DNA of 48,812 nt, from positions 1 through 48,812 of the forward strand of contig JABDGP010000017.1 in the NCBI GenBank assembly GCA_013285945.1, given 5' to 3'. This DNA is from Bacteroidota bacterium (GTDB taxonomy: Bacteria > Bacteroidota > Bacteroidia > Cytophagales > Cyclobacteriaceae). Below are positions 1-48,812 of this stretch, piece by piece (the first letter of the stretch is position 1; every line of letters begins with the position of its first letter). A model generated the notes under the pieces. The model did no database searches. It was not told the DNA's origin and was given only the letters and a program-made list of their open reading frames with translations. The position numbers and the translations under genes are program-made.

Positions 1-293
1 GCCATACCACTCCATACAATAATTGCCTTAGCTTTTTTATGCCGCATCATGTCAACTGACACGAGGATATCAAATAAATTATTTATTGATGACACCCTAA
101 AGAGTCTTTGGAAAATCATCAGTAAATAATAGTCAGTAATTTTTTCTGGAGGAATTAACTCCATGTCTCTTCGTCTTACCAAATGATTTATCCATCTATT
201 TTTTATAGAAGCAAAGCCGGTATAGAGCCTAAGCAAACATTTCCTCTGCTAGCAAGAATGCACCAATCTTAGGCATACGCTCAATAATATCAT
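1..293 (-). pseudogene. Glycosyltransferase N-terminus, apparently broken, cut by left edge
   Basis: An ATG at 293..291 overlaps the TGA of the preceding glycosyltransferase gene, as a coupled next gene would, but that frame meets TAG at 251..249 after 14 codons. Beyond the stop the same frame is open to the window edge and reads LLRLYTGFASIKNRW, then an ATG at 164 and a hydrophobic stretch ending IIVWSGMA. A second frame (276..232) reads MPKIGAFLLAEEMFA before its own TAG at 231..229. Spliced together, the pieces resemble the N-terminus of a GT4-type enzyme (start strand, 'LAEEMF' helix, 'LYTGF' loop). Two frame changes would be needed, so this is either a decayed gene or sequence error. Alternatively an intact shorter gene starts at 164. 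The family guess rests on remembered patterns only. Confidence 0.4.
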
Positions 294-1426
294 TTTGTCA
301 ATAGCTGAATCACTTTATCAAATTCAATTTCAAAATTTCTTTCTTGCAAAAATGTTCTTCGCGCAGCTGCACTTGAGGCAGCGTAATTCTGAAAAATGCT
401 CGACAGCACCTCCTTAAGATTGTTGTAATCCGATGAGACAAAGTATGCCCACAAATAATGTCCAAATAAATCCCTAAAATCCTCTCTTTCAGTGAATATA
501 ACAGGTAAGCCTAAAGATATGTATTCAAAAATCTTATTAGAGGCTGTTCCAATTGTCCGGACCATAATATTGTCCTCAGAATACAACGCCAGTCCAACGT
601 GATGCTCTCTCGTTACTAAAGGCAATTCATTGTATGGAATTCTTCCAAGTGAAATAACTTTATTCGGAGACAAATAACAGTTCTTAATTTCCTTAATTTT
701 TGCCTCGCATACATCATTTGCAGGTCCAGCAATCGATAGCATAAGAGGAAAAGGTAGCTTAATTTTATAAAAAACAGAAAGAAGGGTTTCAAAATTTACC
801 GGTTTAAAAGCGCCTTGATGAATTAGCTTCAATTCAATTCCGTTAAAGACTTGATTTATGTACCAACTTCCATAAATAAATCGAGAGGGGTAATTCGGTA
901 CAATAAGAATTTTGATGTGTCCGGATGCTCTTGGAAAAAATTGTAATCTTGAGTCAGTTGGTAATGAAAAAATATCGACTTTCTGCATTTGCCTAATTTC
1001 GAACCGTCTCAAAAACCGCCGGAATGTGTACTTTCTGAGTTCGCTTTCATGGGTAACGTCGTGATTATGATACCATAGTTTGGTTTTAATTGGTATTGAA
1101 CAAAAATACGACAAGGCCAAGGGGATTCCATCGTATAAAAGCAAAACATCCGGCTTTTCATTCTTTAGAATTTTGCACAAAAGAAACGCAAATCGGACGT
1201 ACCCAGATACTTTTTTATAAATTGATAATTTTTCGGTGGTAGATGTATTAACTTGAGGATTGCACGAGACAATTTGAACATTACTTGGAAATTCCCATTT
1301 CGACCTACCATAATTTCTCTCCAAAACAATAATTTTATCAAATATATTACTGAGGTGATAAATCGCATTTAGAGAAGGCGGGTAGCCATCTACATGCGAA
1401 TAAATAGCAACTAAAATAATCCTCAT
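290..1426 (-). CDS. GT4-like glycosyltransferase
   Basis: A 378-residue protein with the two-Rossmann GT-B layout: an N-terminal strand MRIILVAIYSH with an acceptor-domain pattern, and a C-terminal nucleotide-sugar domain with KIFEYISLGLPVIFTE at about residues 298-313. The conserved Glu of that motif and the 'G.P.I' turn match family 4 glycosyltransferases that lack the full EX7E. It presumably adds one sugar to the lipid-linked repeat unit at the inner face of the membrane. No membrane segment is visible. It lies 92 bases after the methyltransferase gene, the largest gap in this part of the locus, and its stop overlaps the ATG of the next, apparently broken, gene. Donor and acceptor cannot be read from sequence. 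Confidence 0.75.
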   Translation of the reverse strand: MRIILVAIYSHVDGYPPSLNAIYHLSNIFDKIIVLERNYGRSKWEFPSNVQIVSCNPQVNTSTTEKLSIYKKVSGYVRFAFLLCKILKNEKPDVLLLYDGIPLALSYFCSIPIKTKLWYHNHDVTHESELRKYTFRRFLRRFEIRQMQKVDIFSLPTDSRLQFFPRASGHIKILIVPNYPSRFIYGSWYINQVFNGIELKLIHQGAFKPVNFETLLSVFYKIKLPFPLMLSIAGPANDVCEAKIKEIKNCYLSPNKVISLGRIPYNELPLVTREHHVGLALYSEDNIMVRTIGTASNKIFEYISLGLPVIFTEREDFRDLFGHYLWAYFVSSDYNNLKEVLSSIFQNYAASSAAARRTFLQERNFEIEFDKVIQLLTK

Positions 1427-1518
1427 TTGACACTTTACTTTTTTGTCTCATCAATCCCATTACCTAAGACTCCGCTCACTCTATTCATATTTAGTAAGGT
1501 TAGTCAACAATTAAGAAT

Positions 1519-2280
1519 CTAAAAATTCTTAAAGAAATCAAAATTCGGTTCAAAGTTCTCCTTCTTTCTTAAGATCAAAAGCCCGGAAGAATTCTTAGTC
1601 TGATATTTCCAGTGGTACCATGAAAATATCAATGAAGGACTTCTTAATAATCTCCACAAGAAAAATTTAACCGTCTTTACTAAAGGTTCTGACTCAATTT
1701 CCATAAGGTCTTCAGCTATTTCATACTTTCTGTGCGTAAGAATGAAATTTATAACTTTTTGCTTTGCTCTGCCATAAACGTCATGAAAAGCAATGTACCC
1801 CCCTGGCCTTAACATCTTATCAATCAAAAAAAAATCAGTAAAGGTATAATCAAAAGTATGCCACCCATCAACAAATGCGCAATCAACAACAATATTATCC
1901 TTCAATAAGTTTGGTATTTCTAAATGCGAGGGGCCATTTAAAACTTTTAAATATTTGTATAGCCCAGCTGCTTTGACTGATACTATTGCAGTATTTCTGT
2001 AAAATGTTAATTGATTCGGGTCGACAGCATAGTGGATAGACTCACTCATTGTTTTCTTATCATTGTGGGCCTGACAAAAAACCAAGGCCGAAATTCCGAA
2101 AGCTAGTCCCACCTCAATCGACACTGCCGGCTGAGCCGCTATAACCATCTTATAAAGCATGTATGCTTCGGGCCTTGATATAGCGTCATCTATTTTTCTT
2201 TCTTTTCCATCTTCATCGAAGGCTATTTTGTTTTTAAGGATGGCTTCAGTCACCTCATTCAACTTACTTATTTGATTCAT
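1519..2280 (-). CDS. Class I SAM-dependent methyltransferase (Methyltransf_24-like)
   Basis: The 253-residue protein has a SAM-binding motif I, IEVGLAFGIS (residues 55-64), an acidic DPNQ at about 87-90, and FVDGWHTFDY (136-145) followed by LRPGGYIAFHDV (157-168). These are hallmarks of the class I methyltransferases found in sugar O-methylation and antibiotic clusters, where the D-G-x-H and HDV segments shape the metal or acceptor site. It probably methylates a sugar hydroxyl of the surface glycan. The next upstream gene ends 6 bases away, so both are likely cotranscribed. The C-terminal 60 residues (basic and aromatic, KFFLWRLLRSP) may contact the membrane or the glycan. The substrate is not predictable. 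Confidence 0.75.
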   Translation of the reverse strand: MNQISKLNEVTEAILKNKIAFDEDGKERKIDDAISRPEAYMLYKMVIAAQPAVSIEVGLAFGISALVFCQAHNDKKTMSESIHYAVDPNQLTFYRNTAIVSVKAAGLYKYLKVLNGPSHLEIPNLLKDNIVVDCAFVDGWHTFDYTFTDFFLIDKMLRPGGYIAFHDVYGRAKQKVINFILTHRKYEIAEDLMEIESEPLVKTVKFFLWRLLRSPSLIFSWYHWKYQTKNSSGLLILRKKENFEPNFDFFKNF

Positions 2281-2286
2281 AGGTTA

Positions 2287-3405
2287 TTAAATAATTTGTT
2301 TTTCTATCAACGTTACAATCTTGCTCAAGTTTTTCTGATATGTGTTATCCAGTGCATACTGGGTTCTGAACTGAGAATTGGCATAAGAATTATACTCAGA
2401 AAGGAGCGTTACAACTTTTTGAAAAATTATAATTATAAAATCGTTTCTGTCCTTCGGAGCCATCTCAATCAATTTTGAGTCTTTATACATGGATAAATAG
2501 GACGAGACAATCGTTTTTCCACTACTTAGGTACTCTAACACCTTGTGGGAATTATCACCATGATAATTTATGTAGTCTGGTCTATAACATAACAATAGTA
2601 TATCCATTTCGTCATAAGCTTTAGCCAAGCTCGCTGCTGAAAGCATCCCATGTAGCCTAACATTTGCTGTACTTTTAAGAAATTGTAACCATTTACATTC
2701 CTGTTCATTTGAACGATTCGCATTTAGCGATCCAAAAAAATGAAACTCGACTTTCGGATTCCGCAAAATTAAATCCTGTAGGGTTGCGATATCAAGGTAC
2801 CGAATGAACAAATTACCAGAACAACCTACTCGAATCTTATCCCCCTTTATCCATTGTTGTGTCCGATTCAATGCATGAGTTGAAAACTCCTCAGCTAAAC
2901 CATGACCAATTAAAAAGCACCTTCCATCAGTGTATTTTCTCTGTACATTCTGAGATACCGTTAGGATCAAATTTGCTCCTCGATCCAGATTATTGCCTAG
3001 AATAATGTCATCATCTACAGGAAAAAAAATTTTAAATCGAGCTCTGATAAAATCCATAGAATCAAATTGCTGATAACAACCAAAATCAATACATACATCA
3101 GCCTGATCACAAAGCTTCACCAAGAATTTTATCAAATAATATCGCACTATTTTTTTATAAAGGCTGGGAAACCTAAAGCGCAACCAATTAGGGCATAAAA
3201 TAGTATAACTAACAATCTTCAAACGTTTATTATTCTCTTCATCGGAACAAGAATATGAAAAATGTTCACCATGCTCAGGTGGCCCAACGTAATAGACATA
3301 ATTACCCTTCGCAAGTTCTCTCGCATAATGATGTTTTGAAATAAAAAGATAATTCCAAGGTTGAGGAGAAAGAATGAGCACTACTTTCTGGTCAAAAAAA
3401 TCCAT
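2287..3405 (-). CDS. GT-B glycosyltransferase (GT4-like)
   Basis: A 372-residue protein opening with VVLILSPQPWNYLFISKHHYARELA, cited here as residues 8 onward, which is the usual start of a group of GT4-like enzymes acting on cell-surface glycans. The donor domain contains RVGCSGNLF around residue 192 and HKVLEYLSSGKTIVS at about 287-301, the equivalent of the nucleotide-sugar binding helix. As in the gene at 290-1426, the first Glu of EX7E is not present, which suits a donor-site variant. It follows the amidotransferase gene after one base, so translation is probably coupled. Role inferred: addition of one sugar to the repeat unit. Linkage and donor are unknown. Confidence 0.7.
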   Translation of the reverse strand: MDFFDQKVVLILSPQPWNYLFISKHHYARELAKGNYVYYVGPPEHGEHFSYSCSDEENNKRLKIVSYTILCPNWLRFRFPSLYKKIVRYYLIKFLVKLCDQADVCIDFGCYQQFDSMDFIRARFKIFFPVDDDIILGNNLDRGANLILTVSQNVQRKYTDGRCFLIGHGLAEEFSTHALNRTQQWIKGDKIRVGCSGNLFIRYLDIATLQDLILRNPKVEFHFFGSLNANRSNEQECKWLQFLKSTANVRLHGMLSAASLAKAYDEMDILLLCYRPDYINYHGDNSHKVLEYLSSGKTIVSSYLSMYKDSKLIEMAPKDRNDFIIIIFQKVVTLLSEYNSYANSQFRTQYALDNTYQKNLSKIVTLIEKQII

Positions 3406-3406
3406 A

Positions 3407-4537
3407 CTAAAAATTGCTTTTAATGCGCACCCAAGTTTGTCTAAAAGGTTTTAAAACCGGATACCTATCCCAAAAATTATTCTTATAGTATCTATAGTCG
3501 GTGTGCTCGTTGCGTGGCGCCTCAATATAGGCTTTGAACTGTTCGTCTGTAAATCCCAACTTCTTCAACACGAATGGGTAATCGACATCATATTGAGCCT
3601 TCTCATAAATTGGCTGTTTCATTATCTTGAGCGCCTCCTCTTTCGTTATTTGTCCTGAGAAAATTAAATTCGATAAATGAGCCTTTCTCTTGTCAACATT
3701 AAATTTAGCAGGCAGAATATAGCCCTGGTAAAATCGTGTGAATACAGATTCGTAATGCTTACCCCCGTAGTCTCTCCAGCCAAGTTCTGAAGAAATTATT
3801 TTTACTACATCTTTCTTATTATAGTCAACATAATTCAATAGCGAATGAAACCGCTGACCTTTAACGCGATTATAAAAATACAGCTGTTGAGGCTTTAAAA
3901 CAGGAAAGTTTTTTAACGGAAGTTTTCCAAATTTCTTATGAATACTGATAAGATTGAGTCCGTCATTCTTATTGAATATCCAATAAGACGGTAATACCGA
4001 TTCGGTAACAATGTTTGTTCCAATGATAACATCCTTTACATTGAATTTATCTGCCAATCGTCTTGTGGCCACCATCGCCGCGTGATCTGTTATGGCTTCA
4101 ATATCCACAACGGATGCTTGAAAATAAGCCAATTGAACATCTCTAAATTCGTCCCAGTCTACAACATGGGTATATAAATCGAACTCCAGTGTTTTAGACA
4201 AGCGTTCAATATTATCAACTGCCAACTCAGAATTCCACCCATTGTCAAAATGGAATAACAAAACCCGAAGTCCAAGTTTCTTCGCGAGAAATGCCAGGTA
4301 GGTACTATCCACACCTCCACTAACGCCCAATATTGTGTCGTACTGATTACCTCTCCCCCTTAATTTCATCTTCTGAACTAACTGATTAATCTTGTCCTGA
4401 CCTTCCTGACCTGTCAGAACCGATTTCTTGGCCTTTTGATATTGCCAGTAGTAGTTACTTATTCCTTTATCATCAAAGGTAATGAGTGGGTCAGATACAT
4501 TATCCATTAAACTCAAAGAACACTGCTGATAAGTCAT
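3407..4537 (-). CDS. N-acetyl sugar amidotransferase, WbpG/WbuX family (copy 1), zinc knuckle lost
   Basis: WbpG/PseA-type enzymes use ATP and ammonia to turn an N-acetyl group into an acetamidino group, with HisH and HisF homologues supplying ammonia. Here the PP-loop ATP motif SGGVDS lies at about residues 73-78, and the rest follows the family. The usual N-terminal CxxC...CxxC pattern is reduced to C6/S9...S27/Y30, so only one cysteine remains; copy 2 at 13945 keeps all four. I place the start at ATG 4537, giving the family-typical opening MTYQQC and a 4-base gap from the GNAT gene. An in-frame ATG at 4573 would add 12 residues and overlap that gene by 32 bases. Its partners here are probably the HisF at 6695 and HisH at 8320. 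Confidence 0.82.
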   Translation of the reverse strand: MTYQQCSLSLMDNVSDPLITFDDKGISNYYWQYQKAKKSVLTGQEGQDKINQLVQKMKLRGRGNQYDTILGVSGGVDSTYLAFLAKKLGLRVLLFHFDNGWNSELAVDNIERLSKTLEFDLYTHVVDWDEFRDVQLAYFQASVVDIEAITDHAAMVATRRLADKFNVKDVIIGTNIVTESVLPSYWIFNKNDGLNLISIHKKFGKLPLKNFPVLKPQQLYFYNRVKGQRFHSLLNYVDYNKKDVVKIISSELGWRDYGGKHYESVFTRFYQGYILPAKFNVDKRKAHLSNLIFSGQITKEEALKIMKQPIYEKAQYDVDYPFVLKKLGFTDEQFKAYIEAPRNEHTDYRYYKNNFWDRYPVLKPFRQTWVRIKSNF

Positions 4538-4541
4538 ATCG

Positions 4542-5615
4542 TTAAATAAAAAATCCCTCTGTCCACAATCCATTTAAGTACCAATTGTTCACGTCAAGAA
4601 TAGATTTATTTTCATAACTACTATTCAAATTCTTGAGGACAAATTTCATGTTAATGTCGCCTCTCTCTGTTGCGCCTAGAGCCTTAAAAACTTCAAATAT
4701 TGCAGCGTTTAAGTTATTTCCGGAATTACCCCAATAAATTATTTCATTGATACCTGATATCATGAATTGTCGGACAAGCAAAAGCAACACCGGTAAAATA
4801 TCTTTCTTTTCAACACAGGTCAATTCCGAAATCGAAACCACTCCATCACGTTTTGAATAAATGCAGTGCCCGATCAACGTATTATCGTCAGAGCAAATTC
4901 CCAGGTAATCATATTTCAGGTTTGGATTATTGACTATACGCCAGGAAAGGTATTCAGGGTCTAACTGTAAGCATATTATTTCAGGGTGTTTCGCTATAAT
5001 ACTGTCATACATAAACTTAATCTTCTTCCAATCCAACTCCGATGTTGTTGTGAAATTCTCCCTTCCATTCGCCTGTATCAAAATTTTATACCTTGTCCGG
5101 AAGCTTTTGCTTTTTAATAACAGGTATTTTAATAACGCCTTTAGCGACGAGCTCGACTTATGTCGAATGTCGCGGAATGAACCGCCACTCAATCTCAATG
5201 AAGATGTGATCATACAATCAAAAGTCTCGAACTTTAGATTCTTCCGCCAGACCTTTTCCGCGGGAGTAAAGCCCCATATCATATTTGCCCCGCTCATTTT
5301 TGCCTGATCTATCGCAAAATTATATAGTTTCTCGAACAAACCTTTTCCACGGTATTCAGAATCTAAGAAACTCGATTCACTTTTAGCAGTCTGGCTTGAT
5401 TTGTTATTCAATCGCAGGTTAATAGGAAGCATCGACTGCGTTGCCACAATTTTGCTTCCATCCAACAGGTATGTAAATACCGTCTGATCGGGCAGACGTT
5501 CGAACTCCCATGTCCACACAACTTCGTTAACTGAATGCCCAAGAACTGTGTCCAGATATTTTATCAGGAAACTCCTGGGATCACCAGGTACATATCTCTT
5601 AAAGACGAGATCCAT
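4542..5615 (-). CDS. GNAT family N-acyltransferase
   Basis: The 357-residue protein has a GNAT acetyl-CoA motif A, EYRGKGLFEKLY (residues 88-99), followed by the helix and GFTPAEKVWRK, where a second GNAT element usually closes the active site. The protein is twice a minimal GNAT, and its C-terminal half carries a second, weaker GNAT-like fold (DYLGICSDDNTLIGHCIY), as in the Acetyltransf_9 and FemAB-related groups. It sits between the deacetylase gene (6 bases upstream) and the WbpG-like gene. N-acylation of an amino sugar freed by the deacetylase is plausible but unproven. Acetyl-CoA is the default donor, but other acyl groups are possible. Confidence 0.7.
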   Translation of the reverse strand: MDLVFKRYVPGDPRSFLIKYLDTVLGHSVNEVVWTWEFERLPDQTVFTYLLDGSKIVATQSMLPINLRLNNKSSQTAKSESSFLDSEYRGKGLFEKLYNFAIDQAKMSGANMIWGFTPAEKVWRKNLKFETFDCMITSSLRLSGGSFRDIRHKSSSSLKALLKYLLLKSKSFRTRYKILIQANGRENFTTTSELDWKKIKFMYDSIIAKHPEIICLQLDPEYLSWRIVNNPNLKYDYLGICSDDNTLIGHCIYSKRDGVVSISELTCVEKKDILPVLLLLVRQFMISGINEIIYWGNSGNNLNAAIFEVFKALGATERGDINMKFVLKNLNSSYENKSILDVNNWYLNGLWTEGFFI

Positions 5616-5621
5616 TGAATA

Positions 5622-6680
5622 TTATTTTTGAAAGCCTAGTGTATCAACCATTTTTTCCGCCAAACCTTCCTGTCGCCACCAACTCGCCAGTTCAGCATTT
5701 GTAGCAAACCATGGATCTTTTCTTGAAAGGTATTCTGTTATACTCTTAAATAGCTTGCCCATTTCGCCTGTAAAATTATTATTATGCCAGAGAATTGTAA
5801 AGACCCCATGACAGTTTTCTACTTCGTCAATCAGACGGGTGATCAACTTATAGGATTCTTTAGCGTCCAGTTTCAAATAGTAAAACAATGTTGCATCCAT
5901 TACAACAAGTGGTATTTCAAGTATATCAATGAATTTGCCCTCTGCTTTTTCAAAAGGAAGAAATGGATAGCACAAGCCGTTTCTAAATCCACAACAATCC
6001 GGGTATCCGAATGTAGCGTCATATAAAAAATCATTTTGCAGCAAATATCTCCAGGTGTAGGGCATGTTAAATTTAAGAAAGTGATTTCTGTAGCCAACTA
6101 CTTTGGAGGTACAAAATGACTGAAGGTTTGTTAGCTCAGATTTAATTTTGTCAGCATCATTAAAAGCCAAATGACCACCATGCAATCCAATCTCAAAACC
6201 ATTTTTTTCTAAAAGGCTTAATGACTCTTTAATTTCGAACAAGTTATAGTTATAGTCTTTTTCATGGCTGTTCAATGAGAGGAAAAAGAAAGTGGACTTC
6301 GCATTATGCTCTGAAAGAAAATTCACAACCTTTTCCACACTCCATTTGGAATTAAATCCATTAAACAAAATCTCTTTAAAATTTCCCTCTAGTTTATTCT
6401 GTTTAAAAGGTGATTTAATTAGAGATCTTAATCGGTAGGTAATCGAATTATTGAACTTCAAAAAGTCTATATCATGAGAAATCAACGCCGCAAATTTTTT
6501 ATTGTGCGGATAATGCGGTTTGAATCCCTGCTCTAATAAAGCCCGGGACAATACCGGGTTTAATATACTTGGGTTAGAAGAAAAGGCACGAGTAACCCGT
6601 CCATGTACATCCCTAAATCCCGAATGATAATCGTAAAACGAAGAATATAAATCGGCGATTTCTTCTTTTCTTAGTTCCAT
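5622..6680 (-). CDS. Polysaccharide deacetylase (NodB/CE4-like)
   Basis: CE4 enzymes remove N- or O-acetyl groups from sugars using a metal held by Asp-His-His. The sequence shows SHDID (68-72) with the motif 1 aspartate pair, STFFFLS (129-135) typical of the barrel, GLHGGH (165-170) as the metal-binding His motif, GYRNHFL (196-202) as motif 3 with the conserved Arg, and a late WHNN (about 298) for the active-site His. At 352 residues it is longer than a bare NodB domain, with about 60 extra N-terminal residues. There is no signal peptide, so it appears cytoplasmic and would act on a sugar nucleotide or lipid-linked intermediate. It lies in the first amidotransferase cluster. Confidence 0.8.
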   Translation of the reverse strand: MELRKEEIADLYSSFYDYHSGFRDVHGRVTRAFSSNPSILNPVLSRALLEQGFKPHYPHNKKFAALISHDIDFLKFNNSITYRLRSLIKSPFKQNKLEGNFKEILFNGFNSKWSVEKVVNFLSEHNAKSTFFFLSLNSHEKDYNYNLFEIKESLSLLEKNGFEIGLHGGHLAFNDADKIKSELTNLQSFCTSKVVGYRNHFLKFNMPYTWRYLLQNDFLYDATFGYPDCCGFRNGLCYPFLPFEKAEGKFIDILEIPLVVMDATLFYYLKLDAKESYKLITRLIDEVENCHGVFTILWHNNNFTGEMGKLFKSITEYLSRKDPWFATNAELASWWRQEGLAEKMVDTLGFQK

Positions 6681-6694
6681 CTTAACGTTTGTGA

Positions 6695-7462
6695 CTAAAT
6701 TTTTTCATACAGATCCGCTTTCAATCGGTCTTGTGACGGGTAGCTTATCAATACGGCTTTATGATGTCCGTGATAGACAAAGACACTACCTGCAGCCACT
6801 GCCGATGCCCCTGCGCGAACTGCATTAACAAAATCCTTTGCTTCAGACGCACCGCCGCATGCCACAATGGGTATGGATACCGATTCTGAAATCTTAGTTA
6901 TCAAATCAAGATCATACCCTGTATAGGTGCCATCTCTTTCAATGGAATGCAGTATTAACTCCCCTGCTCCACTGTCTTCCATTTTTTTTGCCATATCAAT
7001 CGGCGACATTCCCGTATTCTCCTTTCCGCTAAGGCCATAAACTTTGGGCTTGCCAAATAGATTATTTCTGTAATCAATTGAAACCACAATACTTTGTGAG
7101 CCAACCAACCTGGATCCCTCTCCCACAAGAGAGGGATTTGAATATGCAGCTGTACCGATAATCACCTTTTCGAATCCCGAAAAAATTATCCTTTTTATCT
7201 CTTCTACACTGGAAACGCCTCCGCCATAACCCATCGGCATGAAGGCCTCACCTGCGATTATCTCTATCTTTTTGAAATCTGGCTTACTTTTACTTCGGCA
7301 AACCCCGATATCCAATAACAAAAGCTCATCAACTTCCTTTTCATTAAAGATTTTCACGGCGTTAATCGGATCACCAAGGTAATTTGCATTGGCAAACTTA
7401 ACGGTTTTATAAAGTCCGTTATTCTGCATAAGCAAAACCGGAATGACACGTATCCTCCTCAT
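6695..7462 (-). CDS. HisF-like subunit of sugar amidotransferase (WbuZ-like, copy 1)
   Basis: This is a TIM-barrel homologue of the imidazole glycerol phosphate synthase cyclase subunit. It opens RRIRVIPVLLMQNNGLYK and keeps the phosphate-binding loops GYGGGVSS (79-86) and ACGGASEAKD. True HisF has Asp11 and Asp130 as catalytic residues. Here position 11 is Leu, while Asp130 in VSIDYR is retained, so cyclase chemistry is unlikely. In WbuXYZ/WbpG systems the HisF homologue is thought to pass ammonia from HisH to the amidotransferase. The start is ATG 7462 (a GTG lies just before it). The neighbouring FkbM gene ends 4 bases upstream. No histidine pathway genes are nearby, which supports a sugar role. 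Confidence 0.82.
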   Translation of the reverse strand: MRRIRVIPVLLMQNNGLYKTVKFANANYLGDPINAVKIFNEKEVDELLLLDIGVCRSKSKPDFKKIEIIAGEAFMPMGYGGGVSSVEEIKRIIFSGFEKVIIGTAAYSNPSLVGEGSRLVGSQSIVVSIDYRNNLFGKPKVYGLSGKENTGMSPIDMAKKMEDSGAGELILHSIERDGTYTGYDLDLITKISESVSIPIVACGGASEAKDFVNAVRAGASAVAAGSVFVYHGHHKAVLISYPSQDRLKADLYEKI

Positions 7463-7466
7463 CACT

Positions 7467-8309
7467 TTAACTTATTAAAGAAACTAGTTCTGCCGGGCAC
7501 AGTAGATAATCCGAATCTTCTATCCTGGTATTTATTCCGATTTCCGGCAAAATTGTAAAGCCATCGAACTCTTCGTTACTCTTTCTTATTCGTAGTAATT
7601 TATACTCTAATGATTTCATCAGGTTTTCAATTTCATTTTGCCTTAGCATGCGCTCTTTATTCTCGACAGAATAGACCGGAAGTATCTCAATTAGAATAAA
7701 TGGTCGCTGATCAGCCACCACTTCTTTTATTCCTTTCAGAACCATGGATTCAGCTCCTTCAACATCAATTTTGATAATGGATATAGCCTGATTTTCTAGC
7801 AGAGGTCTAATTCCATCGCCGCCAAAGCATGGAACAAACTCCCTTCTAAAAATTGTTTGAGGCCTGAAATCTTTCACAATAGAAGCAGAGCTATCGCTGT
7901 TTCCATCGGAATAAAAATACAACGTTGCAATTTGATCGCTATCTGATATTCCAACAGGCACGAGATCAGTATTACTAAAACGATTTGACCGGATCAATTC
8001 CCTTGTGTAAAAAATACAAACGGGGTTAGGATCAAAGCCCAGGTAGGCAATCTCACGATTGATCAGTTTAAGTTTGATGAGCGTTTGCCCGACATTGACA
8101 CCTACATCAATAAAAGTTCCTTTTTTTATTTTCAATAGTTTGTAGATCACTTCACTCATCCATAATTCAGTTAAGCTCAAATTTTCTTTGCCCAATGATT
8201 TTATAATTGGAATAACAACCGTCTTACCCTTATCTGAATGTGATATTTGAAAATTGAAATAATCCAATAGGCGCAATTTAGACAGCACCCTCACTAGAAG
8301 TTTTTGCAT
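7467..8309 (-). CDS. FkbM family methyltransferase
   Basis: The SAM-binding motif FIDVGVNVGQTLIKL begins near residue 66, and the FkbM signature IIKIDVEGAESMVLKGI lies in the second half. Members methylate hydroxyl groups on sugars or polyketides. I chose ATG 8309 (280 residues, MQKLLVRV), which leaves 10 bases after the HisH stop. A TTG at 8336 in the same frame would overlap HisH and adds a non-family leader. The gene is inserted between hisH and hisF of the first amidotransferase triad, so it probably modifies the same sugar or a neighbouring one. The exact position methylated is unknown. Confidence 0.82.
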   Translation of the reverse strand: MQKLLVRVLSKLRLLDYFNFQISHSDKGKTVVIPIIKSLGKENLSLTELWMSEVIYKLLKIKKGTFIDVGVNVGQTLIKLKLINREIAYLGFDPNPVCIFYTRELIRSNRFSNTDLVPVGISDSDQIATLYFYSDGNSDSSASIVKDFRPQTIFRREFVPCFGGDGIRPLLENQAISIIKIDVEGAESMVLKGIKEVVADQRPFILIEILPVYSVENKERMLRQNEIENLMKSLEYKLLRIRKSNEEFDGFTILPEIGINTRIEDSDYLLCPAELVSLIS

Positions 8310-8319
8310 GTTGGCTACG

Positions 8320-8937
8320 TTAATAGTTATTAACAAAGTTGCTCAAGATCTGAAGTCCAAATCGATGGCTCTTTTCAGGATGGAATTGGACGCCGATAAT
8401 ATTATCGTGCTCAAAGCCTGCGACAAAATTATATCCGTAATTACAGTGAGTCAGTTCATTCTCTGCGCTATTACAGACCAAGTGGTAACTGTGAACAAAA
8501 TAAAAACGGGGTGTTTCCGAAAATCCCCCAAACAATCTTGAACTTGCCTTATAAGTTACATCAGACCAGCCCATGTGCGGAATTTTCATCCCTTTCTCAA
8601 GCATTGGTTTTGTAAATGCTACAGTTTTTCCGTCGATCCAACTAAGGCCTGGTTCATTACCTTCGTCACTTCCCTTTGTAAAAAGCTGAGCACCAAGGCA
8701 GATACCTAAAATTGTGATTTTGTCATCTAGTACCCTTTTATTCAAGACCTCTTGCAGGCCCGATTGTTTCAAGTTCCTCATCCCATAATCAAAGTGACCT
8801 ACCCCCGGCAAAATTAATTTGTCAGCACTGGCAATATCCTCCGCTTTATCAGAAATCACTGCCTCACCGCCAACCTTCCGAATCATATTGGCTATAGACT
8901 GCAAGTTGCCGGTTTTATAGTCAACGATGGTTATCAA
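8320..8937 (-). CDS. hisH: HisH-like glutamine amidotransferase subunit (WbuY-like, copy 1)
   Basis: A class I glutaminase domain of 205 residues that releases ammonia from glutamine. The nucleophile Cys80 is in ILGICLGAQL, and His186 and Glu188 are in QFHPEKSH, so the triad is complete. The N-terminus MITIVDYKTGNLQSI and the ILPGVGHFDYGM loop are typical of HisH. The position in a glycan locus, with a HisF homologue two genes downstream and a WbpG homologue beyond, indicates the sugar-amidination version rather than histidine synthesis. A possible internal promoter (TATTTTTG) lies 30 bases before the start, after the flippase gene, so this second half of the locus may have its own transcript. 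Confidence 0.85.
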   Translation of the reverse strand: MITIVDYKTGNLQSIANMIRKVGGEAVISDKAEDIASADKLILPGVGHFDYGMRNLKQSGLQEVLNKRVLDDKITILGICLGAQLFTKGSDEGNEPGLSWIDGKTVAFTKPMLEKGMKIPHMGWSDVTYKASSRLFGGFSETPRFYFVHSYHLVCNSAENELTHCNYGYNFVAGFEHDNIIGVQFHPEKSHRFGLQILSNFVNNY

Positions 8938-8966
8938 AATGCAGAGTTTTTAAATTATTGGTAATG

Positions 8967-8974
8967 CAAAAATA
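8967..8974 (-). promoter_or_regulatory. Candidate -7 box before the hisH copy 1 gene
   Basis: On the minus strand the 49-base gap between wzx and hisH contains TATTTTTG, an exact match to the Bacteroidota -7 consensus TAnnTTTG, 30 bases before the ATG. No clear TTTG at the expected -33 spacing is visible, so this could be chance in AT-rich DNA. It is one of the few gaps in the otherwise gapless operon, which makes an internal promoter plausible. Confidence 0.3.
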
Positions 8975-8986
8975 GAACAATGAACG

Positions 8987-10402
8987 TCACACATTTATAT
9001 TACTCAAAACCTTTTTGAACCTTACAAAAACGATCAACCCCAAAGCGGTTGTTGCTATAGATACCACTACCTTAATATACAGAGAAGCATCTTTAAGAAT
9101 GTAAACAAGAACCAGTGTTGCAATAATAGCTACAATCCATACCGTAGGGAAATAATCTGCATTTTCCATTTGCCGATAGGTTTTCAGAAAAAAGCCGGAG
9201 AACCCAATATATAATAAGCCTACAAAGCTGGTAATCGCTGCCACCTGAAAACCATAAATGGGGATAAAAATAAAATTGAGAATGATATTAATCACCCCGG
9301 CAATAAATGAAATTCTCCACATGACTTGAGTTTGTTCATAGTATGCGAGCTTATTTACGACAGCCCAGTACAAAGGGCGATAGTTATATCCCATTACCAC
9401 AATTATGGCCAGGTAATAACCACTTTGCAAATCCGGATTCTTAATCAGTAATCCAAACAATTCTTTAAGCCACAGACAAACAAGAAAGCTGCCTATAAGA
9501 AAGCATGCCTGCAATGCAAAAGTAATAGAGCGTACATCTCCTTCCCTCTTCAAAGAATAAAGTTGAGTGTAAATAGGCCCAACAGCCATGCCAATGGCAC
9601 CGCCGACGAAATCGAAATAGTTACCGAAAGTATAGGCAATGTTGTAAATGCCGATTTGACTAATCCGTATTCCGAGCACGTTCATCACTAGGCGGTCTGA
9701 TGTATTCAGTAAATAAGATGCATAGCTATGCGGCACCATCGGCAATGCAACTTTAAGTTGATGCCGAATGAATTTCATCCTCACCTTAAAAATTGGAGCC
9801 AGTTTGTATTTAAAGTATAAAGGAAAAAAATAGAAAAGGAATGAAACAAACGTACCCAGGAAAGTTGAGATAAACCATCCCATATATCCCATTTTGAAAT
9901 AAGATATTGTAATTAGGTTCAGCGCTATGCTCAGGGTTCCAACAATGGCAGAAGTCATAGCCATATACAAATGGCGCTGAACAAATTGATAATACCGACC
10001 TCCGAACATGATTGTGGTATCAAAAAAAAGCGACGAAATTGCGCTAAGCAGTATTATTATCCACATGTTGATCTGCGCCTCATGTGGAATAATAAAGTAA
10101 AGCAACACCGACTGCATTAATGCATAAGGAAATGACCATAACGATAAGTAACCATGAAGCTGACGCCAGCTGGTTTGCCACCGCGTAGGATACTTATAAA
10201 ATAGATTTGATAGGTTGACTGCTATGCCCAAGTCTTTGATTCCGCCAAGCAATCCAGTGTAGGCAATTACAACGCCGTAAACTCCATAATCAACTGCAGT
10301 AAGGTCTTTTGTAATAATTGGCAAGACAAAAAAGCTGGCAATCCTGGGAAGTTGAGGGCCGAGTGCGTAGATCAAAGTATGGCTGACTAGCTTCTTAATC
10401 AT
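8987..10402 (-). CDS. wzx: Wzx-type oligosaccharide flippase
   Basis: A polytopic membrane protein of 471 residues with about a dozen hydrophobic segments spread over its whole length. It begins with the MOP/Wzx pattern LIYALGPQLPRIASFFVLPIITKDL and a segment around NTSDRLVMNVLG, which is typical of polysaccharide flippases. It would move undecaprenyl-linked repeat units across the inner membrane. It overlaps the preceding gene (10399-11943) by 4 bases (ATGA), so it is translationally coupled. Presence of Wzx together with Wza and Wzc points to a Wzx/Wzy pathway, although no Wzy polymerase is visible in this window. Confidence 0.85.
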   Translation of the reverse strand: MIKKLVSHTLIYALGPQLPRIASFFVLPIITKDLTAVDYGVYGVVIAYTGLLGGIKDLGIAVNLSNLFYKYPTRWQTSWRQLHGYLSLWSFPYALMQSVLLYFIIPHEAQINMWIIILLSAISSLFFDTTIMFGGRYYQFVQRHLYMAMTSAIVGTLSIALNLITISYFKMGYMGWFISTFLGTFVSFLFYFFPLYFKYKLAPIFKVRMKFIRHQLKVALPMVPHSYASYLLNTSDRLVMNVLGIRISQIGIYNIAYTFGNYFDFVGGAIGMAVGPIYTQLYSLKREGDVRSITFALQACFLIGSFLVCLWLKELFGLLIKNPDLQSGYYLAIIVVMGYNYRPLYWAVVNKLAYYEQTQVMWRISFIAGVINIILNFIFIPIYGFQVAAITSFVGLLYIGFSGFFLKTYRQMENADYFPTVWIVAIIATLVLVYILKDASLYIKVVVSIATTALGLIVFVRFKKVLSNINV

Positions 10403-11943
10403 TTTCTTTTAACAATAGCCTCACTAAGAAACCGCTTGCAATTGCCTAAATAATCCGGAGCGTACAGACGATTACCCCAATAGGTCATTTCTTTAATCTG
10501 GTCCGTGTAAAAATTAGAATTGGCAAGCAAATCTCTTAATACTTCAGAAAGCAAATCGATATTATTTATAGGAATGATTCTTATGATTGCCTCTAGCCCC
10601 ATTTCAGAAAAAAATTCATGTACTCCTCTGGGTGCGGAAGGTGTGCCAATAGTGAAAGTTGGTCTGAATAAACTCACAGACTCTAATAATACGGCCGAAT
10701 CAAACCCAATAACAACGTGTGCCTCAGAAATGATTTGATAAATATCAACATCACACTCTACAACTTCGATAAACCCCGGGTATTCACTGGCAAATCGCCT
10801 GTATGAAATAATATTAGAATTTGGTTCTAAGGGATGAAGCTTTAAAATAAGTTTAAACTCCAAGGATTCTTCCTTCAATCGGTTCAACAACATCAATATT
10901 TCTGGAAAGACAGTATACTGAGTTGGAATTAAAACATTCTTCTTTCTAAATGAGATTTGTTTCTTATATCCGTTTGTTTTGTTTCTATTAAAAAACATTC
11001 TTGCGCTTCCCAGAGTAATAATTTTGTTATCATTCCAAAACCCATTTGCTCTAAGAATATCTTTGTGCAATGATCCAAAAACCCCAAGATAGGTTGGAAG
11101 CGAAAAGCTATTTTGAGAATCATTCAACTTGGCTGAAAAAGTATATTGTGGGTGATGTTGATCAATTATCCCATGCTGCAAATCAATTGACTTGACTCCA
11201 AGGGAATTAGCAGCGCCTAACAGTCCGCATCCAGTCTGTTCGGAACAAAACAATATTGAAGGTCGCGTGATCTTAAGTAAAACTATTGCAACCCAATACT
11301 CCAAAAAGAAGGAGTTTATAATTCTAATTACATCAGAATTTGAAAAATTAAATTCACGTTGTTCGCTTTTAAAATGAGCCTTTAATATTTGCTCAAGGCG
11401 GAGAGCCTGAGCAAATATTAGTTTCCTTTTGGTAATTAACAGAAACCTGAAGATGAAGTGAAGAGGATATAATCTATCCAGTTTTAAATCGATTTCGATT
11501 GGTGATGGTTTTCTGAAATCTCCTCCCAAAGACTTTTCCATATACAAGTAATCTTCCACAAGGCCTTCAGTTATAAATGCGTCAGTTAAGAAATTATAAT
11601 ATGCTCCTTTCTCATCTCTCGAAAGTTTGTCACCAGAGTTGGTATAAAAAACGGCTAAATTTCCTTTGAAAATTCTCTTTCTGAAGAGTGACAAAAAAGA
11701 AAATACTAATAATAGAAAATCATAAATTTTTACTATTTGTAAATGAATCCTTTTTCTTAAAGAGTCACTCTTTTGAACCCTCGCTTTAGAGTTCTCATCA
11801 GGCTTGACAAATTGCATGAATAGGGGAAATTTCACAATTTGCCAAACGTTATGGTTAGAGATTCTTATATCTAGAATGTCGGATTTATAATTTGATTCAA
11901 ATTTATGAAATGACCTACCCAAAAAATCTCTATTTGTCATCAT
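10399..11943 (-). CDS. GT-B-like glycan transferase (capsule-type, KpsS/glycerophosphotransferase-like)
   Basis: A 514-residue protein with no firm family assignment. The centre reads LGVKSIDLQHGIIDQHHPQY, a motif seen in capsule transferases and CDP-glycerol transferase-like GT-B enzymes, followed by LGVFGSLHKDIL, LILKLHPLEP and HVVIGFDSAVLLE, the order expected for the donor-binding domain. The first 180 residues are unlike these families and basic, and could bind the membrane or a partner. It ends in a 4-base overlap with wzx. It may transfer a nonulosonic acid, since sialyltransferase-like GT-B proteins share the HP motif, but this is a guess. It starts with two ATG codons; the first is used here. 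Confidence 0.5.
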   Translation of the reverse strand: MMTNRDFLGRSFHKFESNYKSDILDIRISNHNVWQIVKFPLFMQFVKPDENSKARVQKSDSLRKRIHLQIVKIYDFLLLVFSFLSLFRKRIFKGNLAVFYTNSGDKLSRDEKGAYYNFLTDAFITEGLVEDYLYMEKSLGGDFRKPSPIEIDLKLDRLYPLHFIFRFLLITKRKLIFAQALRLEQILKAHFKSEQREFNFSNSDVIRIINSFFLEYWVAIVLLKITRPSILFCSEQTGCGLLGAANSLGVKSIDLQHGIIDQHHPQYTFSAKLNDSQNSFSLPTYLGVFGSLHKDILRANGFWNDNKIITLGSARMFFNRNKTNGYKKQISFRKKNVLIPTQYTVFPEILMLLNRLKEESLEFKLILKLHPLEPNSNIISYRRFASEYPGFIEVVECDVDIYQIISEAHVVIGFDSAVLLESVSLFRPTFTIGTPSAPRGVHEFFSEMGLEAIIRIIPINNIDLLSEVLRDLLANSNFYTDQIKEMTYWGNRLYAPDYLGNCKRFLSEAIVKRK

Positions 11944-11958
11944 TAAAGACTAAGGAGT

Positions 11959-12915
11959 CTATTTGTAGTTACTCATTTTCCTGTAAACCGATTCGATCAT
12001 TTTCATCTGCTCATGAATATTTAAGAAGTTTGAGTATTCTGCATTAATAAATGCTTTTGTTTGTAAGTAAAGTCCCGGCTTAAATTGTGTATCTAAGCTT
12101 TCATCAAACTCAACAAAATTGACCACTGTTGATCCAATATCTTGTACTTGCAATTTTTCCATAGGCTTAAAAATGAAGCGATGCTTTTTGGTAAGTACCT
12201 CTAAAACCCAGCGACCAGGAGCCTCCCAATTAGCATTATAAGAAAACAACGCTCCTTTATCACTTACACCAGCTCCTGCAAACACTGATGAAGCCGGATG
12301 CCAATCTAAACCACCTTTATGATATGCCGAGATTTCAGTCGGGCTACCACCGAGATAAAATGCTGTATCGATTACATGAGACGAATTGCCTAAAAACCAA
12401 TTGTTATGCTCAGTTATCGTTTTTTTTAAATTTTTAATAGAATGTGACCATTCTGTAAATTCAAACTGAAATGAACTAACTCCACCATCATTTTCTATTA
12501 ATTCTTTAGCTTTAATAACAGACGCATAAAATCTTCGATTATAAGCTAGAAAAACCAATGCTCCCTTTTCACTTGTTAATTTTGCCAGGAATTGAATTTC
12601 ACTGGCATACCCTACTCCAGGCTTTTCCAGTAGAATACTACTAACACCATAATTCAACAAAAGAATTGCAACTTCAGACAATGATTCAACCCCTACCGAA
12701 ACAATAGCACATTTCGGGATTGCAGGTTCTGTCTGCAAGTATTTTTCTACTCCGCCTTCGATAGCTTGAACATTCGTTAATTTAAAAAAATCTTTACAAC
12801 TCTTGACACTTCGTCCGATTACTGTGTAGGAGCAACTCAAAGTATCCAAGACCTTAGCATACTCAACTGCCATCAAGCCTGAGCCTATTAGCCAGATGTT
12901 CTCTTTGTTGGCCAT
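11959..12915 (-). CDS. Gfo/Idh/MocA family oxidoreductase
   Basis: The 318-residue protein has an N-terminal Rossmann domain with WLIGSGLMAVEYAK (about 9-22) for NAD(P) and a LLEKPGVGYASE segment near residue 95, where the catalytic Lys of the EKP motif sits. A second domain contains NRRFYASV and NNWFLGNSSHVIDTAFYLGG, the usual active-site His region. Members oxidise, reduce or dehydrate sugar nucleotides. It is paired with a paralogue immediately upstream (9-base gap). It is shorter than most members (about 330-370). The substrate is not known; modification of the nonulosonic acid or of its precursor fits the context. Confidence 0.75.
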   Translation of the reverse strand: MANKENIWLIGSGLMAVEYAKVLDTLSCSYTVIGRSVKSCKDFFKLTNVQAIEGGVEKYLQTEPAIPKCAIVSVGVESLSEVAILLLNYGVSSILLEKPGVGYASEIQFLAKLTSEKGALVFLAYNRRFYASVIKAKELIENDGGVSSFQFEFTEWSHSIKNLKKTITEHNNWFLGNSSHVIDTAFYLGGSPTEISAYHKGGLDWHPASSVFAGAGVSDKGALFSYNANWEAPGRWVLEVLTKKHRFIFKPMEKLQVQDIGSTVVNFVEFDESLDTQFKPGLYLQTKAFINAEYSNFLNIHEQMKMIESVYRKMSNYK

Positions 12916-12924
12916 ATGTGAACA

Positions 12925-13935
12925 TTATGTTATTGGAAATTTCTCTTTATAGGTCTTACTTAGTGCCAACCATTGAAACAGCAATTCATGAACCTTCAAT
13001 GTATCATGAAGTAGCGGAAGGTTATTTTCACCTTTTTCAATAATTCCACTAATCCATTCTTTAGTTAAATCGCCTAAAAAGGGTGACTCAATTTTCCCAA
13101 TGTCAGCCCGAAGGTAGTCACCTGCGTAGCGATTGATTGGCAATGTGCTTTCAGCTTTACGCAAAATATTAATCCGCTCCCCCTCAAGTTCATTTATCCT
13201 AATTCGCCCGTGTGTTCCTATAATCTCCCATCCACCAAAAACCGTGCTAGTGGCAGATAATGAAAAAAGTGACCTTCCAATAAAATTATTAGAATCATCA
13301 TAAAATTTAAAGCAAGCCCAACCACCGAAATCCGCAAACTGTTCTCCCCTGCCGCTAGGAATCAATTCAGAATCTATTTCCCCCGCAGCTACTTCGGCTC
13401 TAGAAGCACCAAATAGAAAAAACAAAATATCTAAATAGTGAATTCCGTTTGCGCCTATGCCTAAAGTACCACCTTGGTAATTTATTGAATTGATTATTTT
13501 GAATTGTGGTAGTGTTGTCAAATCACTTTTCAGTCTTTTTATAAAGGGATACATTCTCATATTCAGATTAACTGAAACGTTGACATTTTCATTTGACAAA
13601 AAATCTATGATATTTTTAACTTCCTCTAGGCTCTGTCCAAGTGGTTTTTCAATAAGGATTTGAGACGGGCTAAAATTTAGAACTAGTCTACAAGTTGCAA
13701 TCCGACTGTCGGCAGTAGAGGCAATTATTACAAAATCAAAATGTCCTTTTACTTCATCAGTTTTGCAAAATATTAACTTATTATAGTTCGCATCAGAAGA
13801 AAGTTGTTGCTTAGCATTATACAGAGAAGGGTCATTGATATCGCAAATGCATATCTTGAATATCTCTCGAACCTGAAGTGCACCAATACAATGCCGAATA
13901 CCCATTCTACCAGCTCCAATTATCAGAAGAGTCAT
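12925..13935 (-). CDS. Gfo/Idh/MocA family oxidoreductase
   Basis: A 336-residue protein opening TLLIIGAGRMGIRHC, a dinucleotide-binding loop, with the catalytic EKPLGQSLEEV segment around residue 95 and the NLNMRMYPF strand after it. The C-terminal domain carries the HYLDILFFLFGA motif, where a conserved His is expected. It follows the second WbpG-like gene after 9 bases and precedes another oxidoreductase, so the two probably act on the same sugar in sequence. In nonulosonic acid loci of other bacteria such enzymes sit next to amidotransferase genes, but their reactions are mostly untested. The product is unknown. Confidence 0.78.
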   Translation of the reverse strand: MTLLIIGAGRMGIRHCIGALQVREIFKICICDINDPSLYNAKQQLSSDANYNKLIFCKTDEVKGHFDFVIIASTADSRIATCRLVLNFSPSQILIEKPLGQSLEEVKNIIDFLSNENVNVSVNLNMRMYPFIKRLKSDLTTLPQFKIINSINYQGGTLGIGANGIHYLDILFFLFGASRAEVAAGEIDSELIPSGRGEQFADFGGWACFKFYDDSNNFIGRSLFSLSATSTVFGGWEIIGTHGRIRINELEGERINILRKAESTLPINRYAGDYLRADIGKIESPFLGDLTKEWISGIIEKGENNLPLLHDTLKVHELLFQWLALSKTYKEKFPIT

Positions 13936-13944
13936 AAAAAAAAT

Positions 13945-15195
13945 TTATTGATCTTGTTTAATATCATCAGCACCATCGTTATTTACGGTGTGCCTTAATT
14001 TCCAAGTCCCATTTTGATTAGCCCACAAATGCGGAGAGCGAAATTTGTCGGCCAGTTCGTGAAAATGTGCTGGCTTCATTTCGATATACTCCATAATTTC
14101 ATTAAAATAGGTATCTGGAAATTCCCCGTCGAATTTTTTTACTAACGTCTGGCCTTCATTGCGCGTGAGGTGCTGATTGCGTATTTCCTGAGAAGCATCG
14201 TATGTAGCTCGTCCAATGCCAAATTTGATGAACGTGGTATAGTAATGCAAATCGTCAATCTTGTCGTCTATACTATTGTACTTGCTGTAGGTTCCCTGAG
14301 TACGAAATGGCCGGGCCTTAAAACCTGTATTCTCCACTGCGTAATAATAAACCTCTTGGGGAGTCCATCTCAAATAGTACCCTAAATAGTGTACCTGAAT
14401 TTTTGCCTTCTCAACCTCATCAGCCGGAGCTGGCAAGAACGCCATCAAATCTGAGAGAGGAACGTTGTATTTTTCTCTAAGTTCTTTAATGGAAACGCCT
14501 CCAAGGTACAATTCATCAATATGACTAAACGTGTGAAATGACTTATCTCGAAGTGACGATGAATTGTCAGCAATCGGATTTCCATATTCGGCCTCGTTTT
14601 CGCCATAAAATATCAAAGGAATATCAAAGCGGGCGGCGATTTTAGGAGCCAGATTTTTTTGTCCAAGTATAAAGGTTTGAAAGGGGTGAAAAATATTTTC
14701 GATGGAAAGTTTGGTCAATAGCTTCATAACTTTGCCATTCCTGTAAAAGCTAATGTTATCAAATCCCGAGTCAAGCCAATTTTGCCAATTCTTGCGGCCG
14801 TAATCAGTATACAGAATTGGCGGCCATGTGACCGTCAGGGGGTTCATACCATATTTATATTTCAAAACATGAGCCTGAAATGCGCTATCTTTTCCACCGC
14901 TGCCTGGAACAAGGCAATCGTAATGACCATCGTTGCGTCTGTATTTATCAAGCAGTTGAAGCAGTTCACCCTCTCTTTTTTTCCAATCAATTTTTTCTTT
15001 GATCTCAGCGGTTCTGCATGCATCACAAACGCCTTCGGCATCAATATTAAGAGTAACTTTTTTACTGTTGATAGTATGCTTAAACTCAACAGTAGATGCA
15101 GGTCGTTGGTTCGACATTACGCATTTACTGCAAAACTTTACTTCACGGGGCAGCCCGTATTTCACTTCAAGTTCGTTTTTAGTTTGATCAATCAT
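13945..15195 (-). CDS. N-acetyl sugar amidotransferase, WbpG/PseA/PtmG family (copy 2)
   Basis: It is expected to convert an N-acetyl group of a sugar to an acetamidino group. At 416 residues it keeps the N-terminal zinc-type cysteines C22, C25, C57 and C60 and the PP-loop PGSGGKDSA (97-105). It is followed by WPPILYTDYG and the NENEAEYG-like segment GENEAEYG, typical of the family. It lies directly after hisH and hisF copies (16 and 1 base gaps), and the triad follows the complete legionaminic acid genes, so a 5-acetamidino legionaminic acid derivative is the simplest reading, as for PtmG in Campylobacter. That substrate is inference; other sugars made here are possible. Confidence 0.85.
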   Translation of the reverse strand: MIDQTKNELEVKYGLPREVKFCSKCVMSNQRPASTVEFKHTINSKKVTLNIDAEGVCDACRTAEIKEKIDWKKREGELLQLLDKYRRNDGHYDCLVPGSGGKDSAFQAHVLKYKYGMNPLTVTWPPILYTDYGRKNWQNWLDSGFDNISFYRNGKVMKLLTKLSIENIFHPFQTFILGQKNLAPKIAARFDIPLIFYGENEAEYGNPIADNSSSLRDKSFHTFSHIDELYLGGVSIKELREKYNVPLSDLMAFLPAPADEVEKAKIQVHYLGYYLRWTPQEVYYYAVENTGFKARPFRTQGTYSKYNSIDDKIDDLHYYTTFIKFGIGRATYDASQEIRNQHLTRNEGQTLVKKFDGEFPDTYFNEIMEYIEMKPAHFHELADKFRSPHLWANQNGTWKLRHTVNNDGADDIKQDQ

Positions 15196-15211
15196 AGCCG
15201 CTACAGTCTCT

Positions 15212-15859
15212 TTATATTAAGTTGTTCATCATTGCCCAGTCTTTATAAATTTTAACCCCGACCTCTGTGCTTTTTTCAGGATGGAATTGGGTTGCAAAGA
15301 TATTATCTTTAAAAACACCAGAGCAATAAACATTATCGCCATACTTTGTTGTAGTCAGAGTAACTCTGTTATCTAATGGAATCGCATAGTAGGAATGCAC
15401 AAAGTACATATATGAATTGGCAGGAATGCTCTTCAACGGAGTAGCTTGCCAGGGTATCCCTGCAGTAGAAATTGTATTCCAACCTATTTGGGGCACCTTA
15501 ACCGGTTCATTATCAGATGTTTTCAATTTTCTAATCTCTCCATGAATCATATCCAGACCGGGTGTATCGCCAAACTCTTCGCTCTTTGTAAATAGTAGTT
15601 GCATCCCCAGACACACACCCATCAATGGCTTTCCAGAAGTCACAAAATCATGAAGTGGCGAAATAAGGTCCATGCTTTCCAAGTTGGACATAGCATCTGC
15701 AAATGAACCGACTCCGGGAAGAATGATAGCATCTGCATCTTCGAGGGCTTTCTTATTCCTGGTTATTTCCACACTTAAGCCAATTGCCTCACAGGCCAAC
15801 TGAACACTAAACAAGTTGCCCAAATCGTAGTCAATAATAACTACACTTCTTTTTTTCAT
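15212..15859 (-). CDS. hisH: HisH-like glutamine amidotransferase subunit (copy 2)
   Basis: A 215-residue class I glutaminase with the nucleophile Cys83 in LMGVCLGMQLLF and His193/Glu195 in TQFHPEKS, so all catalytic residues are present. The opening SVVIIDYDLGNLFSVQ and ILPGVGSFADAM are standard HisH. It starts 1 base after the hisF copy 2 stop and ends before the WbpG copy 2, so the three are one translational unit. In this setting it supplies ammonia for sugar amidination, not imidazole glycerol phosphate synthesis. It differs clearly from copy 1 (for example FVTSGKPLM against VLDDKITIL), so the two triads are not a recent duplication. Confidence 0.87.
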   Translation of the reverse strand: MKKRSVVIIDYDLGNLFSVQLACEAIGLSVEITRNKKALEDADAIILPGVGSFADAMSNLESMDLISPLHDFVTSGKPLMGVCLGMQLLFTKSEEFGDTPGLDMIHGEIRKLKTSDNEPVKVPQIGWNTISTAGIPWQATPLKSIPANSYMYFVHSYYAIPLDNRVTLTTTKYGDNVYCSGVFKDNIFATQFHPEKSTEVGVKIYKDWAMMNNLI

Positions 15860-15860
15860 A

Positions 15861-16709
15861 TTAATGTCTGCATTCGTAAAAATGAGAAAGGAGATATTGC
15901 TTTATTTCAACAATACCAGTAGGTGCAATCTTTTGAAACGTGCGATTGCTCTTAAGGAACTCTATATTACCTTCTGTGCGATGGTGCATTGTATGTGCAT
16001 TTTTCTTTATAAAGTCATAGTGGAGAATTGAGGCGACAGCGATCGCATCAGCTTTCCCGGTTTTCAAAACTGCGTCAATATCTTTCAACTTCCCTGGGCC
16101 TCCATGCGCTATCACAGGAATCGAAACATTTTCAGAAATCAACCTAGTTAACTCAATGTCATATCCAGTTCCTGTACCTTCATTATCAACACTCGTTATA
16201 ACCAATTCCCCTGCACCCAGTTCCTCTACTTTTTTAGCCCACGCCAAAACTTCAATCCCAGTATGCTCTCTTCCGTTATCGATGTACGCCAGATAACTTC
16301 CGTTAGCCTGTCTGATAGCTTCGATTGCCACTACAACAGTGGAGCTTCCAAATTTACGAGAAGCTTCTTTAATGATGGCCGGGTTTCTTACCGCCGCAGT
16401 ATTTAACGAAACCTTATCTGCGCCTGCACGCAGAACGGACCTAATATCTGATATAGTTCTTATGCCGCCACCAACAGTTAACGGAATAAATGTTCGTTTT
16501 GCAGTCTTGGATATTATTTCGTGAAGGCTATTGCGCTCATACAAACTGGCAACTACGTCCATGTACATCAGTTCATCTGCGCCTTGTTCATAATAATATT
16601 GAGCGAAGTCTTCGGGCCTGCCAAGTACTCTAAGTCCTTCCAGGTGTATACCCTTTACCAGGTTTGGCCCTTTTATATCTAACCGGGGGATCACCCTTAC
16701 ATTTGCCAT
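15861..16709 (-). CDS. hisF: HisF-like subunit of sugar amidotransferase (copy 2)
   Basis: A TIM-barrel HisF homologue of 282 residues. The start RVIPRLDIKGPNLVKG retains Asp11, but the position of Asp130 is Glu130 (VVVAIEAIR), the reverse of copy 1, which keeps Asp130 and lacks Asp11. The phosphate loops VGGGIRT (79-85) and AHGGPGKLKD are present. The C-terminus extends about 25 residues past a typical HisF, ending in a His- and Cys-containing tail (LSHFYECRH). It is probably an ammonia channel and docking subunit for WbpG. The gene starts 21 bases after the legF stop, inside the legionaminic acid block. Confidence 0.85.
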   Translation of the reverse strand: MANVRVIPRLDIKGPNLVKGIHLEGLRVLGRPEDFAQYYYEQGADELMYMDVVASLYERNSLHEIISKTAKRTFIPLTVGGGIRTISDIRSVLRAGADKVSLNTAAVRNPAIIKEASRKFGSSTVVVAIEAIRQANGSYLAYIDNGREHTGIEVLAWAKKVEELGAGELVITSVDNEGTGTGYDIELTRLISENVSIPVIAHGGPGKLKDIDAVLKTGKADAIAVASILHYDFIKKNAHTMHHRTEGNIEFLKSNRTFQKIAPTGIVEIKQYLLSHFYECRH

Positions 16710-16730
16710 AGCGCAAAATACATTAGTACT

Positions 16731-17423
16731 CTATTCGGGTTTCCAGTAACCTTTTGAAATTAAAAACTCGCAATATGCAAAATCGAGAGGGGTATCTATA
16801 TCAATTGATTTAATCTCATCCATTTCAAACTTAAGAACGCTCGAAAACTCTTTGATCGACCGATCCATTAAGGACTTGACATTGATTACATAAATCGCTC
16901 CGTTCGCCTGATAAACTTTCGGTGCAGCCTGTCGTGTATCGAATTGGCCACTCTTTGCCTTTACCAACACTCCTCTTTCTTCTTCAAACAATAAATAGTA
17001 TGGATTTGCTTTCGTTTCAAATACAGACATTACCATGTCGATTTCACTATGATAAAGCGTCAACGCATTTTTTATATCAGGTGTAGTGCGAAAAGGGCTT
17101 GTCGGCTGAAGTAACACAATAGCATCGTATACTTTCCTTTGCTCCTCATAAAAGTTAAGAGCATGATGTAAAACCACGTCCATAGAAGAATCATCTGATG
17201 CTAATTCTACCGGTCGCAGGAATGGAACACTTATCCCTGTCTCTTCGGCCACGCTCTTAATCGCAGGGTCATCTGTGGAAATGCAGATGTTGCTGGCGGA
17301 GGTCAATCTTAGAGCTGCTTCAATAGAATAGTGAATGAGCGGCTTTCCATTCAAAAGTTTCGTATTTTTTCCAGGTAAGCCTTTAGATCCGCCACGAGCA
17401 GGTATAATGTAGAGAACCTCCAT
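16731..17423 (-). CDS. legF: CMP-N,N'-diacetyllegionaminic acid synthase (acylneuraminate cytidylyltransferase family)
   Basis: The enzyme joins CTP and a nonulosonic acid to give the CMP-sugar. The 230 residues start with IIPARGGSKGLPGKNTK (residues 5-21), the cytidylyltransferase P-loop-like motif with the Arg and Lys that bind CTP. LQPTSPFRT (about 105-113) and the late DIDTPLDFAYCE (metal-binding Asp) follow. CMP-sialic, pseudaminic and legionaminic synthases share this fold; legionaminic is chosen because LegB, LegC, LegG, LegI and PtmE homologues are adjacent. The start codon ATG overlaps the ptmE stop by one base (TGATG), suggesting coupled translation. Confidence 0.85.
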   Translation of the reverse strand: MEVLYIIPARGGSKGLPGKNTKLLNGKPLIHYSIEAALRLTSASNICISTDDPAIKSVAEETGISVPFLRPVELASDDSSMDVVLHHALNFYEEQRKVYDAIVLLQPTSPFRTTPDIKNALTLYHSEIDMVMSVFETKANPYYLLFEEERGVLVKAKSGQFDTRQAAPKVYQANGAIYVINVKSLMDRSIKEFSSVLKFEMDEIKSIDIDTPLDFAYCEFLISKGYWKPE

Positions 17424-18466
17424 CAGAATTTGATGTATTTTATATCTTCATTGGCTTTGGCGTAGTCTTCATGTTTTCCTACATCAAGCCAGTACCCCGT
17501 CATCGGATATGAAATTACCCGCTTACCGTTTTCAATAAGTTGCTCCATTAGATCTGTAGCATTAAAAAAACCATCGGGTATGTATTTAAGCGTTTCTCTT
17601 TTTATTAAATAAATACCAGCATTTGAATGATAGGTATACGTTGGCTTTTCGCGAAAACTGACGACATGACCGTTGGTGGTTTCCAAAACTGCGTAGGGCA
17701 CGTTTACATTATATGGAACGGTGGCAACTGCGAGATCGGCATCCTCGGCAAGAAACTTACTATAAAATTTCTGATAGTCGAGATTGGTCAGTATATCAGA
17801 GTTAATAACCAAAAGATGATTGTGCATGAAATCAGAAATAGTTCGAGCTGCGCCAAGAGTACCAAGAGGCTTTTCTTCTTTCACGTATGTAATATTAATT
17901 CCTTTGCTTGAGCCGTCCTGAAAGTAACTCTCGATCTGTTCACCCAAGTAGCCGATGCACAGCCAAAAATTCTCTACTCCAAAATTAACAAGGCTATCTA
18001 TAGAGTGCTCCAATATCGGTTTGCTTCCGACTCGTAAAAGGGGCTTGGGGGTTTTTTCTGTCAATGGTCTTAAGCGTCTTCCTTCGCCGCCAGCCATGAT
18101 CACGACATCGAGAGGCAAAATCGTTCGGAGTATTGAAAGGTTAAGTAGTTTCAGGATTTTACCATCATCATCCAGTAAAGGCAAAAGCTTTATACCTAAC
18201 TCCTTTAATGCCTCAACCTTTTCAAGCTCGTCTCCGCCCCTTTTTGCAAAGCGAAAGTTTGAAAACATAACCTTCTCAACGGGGTCGGACAATGTGAGGC
18301 TATTTAGCAGCCCTCTTCTTATGTCACCATCCGTTATTGTTCCAAGCAGAATCCCATTTTCATTTAAAACAAATAGAGTCAAATCTTCTCCTAATTCATT
18401 TAATTGAGACAGGGCATCAGAAATTGATCCACTATATAAAATAGTATGTTTTTGAGGATCAATCAT
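17423..18466 (-). CDS. ptmE: Glucosamine-1-phosphate guanylyltransferase, CBS-nucleotidyltransferase fusion (PtmE-like)
   Basis: The first 115 residues form a CBS pair (LGTITDGDIRRGLLN and KLLPLLDDDGKIL), and the rest is a nucleotidyltransferase with AGGEGRRLRP (125-134), TPKPLL and a C-terminal GYWLDVGKHEDY. This is the layout of Campylobacter PtmE, which makes GDP-glucosamine for the GDP route to legionaminic acid. The CBS pair may sense a nucleotide. It lies between legG (4-base overlap) and legF. Other sugar-phosphate nucleotidyltransferases with CBS domains exist, so the GTP and glucosamine specificity is inferred from context. Confidence 0.82.
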   Translation of the reverse strand: MIDPQKHTILYSGSISDALSQLNELGEDLTLFVLNENGILLGTITDGDIRRGLLNSLTLSDPVEKVMFSNFRFAKRGGDELEKVEALKELGIKLLPLLDDDGKILKLLNLSILRTILPLDVVIMAGGEGRRLRPLTEKTPKPLLRVGSKPILEHSIDSLVNFGVENFWLCIGYLGEQIESYFQDGSSKGINITYVKEEKPLGTLGAARTISDFMHNHLLVINSDILTNLDYQKFYSKFLAEDADLAVATVPYNVNVPYAVLETTNGHVVSFREKPTYTYHSNAGIYLIKRETLKYIPDGFFNATDLMEQLIENGKRVISYPMTGYWLDVGKHEDYAKANEDIKYIKF

Positions 18467-19563
18467 TTAATACCATTTAGTATTTCCATAATCTTAAGAG
18501 CCGCCGTACCGTTGCCATAAATATTATCGTTCTTTATTAGCTGAACCTCCTTATACTTATTTATGCCGTCAATAATTTTTTGTTGTTCAATTGCACAAGA
18601 GTAGATATTTGGAGTCAAAATCCTGCCCTTTTGCCGATCGCCAAGATTAATGACAAATTTAGGAAAGAATGAGGCCTCAATAAAACTACTGGAGGTATTT
18701 CCGATCATGAACTCACAGTGTTTCATGCAGCTTAAGTAACCAACAGTGCCAAAAGATTCTATGACCTTAGCGCGAGGAGTTCTTGAGGCGAACTTAGTAA
18801 TGCTATCTCTGATCATTGCTCCTGTCATGTCGGCATTAGGCATCGTAAATATAAATTGGTACTCACTCACCGATTCAAGGGCAGTCAACAATTCTTGAAT
18901 AAAAAATTCACTTTTATCAAGGGAAACTGTTTCGGGGTGAAATGTGATGAGAATACTGGGCTGGCTAAGGTCGATATCAAAGTGCGTTTTAATTTCTTCC
19001 ACTGTATACAGCTTCAATTCCTTGAGGTTATCAATGCTTAGCGAACCAACATTGAAAACATTGCAGTCAGACCCTCTTAGCTCAATAACTCTCTGTTTGT
19101 ATATTTCTGCAGCAGTGAAATGGTAACAAGCCATGTGAGTAATTGAATGCCTGAAGATATTATCGATAGCACCAAGTGTTTCTTCCCCGCCATGGATATG
19201 GGCTAATTTGATGTTGAATGGAACGGAACTCGCGCAGGCAGCAAACATTTCATACCGATCTCCCATACACAACACGAGATCAAATTTTGTTTTACTCCAC
19301 AGCGCTGAAAACCTGCTCATAGTAACTCCCATAGCGTTGGCAATGCTTTCGGAAGTATCGTTTTCGGGATATGTCAACAACCTATATGGTATTTCAAATC
19401 CATCCTCTTCAATTCTCTTGATGGTGTGTCCATGGAATTCTGACAAGTGTGTTCCAAAGGCAATGATCTCTACGGAAAAATTGCTATCCGCGCTTAAAGC
19501 TTTCAGTAACGGGAAATAAATACTGTAATCAGCACGAGAGCTTGTAAGAACTCCAACTTTCAT
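18463..19563 (-). CDS. legG: UDP/GDP-sugar 2-epimerase, hydrolysing (NeuC/LegG family)
   Basis: The 366-residue protein belongs to the hydrolysing 2-epimerases that release the nucleotide and invert C2. It begins VGVLTSSRADYSIYFPLL, and shows LVLCMGDRYEMFAACA, HIHGGEETLGAIDN (active-site His and Glu region), LITFHPETVS and MIGNTSSSFIEA, the standard ordered motifs. In the legionaminic pathway it acts on the GDP- or UDP-linked 2,4-diacetamido sugar to give 6-deoxy-2,4-diacetamido-mannose. It overlaps both neighbours by 4 bases, so it is translated with legI and ptmE. The GDP form is inferred from PtmE. Confidence 0.88.
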   Translation of the reverse strand: MKVGVLTSSRADYSIYFPLLKALSADSNFSVEIIAFGTHLSEFHGHTIKRIEEDGFEIPYRLLTYPENDTSESIANAMGVTMSRFSALWSKTKFDLVLCMGDRYEMFAACASSVPFNIKLAHIHGGEETLGAIDNIFRHSITHMACYHFTAAEIYKQRVIELRGSDCNVFNVGSLSIDNLKELKLYTVEEIKTHFDIDLSQPSILITFHPETVSLDKSEFFIQELLTALESVSEYQFIFTMPNADMTGAMIRDSITKFASRTPRAKVIESFGTVGYLSCMKHCEFMIGNTSSSFIEASFFPKFVINLGDRQKGRILTPNIYSCAIEQQKIIDGINKYKEVQLIKNDNIYGNGTAALKIMEILNGIK

Positions 19564-20573
19564 AGCAGGTCTTCCTCCATTAGTTTATGATCAGCGGCAA
19601 GGTCTTTATTTATCTTTCTTCCCACCACATCATCCAACTTCATAGGCGAGATTCCGTCTCCAGGGCGCTTCATCATTATATACTCTCCCCGCAGCACCGT
19701 TCCCGCAACTAAGCTTCTTTTCAAGTGAATACTTTTTCGGGCTATCACGATGTTCTTATTTTCAGAGGGTGAAGGCATTTTTATTCCATCTCCCATAGCT
19801 TGCTCAATATTTCGAATTGCTGAGACCATCTTTCCCAGTTCACCAGGCTCTAAGGACGCTTTATGATCTGGTCCTCGCAAAGTACGATCTAAAGTAAAAT
19901 GCTTTTCGATAACCTTTGCACCTAATGCAACCGCTGCTACCGGTACTTCAATACCAAGAGTATGGTCAGAATAACCTACTTGCAAACCTGTCTCTTTTTT
20001 GATTGACTGAAGGGCATTTAAATTAACATCCTGCATGGGTGTGGGATATTCGGTAGTACAGTGCATTACCAGGATTTTATCTTTACTCAAACCTGCTTTA
20101 GTCAGAATATTTATGGCGTCATTGATTTCTTTCATCGTAGCCATCCCTGTGGAAATAAACACGGTTTGATTAAACGAACCGATTTTTCTCAGGTAAGGCA
20201 AGTTGGTCAATTCACCTGAAGGGATCTTCCAAAAGCCAAGTCCAAGAGACCTTAAAAAATCAATACTGGTTTCATCGAAAGCTGTTGAAAAGAAAACGAT
20301 ATTATTTTTTTTACAGTGTTCAATAAGCTCGTGATGATCACTTTTGCTAAGCTCCAGGGCTTTGAGCATTTCAAACTGTGTTGACTTAGCATCAGCATTT
20401 TTTTGGTAATCAGCCTTTGGGGCAGACACTGTCACGAGGTTTTCTGTAATGTAAGTTTGAAATTTAACTATGTCCGCTCCGGCTGTCGCAGCGGCCTCAA
20501 TTAGTTTTTTTGCCAGCTCCATCGAGCCATTATGATTGACACCCGCTTCGGCAATGATCAAAACCTTATCCAT
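19560..20573 (-). CDS. legI: N,N'-diacetyllegionaminate synthase (NeuB family)
   Basis: The enzyme condenses phosphoenolpyruvate with a 6-carbon 2-amino sugar to give a nine-carbon acid. The 337 residues begin IIAEAGVNHNGSMELAK and continue with FQTYITENLVT, GFWKIPSGELTNLPYL, ILVMHCTTEYPTP and HFTLDRTLRGPDHKASLEP, all NeuB hallmarks, with a C-terminal antifreeze-like SAF domain from about residue 280 (ARKSIHLKRSL...). The length is normal. It is flanked by the NeuD-like acyltransferase and legG with short overlaps. Specificity for a 2,4-diacetamido mannose comes from context (LegB/LegC nearby); NeuB of sialic acid type cannot be told apart by eye. Confidence 0.88.
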   Translation of the reverse strand: MDKVLIIAEAGVNHNGSMELAKKLIEAAATAGADIVKFQTYITENLVTVSAPKADYQKNADAKSTQFEMLKALELSKSDHHELIEHCKKNNIVFFSTAFDETSIDFLRSLGLGFWKIPSGELTNLPYLRKIGSFNQTVFISTGMATMKEINDAINILTKAGLSKDKILVMHCTTEYPTPMQDVNLNALQSIKKETGLQVGYSDHTLGIEVPVAAVALGAKVIEKHFTLDRTLRGPDHKASLEPGELGKMVSAIRNIEQAMGDGIKMPSPSENKNIVIARKSIHLKRSLVAGTVLRGEYIMMKRPGDGISPMKLDDVVGRKINKDLAADHKLMEEDLL

Positions 20574-21219
20574 TAACTCTTCTTTTTAAGATTGCCGGAT
20601 TGCCAACGTAAAGTCCGCTTGATTCCAAATCACTCATCACAACGGAAGAAGCTCCAACTGACACATCTTCTCCAATAGTCACATATTGCCTTATCATGGC
20701 ATTACTGCCGATAAAACTGCGATCGCCAATTTTACAACCGCCATTGACAAGTGTACCTGTCGATATATGACAATTATCTCCTATGACTGCATCATGCTCA
20801 ACAATGGCGCCCGTATTTATGATTGCATTCCTTCCTATCCGCACACCGGTATTCACTAAGGCATCATGCATAATAACCGTTCCCTCATCGACAAATGAAT
20901 GTTGGGATAGATAAGCCCTGGGCGAAATCACTGGAGGAAAAACACCCCCCATATTTTTAACTTCGTTAAAAAGCCTAATCCGAGTCTCATTTGATTTGAT
21001 GTGACCAACTGTTACAACAAAATTCTTATATTTTTTCAATAATTGAGGAATATCTGAATCAGACCCTATAATTGTATAGCCTAAAATACTCTTCCCTACA
21101 TTTTCACTTTTATCGATGATGCCCTTGATGGCAAATTGATTGCTCTGCTCAATCACATCTATAACCGATGAGCAATGGCCGCCGCCCCCGATAAGAATTA
21201 TTTTCTGTTTAGGTTTCAT
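20566..21219 (-). CDS. Sugar N/O-acyltransferase, NeuD/LegH/PglD family
   Basis: A 217-residue enzyme with an N-terminal Rossmann-like lobe (IILIGGGGHCSSVIDVIEQ, residues 7-25) and a left-handed beta-helix of hexapeptide repeats (SFVDEGTVIMHDALVNTGVR and following). The His in the repeats (EHDAVIGDNCHIS) is the likely general base. PglD-type enzymes acetylate the 4-amino group of UDP- or GDP-4-amino sugars with acetyl-CoA. It follows legC by one base and precedes legI, which places it at the acetylation step (LegH). Without testing, a NeuD-like O-acetyltransferase is also possible. Confidence 0.8.
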   Translation of the reverse strand: MKPKQKIILIGGGGHCSSVIDVIEQSNQFAIKGIIDKSENVGKSILGYTIIGSDSDIPQLLKKYKNFVVTVGHIKSNETRIRLFNEVKNMGGVFPPVISPRAYLSQHSFVDEGTVIMHDALVNTGVRIGRNAIINTGAIVEHDAVIGDNCHISTGTLVNGGCKIGDRSFIGSNAMIRQYVTIGEDVSVGASSVVMSDLESSGLYVGNPAILKRRVNG

Positions 21220-22370
21220 TAAATTCTTACACTACTTGGTAAACTTACCATCCGATCTTCCATTTCCTCTGCATCAGAAAGATCACCACTAAGACAATGA
21301 GCAAACATTGGCAACTTATTCATTAAAGTCCACACCGCCCGCGTACTGATCATTTGCGCATTAGAATATGCAAGGAACTCATCTCGCTCTTTTCGATTAG
21401 GAAACAACACATTATTCAACCAGTAATTTGAGCAGGTGTTTTTTGGCTCAATCGCAAATTCTAATCCAAGTCGATCAAAAAGACTTTTATACTGAATGGC
21501 AAGTTCTCGCTTTTTATCTAAAAACTTGTCAAGCATTTCCATTTGAGCACATGCCAACGCCGCATTCAGGTTGGGCATACGATAATTATATCCAATCTGG
21601 TCATGGTTAAATTCCCATGGATGAAAAACTTTAGCTTGCGTAGTCAGGTGCTTTGCCAGTTTACCGAGCGATTCATTATTAGTAACAATTACACCACCCC
21701 CACCACTGGTAATTGTCTTATTCCCGTTGAGGCTAAAAGCTGAGACAAGACCAAAGGTTCCCGTTTGCTTGCCTCTGTATTTGCTTCCGATTGACTCGGC
21801 CGCATCTTCTACCAAAACTATGTTATGACTTTTACAAATTTCGATTATCTCTTCCAGGTCTACCGGATGACCAAAAGTATGCATTGGCAGACATGCCGAA
21901 ATACGCTTGTTTGATAATCTATGAAATGTAGCTCCACTCTTAGTAGTACAATTCTTCTCCAGAAATTCTTTCAATTTGACTGCCGATAGTCCTAACGTTT
22001 TCCTGTCGTTGTCTATGAATAAAGGTTCTGCGCCAACATAACTGATAACATTGCATGTCGCAACAAATGTCATCGGTTGTGTTATTACCAACTCATCTTT
22101 TTTAACACCGGCAACGATAAGAGCTATATGCAAGGCCAGACTTCCATTTGCTGTTGCTACGGCATGGGAAGCACCTGTATAATCCATTACCATAGACTCA
22201 AATCGATCAACATATTTTCCCACAGACGAAACAAATGTTGAATCGATAGAGTCCAGTACATACTTTCGTTCATTACCAATAAACAAAGGTTCATGGAGAG
22301 CAATAGAACCATTGGGCTTATTGTAGTATTCCCTGATGAAATTGGTAATATCTTTAAACTTCTCAGACAT
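21219..22370 (-). CDS. legC: PLP aminotransferase of the LegC/DegT family
   Basis: A 383-residue pyridoxal-phosphate enzyme that adds an amino group at C4 of the 4-keto sugar nucleotide. LegC-type start FIREYYNKPNGSIALHEP, TANGSLALHIAL (74-85), EDAAES (188-193), and the PLP lysine K218 in SLNGNKTITSGGGG are all present. It shares the GDP-sugar pathway with LegB just upstream (8-base overlap). The C-terminus ends after SLPSSVRI, typical in length. The name reflects similarity to legionaminic-pathway aminotransferases. A pseudaminic PseC would look different in its N-terminal stretch. Confidence 0.87.
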   Translation of the reverse strand: MSEKFKDITNFIREYYNKPNGSIALHEPLFIGNERKYVLDSIDSTFVSSVGKYVDRFESMVMDYTGASHAVATANGSLALHIALIVAGVKKDELVITQPMTFVATCNVISYVGAEPLFIDNDRKTLGLSAVKLKEFLEKNCTTKSGATFHRLSNKRISACLPMHTFGHPVDLEEIIEICKSHNIVLVEDAAESIGSKYRGKQTGTFGLVSAFSLNGNKTITSGGGGVIVTNNESLGKLAKHLTTQAKVFHPWEFNHDQIGYNYRMPNLNAALACAQMEMLDKFLDKKRELAIQYKSLFDRLGLEFAIEPKNTCSNYWLNNVLFPNRKERDEFLAYSNAQMISTRAVWTLMNKLPMFAHCLSGDLSDAEEMEDRMVSLPSSVRI

Positions 22371-23361
22371 TATAAATGGAAGATTTATATCGCCCCAGGT
22401 TCATTGAATCGCGAAACCATTCAACAGTTTTTTTTAATCCGTCATCAAGCGAATATTCTTGCTGCCATTCGGTTAATGATTTTAGTTTTTCATTTGATCC
22501 AAACAAGCGGTCAACCTCACTCTTCTCTGGTCGTAACCGTTGTTCATCGGTAACAATGTTCGATTTTGGGTTAATAAACTGAATAAGTTTTTTAGCCAAC
22601 AACTCAATACTGATTTCTGATTGAGTTGCAATGTTGATCTCCTCTCCAATGCACCGATCTGACTTGGCAATTTCAACGAAACCGTTTACGGTATCAGTTA
22701 CGAAGAGTAAATCACGGGTAGGATGAAGTGCTCCAAGCTTTATCACATCGTCGTTGTTGAGCAGTTGGGTAATGATTGTAGGGATAACGGCTCGAGATGA
22801 TTGCCGTGGTCCATACGTATTAAAAGGCCGAACTATTGTAACTGGTAAATTAAAGCTCCTGTAAAATGACTCAGTCAGAGAGTCCGATCCAATTTTGCTG
22901 GCGGAGTAAGGCGATTGACCCTGGCGTGGATGCTTCTCATCTATAGGGACATAAAAGGCAGTACCATAAACTTCTGAGGTTGAGGTAGTCAAAATTCTCG
23001 AAGTATTATACTCTTTGGCGGCTTGAAGAATGTTCAGTGTTCCTTTGATATTTGTATCAATATAACTTTCAGGTGAATAATAACTGTAAGGGATACCAAT
23101 CAATGCAGCTAAATGAAAAACAACTTCAATGTCTTTCATGCTATTTTTAACACTTCCCATATCCCTGATGTCGCCGGTAAAAATCCTGATATTGTTTAGC
23201 TTTTCCTTTGACAAAGTATCAAGCCAGCCCCAGGAATTAAATGAGTTGTAGTAACAAAAAGCAGAAACAACGGCACCTTCGTCTAAAAGTCTCTCCACAA
23301 GATGACTACCGATAAATCCATCGGCCCCCGTAACCAAAACCTTTTTTCCTTTAATTATCAT
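22363..23361 (-). CDS. legB: GDP-N-acetylglucosamine 4,6-dehydratase (LegB-like, extended SDR)
   Basis: An extended short-chain dehydrogenase of 332 residues that removes water across C4-C6 of the nucleotide sugar, making a 4-keto-6-deoxy product. The cofactor loop TGADGFIGSH is at residues 11-20, the catalytic triad includes the STS segment near 126 and Y152/K156 in PYSASK, and the characteristic YYNSFNSWGWLD (37-48) is shared with LegB proteins. It overlaps legC by 8 bases and the upstream SDR by 4. It is the first step of the legionaminic pathway in the order B-C-H-I-G-E-F. Confidence 0.88.
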   Translation of the reverse strand: MIIKGKKVLVTGADGFIGSHLVERLLDEGAVVSAFCYYNSFNSWGWLDTLSKEKLNNIRIFTGDIRDMGSVKNSMKDIEVVFHLAALIGIPYSYYSPESYIDTNIKGTLNILQAAKEYNTSRILTTSTSEVYGTAFYVPIDEKHPRQGQSPYSASKIGSDSLTESFYRSFNLPVTIVRPFNTYGPRQSSRAVIPTIITQLLNNDDVIKLGALHPTRDLLFVTDTVNGFVEIAKSDRCIGEEINIATQSEISIELLAKKLIQFINPKSNIVTDEQRLRPEKSEVDRLFGSNEKLKSLTEWQQEYSLDDGLKKTVEWFRDSMNLGRYKSSIYNV

Positions 23362-24344
23362 CCATGTAGTCTTTTACTATGTACAACTTCATTAGTATGC
23401 TGAACTCTATTTTCGGAGAAATATTTTAGGGTAGATTTTATCTCCGTATCTATTCGATTATTAAAAATAAAACCTGTGCTCAGCAATCTTTTATTTGAAA
23501 TTTGATGGGAGACGGTCTTCAAGTTCTCGCTAGGCATTTTTCTAAGCAAATCTATGGGGCGTCCCAAAAATTCCTCAGCATTCTTATTTATTAAAAGCGC
23601 CATATCCAATATGGTCACAGACTTGCCACTACTCATGTTATAAAGCAACTCTTTATCAATCGTACTGCCGCCAATAAGATGAGCTGTAGCCGCACAAACA
23701 TCCTCAAGGCAAATAAAGTCACGCATTTGCAATCCATCACTTAACAAAGTCATTTTTCCTTCGGCAACGGCCATTCGGCAAAGATCATTTACTAAAAGCG
23801 TCCAGCGATCGGCAGTGGGAAACGCAGGCCCTCCAAAGGCATTTGTCAGCCGGATCGCCAAATTCTCCATTCCTTTTTCGGTAGCATAAGCCAGCACATA
23901 ATCTTCAGCGCATTTATGAGTGATGGCGTACGGGTGTATTGGCTTCGTAAGAGTCTGCTCATCAAAATATCCTGTCAATGGTTTTGCATAAACATGAGCC
24001 GTAGAGAAATAAATGAATTTCGTGACTCCAGCTTTCCAGCTATTATCAAGCCATTGAAGGGTTTCGGTAATATTAACTTCAATAGCTTTAGCCGGATATT
24101 TAGCGCAGTCATTTTCGTTCAAGGCTGCCAAATGAATAAATACGTCGAATCCTTTTAACTTTCTACTATCAGAAATAAGATCCGACGGATGGAGTACTTG
24201 AAGATTAGCCGGCCAGTCAACTACTGGTAAAAATGCTGCCTTTCGCGAAAGCGCAATAACAGTGTGCCCTTGCTCAGCAAAATATTTTGATAATCTGCCT
24301 CCGATGTACCCCAAACCTCCAGAGATTATAATCTTCATCGCCAT
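23358..24344 (-). CDS. Extended SDR (NAD-dependent epimerase/reductase), atypical YxxxK
   Basis: The 328-residue protein has the cofactor loop GGLGYIGG (9-16), FSTAHVYA (113-120) and Tyr139 in HPYAITHKCAED. In most SDRs the catalytic Lys is four residues after Tyr; here that position is His143, with Lys144 next to it. I read this directly from the codons. It may be a subfamily variant. The gene follows the RmlC-like epimerase gene with a 10-base overlap, so it probably reduces or epimerises the CDP-4-keto sugar that the epimerase produces. The exact reaction is unknown. Confidence 0.72.
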   Translation of the reverse strand: MAMKIIISGGLGYIGGRLSKYFAEQGHTVIALSRKAAFLPVVDWPANLQVLHPSDLISDSRKLKGFDVFIHLAALNENDCAKYPAKAIEVNITETLQWLDNSWKAGVTKFIYFSTAHVYAKPLTGYFDEQTLTKPIHPYAITHKCAEDYVLAYATEKGMENLAIRLTNAFGGPAFPTADRWTLLVNDLCRMAVAEGKMTLLSDGLQMRDFICLEDVCAATAHLIGGSTIDKELLYNMSSGKSVTILDMALLINKNAEEFLGRPIDLLRKMPSENLKTVSHQISNKRLLSTGFIFNNRIDTEIKSTLKYFSENRVQHTNEVVHSKRLHG

Positions 24345-24793
24345 GTATATTTTATCTGGTCATTCTCAAGTGGAAGATTTTCAGCTTCTGAGGGATCATG
24401 AGGTATACTTGCAATATTGAGAAGTATATTTTCGCGCACTCCTATCCCATAGAACGCCATCCAAATTCCCGGTGGCACTGTAAGCCTGCAATAATTTTGA
24501 CGTGAAAGCTGGGTTTCAAAGAAACCTCCCTTTGTTGAACTTCCTTCACGATCATCATACAACACAAAACCAATTTCGCCAACAGGCACGACAATATTGA
24601 GAGTCATCCTGGTGTGTTTTTTCCAGCCTTTTTTTTTCTTAAAATTAACAGTAGAAAAATAGGCCTCTCCAAATGATACATATGATGAATCCGTCGCCTT
24701 TAGTCCATGAAGAACATGGCCATTTTCTCCGGAAATAATTTTAACGGGAATAATTGATACCCCAGAAAAAGGAACACTTCTTACATGGTCCAT
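24335..24793 (-). CDS. RmlC-like 3,5-epimerase-family protein (short cupin)
   Basis: The protein is 152 residues, against about 180 for RmlC, and has the cupin-type WKKHTRMTLNIVVPVGEI, where the His corresponds to the catalytic base, and RLTVPPGIWMAFYGIG, a RmlC landmark. A third landmark, IASIPHDPSEAENL, is close to RmlC's IPHDP. It lies between rfbG (13-base overlap) and the SDR, so a CDP-4-keto-6-deoxy-hexose is the likely substrate. It may be a single-site epimerase, as with AscE in the CDP-ascarylose pathway, rather than a full 3,5-epimerase. Confidence 0.75.
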   Translation of the reverse strand: MDHVRSVPFSGVSIIPVKIISGENGHVLHGLKATDSSYVSFGEAYFSTVNFKKKKGWKKHTRMTLNIVVPVGEIGFVLYDDREGSSTKGGFFETQLSRQNYCRLTVPPGIWMAFYGIGVRENILLNIASIPHDPSEAENLPLENDQIKYTWR

Positions 24794-25875
24794 GACAATT
24801 CTTTTTTAGAAGCGTAACTGACGTACTCCATGATTTGGCTTTTTGTAAAGTCTATCATGTTGTTCTTTCCATCATAATACTCCTTATACCAAAGTGACGT
24901 AAAAGCCATCGTCTGTGTGAAATTTAGTACTGGCCACCACTTCAAGTTAACATTCGCTTTTTCGCATGAAAGTTTTAACAAGCCTGCTTCGTGAAAGCTT
25001 CCTGTCTCTACTTTCACCCACTCTTTAGAAGCTAGCAAATTCCAATGTTTAGCTATTGAATCCAATACTTCTTTAACTGAAAATATCTGATCTGCAGATG
25101 GTCCGAAATTAAAAGCTTCTCCGTTCAGTTTATCAGACTCTGCCAGGTATTGTCCGGCAGCCAAGTAACCACTTAACGGTTCTAGTACATGTTGCCATGG
25201 GCGTGTTGATCCGGGATTTCTGATTACCACGGCGTCTCCTTTGGTCCATGCGCGAATACAATCTGGTACCAATCTTTTCTCCGCCCAGTCGCCACCACCG
25301 ATTACGTTTCCGGCTCTAACAGACACCATTCTTAGATTTTGCGAATGCCTAATAAATGAATGGTAATACGAGTGAATGAGTATCTCCGCAGCAGCCTTTG
25401 AGGCGCTATAAATATCCTTTCCTCCCAACCGGTCTATTTCACGGTAACCATACAGCCACTCCACATTTTCATAACACTTGTCGCTCGTAATCATTATCAG
25501 ATTGCAAGCCTTTTTCAAGGCTTTGGCTGCCTCCATCACGTGAACTGTACCTAGCGCATTAGTGGATATTGTGCCAACCGGGTCATGATAAGATGTAGCA
25601 ACTATAGGTTGAGCAGCTAAGTGAAATATAAAATCAGGTTGAATTTTATAGATGCAGTCACTTAATAATTTTGAGTCACGAATGTCAATGGAGTGATGCT
25701 TAACAATTCCCCACAAGTCCAGGACATTAAACATAGCAGGCTCTGTAGGTATACCATTTGATATTCCATACACCTCCGCACCCAGATCGTTGAGCCACAC
25801 ACTAAGCCACGATCCTTTAAAGCCAGTATTTCCGGTAACTAATATTTTTTTTCCTTGATAGGTATTACCAAACAT
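24781..25875 (-). CDS. rfbG: CDP-glucose 4,6-dehydratase
   Basis: The start is ATG 25875 (MFGNTYQGKK, 364 residues); a TTG at 25884 is in frame but less likely. The dinucleotide loop TGNTGFKGSW is at 14-23, the ITSDKCYEN segment near 130 carries the catalytic Asp/Lys-region of the 4,6-dehydratases, and Y156/K160 lie in YSASK. NVIGGGDWAEKRLVPDC and RNPGSTRPWQHVLEP are RfbG-specific stretches. It makes CDP-4-keto-6-deoxyglucose. It directly follows rfbF. No DdhC-type dehydrase is visible beside it, so 3-deoxygenation is not expected. Confidence 0.9.
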   Translation of the reverse strand: MFGNTYQGKKILVTGNTGFKGSWLSVWLNDLGAEVYGISNGIPTEPAMFNVLDLWGIVKHHSIDIRDSKLLSDCIYKIQPDFIFHLAAQPIVATSYHDPVGTISTNALGTVHVMEAAKALKKACNLIMITSDKCYENVEWLYGYREIDRLGGKDIYSASKAAAEILIHSYYHSFIRHSQNLRMVSVRAGNVIGGGDWAEKRLVPDCIRAWTKGDAVVIRNPGSTRPWQHVLEPLSGYLAAGQYLAESDKLNGEAFNFGPSADQIFSVKEVLDSIAKHWNLLASKEWVKVETGSFHEAGLLKLSCEKANVNLKWWPVLNFTQTMAFTSLWYKEYYDGKNNMIDFTKSQIMEYVSYASKKELSWTM

Positions 25876-25887
25876 ATTATTCAAGGA

Positions 25888-26658
25888 TTACCAAACTTTC
25901 CATTTAGCCTTACCACTCTCCCAAAGGGAAACGAGTTCGTTCCTATCACGAAGTGTATCCATCGGCAGCCAGAACCCCGAATGTTTATATGCCATCATTT
26001 GATTTTCTTGCGCAAGCCGTTCCATGGGTTGTCTTTCAAATACAGTCGAGTCTCCTTCGATGTAGTCAAAAATATCTGGTTGGCAGACGAAGAACCCACC
26101 ATTGATCCATGATCCGTCTCCCTTCGGTTTCTCAGTAAACGATTTCACTTCATTTTTGTCGCTTAAGTTTAGCGCACCAAAACGACCTGACGGTTGCACC
26201 GCTGTCACTGTAAGGTGTCGATTATTCTTCTTATGAAATTCAACCAACGCCGGGATATTTACTTCACCCACACCATCGCCATAGGTAAGCATAAACGGTT
26301 TATCATCAGTATATGACTTTATCCTCTTCACACGCCCACCTGTCATAGTCTCCTGGCCAGTATCAATTAATGTAATTTTCCAGGGCTCAGCCAGAGAGTT
26401 ATGTACTTGGGTAGAGTTGGAAGACAGGTCTATAGTAATATCAGACTGATGACGAAAATAGTTGGCGAAATATTCTTTGATAACGTATCCCTTGTATCCT
26501 AAACATACGATAAACTCATTGTAGCCATAATGAGAGTATATCTTCATAATATGCCAAAGGATTGGCTTCCCACCAATTTCAACCATAGGTTTGGGTTTCA
26601 ACTCTGTTTCTTCGCTTAACCGTGTTCCAAAACCACCTGCAAGAATAACTACCTTCAT
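25888..26658 (-). CDS. rfbF: Glucose-1-phosphate cytidylyltransferase
   Basis: A 256-residue nucleotidyltransferase opening VVILAGGFGTRLSEETELK, with KPKPMVEIGGKPILWHIMKIY following, which is diagnostic for RfbF rather than RmlA or GalU. LTYGDGVGEVNIPALV provides the metal-binding Asp, and NGGFFVCQPDIFDYI the sugar-binding loop. It makes CDP-glucose from CTP and glucose-1-phosphate. It sits 42 bases after the wzc gene, and rfbG follows after 12 bases. I see no promoter in the 42-base gap. Confidence 0.92.
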   Translation of the reverse strand: MKVVILAGGFGTRLSEETELKPKPMVEIGGKPILWHIMKIYSHYGYNEFIVCLGYKGYVIKEYFANYFRHQSDITIDLSSNSTQVHNSLAEPWKITLIDTGQETMTGGRVKRIKSYTDDKPFMLTYGDGVGEVNIPALVEFHKKNNRHLTVTAVQPSGRFGALNLSDKNEVKSFTEKPKGDGSWINGGFFVCQPDIFDYIEGDSTVFERQPMERLAQENQMMAYKHSGFWLPMDTLRDRNELVSLWESGKAKWKVW

Positions 26659-26700
26659 CTTAATTACTTTAAGGCATCAATTACCGATAGTGCCGTTTAT

Positions 26701-29064
26701 TTATGAATAATAGCCGTCACCATTTTTCTTTTTTCCATATCCGTAGCCATACCCGTAGCCATAACCATAACCATAGCCATAACCATAGCCGATACCCGAT
26801 TTGTAAATGTCATTTAGTACTATGCTAATGTTTCTCAGTTTGCCTGTATTGTAAAACTCCTGAACGTCTTTCAGAAACGTTTTAGGAGTGTAGTTTTGCC
26901 GTGTAACAAAGACCGTGTGATCCGCATACTTTGCTAGCACAAATGCATCTGTAACTATCGCCAAAGGAGGGGTATCAATTATAATGTAGTCATAGACCTC
27001 CAATGCTTCCTTAATTAATTTATCAAATTGGTCGGTGAGTAACAACTCAGATGGGTTGGGGGGCACTGGGCCACCACTTATCAAATCAAGGTTTTCAATT
27101 GAAGTATGCTGTACTATGTCAGAAAAAGAGTTAAGCCGGCTCAGATAGCCGCTCAATCCTACTACATTATTCAAATCAAAATCAGTAAAAATCTTTGGCT
27201 TTCGCATGTCCGCTCCAATGATTAATGTCTTACGTCCAGACATGGCAAAAACCGTTGCTAAGTTAATAGTAGAGAAGGTTTTACCTTCACCACTTATAGA
27301 ACTGCTAACAAGAAATACTTTTTTTGCCTGATTACCCGTAAAGAAATTCAGATTAGATCGGATAGCTCGGAATGATTCTGCAACTGCAGATTTCGGTTTA
27401 AGGGTTACTGCCAGGTTGTCTTTAGCCTCATAATGACCAATACCCCCAATAAACGGAATAGATGTAATTTTATCAATATCCTCTTTCGATTGGATTTTTT
27501 GATTTATGAATTCGAGTAGCACAAAAGCTATTATCGGTATAACCAATCCCAAACTCCATCCATAAAAATAATTTCTTCCGGTTTGGGGAGAAATAGCTCC
27601 TCCCTGCATTGGTGGGTTAACCATCGTTATGTCAGATACGTTGGAAGCTCTGGAAATTCCGGCCTCCGACATTTTTTGCATAAGAAATACATAGAGGTTT
27701 TCCAACAGTGAATAGTTTCGTTGGATAGAGACCAACTGCCGTTGAGCCAATGGAAGAAGGTCTATTTGCTTTTCTAATTCAGTTATCTGCTTTTGAAGCA
27801 GGTCAGATTTCAATTTGTCAGTGACTCGTAACGTATTTATTGACTCGATCAAATCCTTCCTGATCTCAGCAAGTCGTTTGATACCCCCTTGCACAAGAGG
27901 GTTTTCATCCTTTCCTTTTCCGACAAAAAGCTTAAGCTCCAGTTGAATATTAATCATCTTACTCACAAGCTCAGTCAATACCCCATCGCCAACACCAACC
28001 GAAGACGGCAACACAACCAGGTCAAGATTATCCCCATGCCCGATATACTTCACTAAATAATCGTAATAATTTGACCTGATAATAAGTTCTGTCTTCTGAA
28101 GTTCCAACGGGCTTAATTTGTCAAACAATCGCTTAGCTTCCTCATCCAGACCAACCGATGAATTACTAATTTTGAATTGCTCTATCTGCCCCTCAAAAAT
28201 TTTGAGCGAATCCGAAATTTCTTTCAACTGGCCTTTTATAAATCGAATAGTTCGTTCTGCTTTTTGGTTTTTCTTCTCCAGGTCATATTGTTGATATGCT
28301 GAAATAAGACCATTGATAAAATTTGATTCCTTGTTGGGGTTTGGTCCATTAATACTCAAATTAAGTACACCTGACCCTTCTTCAGCCCAATCTACATTAA
28401 GCCTACCAACATAAGAACCAGTAACCGCAGCGGGATCCAAAAAAGTAAGCAGGAACGGAATATCTTTAATTTCCTCAATGCTCCCGAGCGAGTCCTTAGT
28501 TATTACAAAATGATGACCTGCATATTCGATACTGTCATTGAAGTTAAAAATCTTTCCACTTTCCTTTGCCTTGTTTCCTGTACCACTTATCAGAAAGGTC
28601 CTTTCATTAATAGTCTTGAACATCAATGATGCTCCGTAGGATCCATTGCGAACCAATAGTCGTGCCTGCACAGGCAGACCATAAGCTTCGGATGTTTTAA
28701 AATTACCTTGCTGGAAAAATGCAACTTCAAAATTCAATTTTTCAATTACGCTCCCTACCATTGGATAAGACCGAATGATGTAGGGCTCATTAAGGTAGTT
28801 TCTATATGGATCAACCAAAGAATTTTTGTACAACAGGTCTGCCCCATTTGAGTCCTCTTTCTCGAGAATAATCACTGATGCACTCACCGGATAAATACGC
28901 TGAGCATACCGGTTTTGAAGGTAAGCAGCACCAATGCCGATTGCCAGCGAGGCTGCCACTAAATACCAGTATCTCAATATACGATACCAAACTCTTTTAA
29001 TATCAATTTTGAGGCCTTCATTTCGAATGTCCTTTACCCTTAATTCAGGTTCTTGATTCGCCAT
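26701..29064 (-). CDS. wzc: Tyrosine autokinase / chain-length regulator (Wzc-like) with Tyr-Gly repeat tail
   Basis: A Wzc/BY-kinase of 787 residues from ATG 29064 (MANQEPELRV), which leaves one base after the wza stop; an ATG at 29091 would overlap wza by 26 bases. A Wzz domain with one TM (about residues 30-50) is followed by a coiled-coil-rich periplasmic part, a second TM near 495-515, and a cytoplasmic kinase with Walker A SISGEGKT (589-596), Walker A' GADMRKP and Walker B YIIID (about 693-697). The C-terminal tail is (YG)9 at 760-777, then KKKNGDGYYS, giving eleven tyrosines as the likely autophosphorylation cluster. It controls polymer length and export with Wza. Confidence 0.92.
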   Translation of the reverse strand: MANQEPELRVKDIRNEGLKIDIKRVWYRILRYWYLVAASLAIGIGAAYLQNRYAQRIYPVSASVIILEKEDSNGADLLYKNSLVDPYRNYLNEPYIIRSYPMVGSVIEKLNFEVAFFQQGNFKTSEAYGLPVQARLLVRNGSYGASLMFKTINERTFLISGTGNKAKESGKIFNFNDSIEYAGHHFVITKDSLGSIEEIKDIPFLLTFLDPAAVTGSYVGRLNVDWAEEGSGVLNLSINGPNPNKESNFINGLISAYQQYDLEKKNQKAERTIRFIKGQLKEISDSLKIFEGQIEQFKISNSSVGLDEEAKRLFDKLSPLELQKTELIIRSNYYDYLVKYIGHGDNLDLVVLPSSVGVGDGVLTELVSKMINIQLELKLFVGKGKDENPLVQGGIKRLAEIRKDLIESINTLRVTDKLKSDLLQKQITELEKQIDLLPLAQRQLVSIQRNYSLLENLYVFLMQKMSEAGISRASNVSDITMVNPPMQGGAISPQTGRNYFYGWSLGLVIPIIAFVLLEFINQKIQSKEDIDKITSIPFIGGIGHYEAKDNLAVTLKPKSAVAESFRAIRSNLNFFTGNQAKKVFLVSSSISGEGKTFSTINLATVFAMSGRKTLIIGADMRKPKIFTDFDLNNVVGLSGYLSRLNSFSDIVQHTSIENLDLISGGPVPPNPSELLLTDQFDKLIKEALEVYDYIIIDTPPLAIVTDAFVLAKYADHTVFVTRQNYTPKTFLKDVQEFYNTGKLRNISIVLNDIYKSGIGYGYGYGYGYGYGYGYGYGKKKNGDGYYS
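26735..26788. repeat. Nine-unit hexanucleotide tandem repeat coding for Tyr-Gly
   Basis: The plus strand shows nine near-identical 6-mers of the form CC(A/G)TAN, which on the coding strand are NTAYGG codon pairs for Tyr-Gly. Silent third-base changes (TAT/TAC, GGC/GGT/GGG/GGA) interrupt perfect identity, so it is not a freshly expanded tract, yet it is long enough to slip during replication. Changes by whole units keep frame and only alter the number of tyrosines in the kinase tail. Confidence 0.85.
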
Positions 29065-29065
29065 A

Positions 29066-29887
29066 TTATTTCTTTGAGTAAGCAAGGACAAATAAGATTA
29101 CAGATACCGCTGAAAGGGCAATCGCAACGTTTTGACTGAAGTACCTTCGAAATGGTCTCTGCCTTAAGGGAGGCACAACAATAATGTCATTCTGATGAAT
29201 ATAATAATATGGCGACTTCATATAATCTTCACTCAATAGGTTGATGTAACTCACTTCGGTTTTTGATCCTAACTGTCGAATCAATTTAATATTAGCTCTG
29301 TCTGCTATGTCACTAAGCCCGCCTGCGAGACCTATCGCTTCCAAAACGCTTACTCGATTGTTACCAAAAGTAATAGACCCTTCCCTGTTCACCTCTCCTA
29401 AAATCGTAACTCTGTAGTTCAGAAGCCGGACTTTGACGATTGGTGAGTCCAGATAATGGTTAGCCAGTTCTTGTATTGTATCCTGAGCCTGAAAAACTGT
29501 CATTCCCGAAACTTTAATTCTCCCGATTACCGGAATGGGTATTTTACCCTCATCATCAACCAACTCGCCGATCAATAGAGGAGATCCCTGGGAGTTCGAA
29601 CTGGTTCCAGTAGCTGTGCCAGAGTTTTGCTGAAGTTGCTGACTTGGTTGATTCTGGCCCAAAAAATCAAACTCCTTGGCGGTAAGGCTTTGGTACCTAA
29701 CAGAAAGAATATCATTGGTCTGAATCTTGTAATCAAATTCCTGTAAGTTATAAGACCTCACTACCGAGTCTTTTGGTAAATCCTTCTTATGCAAATCATC
29801 CTTTTGAAGAAATAGGAACTTGCGGTTGGACACACAAGAAGCGAGTACAACCAAAGCCAGAAAAAGGTAAAAATTGGGTTTGCGCAT
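29066..29887 (-). CDS. wza: Polysaccharide export outer-membrane lipoprotein (Wza-like)
   Basis: The start is ATG 29887 (a TTG precedes it). The N-terminus is a lipoprotein signal with lipobox LASC and Cys18. The mature part holds the poly-export domain (QTNDILSVRYQSLT, residues about 55-70), a SLBB-like domain (NYRVTILGEVNREGSITF) and a terminal hydrophobic helix (VAIALSAVSVILFVLAY) followed by Lys-Lys. It would form the export channel for the polymer. At 273 residues it is shorter than E. coli Wza (about 380) but like many Bacteroidota versions. It leads the minus-strand glycan locus and is followed by wzc. Confidence 0.88.
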   Translation of the reverse strand: MRKPNFYLFLALVVLASCVSNRKFLFLQKDDLHKKDLPKDSVVRSYNLQEFDYKIQTNDILSVRYQSLTAKEFDFLGQNQPSQQLQQNSGTATGTSSNSQGSPLLIGELVDDEGKIPIPVIGRIKVSGMTVFQAQDTIQELANHYLDSPIVKVRLLNYRVTILGEVNREGSITFGNNRVSVLEAIGLAGGLSDIADRANIKLIRQLGSKTEVSYINLLSEDYMKSPYYYIHQNDIIVVPPLRQRPFRRYFSQNVAIALSAVSVILFVLAYSKK

Positions 29888-29909
29888 CAAATTTTGGCGA
29901 TAAAGAACT

Positions 29910-29929
29910 CGAAATTTATGAAAATTTCG
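29910..29929. promoter_or_regulatory. Perfect 8-bp inverted repeat between exporter and wza genes
   Basis: The sequence CGAAATTT-ATGA-AAATTTCG lies in the 65-base gap between the ABC exporter stop (29953) and the wza start (29887). The arms are perfect with a 4-base loop. It could be an AT-rich operator for the glycan operon or a weak terminator of the exporter transcript; no T-run follows, so a classical terminator is unlikely. A clear -7 box for wza is not seen. Confidence 0.45.
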
Positions 29930-29952
29930 GGGACAATATAATGTCTCTTGCT

Positions 29953-31908
29953 TCAGGATTCTTCACTCTCACTATCCTCCTCCGGACCTTCTTCGGCAGT
30001 TTCGGCTTCGGGCGTCTCTTCGTCCTCATCCACGGAGCGAGCAAACTTCGCAAACCATCCGCCTTTTTTGATCAACTCTGTAGGGCTGCCTTCCTCCATC
30101 AATTCACCGGCTGATAGTACTATAACATGGTCCGCATCTCTTACCATTGAGTATCGGTGTGCAATGATGATCACCGTATTCTCTTTGCTAACCTCTTTGA
30201 TTGTCTTTTTAACTTCCGCTTCTGTGGCAAAGTCAAGGTTTGCGGTGGCCTCGTCCAATATCAATATGCGCGGATGATCGATTAATATCCTGGCAATCTG
30301 AATCCGCTGACGTTCGCCCACTGAAAGACCAAATCCACTTTCGCCCACTGGCGTATTCAGCCCTTCCGGCAAACGCTGGAGCGTCCCTTCCATACCCGCT
30401 GCAATCGCTGCAGCCTTTACTTCTTCAGTTGTTGCATCGGGTCTCTTATATCGAATATTATCTGCCAAAGTACCGCGAAAGACAGCCCCGTCTGCGGCTA
30501 CCATACCAAGTTGCCTACGAACAGAGGAAGCATCAATCTTCAGTATGTTTTTCCCGTCAATTAGAATTTCGCCCGAGTTTGGCTCGTACAATTTCATCAA
30601 AAGATCAACAGTTGTAGTCTTGCCAGCGCCAGATGTTCCTATTACTGCTGTCACCTTCCCTGGTTCAATGGTAAACGTCAGTCCCTTGAGGATTTCACGC
30701 TCTTTATTATAGCTAAACCGTACATTTTTAAACTCAACTTTCCCGTGCCTGATTTCCCAGTCCTCTCCTTTCTTTTCTTCATGCGTATGATCCGTCAGGC
30801 GGAATGCACGTGCGATGGACGCAACATTCTGCTGAAGATTGACCCACAAACTTGCCAGCGAATCGATCGGGCCGTAAAGCCTGTCAAGGTAAGCAACAAA
30901 CATAACTACATCACCTGGTGTAAGCTGGTGTTGCAGCGTAAGATATCCTCCATAGCCCAGCACCAAAGCAGTTGATAGGCGTGTAAGAACATTCTCCCAA
31001 AAGACATACTGATTAGCCAGCTTTGAACGATTTACATAATCGCGATAAGCTTCATCTGAAATTTTGGAGAACCGGCTTACTTCCCGTTGCTCAGCACCTG
31101 AAAGTTTTACCGTCTTGATACCGGAAAGTGCATCCTGCATACGGGCGGAGACTTCTTCCCATCGGTCGTAATAACTGGAGAGTCCCGACTCCAGGCGGTT
31201 GGCCGAGCGCCAGGCAATCAATAAATAGAATGGAATAACTGCCAGCGAAATCAGGGTCAGCGTAACATTTTGCCAAAACATAATTGCCAGAATACCACAC
31301 AAGCTGATAATCTCCGGAAGAATTTGCTGTGAGAATCCATTGACGATTGCCGAGACTTCTTCCGACTGATTGATTTGCTTGGCCAGTGCCGTGCTCGATC
31401 GCTTGCTGAAAAAACTAAGCGGCAGCCTCAAAACATGACTAAGTGTACTACCGATAAAGCCCTGCTCAATGTTGCACGAAAGCTTCACGTTCATATTATC
31501 ACCAATCAATACAAATAGCTGGCCAAGAAGATTGACAATGAATAAAATGACTACGGAGAACAGTAAAGTCCGGATGGCTTGAACCGGCGTACGTGCAGCT
31601 ACTTCATTTCTGCGGTGCGGCACCTTTGAAATCTTGCTGGTAATGAAATCAAACTCCGAACCTTCTTCATCAACCACCTGTGAGCTATCTGCCTGAGGTT
31701 CGTACTTCTGGCGGGTTTCGTCTTTCGCTTTTTGAATAAACAAGCCAGCCACATCATTGATAGCCTCGCGGTAAATTAACGGCTCAATAAGATTGGCGCC
31801 GGTTCCCAATAAACCGATGAAAACAATCAACAAGAATTTCCGCCAATGCGGAATGATCAATTTGAAAATGTTCTTCCAAACGGATGCTTTAGTCAGAGAG
31901 CCTGCCAT
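29953..31908 (-). CDS. ABC exporter, fused membrane and ATPase domains (MsbA-like)
   Basis: A half-transporter of 651 residues. About six TM segments lie in residues 20-360, then a nucleotide-binding domain with Walker A GTSGAGKTT (424-432), signature LSVGERQ (528-534), Walker B and D-loop ILILDEATANLD (548-559) and H-loop IIIAHR. The Q-loop position reads MVAADGAVF, with no glutamine. The cytosolic insert at about 70-90 is acidic and charged, and the C-terminal 25 residues are almost all Asp, Glu, Ser and Pro. It probably exports a lipid or glycolipid. It lies just upstream of the glycan locus, with a 44-residue-scale gap to it, and may or may not belong to it. Confidence 0.85.
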   Translation of the reverse strand: MAGSLTKASVWKNIFKLIIPHWRKFLLIVFIGLLGTGANLIEPLIYREAINDVAGLFIQKAKDETRQKYEPQADSSQVVDEEGSEFDFITSKISKVPHRRNEVAARTPVQAIRTLLFSVVILFIVNLLGQLFVLIGDNMNVKLSCNIEQGFIGSTLSHVLRLPLSFFSKRSSTALAKQINQSEEVSAIVNGFSQQILPEIISLCGILAIMFWQNVTLTLISLAVIPFYLLIAWRSANRLESGLSSYYDRWEEVSARMQDALSGIKTVKLSGAEQREVSRFSKISDEAYRDYVNRSKLANQYVFWENVLTRLSTALVLGYGGYLTLQHQLTPGDVVMFVAYLDRLYGPIDSLASLWVNLQQNVASIARAFRLTDHTHEEKKGEDWEIRHGKVEFKNVRFSYNKEREILKGLTFTIEPGKVTAVIGTSGAGKTTTVDLLMKLYEPNSGEILIDGKNILKIDASSVRRQLGMVAADGAVFRGTLADNIRYKRPDATTEEVKAAAIAAGMEGTLQRLPEGLNTPVGESGFGLSVGERQRIQIARILIDHPRILILDEATANLDFATEAEVKKTIKEVSKENTVIIIAHRYSMVRDADHVIVLSAGELMEEGSPTELIKKGGWFAKFARSVDEDEETPEAETAEEGPEEDSESEES

Positions 31909-31945
31909 AGACTTTTAAAACGAATTATAACTTTAAAATTAAAAA

Positions 31946-33550
31946 CTATTTTATCATAACAATGCGATTGGTTTTGCCAGCCGTAGGAGTTTGCACACGT
32001 ACATAATATAAGCCGCTGGTAAAATCAGGAAGGGCAATCTGATACGGGTTATTGTCCCAGGTGGCAACTTCCGAGAGTTCGGTCAGCTTTTGGCCAGCCG
32101 AATTAAATATTACGATATTCACAGTCTGACCTTGCGGATCTTTCATAAATAACTTCAATACGTTGTTTGTTACAGGGTTTGGGTAAAGCTCAAATTCGTC
32201 ATCGAAGCTCGTGAGCGTCTGGGCGTTCACAAAATTGGGAATACCATAACCAATTTGGTCATCGGGGTGAGACACTTGTGAGGCCGAATTAATAATACGG
32301 CTATAAATTTCTTTTGCTGACGCATTCGGGAAAGCCTGACGAAGGCCGATGGCAAGGCTTGCCACAAGAGGGCTTGAAAACGAAGTGCCATCGCCGGTAC
32401 CAACACTTCCTGTTGACAATATCAAAACCGATCCGTCGCCAAGAGCGCTGACATCAGGCTTAATGCGTCCGTCGGCTGTGGGGCCGATAGAACTAAATGC
32501 ACTTCTGTAACCCGAATAATCAACCGAGCCGCAGGCTATTACTCCTTCGGCATCGGCAGGCACTACAATATATTTCCAATTGGTATCGCCTTCATTGCCT
32601 GCACTATTCACTACGCTTATCCCCCGGTCAACAGCTTTACTCGCAGCCCGCGAAACCACCGACGTTTTACCATCCAGGTCTTTATATGTGTAGTCCATCG
32701 AAGGGTCATCGAATTGATCGTAACCAAGAGATGAATTGATGACATCAACTCCTGCACTGTCGGCGCGCTCTGCAGCAAACAGCCAGTTATATTCTTCCAC
32801 CCTGTATTCACTGAAAGCATCTTCAGTCTGATAAAGAAAGAAGTTTGCCTTTGGCGCTCCGCCCAAATAGGAGCTTGATGCCACACCCGCTATGATCGAA
32901 AACACTTCCGTACCGTGATCGTACGCAGAATAAACGTCCGTGGAATTGATGACGAAGTTAAAAGCGTCTTTCAATCTTCCTTCTGCAAAAATTGGCTGAA
33001 AAGCAGAGAGGGTATTTACACCGATAAACCCCCCATCGAAAATAGCAACGTCAATGCCTTCGCCCATAAAGCCTGCAGCCTGCATTTTGTCGAGGCCTAT
33101 CATTTGAAGTTGCTGTTGGTTCTGCACGGCAGTGGTCGCAGTGGTCCGTTCAAACTTCTGGTTCGATTTCTGCCGCCCTCCAATCAATTTTGTTCCGGGG
33201 GCAACTAATTCAACTGTAATCACAAAAGGCAAAGCGGCAATAGTTGAAGAAGTGGCGGGGTTAGTTTGTACCAGCACACCATTAAACCAACGTGACGTAA
33301 AGAAAACGGAAGCACCGGTTGCCTTTACTTGTTGTACGTACGACGGGTTTACAGGAAAATCTTCAACACTCACCTGAAAGTTTTCCTGTTTTCTGCGGTC
33401 TATACTTTTCTGAGAAAGAAATTGACCAGGATTTGAAACCGAGAACAAGGTATTGGCTTTATCTTTAAATGAAACAAAATACCGGTTGCTCTGGCCGAAG
33501 AGTGAGAATGGCAGAATAAGGATAAGCAATGCAACGCATCTACCGGCCAT
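31946..33550 (-). CDS. Subtilisin-like serine protease with type IX secretion sorting domain
   Basis: A signal peptide (about residues 1-20, VALLILILPFSLFGQ) is followed by a propeptide-like stretch, then an S8 catalytic domain with Asp172 (AIFDGGFIG), His212 (YDHGTEVFSII) and Ser390 (GTSFSSPLVAS). The C-terminal 80 residues from FELYPNPV (453) to VMIK form a T9SS type A sorting domain, so the protein should be secreted through the outer membrane. This domain is confined to Bacteroidota. The gene overlaps the lipoprotein stop by 11 bases, implying one transcript. The substrate is unknown. Confidence 0.92.
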   Translation of the reverse strand: MAGRCVALLILILPFSLFGQSNRYFVSFKDKANTLFSVSNPGQFLSQKSIDRRKQENFQVSVEDFPVNPSYVQQVKATGASVFFTSRWFNGVLVQTNPATSSTIAALPFVITVELVAPGTKLIGGRQKSNQKFERTTATTAVQNQQQLQMIGLDKMQAAGFMGEGIDVAIFDGGFIGVNTLSAFQPIFAEGRLKDAFNFVINSTDVYSAYDHGTEVFSIIAGVASSSYLGGAPKANFFLYQTEDAFSEYRVEEYNWLFAAERADSAGVDVINSSLGYDQFDDPSMDYTYKDLDGKTSVVSRAASKAVDRGISVVNSAGNEGDTNWKYIVVPADAEGVIACGSVDYSGYRSAFSSIGPTADGRIKPDVSALGDGSVLILSTGSVGTGDGTSFSSPLVASLAIGLRQAFPNASAKEIYSRIINSASQVSHPDDQIGYGIPNFVNAQTLTSFDDEFELYPNPVTNNVLKLFMKDPQGQTVNIVIFNSAGQKLTELSEVATWDNNPYQIALPDFTSGLYYVRVQTPTAGKTNRIVMIK

Positions 33551-34238
33551 AGCTCTTTAATGTCTGCTTATAAATAATTCCGTTCATTATCTTTTGCTGG
33601 CCAAAACATTGGTCGGTAAAATAATTCAACTGAGTTATCTCTTTATAAATCAGGCCCACAGTGGAAGCATATACTTCAAAGCGTTTGTCCTCATATACCA
33701 AATTCTGCTCATTACTTTGAACGACTGTGAGTGTGGTTTTAAATTGCTTCCCATTTGTCAGCGTATAGGGTTGACCGAGGCTTGCCAAACTATCAAGGCT
33801 GTCGGCTTTCAAATCATTATACTGATTTACTCGCCATTTTTCATTATTCCTCAACGGAAAAATCAGATTGACATAAATTACGTTGCTTTCATTTACAATC
33901 ACCTGGCTACTCGTCACACGCATCGTCCAAGTATCAAGATCAGCCCAGGCCTGAGTAGAGTCGGTGCGGGTATATCGATGCGCATCGTAAGTATAGCCTC
34001 CGGCGGAGTTTTTGACCGAATCGAAGATCAATACTTTCAATTGATAGTTTTTGACCGTCTGCCCACCATCACCGCAGGTTAGTTGCAGAATATCCGTTTC
34101 ATTCACATCATAGATTTGATAATTACCCACATGCAATGGGAAATAGGACTGATCCGCTATCGATACGATATCCGAATTAGTGCAGCCGGCAGCTACTATA
34201 AACACCAGGCAGAAAGCTTTCAACACAACTCCTCTCAT
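33540..34238 (-). CDS. Hypothetical lipoprotein
   Basis: The 232-residue protein has a lipoprotein signal, MRGVVLKAFCLVFIVAAGC, with lipobox VAAGC and Cys19. The mature part is mostly beta-strand-like, with YFPLHVGNYQIYDVNET at about 32-48, a pattern seen in Bacteroidota surface or periplasmic lipoproteins with no known role. There are further cysteines at LTCGDGG and DQCFGQ, which might pair. Its stop overlaps the start of the S8 protease gene, so the two are likely one unit; it may assist or be processed by that protease. No function can be named. Confidence 0.75.
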   Translation of the reverse strand: MRGVVLKAFCLVFIVAAGCTNSDIVSIADQSYFPLHVGNYQIYDVNETDILQLTCGDGGQTVKNYQLKVLIFDSVKNSAGGYTYDAHRYTRTDSTQAWADLDTWTMRVTSSQVIVNESNVIYVNLIFPLRNNEKWRVNQYNDLKADSLDSLASLGQPYTLTNGKQFKTTLTVVQSNEQNLVYEDKRFEVYASTVGLIYKEITQLNYFTDQCFGQQKIMNGIIYKQTLKSYGR

Positions 34239-34279
34239 AGCTACACAACGATTGAATAAAAATTTATTTACACCAACCC

Positions 34280-34287
34280 CAAAGTTA
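34280..34287 (-). promoter_or_regulatory. Candidate -7 box for the lipoprotein-protease unit
   Basis: On the minus strand TAACTTTG matches TAnnTTTG and lies 42 bases before the lipoprotein ATG in a 73-base divergent gap. A TTG upstream is only 12 bases away, shorter than the usual spacing, so support is modest. Confidence 0.3.
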
Positions 34288-34311
34288 TTTTATTCTTTCC
34301 AATATTTGGGC

Positions 34312-34860
34312 ATGTTGAAAATCAAAGTCAAAGTGAGCAAAGTCACCAACCTGAGCGAAGCGCGCTACTGCGCCGGCATGGGTGTTGATTTCCTCTCCTT
34401 CCCTGTTTCACAGGTAGATCCCAAAACGTTCGCAGAGATAACCGGATGGGTGGCCGGACCAAAGTTTGGGGTTGAAATAAACTCGGATGACTATGACCAA
34501 TACAAAGCCGACTTCGTTGACACTAATTGTGAGTCTTTGGATACACTTCAGCAAGATCAACTTGCTTTTGTTCATCTTTCGGTGAATGAATGGTTTGAAA
34601 ATAAAGTCAACCTTATCAGGGCAAAGGACAGGATCATCGGAGTAGAATTAAGCATTCATTCGATAGATGATGCCAAACTGCTAATCGAAGAAATATCAAA
34701 AGAGTTCGACGTCTACTTAAAGCCTGCTACTTCCATTGATTTGGAGTCAATGCTGGAGTTGCACATCGCGGGCATCAGCCTTGAAGGTAATCCCGAGACT
34801 AAGCCCGGACTAAAAGAATATCCGCTGGCAGAAATCTTAGAAAAACTGGAATCGGATTAA
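34312..34860 (+). CDS. Degenerate TrpF-like TIM-barrel protein
   Basis: The start is ATG 34312 (182 residues, MLKIKVKVSKVTNLSEARYC); the frame is open further upstream, but that part runs into the divergent promoter region. The N-terminus matches the phosphoribosylanthranilate isomerase opening, yet the catalytic KICG becomes KVSK, so the essential Cys is absent. The C-terminal GISLEGNPETKPGLKEY matches TrpF's closing phosphate-binding and 'PG.K' stretch. It is slightly short for TrpF (about 200). No other trp gene is near. It may have a new sugar-phosphate role or be a decayed paralogue. It ends exactly where the convergent gene ends. Confidence 0.65.
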   Translation: MLKIKVKVSKVTNLSEARYCAGMGVDFLSFPVSQVDPKTFAEITGWVAGPKFGVEINSDDYDQYKADFVDTNCESLDTLQQDQLAFVHLSVNEWFENKVNLIRAKDRIIGVELSIHSIDDAKLLIEEISKEFDVYLKPATSIDLESMLELHIAGISLEGNPETKPGLKEYPLAEILEKLESD

Positions 34861-35850
34861 CTATTTCTCAAACTTTCCCATCATTTTCTCTACAGCATCG
34901 GCTGTCACATCGGGAAACGAAATATCCAGTGGCTTGGCGGCTTCTATCCACTTGGTGATCTTCTTGATCGACTTCTTTTTTACTTTCTTCAATACCGGTA
35001 CGCCTAGTTTTCGCAGCGCTGCAGCATTGCAATGCTGTTCGTACTGACTCTTCATCGGCACGACCAATAATTTCTTATTCATGTGAAGCACTTCTGCTGG
35101 AGTTTCAAAACCTGCACCACAGAGCACTCCTGCACTCGTTACAATACTCTCTACAAAATCTACTCCGCTCACCGGATAAACAGAGATTCTGCCTACATGA
35201 TATGCCGTCTTGGTATGCTTGGAGAAAATATGCCAGCGTACTTTCGGCCCCTTCATCAGGCGTTGCACCAGTTTCTTGTCATCGTAAGCCGGCAGGTAAA
35301 CTGTATAATGTCCCTTATTGGAAACCTTCGCTTCGCGGATAGCGGATCGGATAACCGGCGTAAAGATATTCTTGTCGTATTCTTCAAAGTGAAAGCCCAC
35401 GTATTTTTTAACAGGTGCGTAGTTTCTTAAAATCCATTCGCCAAACGGATCGATAATTCTTGGTCGTGGAGCTTTATCCGACAGCAAAGCAGATTGGTGA
35501 CTTAAAGAAATGATGGGAATCTCCTTTTTACGCGCTGCCCATGCCGAGATAGGCTCAAAGTCATTGACAACCAGATCATATTTCTCTACGGGGAAGTTCT
35601 TTATCTCACGGATCACATCCTTGCTGCTGTTCTTTTGAAAAGTCTTTAAGAAATTGATTCCGCCGGTCTTGCCAAAGTAAAAACTCAATCCCTTGGATTT
35701 GTATTTGACCGGATACGGCAACTTCACCTCTGCTTGTGCTCCGCTCACAAACAGATCGAGAGTTCCGTATTTCTTAAGCTCGGGGATAATATCTACTGCA
35801 CGGCTCAAGTGGCCATTGCCGGTACCCTGAATTGCATAAAGGATGTTCAT
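34861..35850 (-). CDS. MJ1255/VC2487-type glycosyltransferase
   Basis: The 329-residue protein opens MNILYAIQGTGNGHLSRAVD, the start of a group of GT-B proteins annotated as MJ1255/VC2487-like, with AGVLCGAGFETPAEVLHMNKK at about residues 240-260 as the donor-site loop. It is related to MurG-type folds. It overlaps the LpxH-like gene by 4 bases and presumably works with it on a glycolipid or lipid A-like substrate; this is inference. No membrane helix is evident. Its stop sits immediately next to the stop of the plus-strand TrpF-like gene with no spacer. Confidence 0.72.
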   Translation of the reverse strand: MNILYAIQGTGNGHLSRAVDIIPELKKYGTLDLFVSGAQAEVKLPYPVKYKSKGLSFYFGKTGGINFLKTFQKNSSKDVIREIKNFPVEKYDLVVNDFEPISAWAARKKEIPIISLSHQSALLSDKAPRPRIIDPFGEWILRNYAPVKKYVGFHFEEYDKNIFTPVIRSAIREAKVSNKGHYTVYLPAYDDKKLVQRLMKGPKVRWHIFSKHTKTAYHVGRISVYPVSGVDFVESIVTSAGVLCGAGFETPAEVLHMNKKLLVVPMKSQYEQHCNAAALRKLGVPVLKKVKKKSIKKITKWIEAAKPLDISFPDVTADAVEKMMGKFEK

Positions 35851-36737
35851 TTCTTTACAGACAAGAATTCATTGACAAGGTCTTTAAATATCTCGTCATT
35901 ATCCAGATAATTTTTCTGGCCCTTCGGAATTTTTACTGTCTGCGCACGAACATCATTGACGTATCGATAAATGCTCCACTCGCCGAGATTATATTCCAAA
36001 GCGGTAAGGTTTTCTACCCAATCTCCTGAGTTCAGATAGGTGACTTCTCCCTTGTCGGTAACGATCTTCTTTATCTCCGGCTGATGAATGTGACCGCAGA
36101 TCACAAACTCGTATCCGTTTTCAATGGCAATCTCCGCTGCTGTCTTTTCGAAGTCGTTGATAAAACTTACAGCTTGCTTCACACTGTCTTTTACTTTCTT
36201 GGAAAGCGAAATCTTTCCTTTGCCAAAAATCTTCAACACAAAGTTGACGAATGAGTTCAAAAGAATGAGCGTATCGTAACCTATGGCGCCAAGCTTTGCC
36301 AGCCACTTCGAGTGTTTCATTGTTACGTCAAACACATCACCATGAAAAACCCAGGCCTGCTTGCCTTGCAGGGACAATACTTTTTTGTTGGCTATCTGAA
36401 ACGAGCCCAGGCGAAACCCTGAGAACTTGCGCAACATCTCATCGTGGTTGCCGGTGAGGTAAACTATTTTTGTTCCCTTGGCAAGCAAACCTGTGATGTG
36501 CTTAACTACCTGCATGTGCGACTTGGGCCAGTAGCGTTTGCTAAACTGCCACATATCTATGATATCGCCATTGAGAATAAGACGTTTGGGTTTGATCGTT
36601 TTGAGGTAGCGCAGAAGTTCTTCGGCATGACAGCCGTAGGTGCCCAAGTGGACATCCGAAATGATCACCAATTCTATTTCACGTTTTCTTTTCTTGCCCA
36701 ACGGGAGGTATTTCGTTGCCCAAAGATCGTAATTCAA
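35847..36737 (-). CDS. LpxH-like UDP-2,3-diacylglucosamine diphosphatase (calcineurin-type phosphoesterase)
   Basis: A metallophosphoesterase of 296 residues, cleaving a pyrophosphate in lipid A precursor synthesis in known homologues. The metal motifs are SDVHLG (27-32), GDIID (57-61), GNHD (96-99) and GHIH (215-218), in the canonical order. The start is a TTG at 36737; no ATG lies between it and the first motif and an in-frame stop precedes it. The basic stretch GKKRKRE (14-20) may contact membrane lipids. E. coli LpxH is about 240 residues; the extra length lies in an internal helical insertion (140-200). It is coupled to the glycosyltransferase gene. Confidence 0.78.
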   Translation of the reverse strand: MNYDLWATKYLPLGKKRKREIELVIISDVHLGTYGCHAEELLRYLKTIKPKRLILNGDIIDMWQFSKRYWPKSHMQVVKHITGLLAKGTKIVYLTGNHDEMLRKFSGFRLGSFQIANKKVLSLQGKQAWVFHGDVFDVTMKHSKWLAKLGAIGYDTLILLNSFVNFVLKIFGKGKISLSKKVKDSVKQAVSFINDFEKTAAEIAIENGYEFVICGHIHQPEIKKIVTDKGEVTYLNSGDWVENLTALEYNLGEWSIYRYVNDVRAQTVKIPKGQKNYLDNDEIFKDLVNEFLSVKK

Positions 36738-36785
36738 AAGTTACCACGAATTAAAATGAATGTTATGAGAATGTTACTAAGGCTT

Positions 36786-36831
36786 AGACATAAGTAGTGA
36801 AACTTAAGACGTAAGTGGGAAGGAGTAAGAC
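36786..36831. repeat. Two head-to-tail copies of a 21-25 bp repeat
   Basis: The two 25-base units starting at 36786 and 36807 (AGACATAAGTAGTGAAACTTA then AGACGTAAGTGGGAAGGAGTA, period 21) share AGAC-TAAGT-G-GA and are followed by AGAC. A third copy lies on the opposite strand at 38325-38349 and matches the second at 21 of 25 positions. They sit in the 249-base gap between the LpxH-like gene and the regulator, which shows no convincing gene. Role unknown. Confidence 0.6.
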
Positions 36832-36923
36832 TATGAAAGCCGAGGAAGAAAGAACCAAGCTCCGCCACGAAATGATCTTATCGATTATTTCAAAAAAGTT
36901 TTTTCTAATTGACTTGCTCGCTC

Positions 36924-36956
36924 TTCGTTTACATAAATCAAAAGTAGATAGCTTTG
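36924..36956 (+). promoter_or_regulatory. Candidate promoter of the ArsR-type regulator
   Basis: TAGCTTTG at 36949-36956 is a perfect TAnnTTTG -7 box, 30 bases before the ATG at 36987. The element TTCG at 36924-36927 is one mismatch from TTTG and lies 21 bases upstream, the expected -33 spacing. This is the best-formed promoter candidate I can see in the window. Confidence 0.45.
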
Positions 36957-36986
36957 CATAGCACATAGTTCAACTAAAAATGAAGT

Positions 36987-37676
36987 ATGGAAAGAGGAAA
37001 ACAATTCAGTTCGATGGCCTCTCTGATCGGGGAGCCGGCACGGGCAATAATGCTGTGGAATTTATTAGCCGGAAAAGCATACACTGCCACCGAACTGGCA
37101 ATTAGCGCAGATATATCCGCTCAAAGTGCGAGCATGCACTTAGCTAAACTGGTAAAGGCCGACTTGCTCACCGTAGAAAGCCAAGGCAGGCATCGTTACT
37201 TTCGATTTTCGAAACCGGAGGTGGCTTATATTATAGAGGCGATCTCCTCCCTTGTTCCTAACGATAAATTAATAGCCGGAGAAGATAATGACACTGTAAC
37301 ATCGGGAATTAAGTACTGCCGAACCTGCTATGACCATCTCGCTGGCAAAGTCGGTGTAGCGATTACCGATAGGTTGTTAAAACAAAAGATTATCGTTGCC
37401 GACAAGAAAGAATATGAGGTTACCACCAAAGGAATGAAGTGGTTCGGCAGTTTAGATATTTCAGTTAACGACTTAAAGAAGCAAAAACGTGTCTTCGCAC
37501 GGCAGTGTCTCGACTGGAGTGAGCGGCGACACCACTTGTCTGGAGCACTGGGCGCATCTCTGCTCGACAAGATGCTTACTGCTGACTGGATAAGACGAAC
37601 GAAAGGCTCGCGAAGCGTTACAGTCACTTCCAAAGGACAAATATCAATTCACAAGCTCTTAGGATTGAATGTTTAA
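36987..37676 (+). CDS. ArsR-type winged-helix transcriptional regulator
   Basis: The 229-residue protein has an N-terminal ArsR-like helix-turn-helix: EPARAIMLWNLLAGKAYTAT (17-36) leads to AISADISAQSASMHLAKLV as recognition helix and the wing LTVESQGRHRYFRF. The C-terminal half contains conserved motifs of a longer ArsR subgroup, YCRTCYDHLAGKVGV and CLDWSERRHHLSGALG, with three Cys that could bind metal or sense redox. It is a single gene in a small island with repeats downstream. No obvious target gene is adjacent, so it may be orphan or autoregulated. Confidence 0.82.
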   Translation: MERGKQFSSMASLIGEPARAIMLWNLLAGKAYTATELAISADISAQSASMHLAKLVKADLLTVESQGRHRYFRFSKPEVAYIIEAISSLVPNDKLIAGEDNDTVTSGIKYCRTCYDHLAGKVGVAITDRLLKQKIIVADKKEYEVTTKGMKWFGSLDISVNDLKKQKRVFARQCLDWSERRHHLSGALGASLLDKMLTADWIRRTKGSRSVTVTSKGQISIHKLLGLNV

Positions 37677-38009
37677 GTCGAAAAGAGTTGACATGAGAAC
37701 GAAGTGAGGGGTCATTATGACGAACGCATGCACTTTGAGAACATATTGATTCCCTACTTCGACATAATTATATACCCGGAGAGCTAAGCGTTGATAGTTA
37801 TGAGATAGACAGTAATTATTACCACATAATTAGCCACAAGCACAGGTTCGTGGAGACACGAACCAATAATAATCAAGATTTGAAGTTAGTTCGTGAAGAC
37901 ACGAACTAAGGTTGGTGACATAGGCAACCTAGTCTGGTTGAGGATTCGAACCGAGGCGGAGAAGTTAGTTTGTGGAAAAGATGAACCATGGCATAGCATT
38001 TTCTCCGTT
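37677..38009. other. Gene-free stretch with a cluster of hairpins
   Basis: No open frame with a start of useful length is visible. It contains the two-hairpin unit at 37845-37909, then AGGTTG...CAACCT (37909-37930) with a 10-base loop, and a degenerate third copy near 37964-37987. The stretch GGATTCGAACC at 37942-37952 resembles a tRNA T-loop on the minus strand, but the stem does not pair. An open frame from 37743 reads without start through the first hairpins and is not counted as a gene. Confidence 0.5.
37845..37909. repeat. Two-hairpin REP-like unit, copy 1
   Basis: Hairpin one is GGTTCGTG-GAGA-CACGAACC (37845-37864). Hairpin two is TTAGTTCGTG-AAGA-CACGAACTAA (37886-37909), with 10-base arms. 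Between the two hairpins the outer G-C pair changes to A-T with pairing kept, which argues for selection on the stem. The linker AATAATAATCAAGATTTG recurs in copy 2. The arrangement is like REP/BIME units, but no RAYT transposase is in the window. Confidence 0.7.
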
Positions 38010-38189
38010 TCACCTTCTTATATAATCTGAGAGTAAGATTCTTTTACCATTATTGTACTTCTTGGCTTTATCGTATGCATGGATGTCATCCAATTCTTCT
38101 AACTTCTCCAAGATTTTAATGTATTCCTTCACAGGCAAAATTACTGCTACCTTTTTGCCATAATTATCTATTAAAAATTGAGTCTTCAT
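38010..38189 (-). CDS. Small antitoxin-like protein (Phd/YefM- or prevent-host-death-like)
   Basis: From ATG 38189 the gene encodes about 59 residues: MKTQFLIDNYGKKVAVILPV, KEYIKILEKLEELDDIHAY, DKAKKYNNGKRILLSDYIRR. The pattern 'GKKVAVILPVKEY' followed by an acidic helix 'LEELDDI..YDKAKK' matches small antitoxins that pair with ParE/RelE toxins. No toxin gene follows; the next 330 bases are hairpins and empty DNA. It is therefore an orphan or remnant. An upstream in-frame ATG at 38285 exists but lies inside a hairpin repeat and gives a hydrophobic leader, so I reject it. Confidence 0.6.
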   Translation of the reverse strand: MKTQFLIDNYGKKVAVILPVKEYIKILEKLEELDDIHAYDKAKKYNNGKRILLSDYIRR

Positions 38190-38233
38190 ATAATTGAAAA
38201 ATACTAAAAGGTTAATACTTGTCGAAAAGTCCA

Positions 38234-38296
38234 GGTTCGTGTCTCCACGAACCAGTATTATAATCAAAATATAAAATTTGTTCATAAACCATGAAC
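38234..38296. repeat. Two-hairpin REP-like unit, copy 2
   Basis: GGTTCGTG-TCTC-CACGAACC (38234-38253) is the exact reverse complement of the first hairpin of copy 1. It is followed by an AT-rich linker similar to the one in copy 1 (GTATTATAATCAAAAT) and a second, weaker hairpin GTTCAT-AAACC-ATGAAC (38280-38296). The pair order and linker match copy 1, so the unit is duplicated, flanking the antitoxin-like gene. Confidence 0.65.
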
Positions 38297-38324
38297 TAAA
38301 ACGAAGAATGCAAATACATCTTAC

Positions 38325-38349
38325 GTCTTACACCTCGCTACTTACGTCT
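38325..38349. repeat. Third copy of the 21-25 bp repeat, inverted
   Basis: The minus strand reads AGACGTAAGTAGCGAGGTGT followed by AAGAC, matching the second copy at 36807-36831 at 21 of 25 positions. It touches the 3' end of trmB. Together with the tandem pair at 36786 it lies at the opposite border of the island containing the regulator and hairpins. Confidence 0.6.
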
Positions 38350-39007
38350 ATTTATCAAACCTAAACTTCAGGTATTTGATCTTGTGCCCTTCGGCTGAGA
38401 AAATTTCTTCGTAGCGGGTCTTAATATCAAAACATTCCGCCTGCAGATCAGACTCGTAAAGATCGTGAGTGAATTGTAAGTCGAGAATATCCTTGCGGAG
38501 ATTCAATTCCTCCAAAGTATAATCAAACAGGCCAGAGTTGTCTGTCTTGAAGCGAAACCATCCTTCATGCTTCATTATTTTCTTAAACATATCAAGAAAC
38601 CTCGGGCTGGTAAGCCTGCGCTTGATGTCGCGCTTACGCGGACGCGGATCAGGAAACGTAAGCCAGATTTCGTCCACTTCATTCTCTTCAAAGAAACTCT
38701 CGATGTTTAAAATCTGGGTGCGCAGAAACCCAACATTCTTTAAGTTCTCTTCAAAAGCCCACGTGCTGCCTTTCCACAGCCTGTCGCCCTTCACGTCTAC
38801 ACCGATAAAGCTCTTGTCTGGGAATTTTCTTGCTAGCCCAACAGAATATTCGCCCCGGCCGCAGGCTAGCTCTATAGTCAGGGGGTTGTTGTTACCAAAG
38901 TATAACTCCTTCCAATGGCCCTTTACTTTCTCATAGATATCCTTGCCTGGCTCAATCACATTATCGCGGCTGGCAATGATTTCAAAGCGTTTGAGTTTAC
39001 TTTTCAT
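38348..39007 (-). CDS. trmB: tRNA (guanine-N7)-methyltransferase
   Basis: TrmB methylates G46 in the variable loop of tRNA. The 219-residue protein has the SAM motif LACGRGEYSVGLARKFP (about 46-62), GVDVKGDRLWKG and the diagnostic IWLTFPDPRPRKRDIKRRLTSP near residues 112-132, including the family's PDP...K region. The length is normal. It overlaps folC by 4 bases (ATGA), so the two are coupled. The C-terminal residues (ITRYEEIF-like TRYEEIFSAEG) match the tRNA-binding end. Confidence 0.93.
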   Translation of the reverse strand: MKSKLKRFEIIASRDNVIEPGKDIYEKVKGHWKELYFGNNNPLTIELACGRGEYSVGLARKFPDKSFIGVDVKGDRLWKGSTWAFEENLKNVGFLRTQILNIESFFEENEVDEIWLTFPDPRPRKRDIKRRLTSPRFLDMFKKIMKHEGWFRFKTDNSGLFDYTLEELNLRKDILDLQFTHDLYESDLQAECFDIKTRYEEIFSAEGHKIKYLKFRFDK

Positions 39008-40272
39008 AATTCGGCTATCTCGGCAACCACAAAGGTGCTCCCTCCTATAAAAATCATATCGTCGGCAGATGCATTTTGTTTCGCGACTGCGATGGCATCG
39101 TTAACGTCTTGAATCGCTTCGCCCTGCAATCCAAATTGCTGAGCTTTTTCCTTCAGCTCCTGCGCCGGCATCGCGCGTGGGATCTTCGCCTCGCAAAAGT
39201 AGTAATGTGCGTCCTTCGGAAGCAGGCCCAGCACACGCCCAGGGTCTTTGTCTTTCACTGTGCCCCAAACCATGTGGAGATTCCTAAACCTCCGCTCTGC
39301 AATTTGCTTCAACACTTCCTTTACACCGGCTTCGTTGTGGCCGGTGTCGCAAACAACAAACGGATCGTCACCTAGTTTTTGCCACCGTCCTTTGAGGCCC
39401 GTGAGCACGACAGTATTTTGCAGGCCATCGGCAATATCTTTATGCGAAACGGAGTACCCTTTCTTTTTGAGTTGATCAACTACAGCAAGCACGCCAGCCA
39501 GGTTCTTCTCCTGATAATTGCCTTTCAATTCGAGTTGATAATCGACATTTCCCAAGATTGAAAATTGTCCATTACCAGAAGCCTTTACTTGATACACATC
39601 TTGAGCAAATGTGATGGGGCTCTTTGCTTGCGCTGACTTGTCTTTAAATACATTCTCAACTTCGCGCTGGCGCTCGCTGATGATTACAGGAACACCCGGC
39701 TTAATGATCCCTGCTTTCTCAGCAGCAATCTTTTCGAGCGTGTCGCCAAGCAAATCCATGTGATCCCAACTAATATTGGTGATCAATGAAACTTCGGGAG
39801 TGATCACATTCGTAGAATCGAGCCTGCCGCCAAGCCCTACTTCAATCACCGCAATATCTACCTTCTCCTTTGCGAAATAATCAAACGCCATGGCAACGGT
39901 TGTCTCAAAGAAGGAAGGATTTATCTCTTCAAGGTCACGCTTTACTCTATCCACGAAGTCAACGACAAACGATTGGGAAACATCGTGGCCGTTGATCTTT
40001 ATGCGCTCCGTAAACTCTTTTAGATGCGGCGAAGTGTAAAGTCCGGTCTTGTAGCCGGCAGACTGAAGTATGGCCGCCAGCATATGCGATGAACTTCCCT
40101 TTCCGTTAGTGCCCGCGATGTGGATGCTCCTGAATTTCCTTTCGGGATTCCCCAGCGCAGCACATAAAGCAAGGGTATTCGTGAGGTCGTTTTTGTAAGC
40201 AACCGCCCCCACCCGCTGATACATGGGCAGGTTCTTGTACAGGTATTCGAGGGTCTGTTGATAAGAATCCAT
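39004..40272 (-). CDS. folC: Bifunctional folylpolyglutamate / dihydrofolate synthase
   Basis: The enzyme attaches glutamate to dihydropteroate and folates. The 422-residue protein has the ATP motif HIAGTNGKGSSSHML (about 47-61), GLYTSPHLKEFTERI, VIEVGLGGRLDSTNV, ITNISWDHMDLLG and EKAGIIKPGVPVIIS, all expected for FolC. The Mur ligase-like C-terminal domain includes FVVCDTGHNEAGVKE. The start is ATG 40272. It is followed directly by trmB. A small gap of 46 bases separates it from the His-rich protein gene upstream. Confidence 0.94.
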   Translation of the reverse strand: MDSYQQTLEYLYKNLPMYQRVGAVAYKNDLTNTLALCAALGNPERKFRSIHIAGTNGKGSSSHMLAAILQSAGYKTGLYTSPHLKEFTERIKINGHDVSQSFVVDFVDRVKRDLEEINPSFFETTVAMAFDYFAKEKVDIAVIEVGLGGRLDSTNVITPEVSLITNISWDHMDLLGDTLEKIAAEKAGIIKPGVPVIISERQREVENVFKDKSAQAKSPITFAQDVYQVKASGNGQFSILGNVDYQLELKGNYQEKNLAGVLAVVDQLKKKGYSVSHKDIADGLQNTVVLTGLKGRWQKLGDDPFVVCDTGHNEAGVKEVLKQIAERRFRNLHMVWGTVKDKDPGRVLGLLPKDAHYYFCEAKIPRAMPAQELKEKAQQFGLQGEAIQDVNDAIAVAKQNASADDMIFIGGSTFVVAEIAEL

Positions 40273-40318
40273 TTCGCAGGCGCGAAAATAGGAATCTTAT
40301 CTATCGCGTAAAAGAGCT

Positions 40319-40783
40319 CTACTTGTGATCGCGACCGTGATGTTCATGCCCTTTCTCATGTTCCTTCTTGTCGTGTCCTTTCTCATGATCATTCTCGGGT
40401 TTATGCTTAAAGGAGAGAAACTTCTCCAGCGTTTCCATTTGATCAGAGCTCAGAATCGGGCGAAGCTTGACTTTCAGCGAATCCAGGTGGCCTTTCGCTT
40501 CCCTGTCGCCACGGGCCTCAAGGCTGTCAATCTGCGTCATCGCTTGTTCAATGATTGGCTTCATGCGCTCCCGCTGGCTCGAGTCGGCTTTTACAACTCT
40601 GTAAATCTTGTCCGTCAGGCTGCCTCGCCTTCCGTCGCGCATATCTTTCCCTTTCGTACGTCCACCATCTCTTCCATGATAGAATTGCCGCGCAAACATT
40701 CCGGTTACGAGGGCACCAATTATAATTCCGCCTACAAACGTGGCCGCGATAATCAACAGAGCTTTCCTTCTTTCCGGTGTCAT
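40319..40783 (-). CDS. Membrane-anchored Spy/CpxP-like protein with His-rich tail
   Basis: A 154-residue protein with an N-terminal TM helix (LLIIAATFVGGIIIGALVTG, about 9-28), so it faces the periplasm. The middle is helical with a weak Spy/CpxP-like pattern (SLKVKLRPILSSDQMETLEKF). The C-terminus is rich in His, Lys, Glu and Asp (HDKKEHEKGHEHHGRDHK), a likely metal-binding tail. It follows a sigma factor and anti-sigma-like gene, so a role in sensing envelope or metal stress is plausible. No exact family is certain. Confidence 0.7.
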   Translation of the reverse strand: MTPERRKALLIIAATFVGGIIIGALVTGMFARQFYHGRDGGRTKGKDMRDGRRGSLTDKIYRVVKADSSQRERMKPIIEQAMTQIDSLEARGDREAKGHLDSLKVKLRPILSSDQMETLEKFLSFKHKPENDHEKGHDKKEHEKGHEHHGRDHK

Positions 40784-40786
40784 AAG

Positions 40787-41197
40787 TTATTCAGTTAAAT
40801 TTTGATACAAGTCAATCGTTACAATGTCATCTGTTTGCTCTTCTTCAAATCCAAGCACCGACTTTACCGACAGGTTATCCGACAGCACGATGTTGAGCAC
40901 CACCAACGCCACCACCACACCTATTGCTGCGAGCTGGTACTTCTTGAAGAAGAAAAAGATCTGAGAATCAATCTCTTTCTTTAAAGATTTAATTCTGTTA
41001 ATAATCCTCTCCGCGAAGAAAGGCCCGAACGAATCCTGCTCTTTTCGTGCGATCTTCTCCCGAAGCAGCAGCAACTGATCAGCACTTTTCTTTAACTGAC
41101 GATCGCTGTTCATCGCTTCCGTCAGTCTCGCCTTCTCGTTGTCGCTGATCTTTCCGTCCAGGGATTGTAAGAACAAATCAACATTTACATCTTCCAT
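40787..41197 (-). CDS. Anti-sigma factor-like membrane protein
   Basis: The 136-residue protein has a soluble N-terminal part with LQSLDGKISDNEKARLTEAM, helical and charged, and one TM helix around LAAIGVVVALVVLNIVLS (about 89-106), then a short periplasmic tail. It lacks the zinc HxxxCxxC motif of the ZAS group. The position 8 bases after the sigma factor gene and one TM suggest that it holds the sigma factor at the membrane. Regulation by periplasmic signal is inferred. Confidence 0.7.
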   Translation of the reverse strand: MEDVNVDLFLQSLDGKISDNEKARLTEAMNSDRQLKKSADQLLLLREKIARKEQDSFGPFFAERIINRIKSLKKEIDSQIFFFFKKYQLAAIGVVVALVVLNIVLSDNLSVKSVLGFEEEQTDDIVTIDLYQNLTE

Positions 41198-41205
41198 ACA
41201 GTTTA

Positions 41206-41739
41206 TTAGTTAAGATGTTTCTCTAAACCTTTCCTTAATTTCTTTTGAGCTCGCGCTAACCTTGAGAGCACGGTGCCAAGTGGAATTCCCAATATCGTTG
41301 CCGTCTCTTCGGTTGAGTAGCCTTCTACCAGCCGCAGGGTTGCCACCGCACGAAACTCAGGTTCCAGTTGACCAAACTCATACGTAATCATTTCATTCAT
41401 ATCCCTTCGGTCGTCTGAAGCTCCCTTTTGCATGCCGTCTTCTTCCTTAGCAAAAATTGAGAATCTCCTTTTCCTTCTCTTAATTTCATTCAGCGACAAA
41501 TTAATCGCTATCCTGATGAGGTAAGTACCAAGTCCCGACTCACCTCTGAATTTTTTCAACGATTCATAAAACCGGATAAATACCTCTTGGCCCACGTCTT
41601 CGGCTTCTGGCGTTGCTCCCAGCATCGACCGGACAACGCCCGCCACCTTGCCTTCGTGCCGAATCACCAGAGCTTTGAAAGCCGCAAGGTCGCCCTTGCT
41701 TGAGTTCTCTACCAGCTCTTCATCGCTCTGTTCGGCCAT
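41206..41739 (-). CDS. ECF-type RNA polymerase sigma factor
   Basis: The 177-residue protein has a sigma-70 region 2 (EDVGQEVFIRFYESLKKF, about 47-64, and LIRIAINLSLNEIKRRKRR) and region 4 (VATLRLVEGYSTEETATILG and IPLGTVLSRLARAQKKLRKG) with no region 3, the ECF layout. It heads an operon with an anti-sigma-like protein and a His-rich protein, reading leftward. A 22-base inverted repeat AGAGGG...CCCTCT lies in the divergent gap upstream. It controls an unknown regulon. Confidence 0.9.
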   Translation of the reverse strand: MAEQSDEELVENSSKGDLAAFKALVIRHEGKVAGVVRSMLGATPEAEDVGQEVFIRFYESLKKFRGESGLGTYLIRIAINLSLNEIKRRKRRFSIFAKEEDGMQKGASDDRRDMNEMITYEFGQLEPEFRAVATLRLVEGYSTEETATILGIPLGTVLSRLARAQKKLRKGLEKHLN

Positions 41740-41828
41740 TGTATTAAATTAGGGCAATCCTTGCCGGTTTTGCCAGTTAGACAAGCCATCGGCTGGCTTT
41801 ATTCCATGGATAGGAATAATTTTATAAT

Positions 41829-41850
41829 AGAGGGAATAATCTCGCCCTCT
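41829..41850. promoter_or_regulatory. Candidate operator in the sigma/methyltransferase divergent gap
   Basis: AGAGGG-(10 bases)-CCCTCT forms a perfect 6-base inverted repeat in the 133-base gap between the sigma factor gene (starting at 41739) and the methyltransferase gene (starting at 41873). Spacing fits a dimeric regulator. No TAnnTTTG box is seen nearby, so the promoter itself is not resolved. Confidence 0.3.
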
Positions 41851-41872
41851 GGTAAGTCTAAATTTAAAAATA

Positions 41873-42499
41873 ATGAACATGAAAAGAATGCTTTTGGCAG
41901 TGATTATTGGTCTACCTATGGCCGCATTGAGCCAATCTGCCGCGCTGGACGAAAAAGTTGAGAAATTCCTAAAGGAACACCGAAGCGAATGGCATGATCT
42001 CAACGTGCCTTTTGTTGATGGCCAGACATTGCACGATATCATTGTGAAAAAGGGTTATAAGTCGGCTCTGGAGATCGGTACGTCCACGGGCCACTCTACC
42101 ATCTGGATTGCGTGGGCTATGAGCAAAACCGGTGGGAAAGTAACCACTATTGAGCTAAGCGAAGAGCGCCACAACCAAGCTATAAAAAATCTGACGGAAG
42201 CTGGCCTTATCCAATTTGTCGATGCGAGGCTCGGCAATGCGCATGAGTTGGTGAAGCAACTGCCTGGGCCCTTTGATTTTGTATTCTCCGATGCCGACAA
42301 GAACTGGTATGCACAATACTTTATAGATGTTACCCCAAAATTGGTGACAGGTGGCTGCTACACTGCGCACAATGTAATTGATGGCAATACTCCTCGCGAG
42401 TATGTCGAGTCCGTGCAAAAGAATACCAAGTTTGAGACCACCATCGATAAGAAAAGCAGGGCCGGAATAATGATCAGTTATAAACTCAAAGGCGACTAA
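41873..42499 (+). CDS. O-methyltransferase-like protein with apparent signal peptide
   Basis: A 208-residue class I methyltransferase with LEIGTSTGHS (66-75) as SAM motif, TTIELSEERHNQA, FSDADKNWYAQYF (138-150) and AHNV (165-168), resembling the caffeoyl-CoA type (Methyltransf_3). Unusually, it begins with a strong signal-peptide-like stretch, MKRMLLAVIIGLPMAALSQS, which would send it to the periplasm, where SAM is not known to be available. The first ATG is used; a second ATG two codons later also fits. It may be anchored or act on exported substrates, or the signal may be non-cleaved. Confidence 0.78.
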   Translation: MNMKRMLLAVIIGLPMAALSQSAALDEKVEKFLKEHRSEWHDLNVPFVDGQTLHDIIVKKGYKSALEIGTSTGHSTIWIAWAMSKTGGKVTTIELSEERHNQAIKNLTEAGLIQFVDARLGNAHELVKQLPGPFDFVFSDADKNWYAQYFIDVTPKLVTGGCYTAHNVIDGNTPREYVESVQKNTKFETTIDKKSRAGIMISYKLKGD

Positions 42500-42568
42500 G
42501 GAGGTTGTTATCGGTTGCGACACTTTTAACTTTCAAGGATTAACTATTAACTTGCCTTCAAAAAAAGC

Positions 42569-43537
42569 GTGGTTTGGTTTCGCGAATGGGGTTGGACCCA
42601 GATAATCTTAGCAGGTCTCTTTTGTATCCTTTACGGGATATTCATTTATAAAATCGTGCGCATCAGCCGTACGCTGAATACGCCCTTTTATTCGATCTTC
42701 TTTAAGTTTGTATTGCGTACGATTTTCTTTGCCTTGCTACTCATTGCATTTCTCGGCCCTTCCTTTGGTGATTCCAAGAAGGAAATCAAATCGGTAGGCA
42801 AAGACATTATGATTTGCGTTGACTTATCTAAATCTATGGATGCGTTTGACATCCAGCCTACACGCCTTGAAAAAGTTAAGTTCGAAATGAAGCGCATTGT
42901 TGAAGCCTTTAGTTCAGATCGGCTCGGCGTTATTATATTCTCGTCTGAAGCGTTTATGCAATGTCCGCTCACCTACGACCAGAATGCGCTTAACCTTTTT
43001 ATTGAAACGATGAACAGCAGCCTTGTTCCATCAAACGGCACAGACTTCGGCCCGCCGTTGCGCATGGCGCTGAGCAAGCTCGAAAATCAGGAAGGCCCCA
43101 GCACCCAACAGAAGTCGAAGGTAATTATCTTAATCAGCGATGGTGAAGACTTTGGCGAGCAAACCAACGAAATTGACAAAGAGATCGAAGAGAAGAACAT
43201 CAAGCTTTTTACCTTGGGCGTAGGCACCGAAAAGGGAAGCCAGATTATGGCCGGCCGCGGCTACAAAACCGATGCTCATGGCATAGCCGTAGTATCAAAG
43301 CTAAATTCATCAGAGCTGAAATCATTGGCAAGCAAAACCAACGGCCAGTATTTCGAAATTAACGAAAATCAAAACGATGTATCGCGACTGATCAATACCA
43401 TCGGGAAAATTGAAGGAGAATTGCGCGATGCTCGCCTTGTAGATGTATCGGCCAACCGGTATTACTTTTTCCTTTTGGCAGCTTTATTGCTTTTAGTTTT
43501 AGATTTGTTGATTGATGTGAAGACCGTGACTATATGA
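42569..43537 (+). CDS. von Willebrand factor A domain protein (BatB-like)
   Basis: The 322-residue protein starts at GTG 42569 with two N-terminal TM segments (about 11-29 and 47-63) and a VWA domain with the MIDAS motif DLSKS at 85-89, a TDFGPPL threonine region and ISDGEDFG. A C-terminal TM (FFLLAALLLLVLDLLI) follows. This is the BatA/BatB layout seen in Bacteroidota Bat operons. It overlaps the TPR gene by 4 bases. No MoxR ATPase, BatA or BatD gene is visible on either side, so only part of the module is here. Confidence 0.85.
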   Translation: MVWFREWGWTQIILAGLFCILYGIFIYKIVRISRTLNTPFYSIFFKFVLRTIFFALLLIAFLGPSFGDSKKEIKSVGKDIMICVDLSKSMDAFDIQPTRLEKVKFEMKRIVEAFSSDRLGVIIFSSEAFMQCPLTYDQNALNLFIETMNSSLVPSNGTDFGPPLRMALSKLENQEGPSTQQKSKVIILISDGEDFGEQTNEIDKEIEEKNIKLFTLGVGTEKGSQIMAGRGYKTDAHGIAVVSKLNSSELKSLASKTNGQYFEINENQNDVSRLINTIGKIEGELRDARLVDVSANRYYFFLLAALLLLVLDLLIDVKTVTI

Positions 43538-44403
43538 AGTTGCTTTCCCTGCTTTTTTTTGTAATTGTCCTCTCAATCGATCCTACAAAGATCGGAAAGG
43601 TGAATTCGTTGAAATCAGAGGCAAAGAAAGCCTATCTCACCGGCGACATGAAGACCGCCATTCAGAAATACAGGTTCCTTAAAGATTCTTTGGGCGTAAG
43701 TGAAGAGGAGATTGCTATGAATCTGGCGAATGCTTACTTCCAAACAAATGATACCACCAGCGCATTTAGCAACTACCAGCCGTTGTCGGTAAGCAAAGAC
43801 CCAAAGATCAATTCGTGGGCCAACCAGCAGATGGGCGTTGTCTCCAACCGGCAAGGGAAGTTTGAAGAAGCGCTCAATTATTTTAAGCAAGCTATGAAAG
43901 CCGAGCCCAACAATGAGCAGGCGCGTTTTAACTATGAGATGGTGAAGAAGAAACTGGAAGAGAAAAAGAAACAAGACCAGAAGAATAAAGACAACCAGGA
44001 TAAAAAAGACGATCAGAAGAAAGACCAGAACAAAGACCAAAAGGACCAGCAGAATAAAGACCAGAAAGACAAGCAGGACAAGAAAGATCAGCAAAACAAG
44101 GATCAGAAAGACCAGCAAAAGAAGGATCAAAAAGACAAGCAAGACCAGAAAGACAAAGAGCAAAAGGATAAAGAACAAAAAGAAAAAGAGCAGCAACAGA
44201 AAGACCAGAAAGATCAAAAGCCCAAAGACGAAAAAGATAAAAAACCAGATCCTTCACTATCCGACAAATTGAAGGACATGAAGATCAGTGAAGAGAAGGC
44301 GAAGATGATTCTGGAAGCCATGAAAAATCAGGAAGTTCAGTATCTTCAACAGAACAAAAGAAAAGCAACTAAGCCGAAGGATAAAGGCAAACCGGATTGG
44401 TAG
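43534..44403 (+). CDS. TPR protein with long Lys/Asp/Gln-rich region (BatC-like)
   Basis: The 289 residues start with a short hydrophobic signal-like stretch (LLSLLFFVIVLSI), then TPR-like repeats (about 25-135; EALNYFKQAMKAEPNNEQA is typical). Residues about 139-238 consist almost entirely of Lys, Asp, Gln, Asn and Glu, in irregular DQK/QKDK units, likely disordered. A short conserved-looking C-terminal helix (LKDMKISEEKAKMILEAM) follows. It would act in the periplasm with the BatB-like protein. The reverse strand of the low-complexity part gives a false hydrophobic open frame. Confidence 0.8.
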   Translation: MKLLSLLFFVIVLSIDPTKIGKVNSLKSEAKKAYLTGDMKTAIQKYRFLKDSLGVSEEEIAMNLANAYFQTNDTTSAFSNYQPLSVSKDPKINSWANQQMGVVSNRQGKFEEALNYFKQAMKAEPNNEQARFNYEMVKKKLEEKKKQDQKNKDNQDKKDDQKKDQNKDQKDQQNKDQKDKQDKKDQQNKDQKDQQKKDQKDKQDQKDKEQKDKEQKEKEQQQKDQKDQKPKDEKDKKPDPSLSDKLKDMKISEEKAKMILEAMKNQEVQYLQQNKRKATKPKDKGKPDW

Positions 44404-44472
44404 AGTTATTGTTAGTTGTTCGTTGCTAAGTTTAATCGTAAATCAAAATTTGTAATTCCAAAATCTGTTACC

Positions 44473-45651
44473 ATGAAAGAAGTTGTAATTGTATCAGCCG
44501 TTCGTACACCCATCGGTAGTTTTGGCGGAAGCCTTGCCGGCATATCAGCCGTAAAACTTGGCGCTATCGCTGTGAAAGGCGCAATGGCAAAAATCAACTT
44601 GGATGCAAAGCTTGTTCAGGAAGTCTTCTTCGGCAATGTGATTTCATCAGGACTTGGACAGGCACCTGCAACACAAGTAGCCGTTGGCGCAGGTTTGGGA
44701 TATAACATTCCGTGTACTTTGATTAATAAAGTTTGTGCTTCGGGAATGAAATCGATTATGTTGGGAGCCCAATCGATTATGCTTGGCCAAAATGATGTTG
44801 TTATTGCCGGCGGAATGGAAAACATGAGCAGTATTCCTTATTATCTAACAAAAGCCCGCTATGGATATAAATATGGAGATGGCCAGTTGCTCGATGGCCT
44901 CACCTACGATGGTCTCACGGATGTGTACAACCACTGCGCTATGGGCGTATGTGCCGACAACACCGCCAAAGAAATGAACATCAGCCGTCAAGACCAGGAT
45001 AACTACGCCATCAACTCTTATAAAAGATCTGCAGCAGCCTGGGCAGCCGGGAAGTTTAAAGATGAAATCATTCCGGTAGAGATCACCGGCAAGAAGGGCG
45101 ATGTAACCTTATTTGGCGAAGACGAAGAATACAAGAGCGTGAACTTCGATAAAATCCCCGGACTAAAGCCAGTCTTCACAAAGGATGGAACTGTAACAGC
45201 TGCAAATGCCTCCACTATCAATGATGGTGCTGCTGCTGTTGTGCTGATGAGTGCTGCAAAAGCTAAAGAACTTGGCCTCACTCCTATTGCAAAAATTCTA
45301 GGCTTTGCCGATGCTGCTCAAGACCCAATGTGGTTCACTACAACTCCGTCTTTGGCGATACCTAAAGCAATGAAGATGGCTGGAGTAGAAAAAAATAGTG
45401 TAGGCTACTATGAAATCAACGAAGCATTTGCGGCAGTAGCCATCTCTAACAATATCAAGTTGGGCCTTGATCCAGCAAAAGTAAACGTAAATGGTGGCGC
45501 AGTAGCTCTGGGACATCCGCTTGGCGCATCAGGTGCCCGCATTACAATCACGCTGGCGAATATTCTGAAACAGAATAACTCATCCATTGGCGTAGCCGGA
45601 ATTTGCAACGGTGGCGGAGGCGCTTCTGCTATTGTTATAGAGAAAGTGTAA
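44473..45651 (+). CDS. Acetyl-CoA C-acetyltransferase (thiolase)
   Basis: The start is ATG 44473 (392 residues, [19 protein letters not shown]), the family-typical opening; the frame extends upstream but without family sequence. The nucleophile Cys88 lies in [12 protein letters not shown], followed by [38 protein letters not shown] (His) and [11 protein letters not shown] (second Cys). It joins or cleaves acetyl-CoA with acyl-CoA, in ketone or fatty-acid metabolism. It stands alone here, after the BatC-like gene. Confidence 0.93.
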
Positions 45652-45722
45652 AATAGCTCAGATACTGGAAGCACGATATGTTCGTTATTCAAGAATAGAT
45701 CGGCATTCAACCTCAAAACCTT

Positions 45723-47030
45723 ATGAAGCAGCTTTTCTTTGCGCTCATCTTTATCAGCTTTGCAGCTGAAGCTCAAAAAGAAGTAAAGACTTATTACGAC
45801 CAGCAAAAGACGCACCTTCAGGAGGATTACTTTGTAGTTGATGACAGACAAACCATGGAAGGAAAATACCGCAAGTATTTTCCTAACGGGAAACTGGCCA
45901 TTGAAGGCACCTTTGTCAACGGAGTGAGGTCGGGTACATTTTACGAATACCATATCAACGGCACACTGATCCGCAAGCTCAGTTATGATAACGGAATGAG
46001 GCATGGCCCTGTTGAAGTTTTTGACGAGAAAGGGAAGCCTATCCAAACTGCATTCTATCAGAATAATTTATTGGTAGACAGTGTAAAGTCTTATTTCCCG
46101 TCTGGCATTTTAAAACAAGAAGGATTGTTCTTAAAAGGAAAACCAGATGGCTTTGTGAGAGAGTACTTTTCTTCGGGTAAGTTGCGTAAAGAAATTGAAT
46201 ACAAAGACCAGAAGCCAAATGGCATCACCAAGACGTACTACGAAGGAGGCTCACTCGAGACAGAAGCCAATTATAAAGACGGGTTCATCAGTGGATATTA
46301 CAAATCGTATTTCCCCAATACGCAACTGGAATTGGTATACTCCATAAAAGATGGTGAAAAGATCGGTGACTTTTTAAGTTACGATCCTGTGGGCCATCTG
46401 CTTTTGAAAGGTCACTTTATGTTTGGCAGGTTACATGGCAGCAATACAGGCTATTTTGCTGATGGAAAGCTCAGGCACGAATACAATTTCAAGGAAGGTT
46501 CTAAGACAGGAACCAATACAGACTTCCACCACAACGGCAAAGTTAAAACAAGAGAACAGCTTGCGCTTAACGGAATCGACAGTCAGATTGATGAATATGA
46601 CAGCGCCGGAAGGAAAATATTTGAGAAGAATTTTCGCCTAAGCAAGCCACATGGAACCTGGTACTTCTATGGAACAGACGGAAAAACTCTGACGCTAAAG
46701 GAAAATTATCAGGAAGGTGCGCTTAGCGGTTTACGCACTACTTATTACCCTAACGGGGAAAAGAAAGTGGAAGAGACCTGGAAGTTTAATCTCATTACCG
46801 GGCCGGTCAAGAATTTCTATGATAATGGAAAGCTGCTCAGCGAATGTGAGTTTCGCGCCAGTCGGATGCACGGACTTTATACAAGCTATTGGCCAAACGG
46901 GAAAATCAAGGAACAAGGCGAATATGTTGCCAATAAGAGGCACAAAGAGTGGAAAGAGTTTGACGAAGACGGCAAGCTCATCAAAACCATGAATTTCCGC
47001 GCCGGAATCCTGATCGAGCCAAAGAAATAA
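45723..47030 (+). CDS. MORN/YwqK-type repeat protein, secreted
   Basis: A 435-residue protein with a signal peptide (MKQLFFALIFISFAAEAQK) and about fifteen repeats of roughly 23 residues with the core YFPNGK...EG.F.NG...G, as in the YwqK/MORN variant families. Each repeat forms a beta hairpin, so the protein is probably an extended beta stack in the periplasm or on the surface. Annotation of such proteins as toxin-antitoxin antitoxins is by name only; no toxin partner is nearby. Function unknown. Confidence 0.8.
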   Translation: MKQLFFALIFISFAAEAQKEVKTYYDQQKTHLQEDYFVVDDRQTMEGKYRKYFPNGKLAIEGTFVNGVRSGTFYEYHINGTLIRKLSYDNGMRHGPVEVFDEKGKPIQTAFYQNNLLVDSVKSYFPSGILKQEGLFLKGKPDGFVREYFSSGKLRKEIEYKDQKPNGITKTYYEGGSLETEANYKDGFISGYYKSYFPNTQLELVYSIKDGEKIGDFLSYDPVGHLLLKGHFMFGRLHGSNTGYFADGKLRHEYNFKEGSKTGTNTDFHHNGKVKTREQLALNGIDSQIDEYDSAGRKIFEKNFRLSKPHGTWYFYGTDGKTLTLKENYQEGALSGLRTTYYPNGEKKVEETWKFNLITGPVKNFYDNGKLLSECEFRASRMHGLYTSYWPNGKIKEQGEYVANKRHKEWKEFDEDGKLIKTMNFRAGILIEPKK

Positions 47031-47047
47031 CAATTGATTTTACGGGC

Positions 47048-47077
47048 TTTCTCGTCGCGAATCTTTTTCTATTTTTG
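47048..47077 (+). promoter_or_regulatory. Candidate promoter of purC
   Basis: TATTTTTG at 47070-47077 matches TAnnTTTG, and TTTC at 47048-47051 is one base from TTTG with an 18-base spacer. The GTG start of purC lies 44 bases after the -7 box. Support is by pattern only. Confidence 0.35.
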
Positions 47078-47121
47078 AGCGCCTGTTTCTAAATCATTAT
47101 TCGCTTCTAAACATTCGTCAA

Positions 47122-48057
47122 GTGCAAGCCATCAAAGAGACTAATTTCAAATTTAAAGGCCAGACCGGTTTCTATAAAGGTAAGGTCAGAGACGTTTATT
47201 ATTTTGGCGAACGGATGGCGATGATAGCCACCGACCGGATATCGGCTTTTGATGTAGTCTTACCCAAAGCTATCCCCGACAAAGGGCGGATACTCAACCA
47301 GATTGCTGCTTTCAACTTAAATGCAACTAAAGAAATCGTACCCAATTGGGTTATTGCCACACCTGACCCCAATGTCACTGTCGGTTTTAAATGTGAAGCC
47401 TACGCAGTTGAGATGGTGGTGCGTGGTTATCTCGCAGGTCATGCGTGGCGCGAATACAAAGCCGGGAAAAGGAAAATTTGCGGAGTGCCATTGCCCGAAG
47501 GTTTGAAAGAAAATGATAAGCTACCGCAACCGATCATTACCCCTACCACAAAAGCCAGTGTAGGCCACGATGAAGACATTTCAAAGGAAGAAATCCTTAG
47601 CCGTAGTATCGTGAGCAAAAGTGAATACGAAATATTAGAAGATTATACACGTAAGCTTTACGCTAAAGGAACAGAACTGGCAGCACAGCGAAACCTTATC
47701 CTGGTGGATACGAAATATGAATTCGGGAAGCATAATGGAAAAATCTACCTGATCGATGAAGTGCATACTCCCGATTCATCACGTTACTTTTATAAAGAAG
47801 GATACGAACTACGACAACAGGCCGGTGAGCCGCAAAAACAGCTATCGAAAGAATTTGTGCGCCAATGGCTGATCGAAAATGGATTTCAGGGAAAAGAAGG
47901 CCAGCAAGTACCAGTTATGACTGATGAAATTGTAAAAAATATATCAGATCGATATAAAGAGCTTTACCACCACGTAATGGGTGAGCCTCTGGCCGAGTCG
48001 AATTATTCCAACATTATGGAACGAATCGAAACCAGTATCGTTAATTCGATAAATTGA
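47122..48057 (+). CDS. purC: Phosphoribosylaminoimidazole-succinocarboxamide synthase
   Basis: PurC joins CAIR and aspartate with ATP in purine synthesis. The 311-residue protein starts at GTG 47122 and reads [54 protein letters not shown] and [14 protein letters not shown], then [11 protein letters not shown] and [12 protein letters not shown], the ordered SAICAR synthetase motifs. It is the longer bacterial/eukaryotic-type form rather than the 240-residue E. coli type. STAS and RNase Z genes follow. Confidence 0.95.
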
Positions 48058-48085
48058 ATTACTTTTAGCCCTCCAAATTTTACTT

Positions 48086-48457
48086 ATGAAGTATACCATC
48101 GACAAACAAGAAAAGTACACCCTTGTGCGCCTGCACGAAGAAAAACTGGATTCCAACGTGGCTCCGCAACTGAAATCTGAGATGGTTACACTTCATGCCG
48201 AAGGTGTTCGCAATATTATCCTTGATTTGTCGGAGGTTAAATACACAGATTCGTCCGGACTTAGCGCGTTACTTGTTGGCAACCGTATTTTACAGGAAGA
48301 TGAAGGCATTTTTGTGCTTGCAAGCCTTTCAGACCATACTATGAAACTGATTAAAATTTCTCAATTGGATAGCGTGCTTCACATATTGCCAACTGTAGAG
48401 GAAGGCATTGATGCTGTATTCATGCACGAAATCGAAAAAGACATGAAAAAAGAGTAA
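48086..48457 (+). CDS. STAS domain protein (anti-anti-sigma factor-like)
   Basis: The 123-residue protein is a single STAS domain with the phosphoacceptor serine in VKYTDSSGLSALLVG (Ser56 or Ser57), typical of SpoIIAA/RsbV-type regulators. ILDLSEV precedes it, and a C-terminal acidic helix ends in EIEKDMKKE. It follows purC by 28 bases, and its stop is 6 bases from the RNase Z start. No kinase or anti-sigma partner is visible. Confidence 0.85.
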   Translation: MKYTIDKQEKYTLVRLHEEKLDSNVAPQLKSEMVTLHAEGVRNIILDLSEVKYTDSSGLSALLVGNRILQEDEGIFVLASLSDHTMKLIKISQLDSVLHILPTVEEGIDAVFMHEIEKDMKKE

Positions 48458-48463
48458 TCATTT

Positions 48464-48812
48464 TTGTCACTCAGTCTTACCATCCTTGGCTCCAGTGGTG
48501 CCCTACCGGCAATAGACCGGTTTCCATCCTCACAGTACCTTACCATTCAAAACCGGCATTTTCTCATTGATTGTGGCGAAGGTGCTCAGATGCAATTGGG
48601 TCGGTACCAAATTCCGATTCATAAAATCGACCATATCTTTATCAGCCATCTCCATGGCGACCATTACCTTGGCTTAATGCCGTTATTGTTTTCGATGCAT
48701 TTGCATAAGCGAAACAACGACTTGAATTTATATAGCCCTGCCGGATTAGATGAAATCATCACACTTCACTTGAAGCATTCAAAATCGGCATTGAATTACA
48801 AGATCAATTTCC
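48464..48812 (+). CDS. rnz: Ribonuclease Z, N-terminal part (cut by right edge)
   Basis: RNase Z trims the 3' end of tRNA precursors. The visible 116 residues start at TTG 48464 and read LTILGSSGALPAIDRFPSSQ, FLIDCGEGAQMQLG and FISHLHGDHYLGLMPLL, with the zinc motif HLHGDH. The start is the only plausible one: the same frame as the STAS gene is stopped by TAA at 48455, and the family begins just before 'LTILG'. The C-terminal two-thirds lie outside the window. Confidence 0.92.
   Translation, partial: MSLSLTILGSSGALPAIDRFPSSQYLTIQNRHFLIDCGEGAQMQLGRYQIPIHKIDHIFISHLHGDHYLGLMPLLFSMHLHKRNNDLNLYSPAGLDEIITLHLKHSKSALNYKINF

Follow-up and report, generated by a model that had tools for sequence, protein, structure and literature searches.

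Two predicted sugar-amidination triads with HisF subunits of different clades in one locus of a Bacteroidota bacterium

Two sets of genes, each encoding a WbuX-type amidotransferase, a HisH glutaminase subunit and a HisF subunit, lie in one locus of a Bacteroidota bacterium, and the question that the locus raises is whether these proteins serve histidine synthesis or sugar amidination, and, if the latter, whether they act on one sugar or on two. The window (the whole stretch of 48,812 nucleotides that was analysed, contig JABDGP010000017.1) contained all six genes as open frames, and these and the other window genes described below are on the minus strand. The sequence-only reading had placed the triads at 3407-8937 and 13945-16709, where both are present, but its description of triad 1 as dispersed did not hold: its genes make up a single, tightly packed run in one direction, in which neighbours are spaced by -32 to 14 bases. 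This run comprises an N-acetyl sugar amidotransferase-like protein (WbuX1; 3407..4573), a GNAT-family acetyltransferase (4542..5615; PF00583, 28.3 bits, cut-off 20.7), a polysaccharide-deacetylase-like protein (5622..6680; PF01522, 22.3 bits, under the cut-off of 23.1), HisF copy 1 (HisF1; 6695..7465, GTG start), an FkbM-type methyltransferase (7467..8336; PF05050, 38.3 bits, cut-off 22.7) and HisH copy 1 (HisH1; 8320..8937, TTG start). Triad 2 consists of WbuX2 (13945..15195), HisH2 (15212..15859) and HisF2 (15861..16709). Other two-triad loci were found in four further genomes; Roseateles asaccharophilus DSM 25082 (locus L189/L252) is a cultured strain that carries two triads.

HisF residues were numbered on HisF-LUCA (4evz), in which the aspartates are at 11 and 130. 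In alignments to this reference, HisF1 has Leu11 and Asp130 while HisF2 has Asp11 and Glu130 (and Glu176), exactly as had been called by eye, and the two aspartates occur together in neither copy. HisF1 scored 336.7 bits on the AglZ/HisF2 equivalog model NF038364, over its cut-off of 310, which HisF2 did not reach, and both copies were under the cut-off of 299.7 of the WbuZ equivalog TIGR03572 (259.2 bits for HisF1, 271.4 for HisF2). By these sequence comparisons, triad 1 is of the AglZ/HisF2 type. Among related loci, the HisF classes formed separate supported clades in the tree; none of the groupings class 1 with class 2, class 2 with ordinary HisF, or class 1 with ordinary HisF was rejected. 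In the copy-1-type (class-1) HisF, Asp11 was absent from all 98 rows with a residue at that position, Leu11 was present in 88 of 99 rows and Asp130 was kept in 95 of 99, four having neither aspartate. The copy-2-type (class-2) HisF kept Asp11 in 20/20 rows and lacked Asp130 in 20/20, and ordinary HisF had both in 28/28. As judged from the aligned residues, the opposite losses are fixed traits of two HisF clades, not events in this locus. The statement that the two subunits had lost opposite aspartates is true of both copies but did not survive as framed, since the losses are clade-wide and copy 1 exceeds the cut-off of a model already curated as "acetamidino modification protein". Within the sets examined, D at both 11 and 130 marks ordinary HisF and the lack of D at either position marks amidination HisF; since this rule separates the types, it could correct the labelling of amidination hisF genes as extra histidine genes.

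It is exceedingly improbable that the two triads serve histidine synthesis as redundant imidazole glycerol phosphate synthases. HisF2 scored 265.3 bits on the histidine-synthesis model TIGR00735 and keeps Asp11 together with K19, N103, T104 and T171 in the alignment to HisF-LUCA; however, both copies were under the cut-off of that model (294.55; HisF1, 181.4 bits), in each HisF clade, as sampled, all members have one catalytic residue replaced, and each HisF sits in a run with a WbuX. The genome moreover carries a separate HisH-HisA-HisF run on another contig (C64), whose HisF has both aspartates, so that the histidine genes stand apart from the triads rather than making use of them. Residues, model cut-offs and this separate run together ruled out extra his copies. 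It had also been proposed that neither HisF makes imidazole glycerol phosphate; going by the residues, loss of this activity is firm for copy 1, because Leu replaces the general acid, but is less sure for copy 2, where Glu still supplies a carboxylate and the residues K19, N103, T104 and T171 have been preserved. The structure predicted for HisF2 had a mean pLDDT of 87.7. The triads share with imidazole glycerol phosphate synthase (HisFH) homologous subunits, the HisH catalytic triad and the HisF ammonia-gate residues, but differ from it in that Asp11 or Asp130 is replaced and a WbuX stands alongside as third partner.

Both glutaminase subunits matched TIGR01855 (220.2 bits for HisH1 and 208.3 for HisH2; cut-off 105.4) and, as reported earlier, keep the full Cys-His-Glu catalytic triad. 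The ammonia-gate residues R5/E46/K99/E167 are conserved in HisF, and they were kept in all HisF rows that could be scored. The gate and the HisH triad support the ammonia-delivery role suggested for both HisF proteins, and the view of two amidination triads with HisF outside histidine synthesis is likewise supported. From the genes present, their residues, the patterns across each clade, the association with nonulosonate-type genes and the predicted fold, we infer that the locus probably encodes two dedicated glutamine-dependent sugar-amidination machines, triad 2 acting on a CMP-legionaminic-type acid and triad 1 on another N-acetylated nucleotide sugar by means of a zinc-less WbuX. HisH would release ammonia from glutamine, and HisF, no longer a cyclase, would conduct it through the barrel past the gate to WbuX, which would activate the N-acetyl carbonyl of the sugar with ATP via its PP-loop so that ammonia could turn the acetamido group into acetamidino. 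The product of triad 2 would very probably be the 5-acetamidino form of the CMP-legionaminic-type acid; triad 1 would act on a different N-acetylated nucleotide sugar, for which a 2,3-diacetamido uronic acid is a possibility, and WbuX1 would function without the zinc site of its family. HisF might also do more than conduct ammonia: a phosphate-bearing ligand (ATP or a nucleotide sugar) bound at the mouth of its barrel would turn on HisH, with the retained aspartate of each clade serving that role. G82, G177, G202 and G203, kept in 95-98 of 98 class-1 rows and 9/9 class-2 rows, are consistent with such a switch, as is the retention of Asp130 in 95/99 class-1 rows and of Asp11 in every class-2 row, but S201, T171 and N103 vary among class-1 HisF and four of these have lost both aspartates, and we consider the switch rather unlikely.

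Triad 2 adjoins a set of nonulosonate genes. These encode a CMP-nonulosonate cytidylyltransferase-like protein in the LegF position (16731..17423; PseF model, 136.3 bits, under the cut-off of 205.7), a sugar-1-phosphate nucleotidyltransferase with an N-terminal extension (17423..18466; NTP-transferase models match from residue ~120 on, all under cut-off), which we take to be PtmE-like, a NeuC/LegG-type UDP-sugar 2-epimerase (18463..19563; TIGR03568, 377.2 bits, cut-off 235.9), a NeuB/LegI-type nonulosonate synthase (19560..20573; TIGR03569, 483.2 bits, cut-off 399.65), a NeuD-type sugar acetyltransferase in the LegH position (20566..21219; TIGR03570, 206.7 bits, cut-off 160.8), the LegC aminotransferase (21219..22370; TIGR04181, 514.7 bits, cut-off 420) and the LegB 4,6-dehydratase (22363..23361; TIGR04180, 493.1 bits, cut-off 475), the last five all over their model cut-offs. 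WbuX2 (TIGR03573, 358.5 bits) has an SGGKDS PP-loop and cysteines at all four zinc positions (CCCC), and matched the Legionella NASAT (PDB 8wex) with a phmmer E of 1.4e-158. In these features and in its nonulosonate neighbours, triad 2 resembles the Legionella NASAT/PtmG legionaminic module, but its HisF is under the WbuZ, hisF and AglZ/HisF2 cut-offs. Nonulosonate-type genes were present in 20/20 class-2 stretches, compared to 15 of 113 class-1-only stretches, although the stretches are short and genes further off are missed. Going by this gene content, triad 2 very probably serves the amidination of a legionaminic-type sugar; as the CMP-transferase falls short of the PseF cut-off, the nonulosonic acid itself can be named by type only. 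HisF class and sugar are not one-to-one, since class-1-like HisF occurs beside nonulosonate-type genes in locus L117 (with Tyr11) and in the second triad of locus L262.

For triad 1, no nucleotide-sugar pathway was recognised among the window genes scanned, and none of the genes scanned against NCBIfam was reported to match the FnlA or WbcJ models; a candidate nucleotide-sugar run was located on another contig. The deacetylase-like protein has a weak likeness to VimE (NF053580, 95.5 bits against a cut-off of 440), the model being named for a 2,3-diacetamido-glucuronate deacetylase; homologues over 60 bits were found in two related stretches for this protein and in none for the GNAT protein. 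Triad 1 resembles the AglZ/HisF2 acetamidino system in the score of HisF1, in Leu11 and in having WbuX and HisH in one run, but it differs in the zinc motif missing from WbuX1 and in the interspersed GNAT, deacetylase-like and FkbM genes. Genetic work reportedly covers WbpG of P. aeruginosa and AglXYZ of M. maripaludis. The three gene types are also those of WbuXYZ of E. coli O145, the L-FucNAm system whose WbuX is mentioned in PMC10607449, and both window HisF copies match the WbuZ model TIGR03572, but under its cut-off.

The proposal that two triads suggest two different sugars very probably stands, as the two WbuX are far apart and nonulosonate genes go with the triad-2 type alone. The only BLAST match between WbuX1 and WbuX2 with E <0.3 covered 44 residues at the PP-loop, and HisF1 and HisF2 aligned at 36% over 211 residues. 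With WbuX proteins so far apart, a local duplication is not indicated, and a recent duplication of one triad was rejected on these alignments and on the separate supported HisF clades. Both triads could instead modify one nonulosonic acid at two nitrogen positions, given that they share one co-directional run beside a single legionaminic-type set; this is improbable, as the test used picked up no nonulosonate-type gene in 98 of the 113 class-1-only stretches, short as they are, and the genes often found beside class 1 include a WecB-type epimerase and those of FnlA and WbcJ type. Two-triad loci are natural settings in which to ask whether a HisF-HisH pair serves its own WbuX exclusively.

The tetracysteine zinc motif CxxC...CxxC has been called characteristic of the N-acetyl sugar amidotransferase family (PMC10607449). 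WbuX1 scored 259.4 bits on TIGR03573 (cut-off 203.2) and has an intact SGGxDS PP-loop (SGGVDS), but its zinc positions read C-S-S-Y, three of the four cysteines being gone, a loss that the sequence-only reading did not mention. This loss, and the other genes interspersed among those of triad 1, might point to a decaying or inactive copy, which we doubt strongly: the triad-1 frames are intact and tightly packed, the WbuX1 PP-loop and HisH1 triad are kept, the WbuX1 fold is retained in a confident prediction, and the full motif is missing in 57 of 129 class-1 WbuX, with recurring replacements. Well-supported branches forced at least seven changes of state of the motif in class-1 WbuX. Recurrent loss means that a "characteristic" feature is not needed for survival of the gene, and natural WbuX with and without the motif make its role testable by comparison. 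Neither this loss nor the opposite aspartate losses were reported in the matches listed by literature searches, most subscription journals being outside their scope. We tentatively propose, as a reading slightly less likely than not, that the zinc knuckle is dispensable and has been shed repeatedly by active amidotransferases (the first Cys always kept, the others replaced by Ser, Thr or Gly, the fourth mostly by an aromatic residue), that two ammonia-conduit HisF clades carry different halves of the cyclase acid-base pair, and that WbuX1 zinc state perhaps varies together with C9 and C73 of the partner HisF, hinting at a shared interface or redox exposure.

Among single WbuX-HisF pairs, HisF C73 was found in 30 of 40 with a full-motif WbuX compared to 6 of 42 others, and C9 in 21 of 40 compared to 1 of 42, these being the best two of 494 residue tests for covariation with zinc state; with relatedness allowed for, only four supported independent pairs remained and significance was out of reach. 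HisF proteins had 1.74 cysteines beside motif-less WbuX versus 2.85 beside full-motif WbuX, and a general avoidance of cysteine in motif-less loci was unsupported in the other matched frames (1.30 vs 1.43% Cys, p 0.34). Three full-length WbuX relatives (L103, L116 and L189) depart from the strict PP-loop pattern. Thr or Ser at HisF position 11 was seen with motif-less WbuX only (7 of 82 pairs, from too few lineages to carry weight).

The window is one contig (C17) of a 130-contig genome that is 77.7% complete, and between 26.7 and 0.3 kb it carries a surface-polysaccharide locus whose named genes all lie on the minus strand. Two triads, each of a WbuX N-acetyl sugar amidotransferase (NASAT), a HisH glutaminase and a HisF subunit, were found on this strand, and both represent types of amidination system that are already known. 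Triad 1 comprises WbuX1 (3407-4573), HisF1 (6695-7465) and HisH1 (8320-8937), with GNAT, deacetylase-like and FkbM-type genes between its members. The sequence-only reading had called this triad dispersed; since adjacent genes of the run overlap or lie no more than 14 bases apart, we take the run to be a single transcription unit and not a set of scattered genes. Triad 2 (WbuX2, HisH2 and HisF2) occupies 13945-16709, and directly upstream on the same strand, to 23361, lie genes that, by position, we take to be LegF, PtmE, LegG, LegI, LegH, LegC and LegB. Window genes scored above the cut-offs of the LegB, LegC, NeuC, NeuB and NeuD models, and the cytidylyltransferase of the window scored under its model cut-off.

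When aligned to HisF-LUCA (4evz, whose numbering is used here), residues 11 and 130 were Leu and Asp in HisF copy 1 and Asp and Glu in copy 2, the same opposite losses that had been noticed by eye. PMC11350729 describes D11 as the general acid and D130 as the general base of the cyclase. Relatives in the fetched stretches (L numbers) were assigned to class 1 or class 2 by the better score against window copy 1 (AglZ/HisF2 type) or copy 2, without use of residues 11 and 130. Among 99 class-1 rows, in which one gene is counted twice (L121 and L159), residue 11 was Leu in 88, Thr in 6, Gln in 2, Ser in 1, Tyr in 1 and a gap in 1, and never Asp; residue 130 was Asp in 95, Asn in 2 and Pro in 2. 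Class 2 (20 rows, window included) had Asp at residue 11 in 20/20 and, at residue 130, Glu in 19, Gln in 1 and Asp in none. These counts exclude four loci that had been retrieved twice, and also the histidine HisF of the window's genome, which fell into class 2 by score yet has both aspartates. The 31 control loci gave 28 distinct HisF, called ordinary as they turned up in searches as members of neither class, and all 28 had Asp at 11, 130 and 176; their 1.5-kb flanks held HisA in 17/28, WbuX in 0/28 and neither in 11/28. In a tree with class 1 subsampled to 34 rows, the class 1 and class 2 clades received SH-aLRT support of 98 and 99. Given the residue counts across both classes and the control, the opposite losses are fixed traits, and a signature, of the two HisF clades as sampled. 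The earlier observation was correct and its interpretation largely sound, but the losses are not peculiar to this locus.

Four class-1 HisF (L174, L187, L194 and L204) lacked both aspartates. Those of L194 (9148-9957) and L174 (3804-4580) (Sphingopyxis) have Thr11 and Pro130, and their WbuX partners lack the full four-cysteine zinc motif, CxxC...CxxC (C-T-C-W instead). N103, T104 and T171 of the old active site were present in 20/20 class-2 rows. Copy 2 keeps more of the ordinary HisF active site than copy 1 does, and because of this the case for a lost cyclase activity is stronger for copy 1 than for copy 2. The C-terminus of window HisF2 (15861-15992) carries a ~30-40-residue extension, common to the copies in L111-L113, L130 and L260 and absent from the remaining class-2 HisF aligned. 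Section 3.2.7 of PMC8305728 counts the extra hisF2/hisH2 of three Bacteroidota/Chlorobiota strains among the histidine genes, as additional copies; whether they are amidination subunits could be read from residues 11 and 130.

HisH retained its Cys-His-Glu triad in 42 of the 43 rows, among them the histidine HisH of the window's genome; the exception (L105 2176-2694) is a truncated HisH without the His-Glu part, adjoining a WbuX, and no HisF was found within the stretch fetched there. The HisF ammonia-gate residues, which we take to be R5, E46, K99 and E167, were present in all class-1 and class-2 rows, the sole gaps being 5 and 46 of L201, whose gene is cut by the contig end. Elsewhere in the genome, contig C64 carries its own HisH-HisA-HisF run. 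In one polysaccharide cluster of Sphingomonas sp. LM7, transposon insertions in WbuX (12), AglZ/HisF2-type (10) and HisH (9) genes all came from one colony-morphology screen (PMC11340318), which is genetic support for all three genes mattering to one glycan, not for amidination itself.

The new element is an amidotransferase without the zinc motif. WbuX1 has C-S-S-Y, the first cysteine alone remaining, and its five closest tree rows are all Bacteroidota, from which we infer that the host belongs to that phylum too. The variant recurs among relatives, and no report of a zinc-motif-less amidotransferase was among the results listed in literature searches. At single-pair loci, Cys9 and Cys73 of the HisF1 type were both present in 19/40 with full-motif WbuX1 versus 1/42 with other WbuX1. 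The PP-loop reads SGGKDG instead of SGGKDS in the class-2 WbuX of L116 (10578-11768) and L189 (3140-4393), and SGSLDS in the class-1 WbuX of L103.

WbuX2 matched the solved Legionella pneumophila NASAT (8wex) with an E value of 1.4e-158. A Legionella ORF homologous to ptmG, perhaps the same protein as the solved NASAT, is assigned the conversion of CMP-Leg5Ac7Ac to CMP-Leg5Am7Ac (PMC3766260). A LegI, LegG, LegF or PtmE homologue above 100 bits was found in 20/20 class-2 stretches versus 15/113 class-1-only stretches, with proteins of the window as queries, so that related pseudaminic or neuraminic genes also count; the 113 include L125 and L127, continuations of L124 and L126, and L118 and L261, each continuing a two-triad locus, are in neither group. 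Class-1 neighbours varied; judged by their representatives, the clusters resembled DegT aminotransferase (46 stretches), Gfo/Idh dehydrogenase (29), asparagine-synthase-like amidotransferase (26), WecB-type epimerase (24), FnlA (14) and WbcJ (12) types. On a Massilia litorea plasmid, HisH, AglZ/HisF2 and NASAT lie near GNAT and polysaccharide-deacetylase genes and, in the same vicinity, a nucleotide-sugar dehydrogenase, Gfo/Idh, acyltransferase and DegT set. A run with the types of this set plus a GalE type is present on contig C7 of the window's genome (L305 7633-12520); it might yield a 2,3-diacetamido uronic acid and is a candidate lead for triad 1. Around it, L305 5150-12520 holds a row of nucleotide-sugar dehydrogenase, GalE-type, DegT, hexapeptide acetyltransferase and Gfo/Idh genes, then RmlA- and RmlB-type genes, and is, judging by gene content, a second polysaccharide locus of the genome.

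A class-1 and a class-2 triad lay within about 13 kb of each other in 5 of 133 classed stretches, namely the window, L130 (genome G187, of the window's phylum), L252 (Roseateles asaccharophilus, Pseudomonadota), L258 (genome G786, of the same phylum as Roseateles) and L260 (an Anaerolineales record), so that the four other genomes span more than one phylum. In L262 (Rubrivivax rivuli), triad 1 is paired with a third type, a class-1-like HisF adjoining a WbuX2-like protein near nonulosonate-type genes, seen at L262 15279-18008 and L117 8673-11330; the L117 HisF has Tyr11. At some loci, e.g. L122 and L135, there are two or three WbuX genes per HisH. Within the stretches fetched, L122, L124/L125, L126/L127 and L135 hold two or three WbuX that share a single HisH and either one or two HisF; L122 and L135 each combine a WbuX that has the zinc motif with one that does not.
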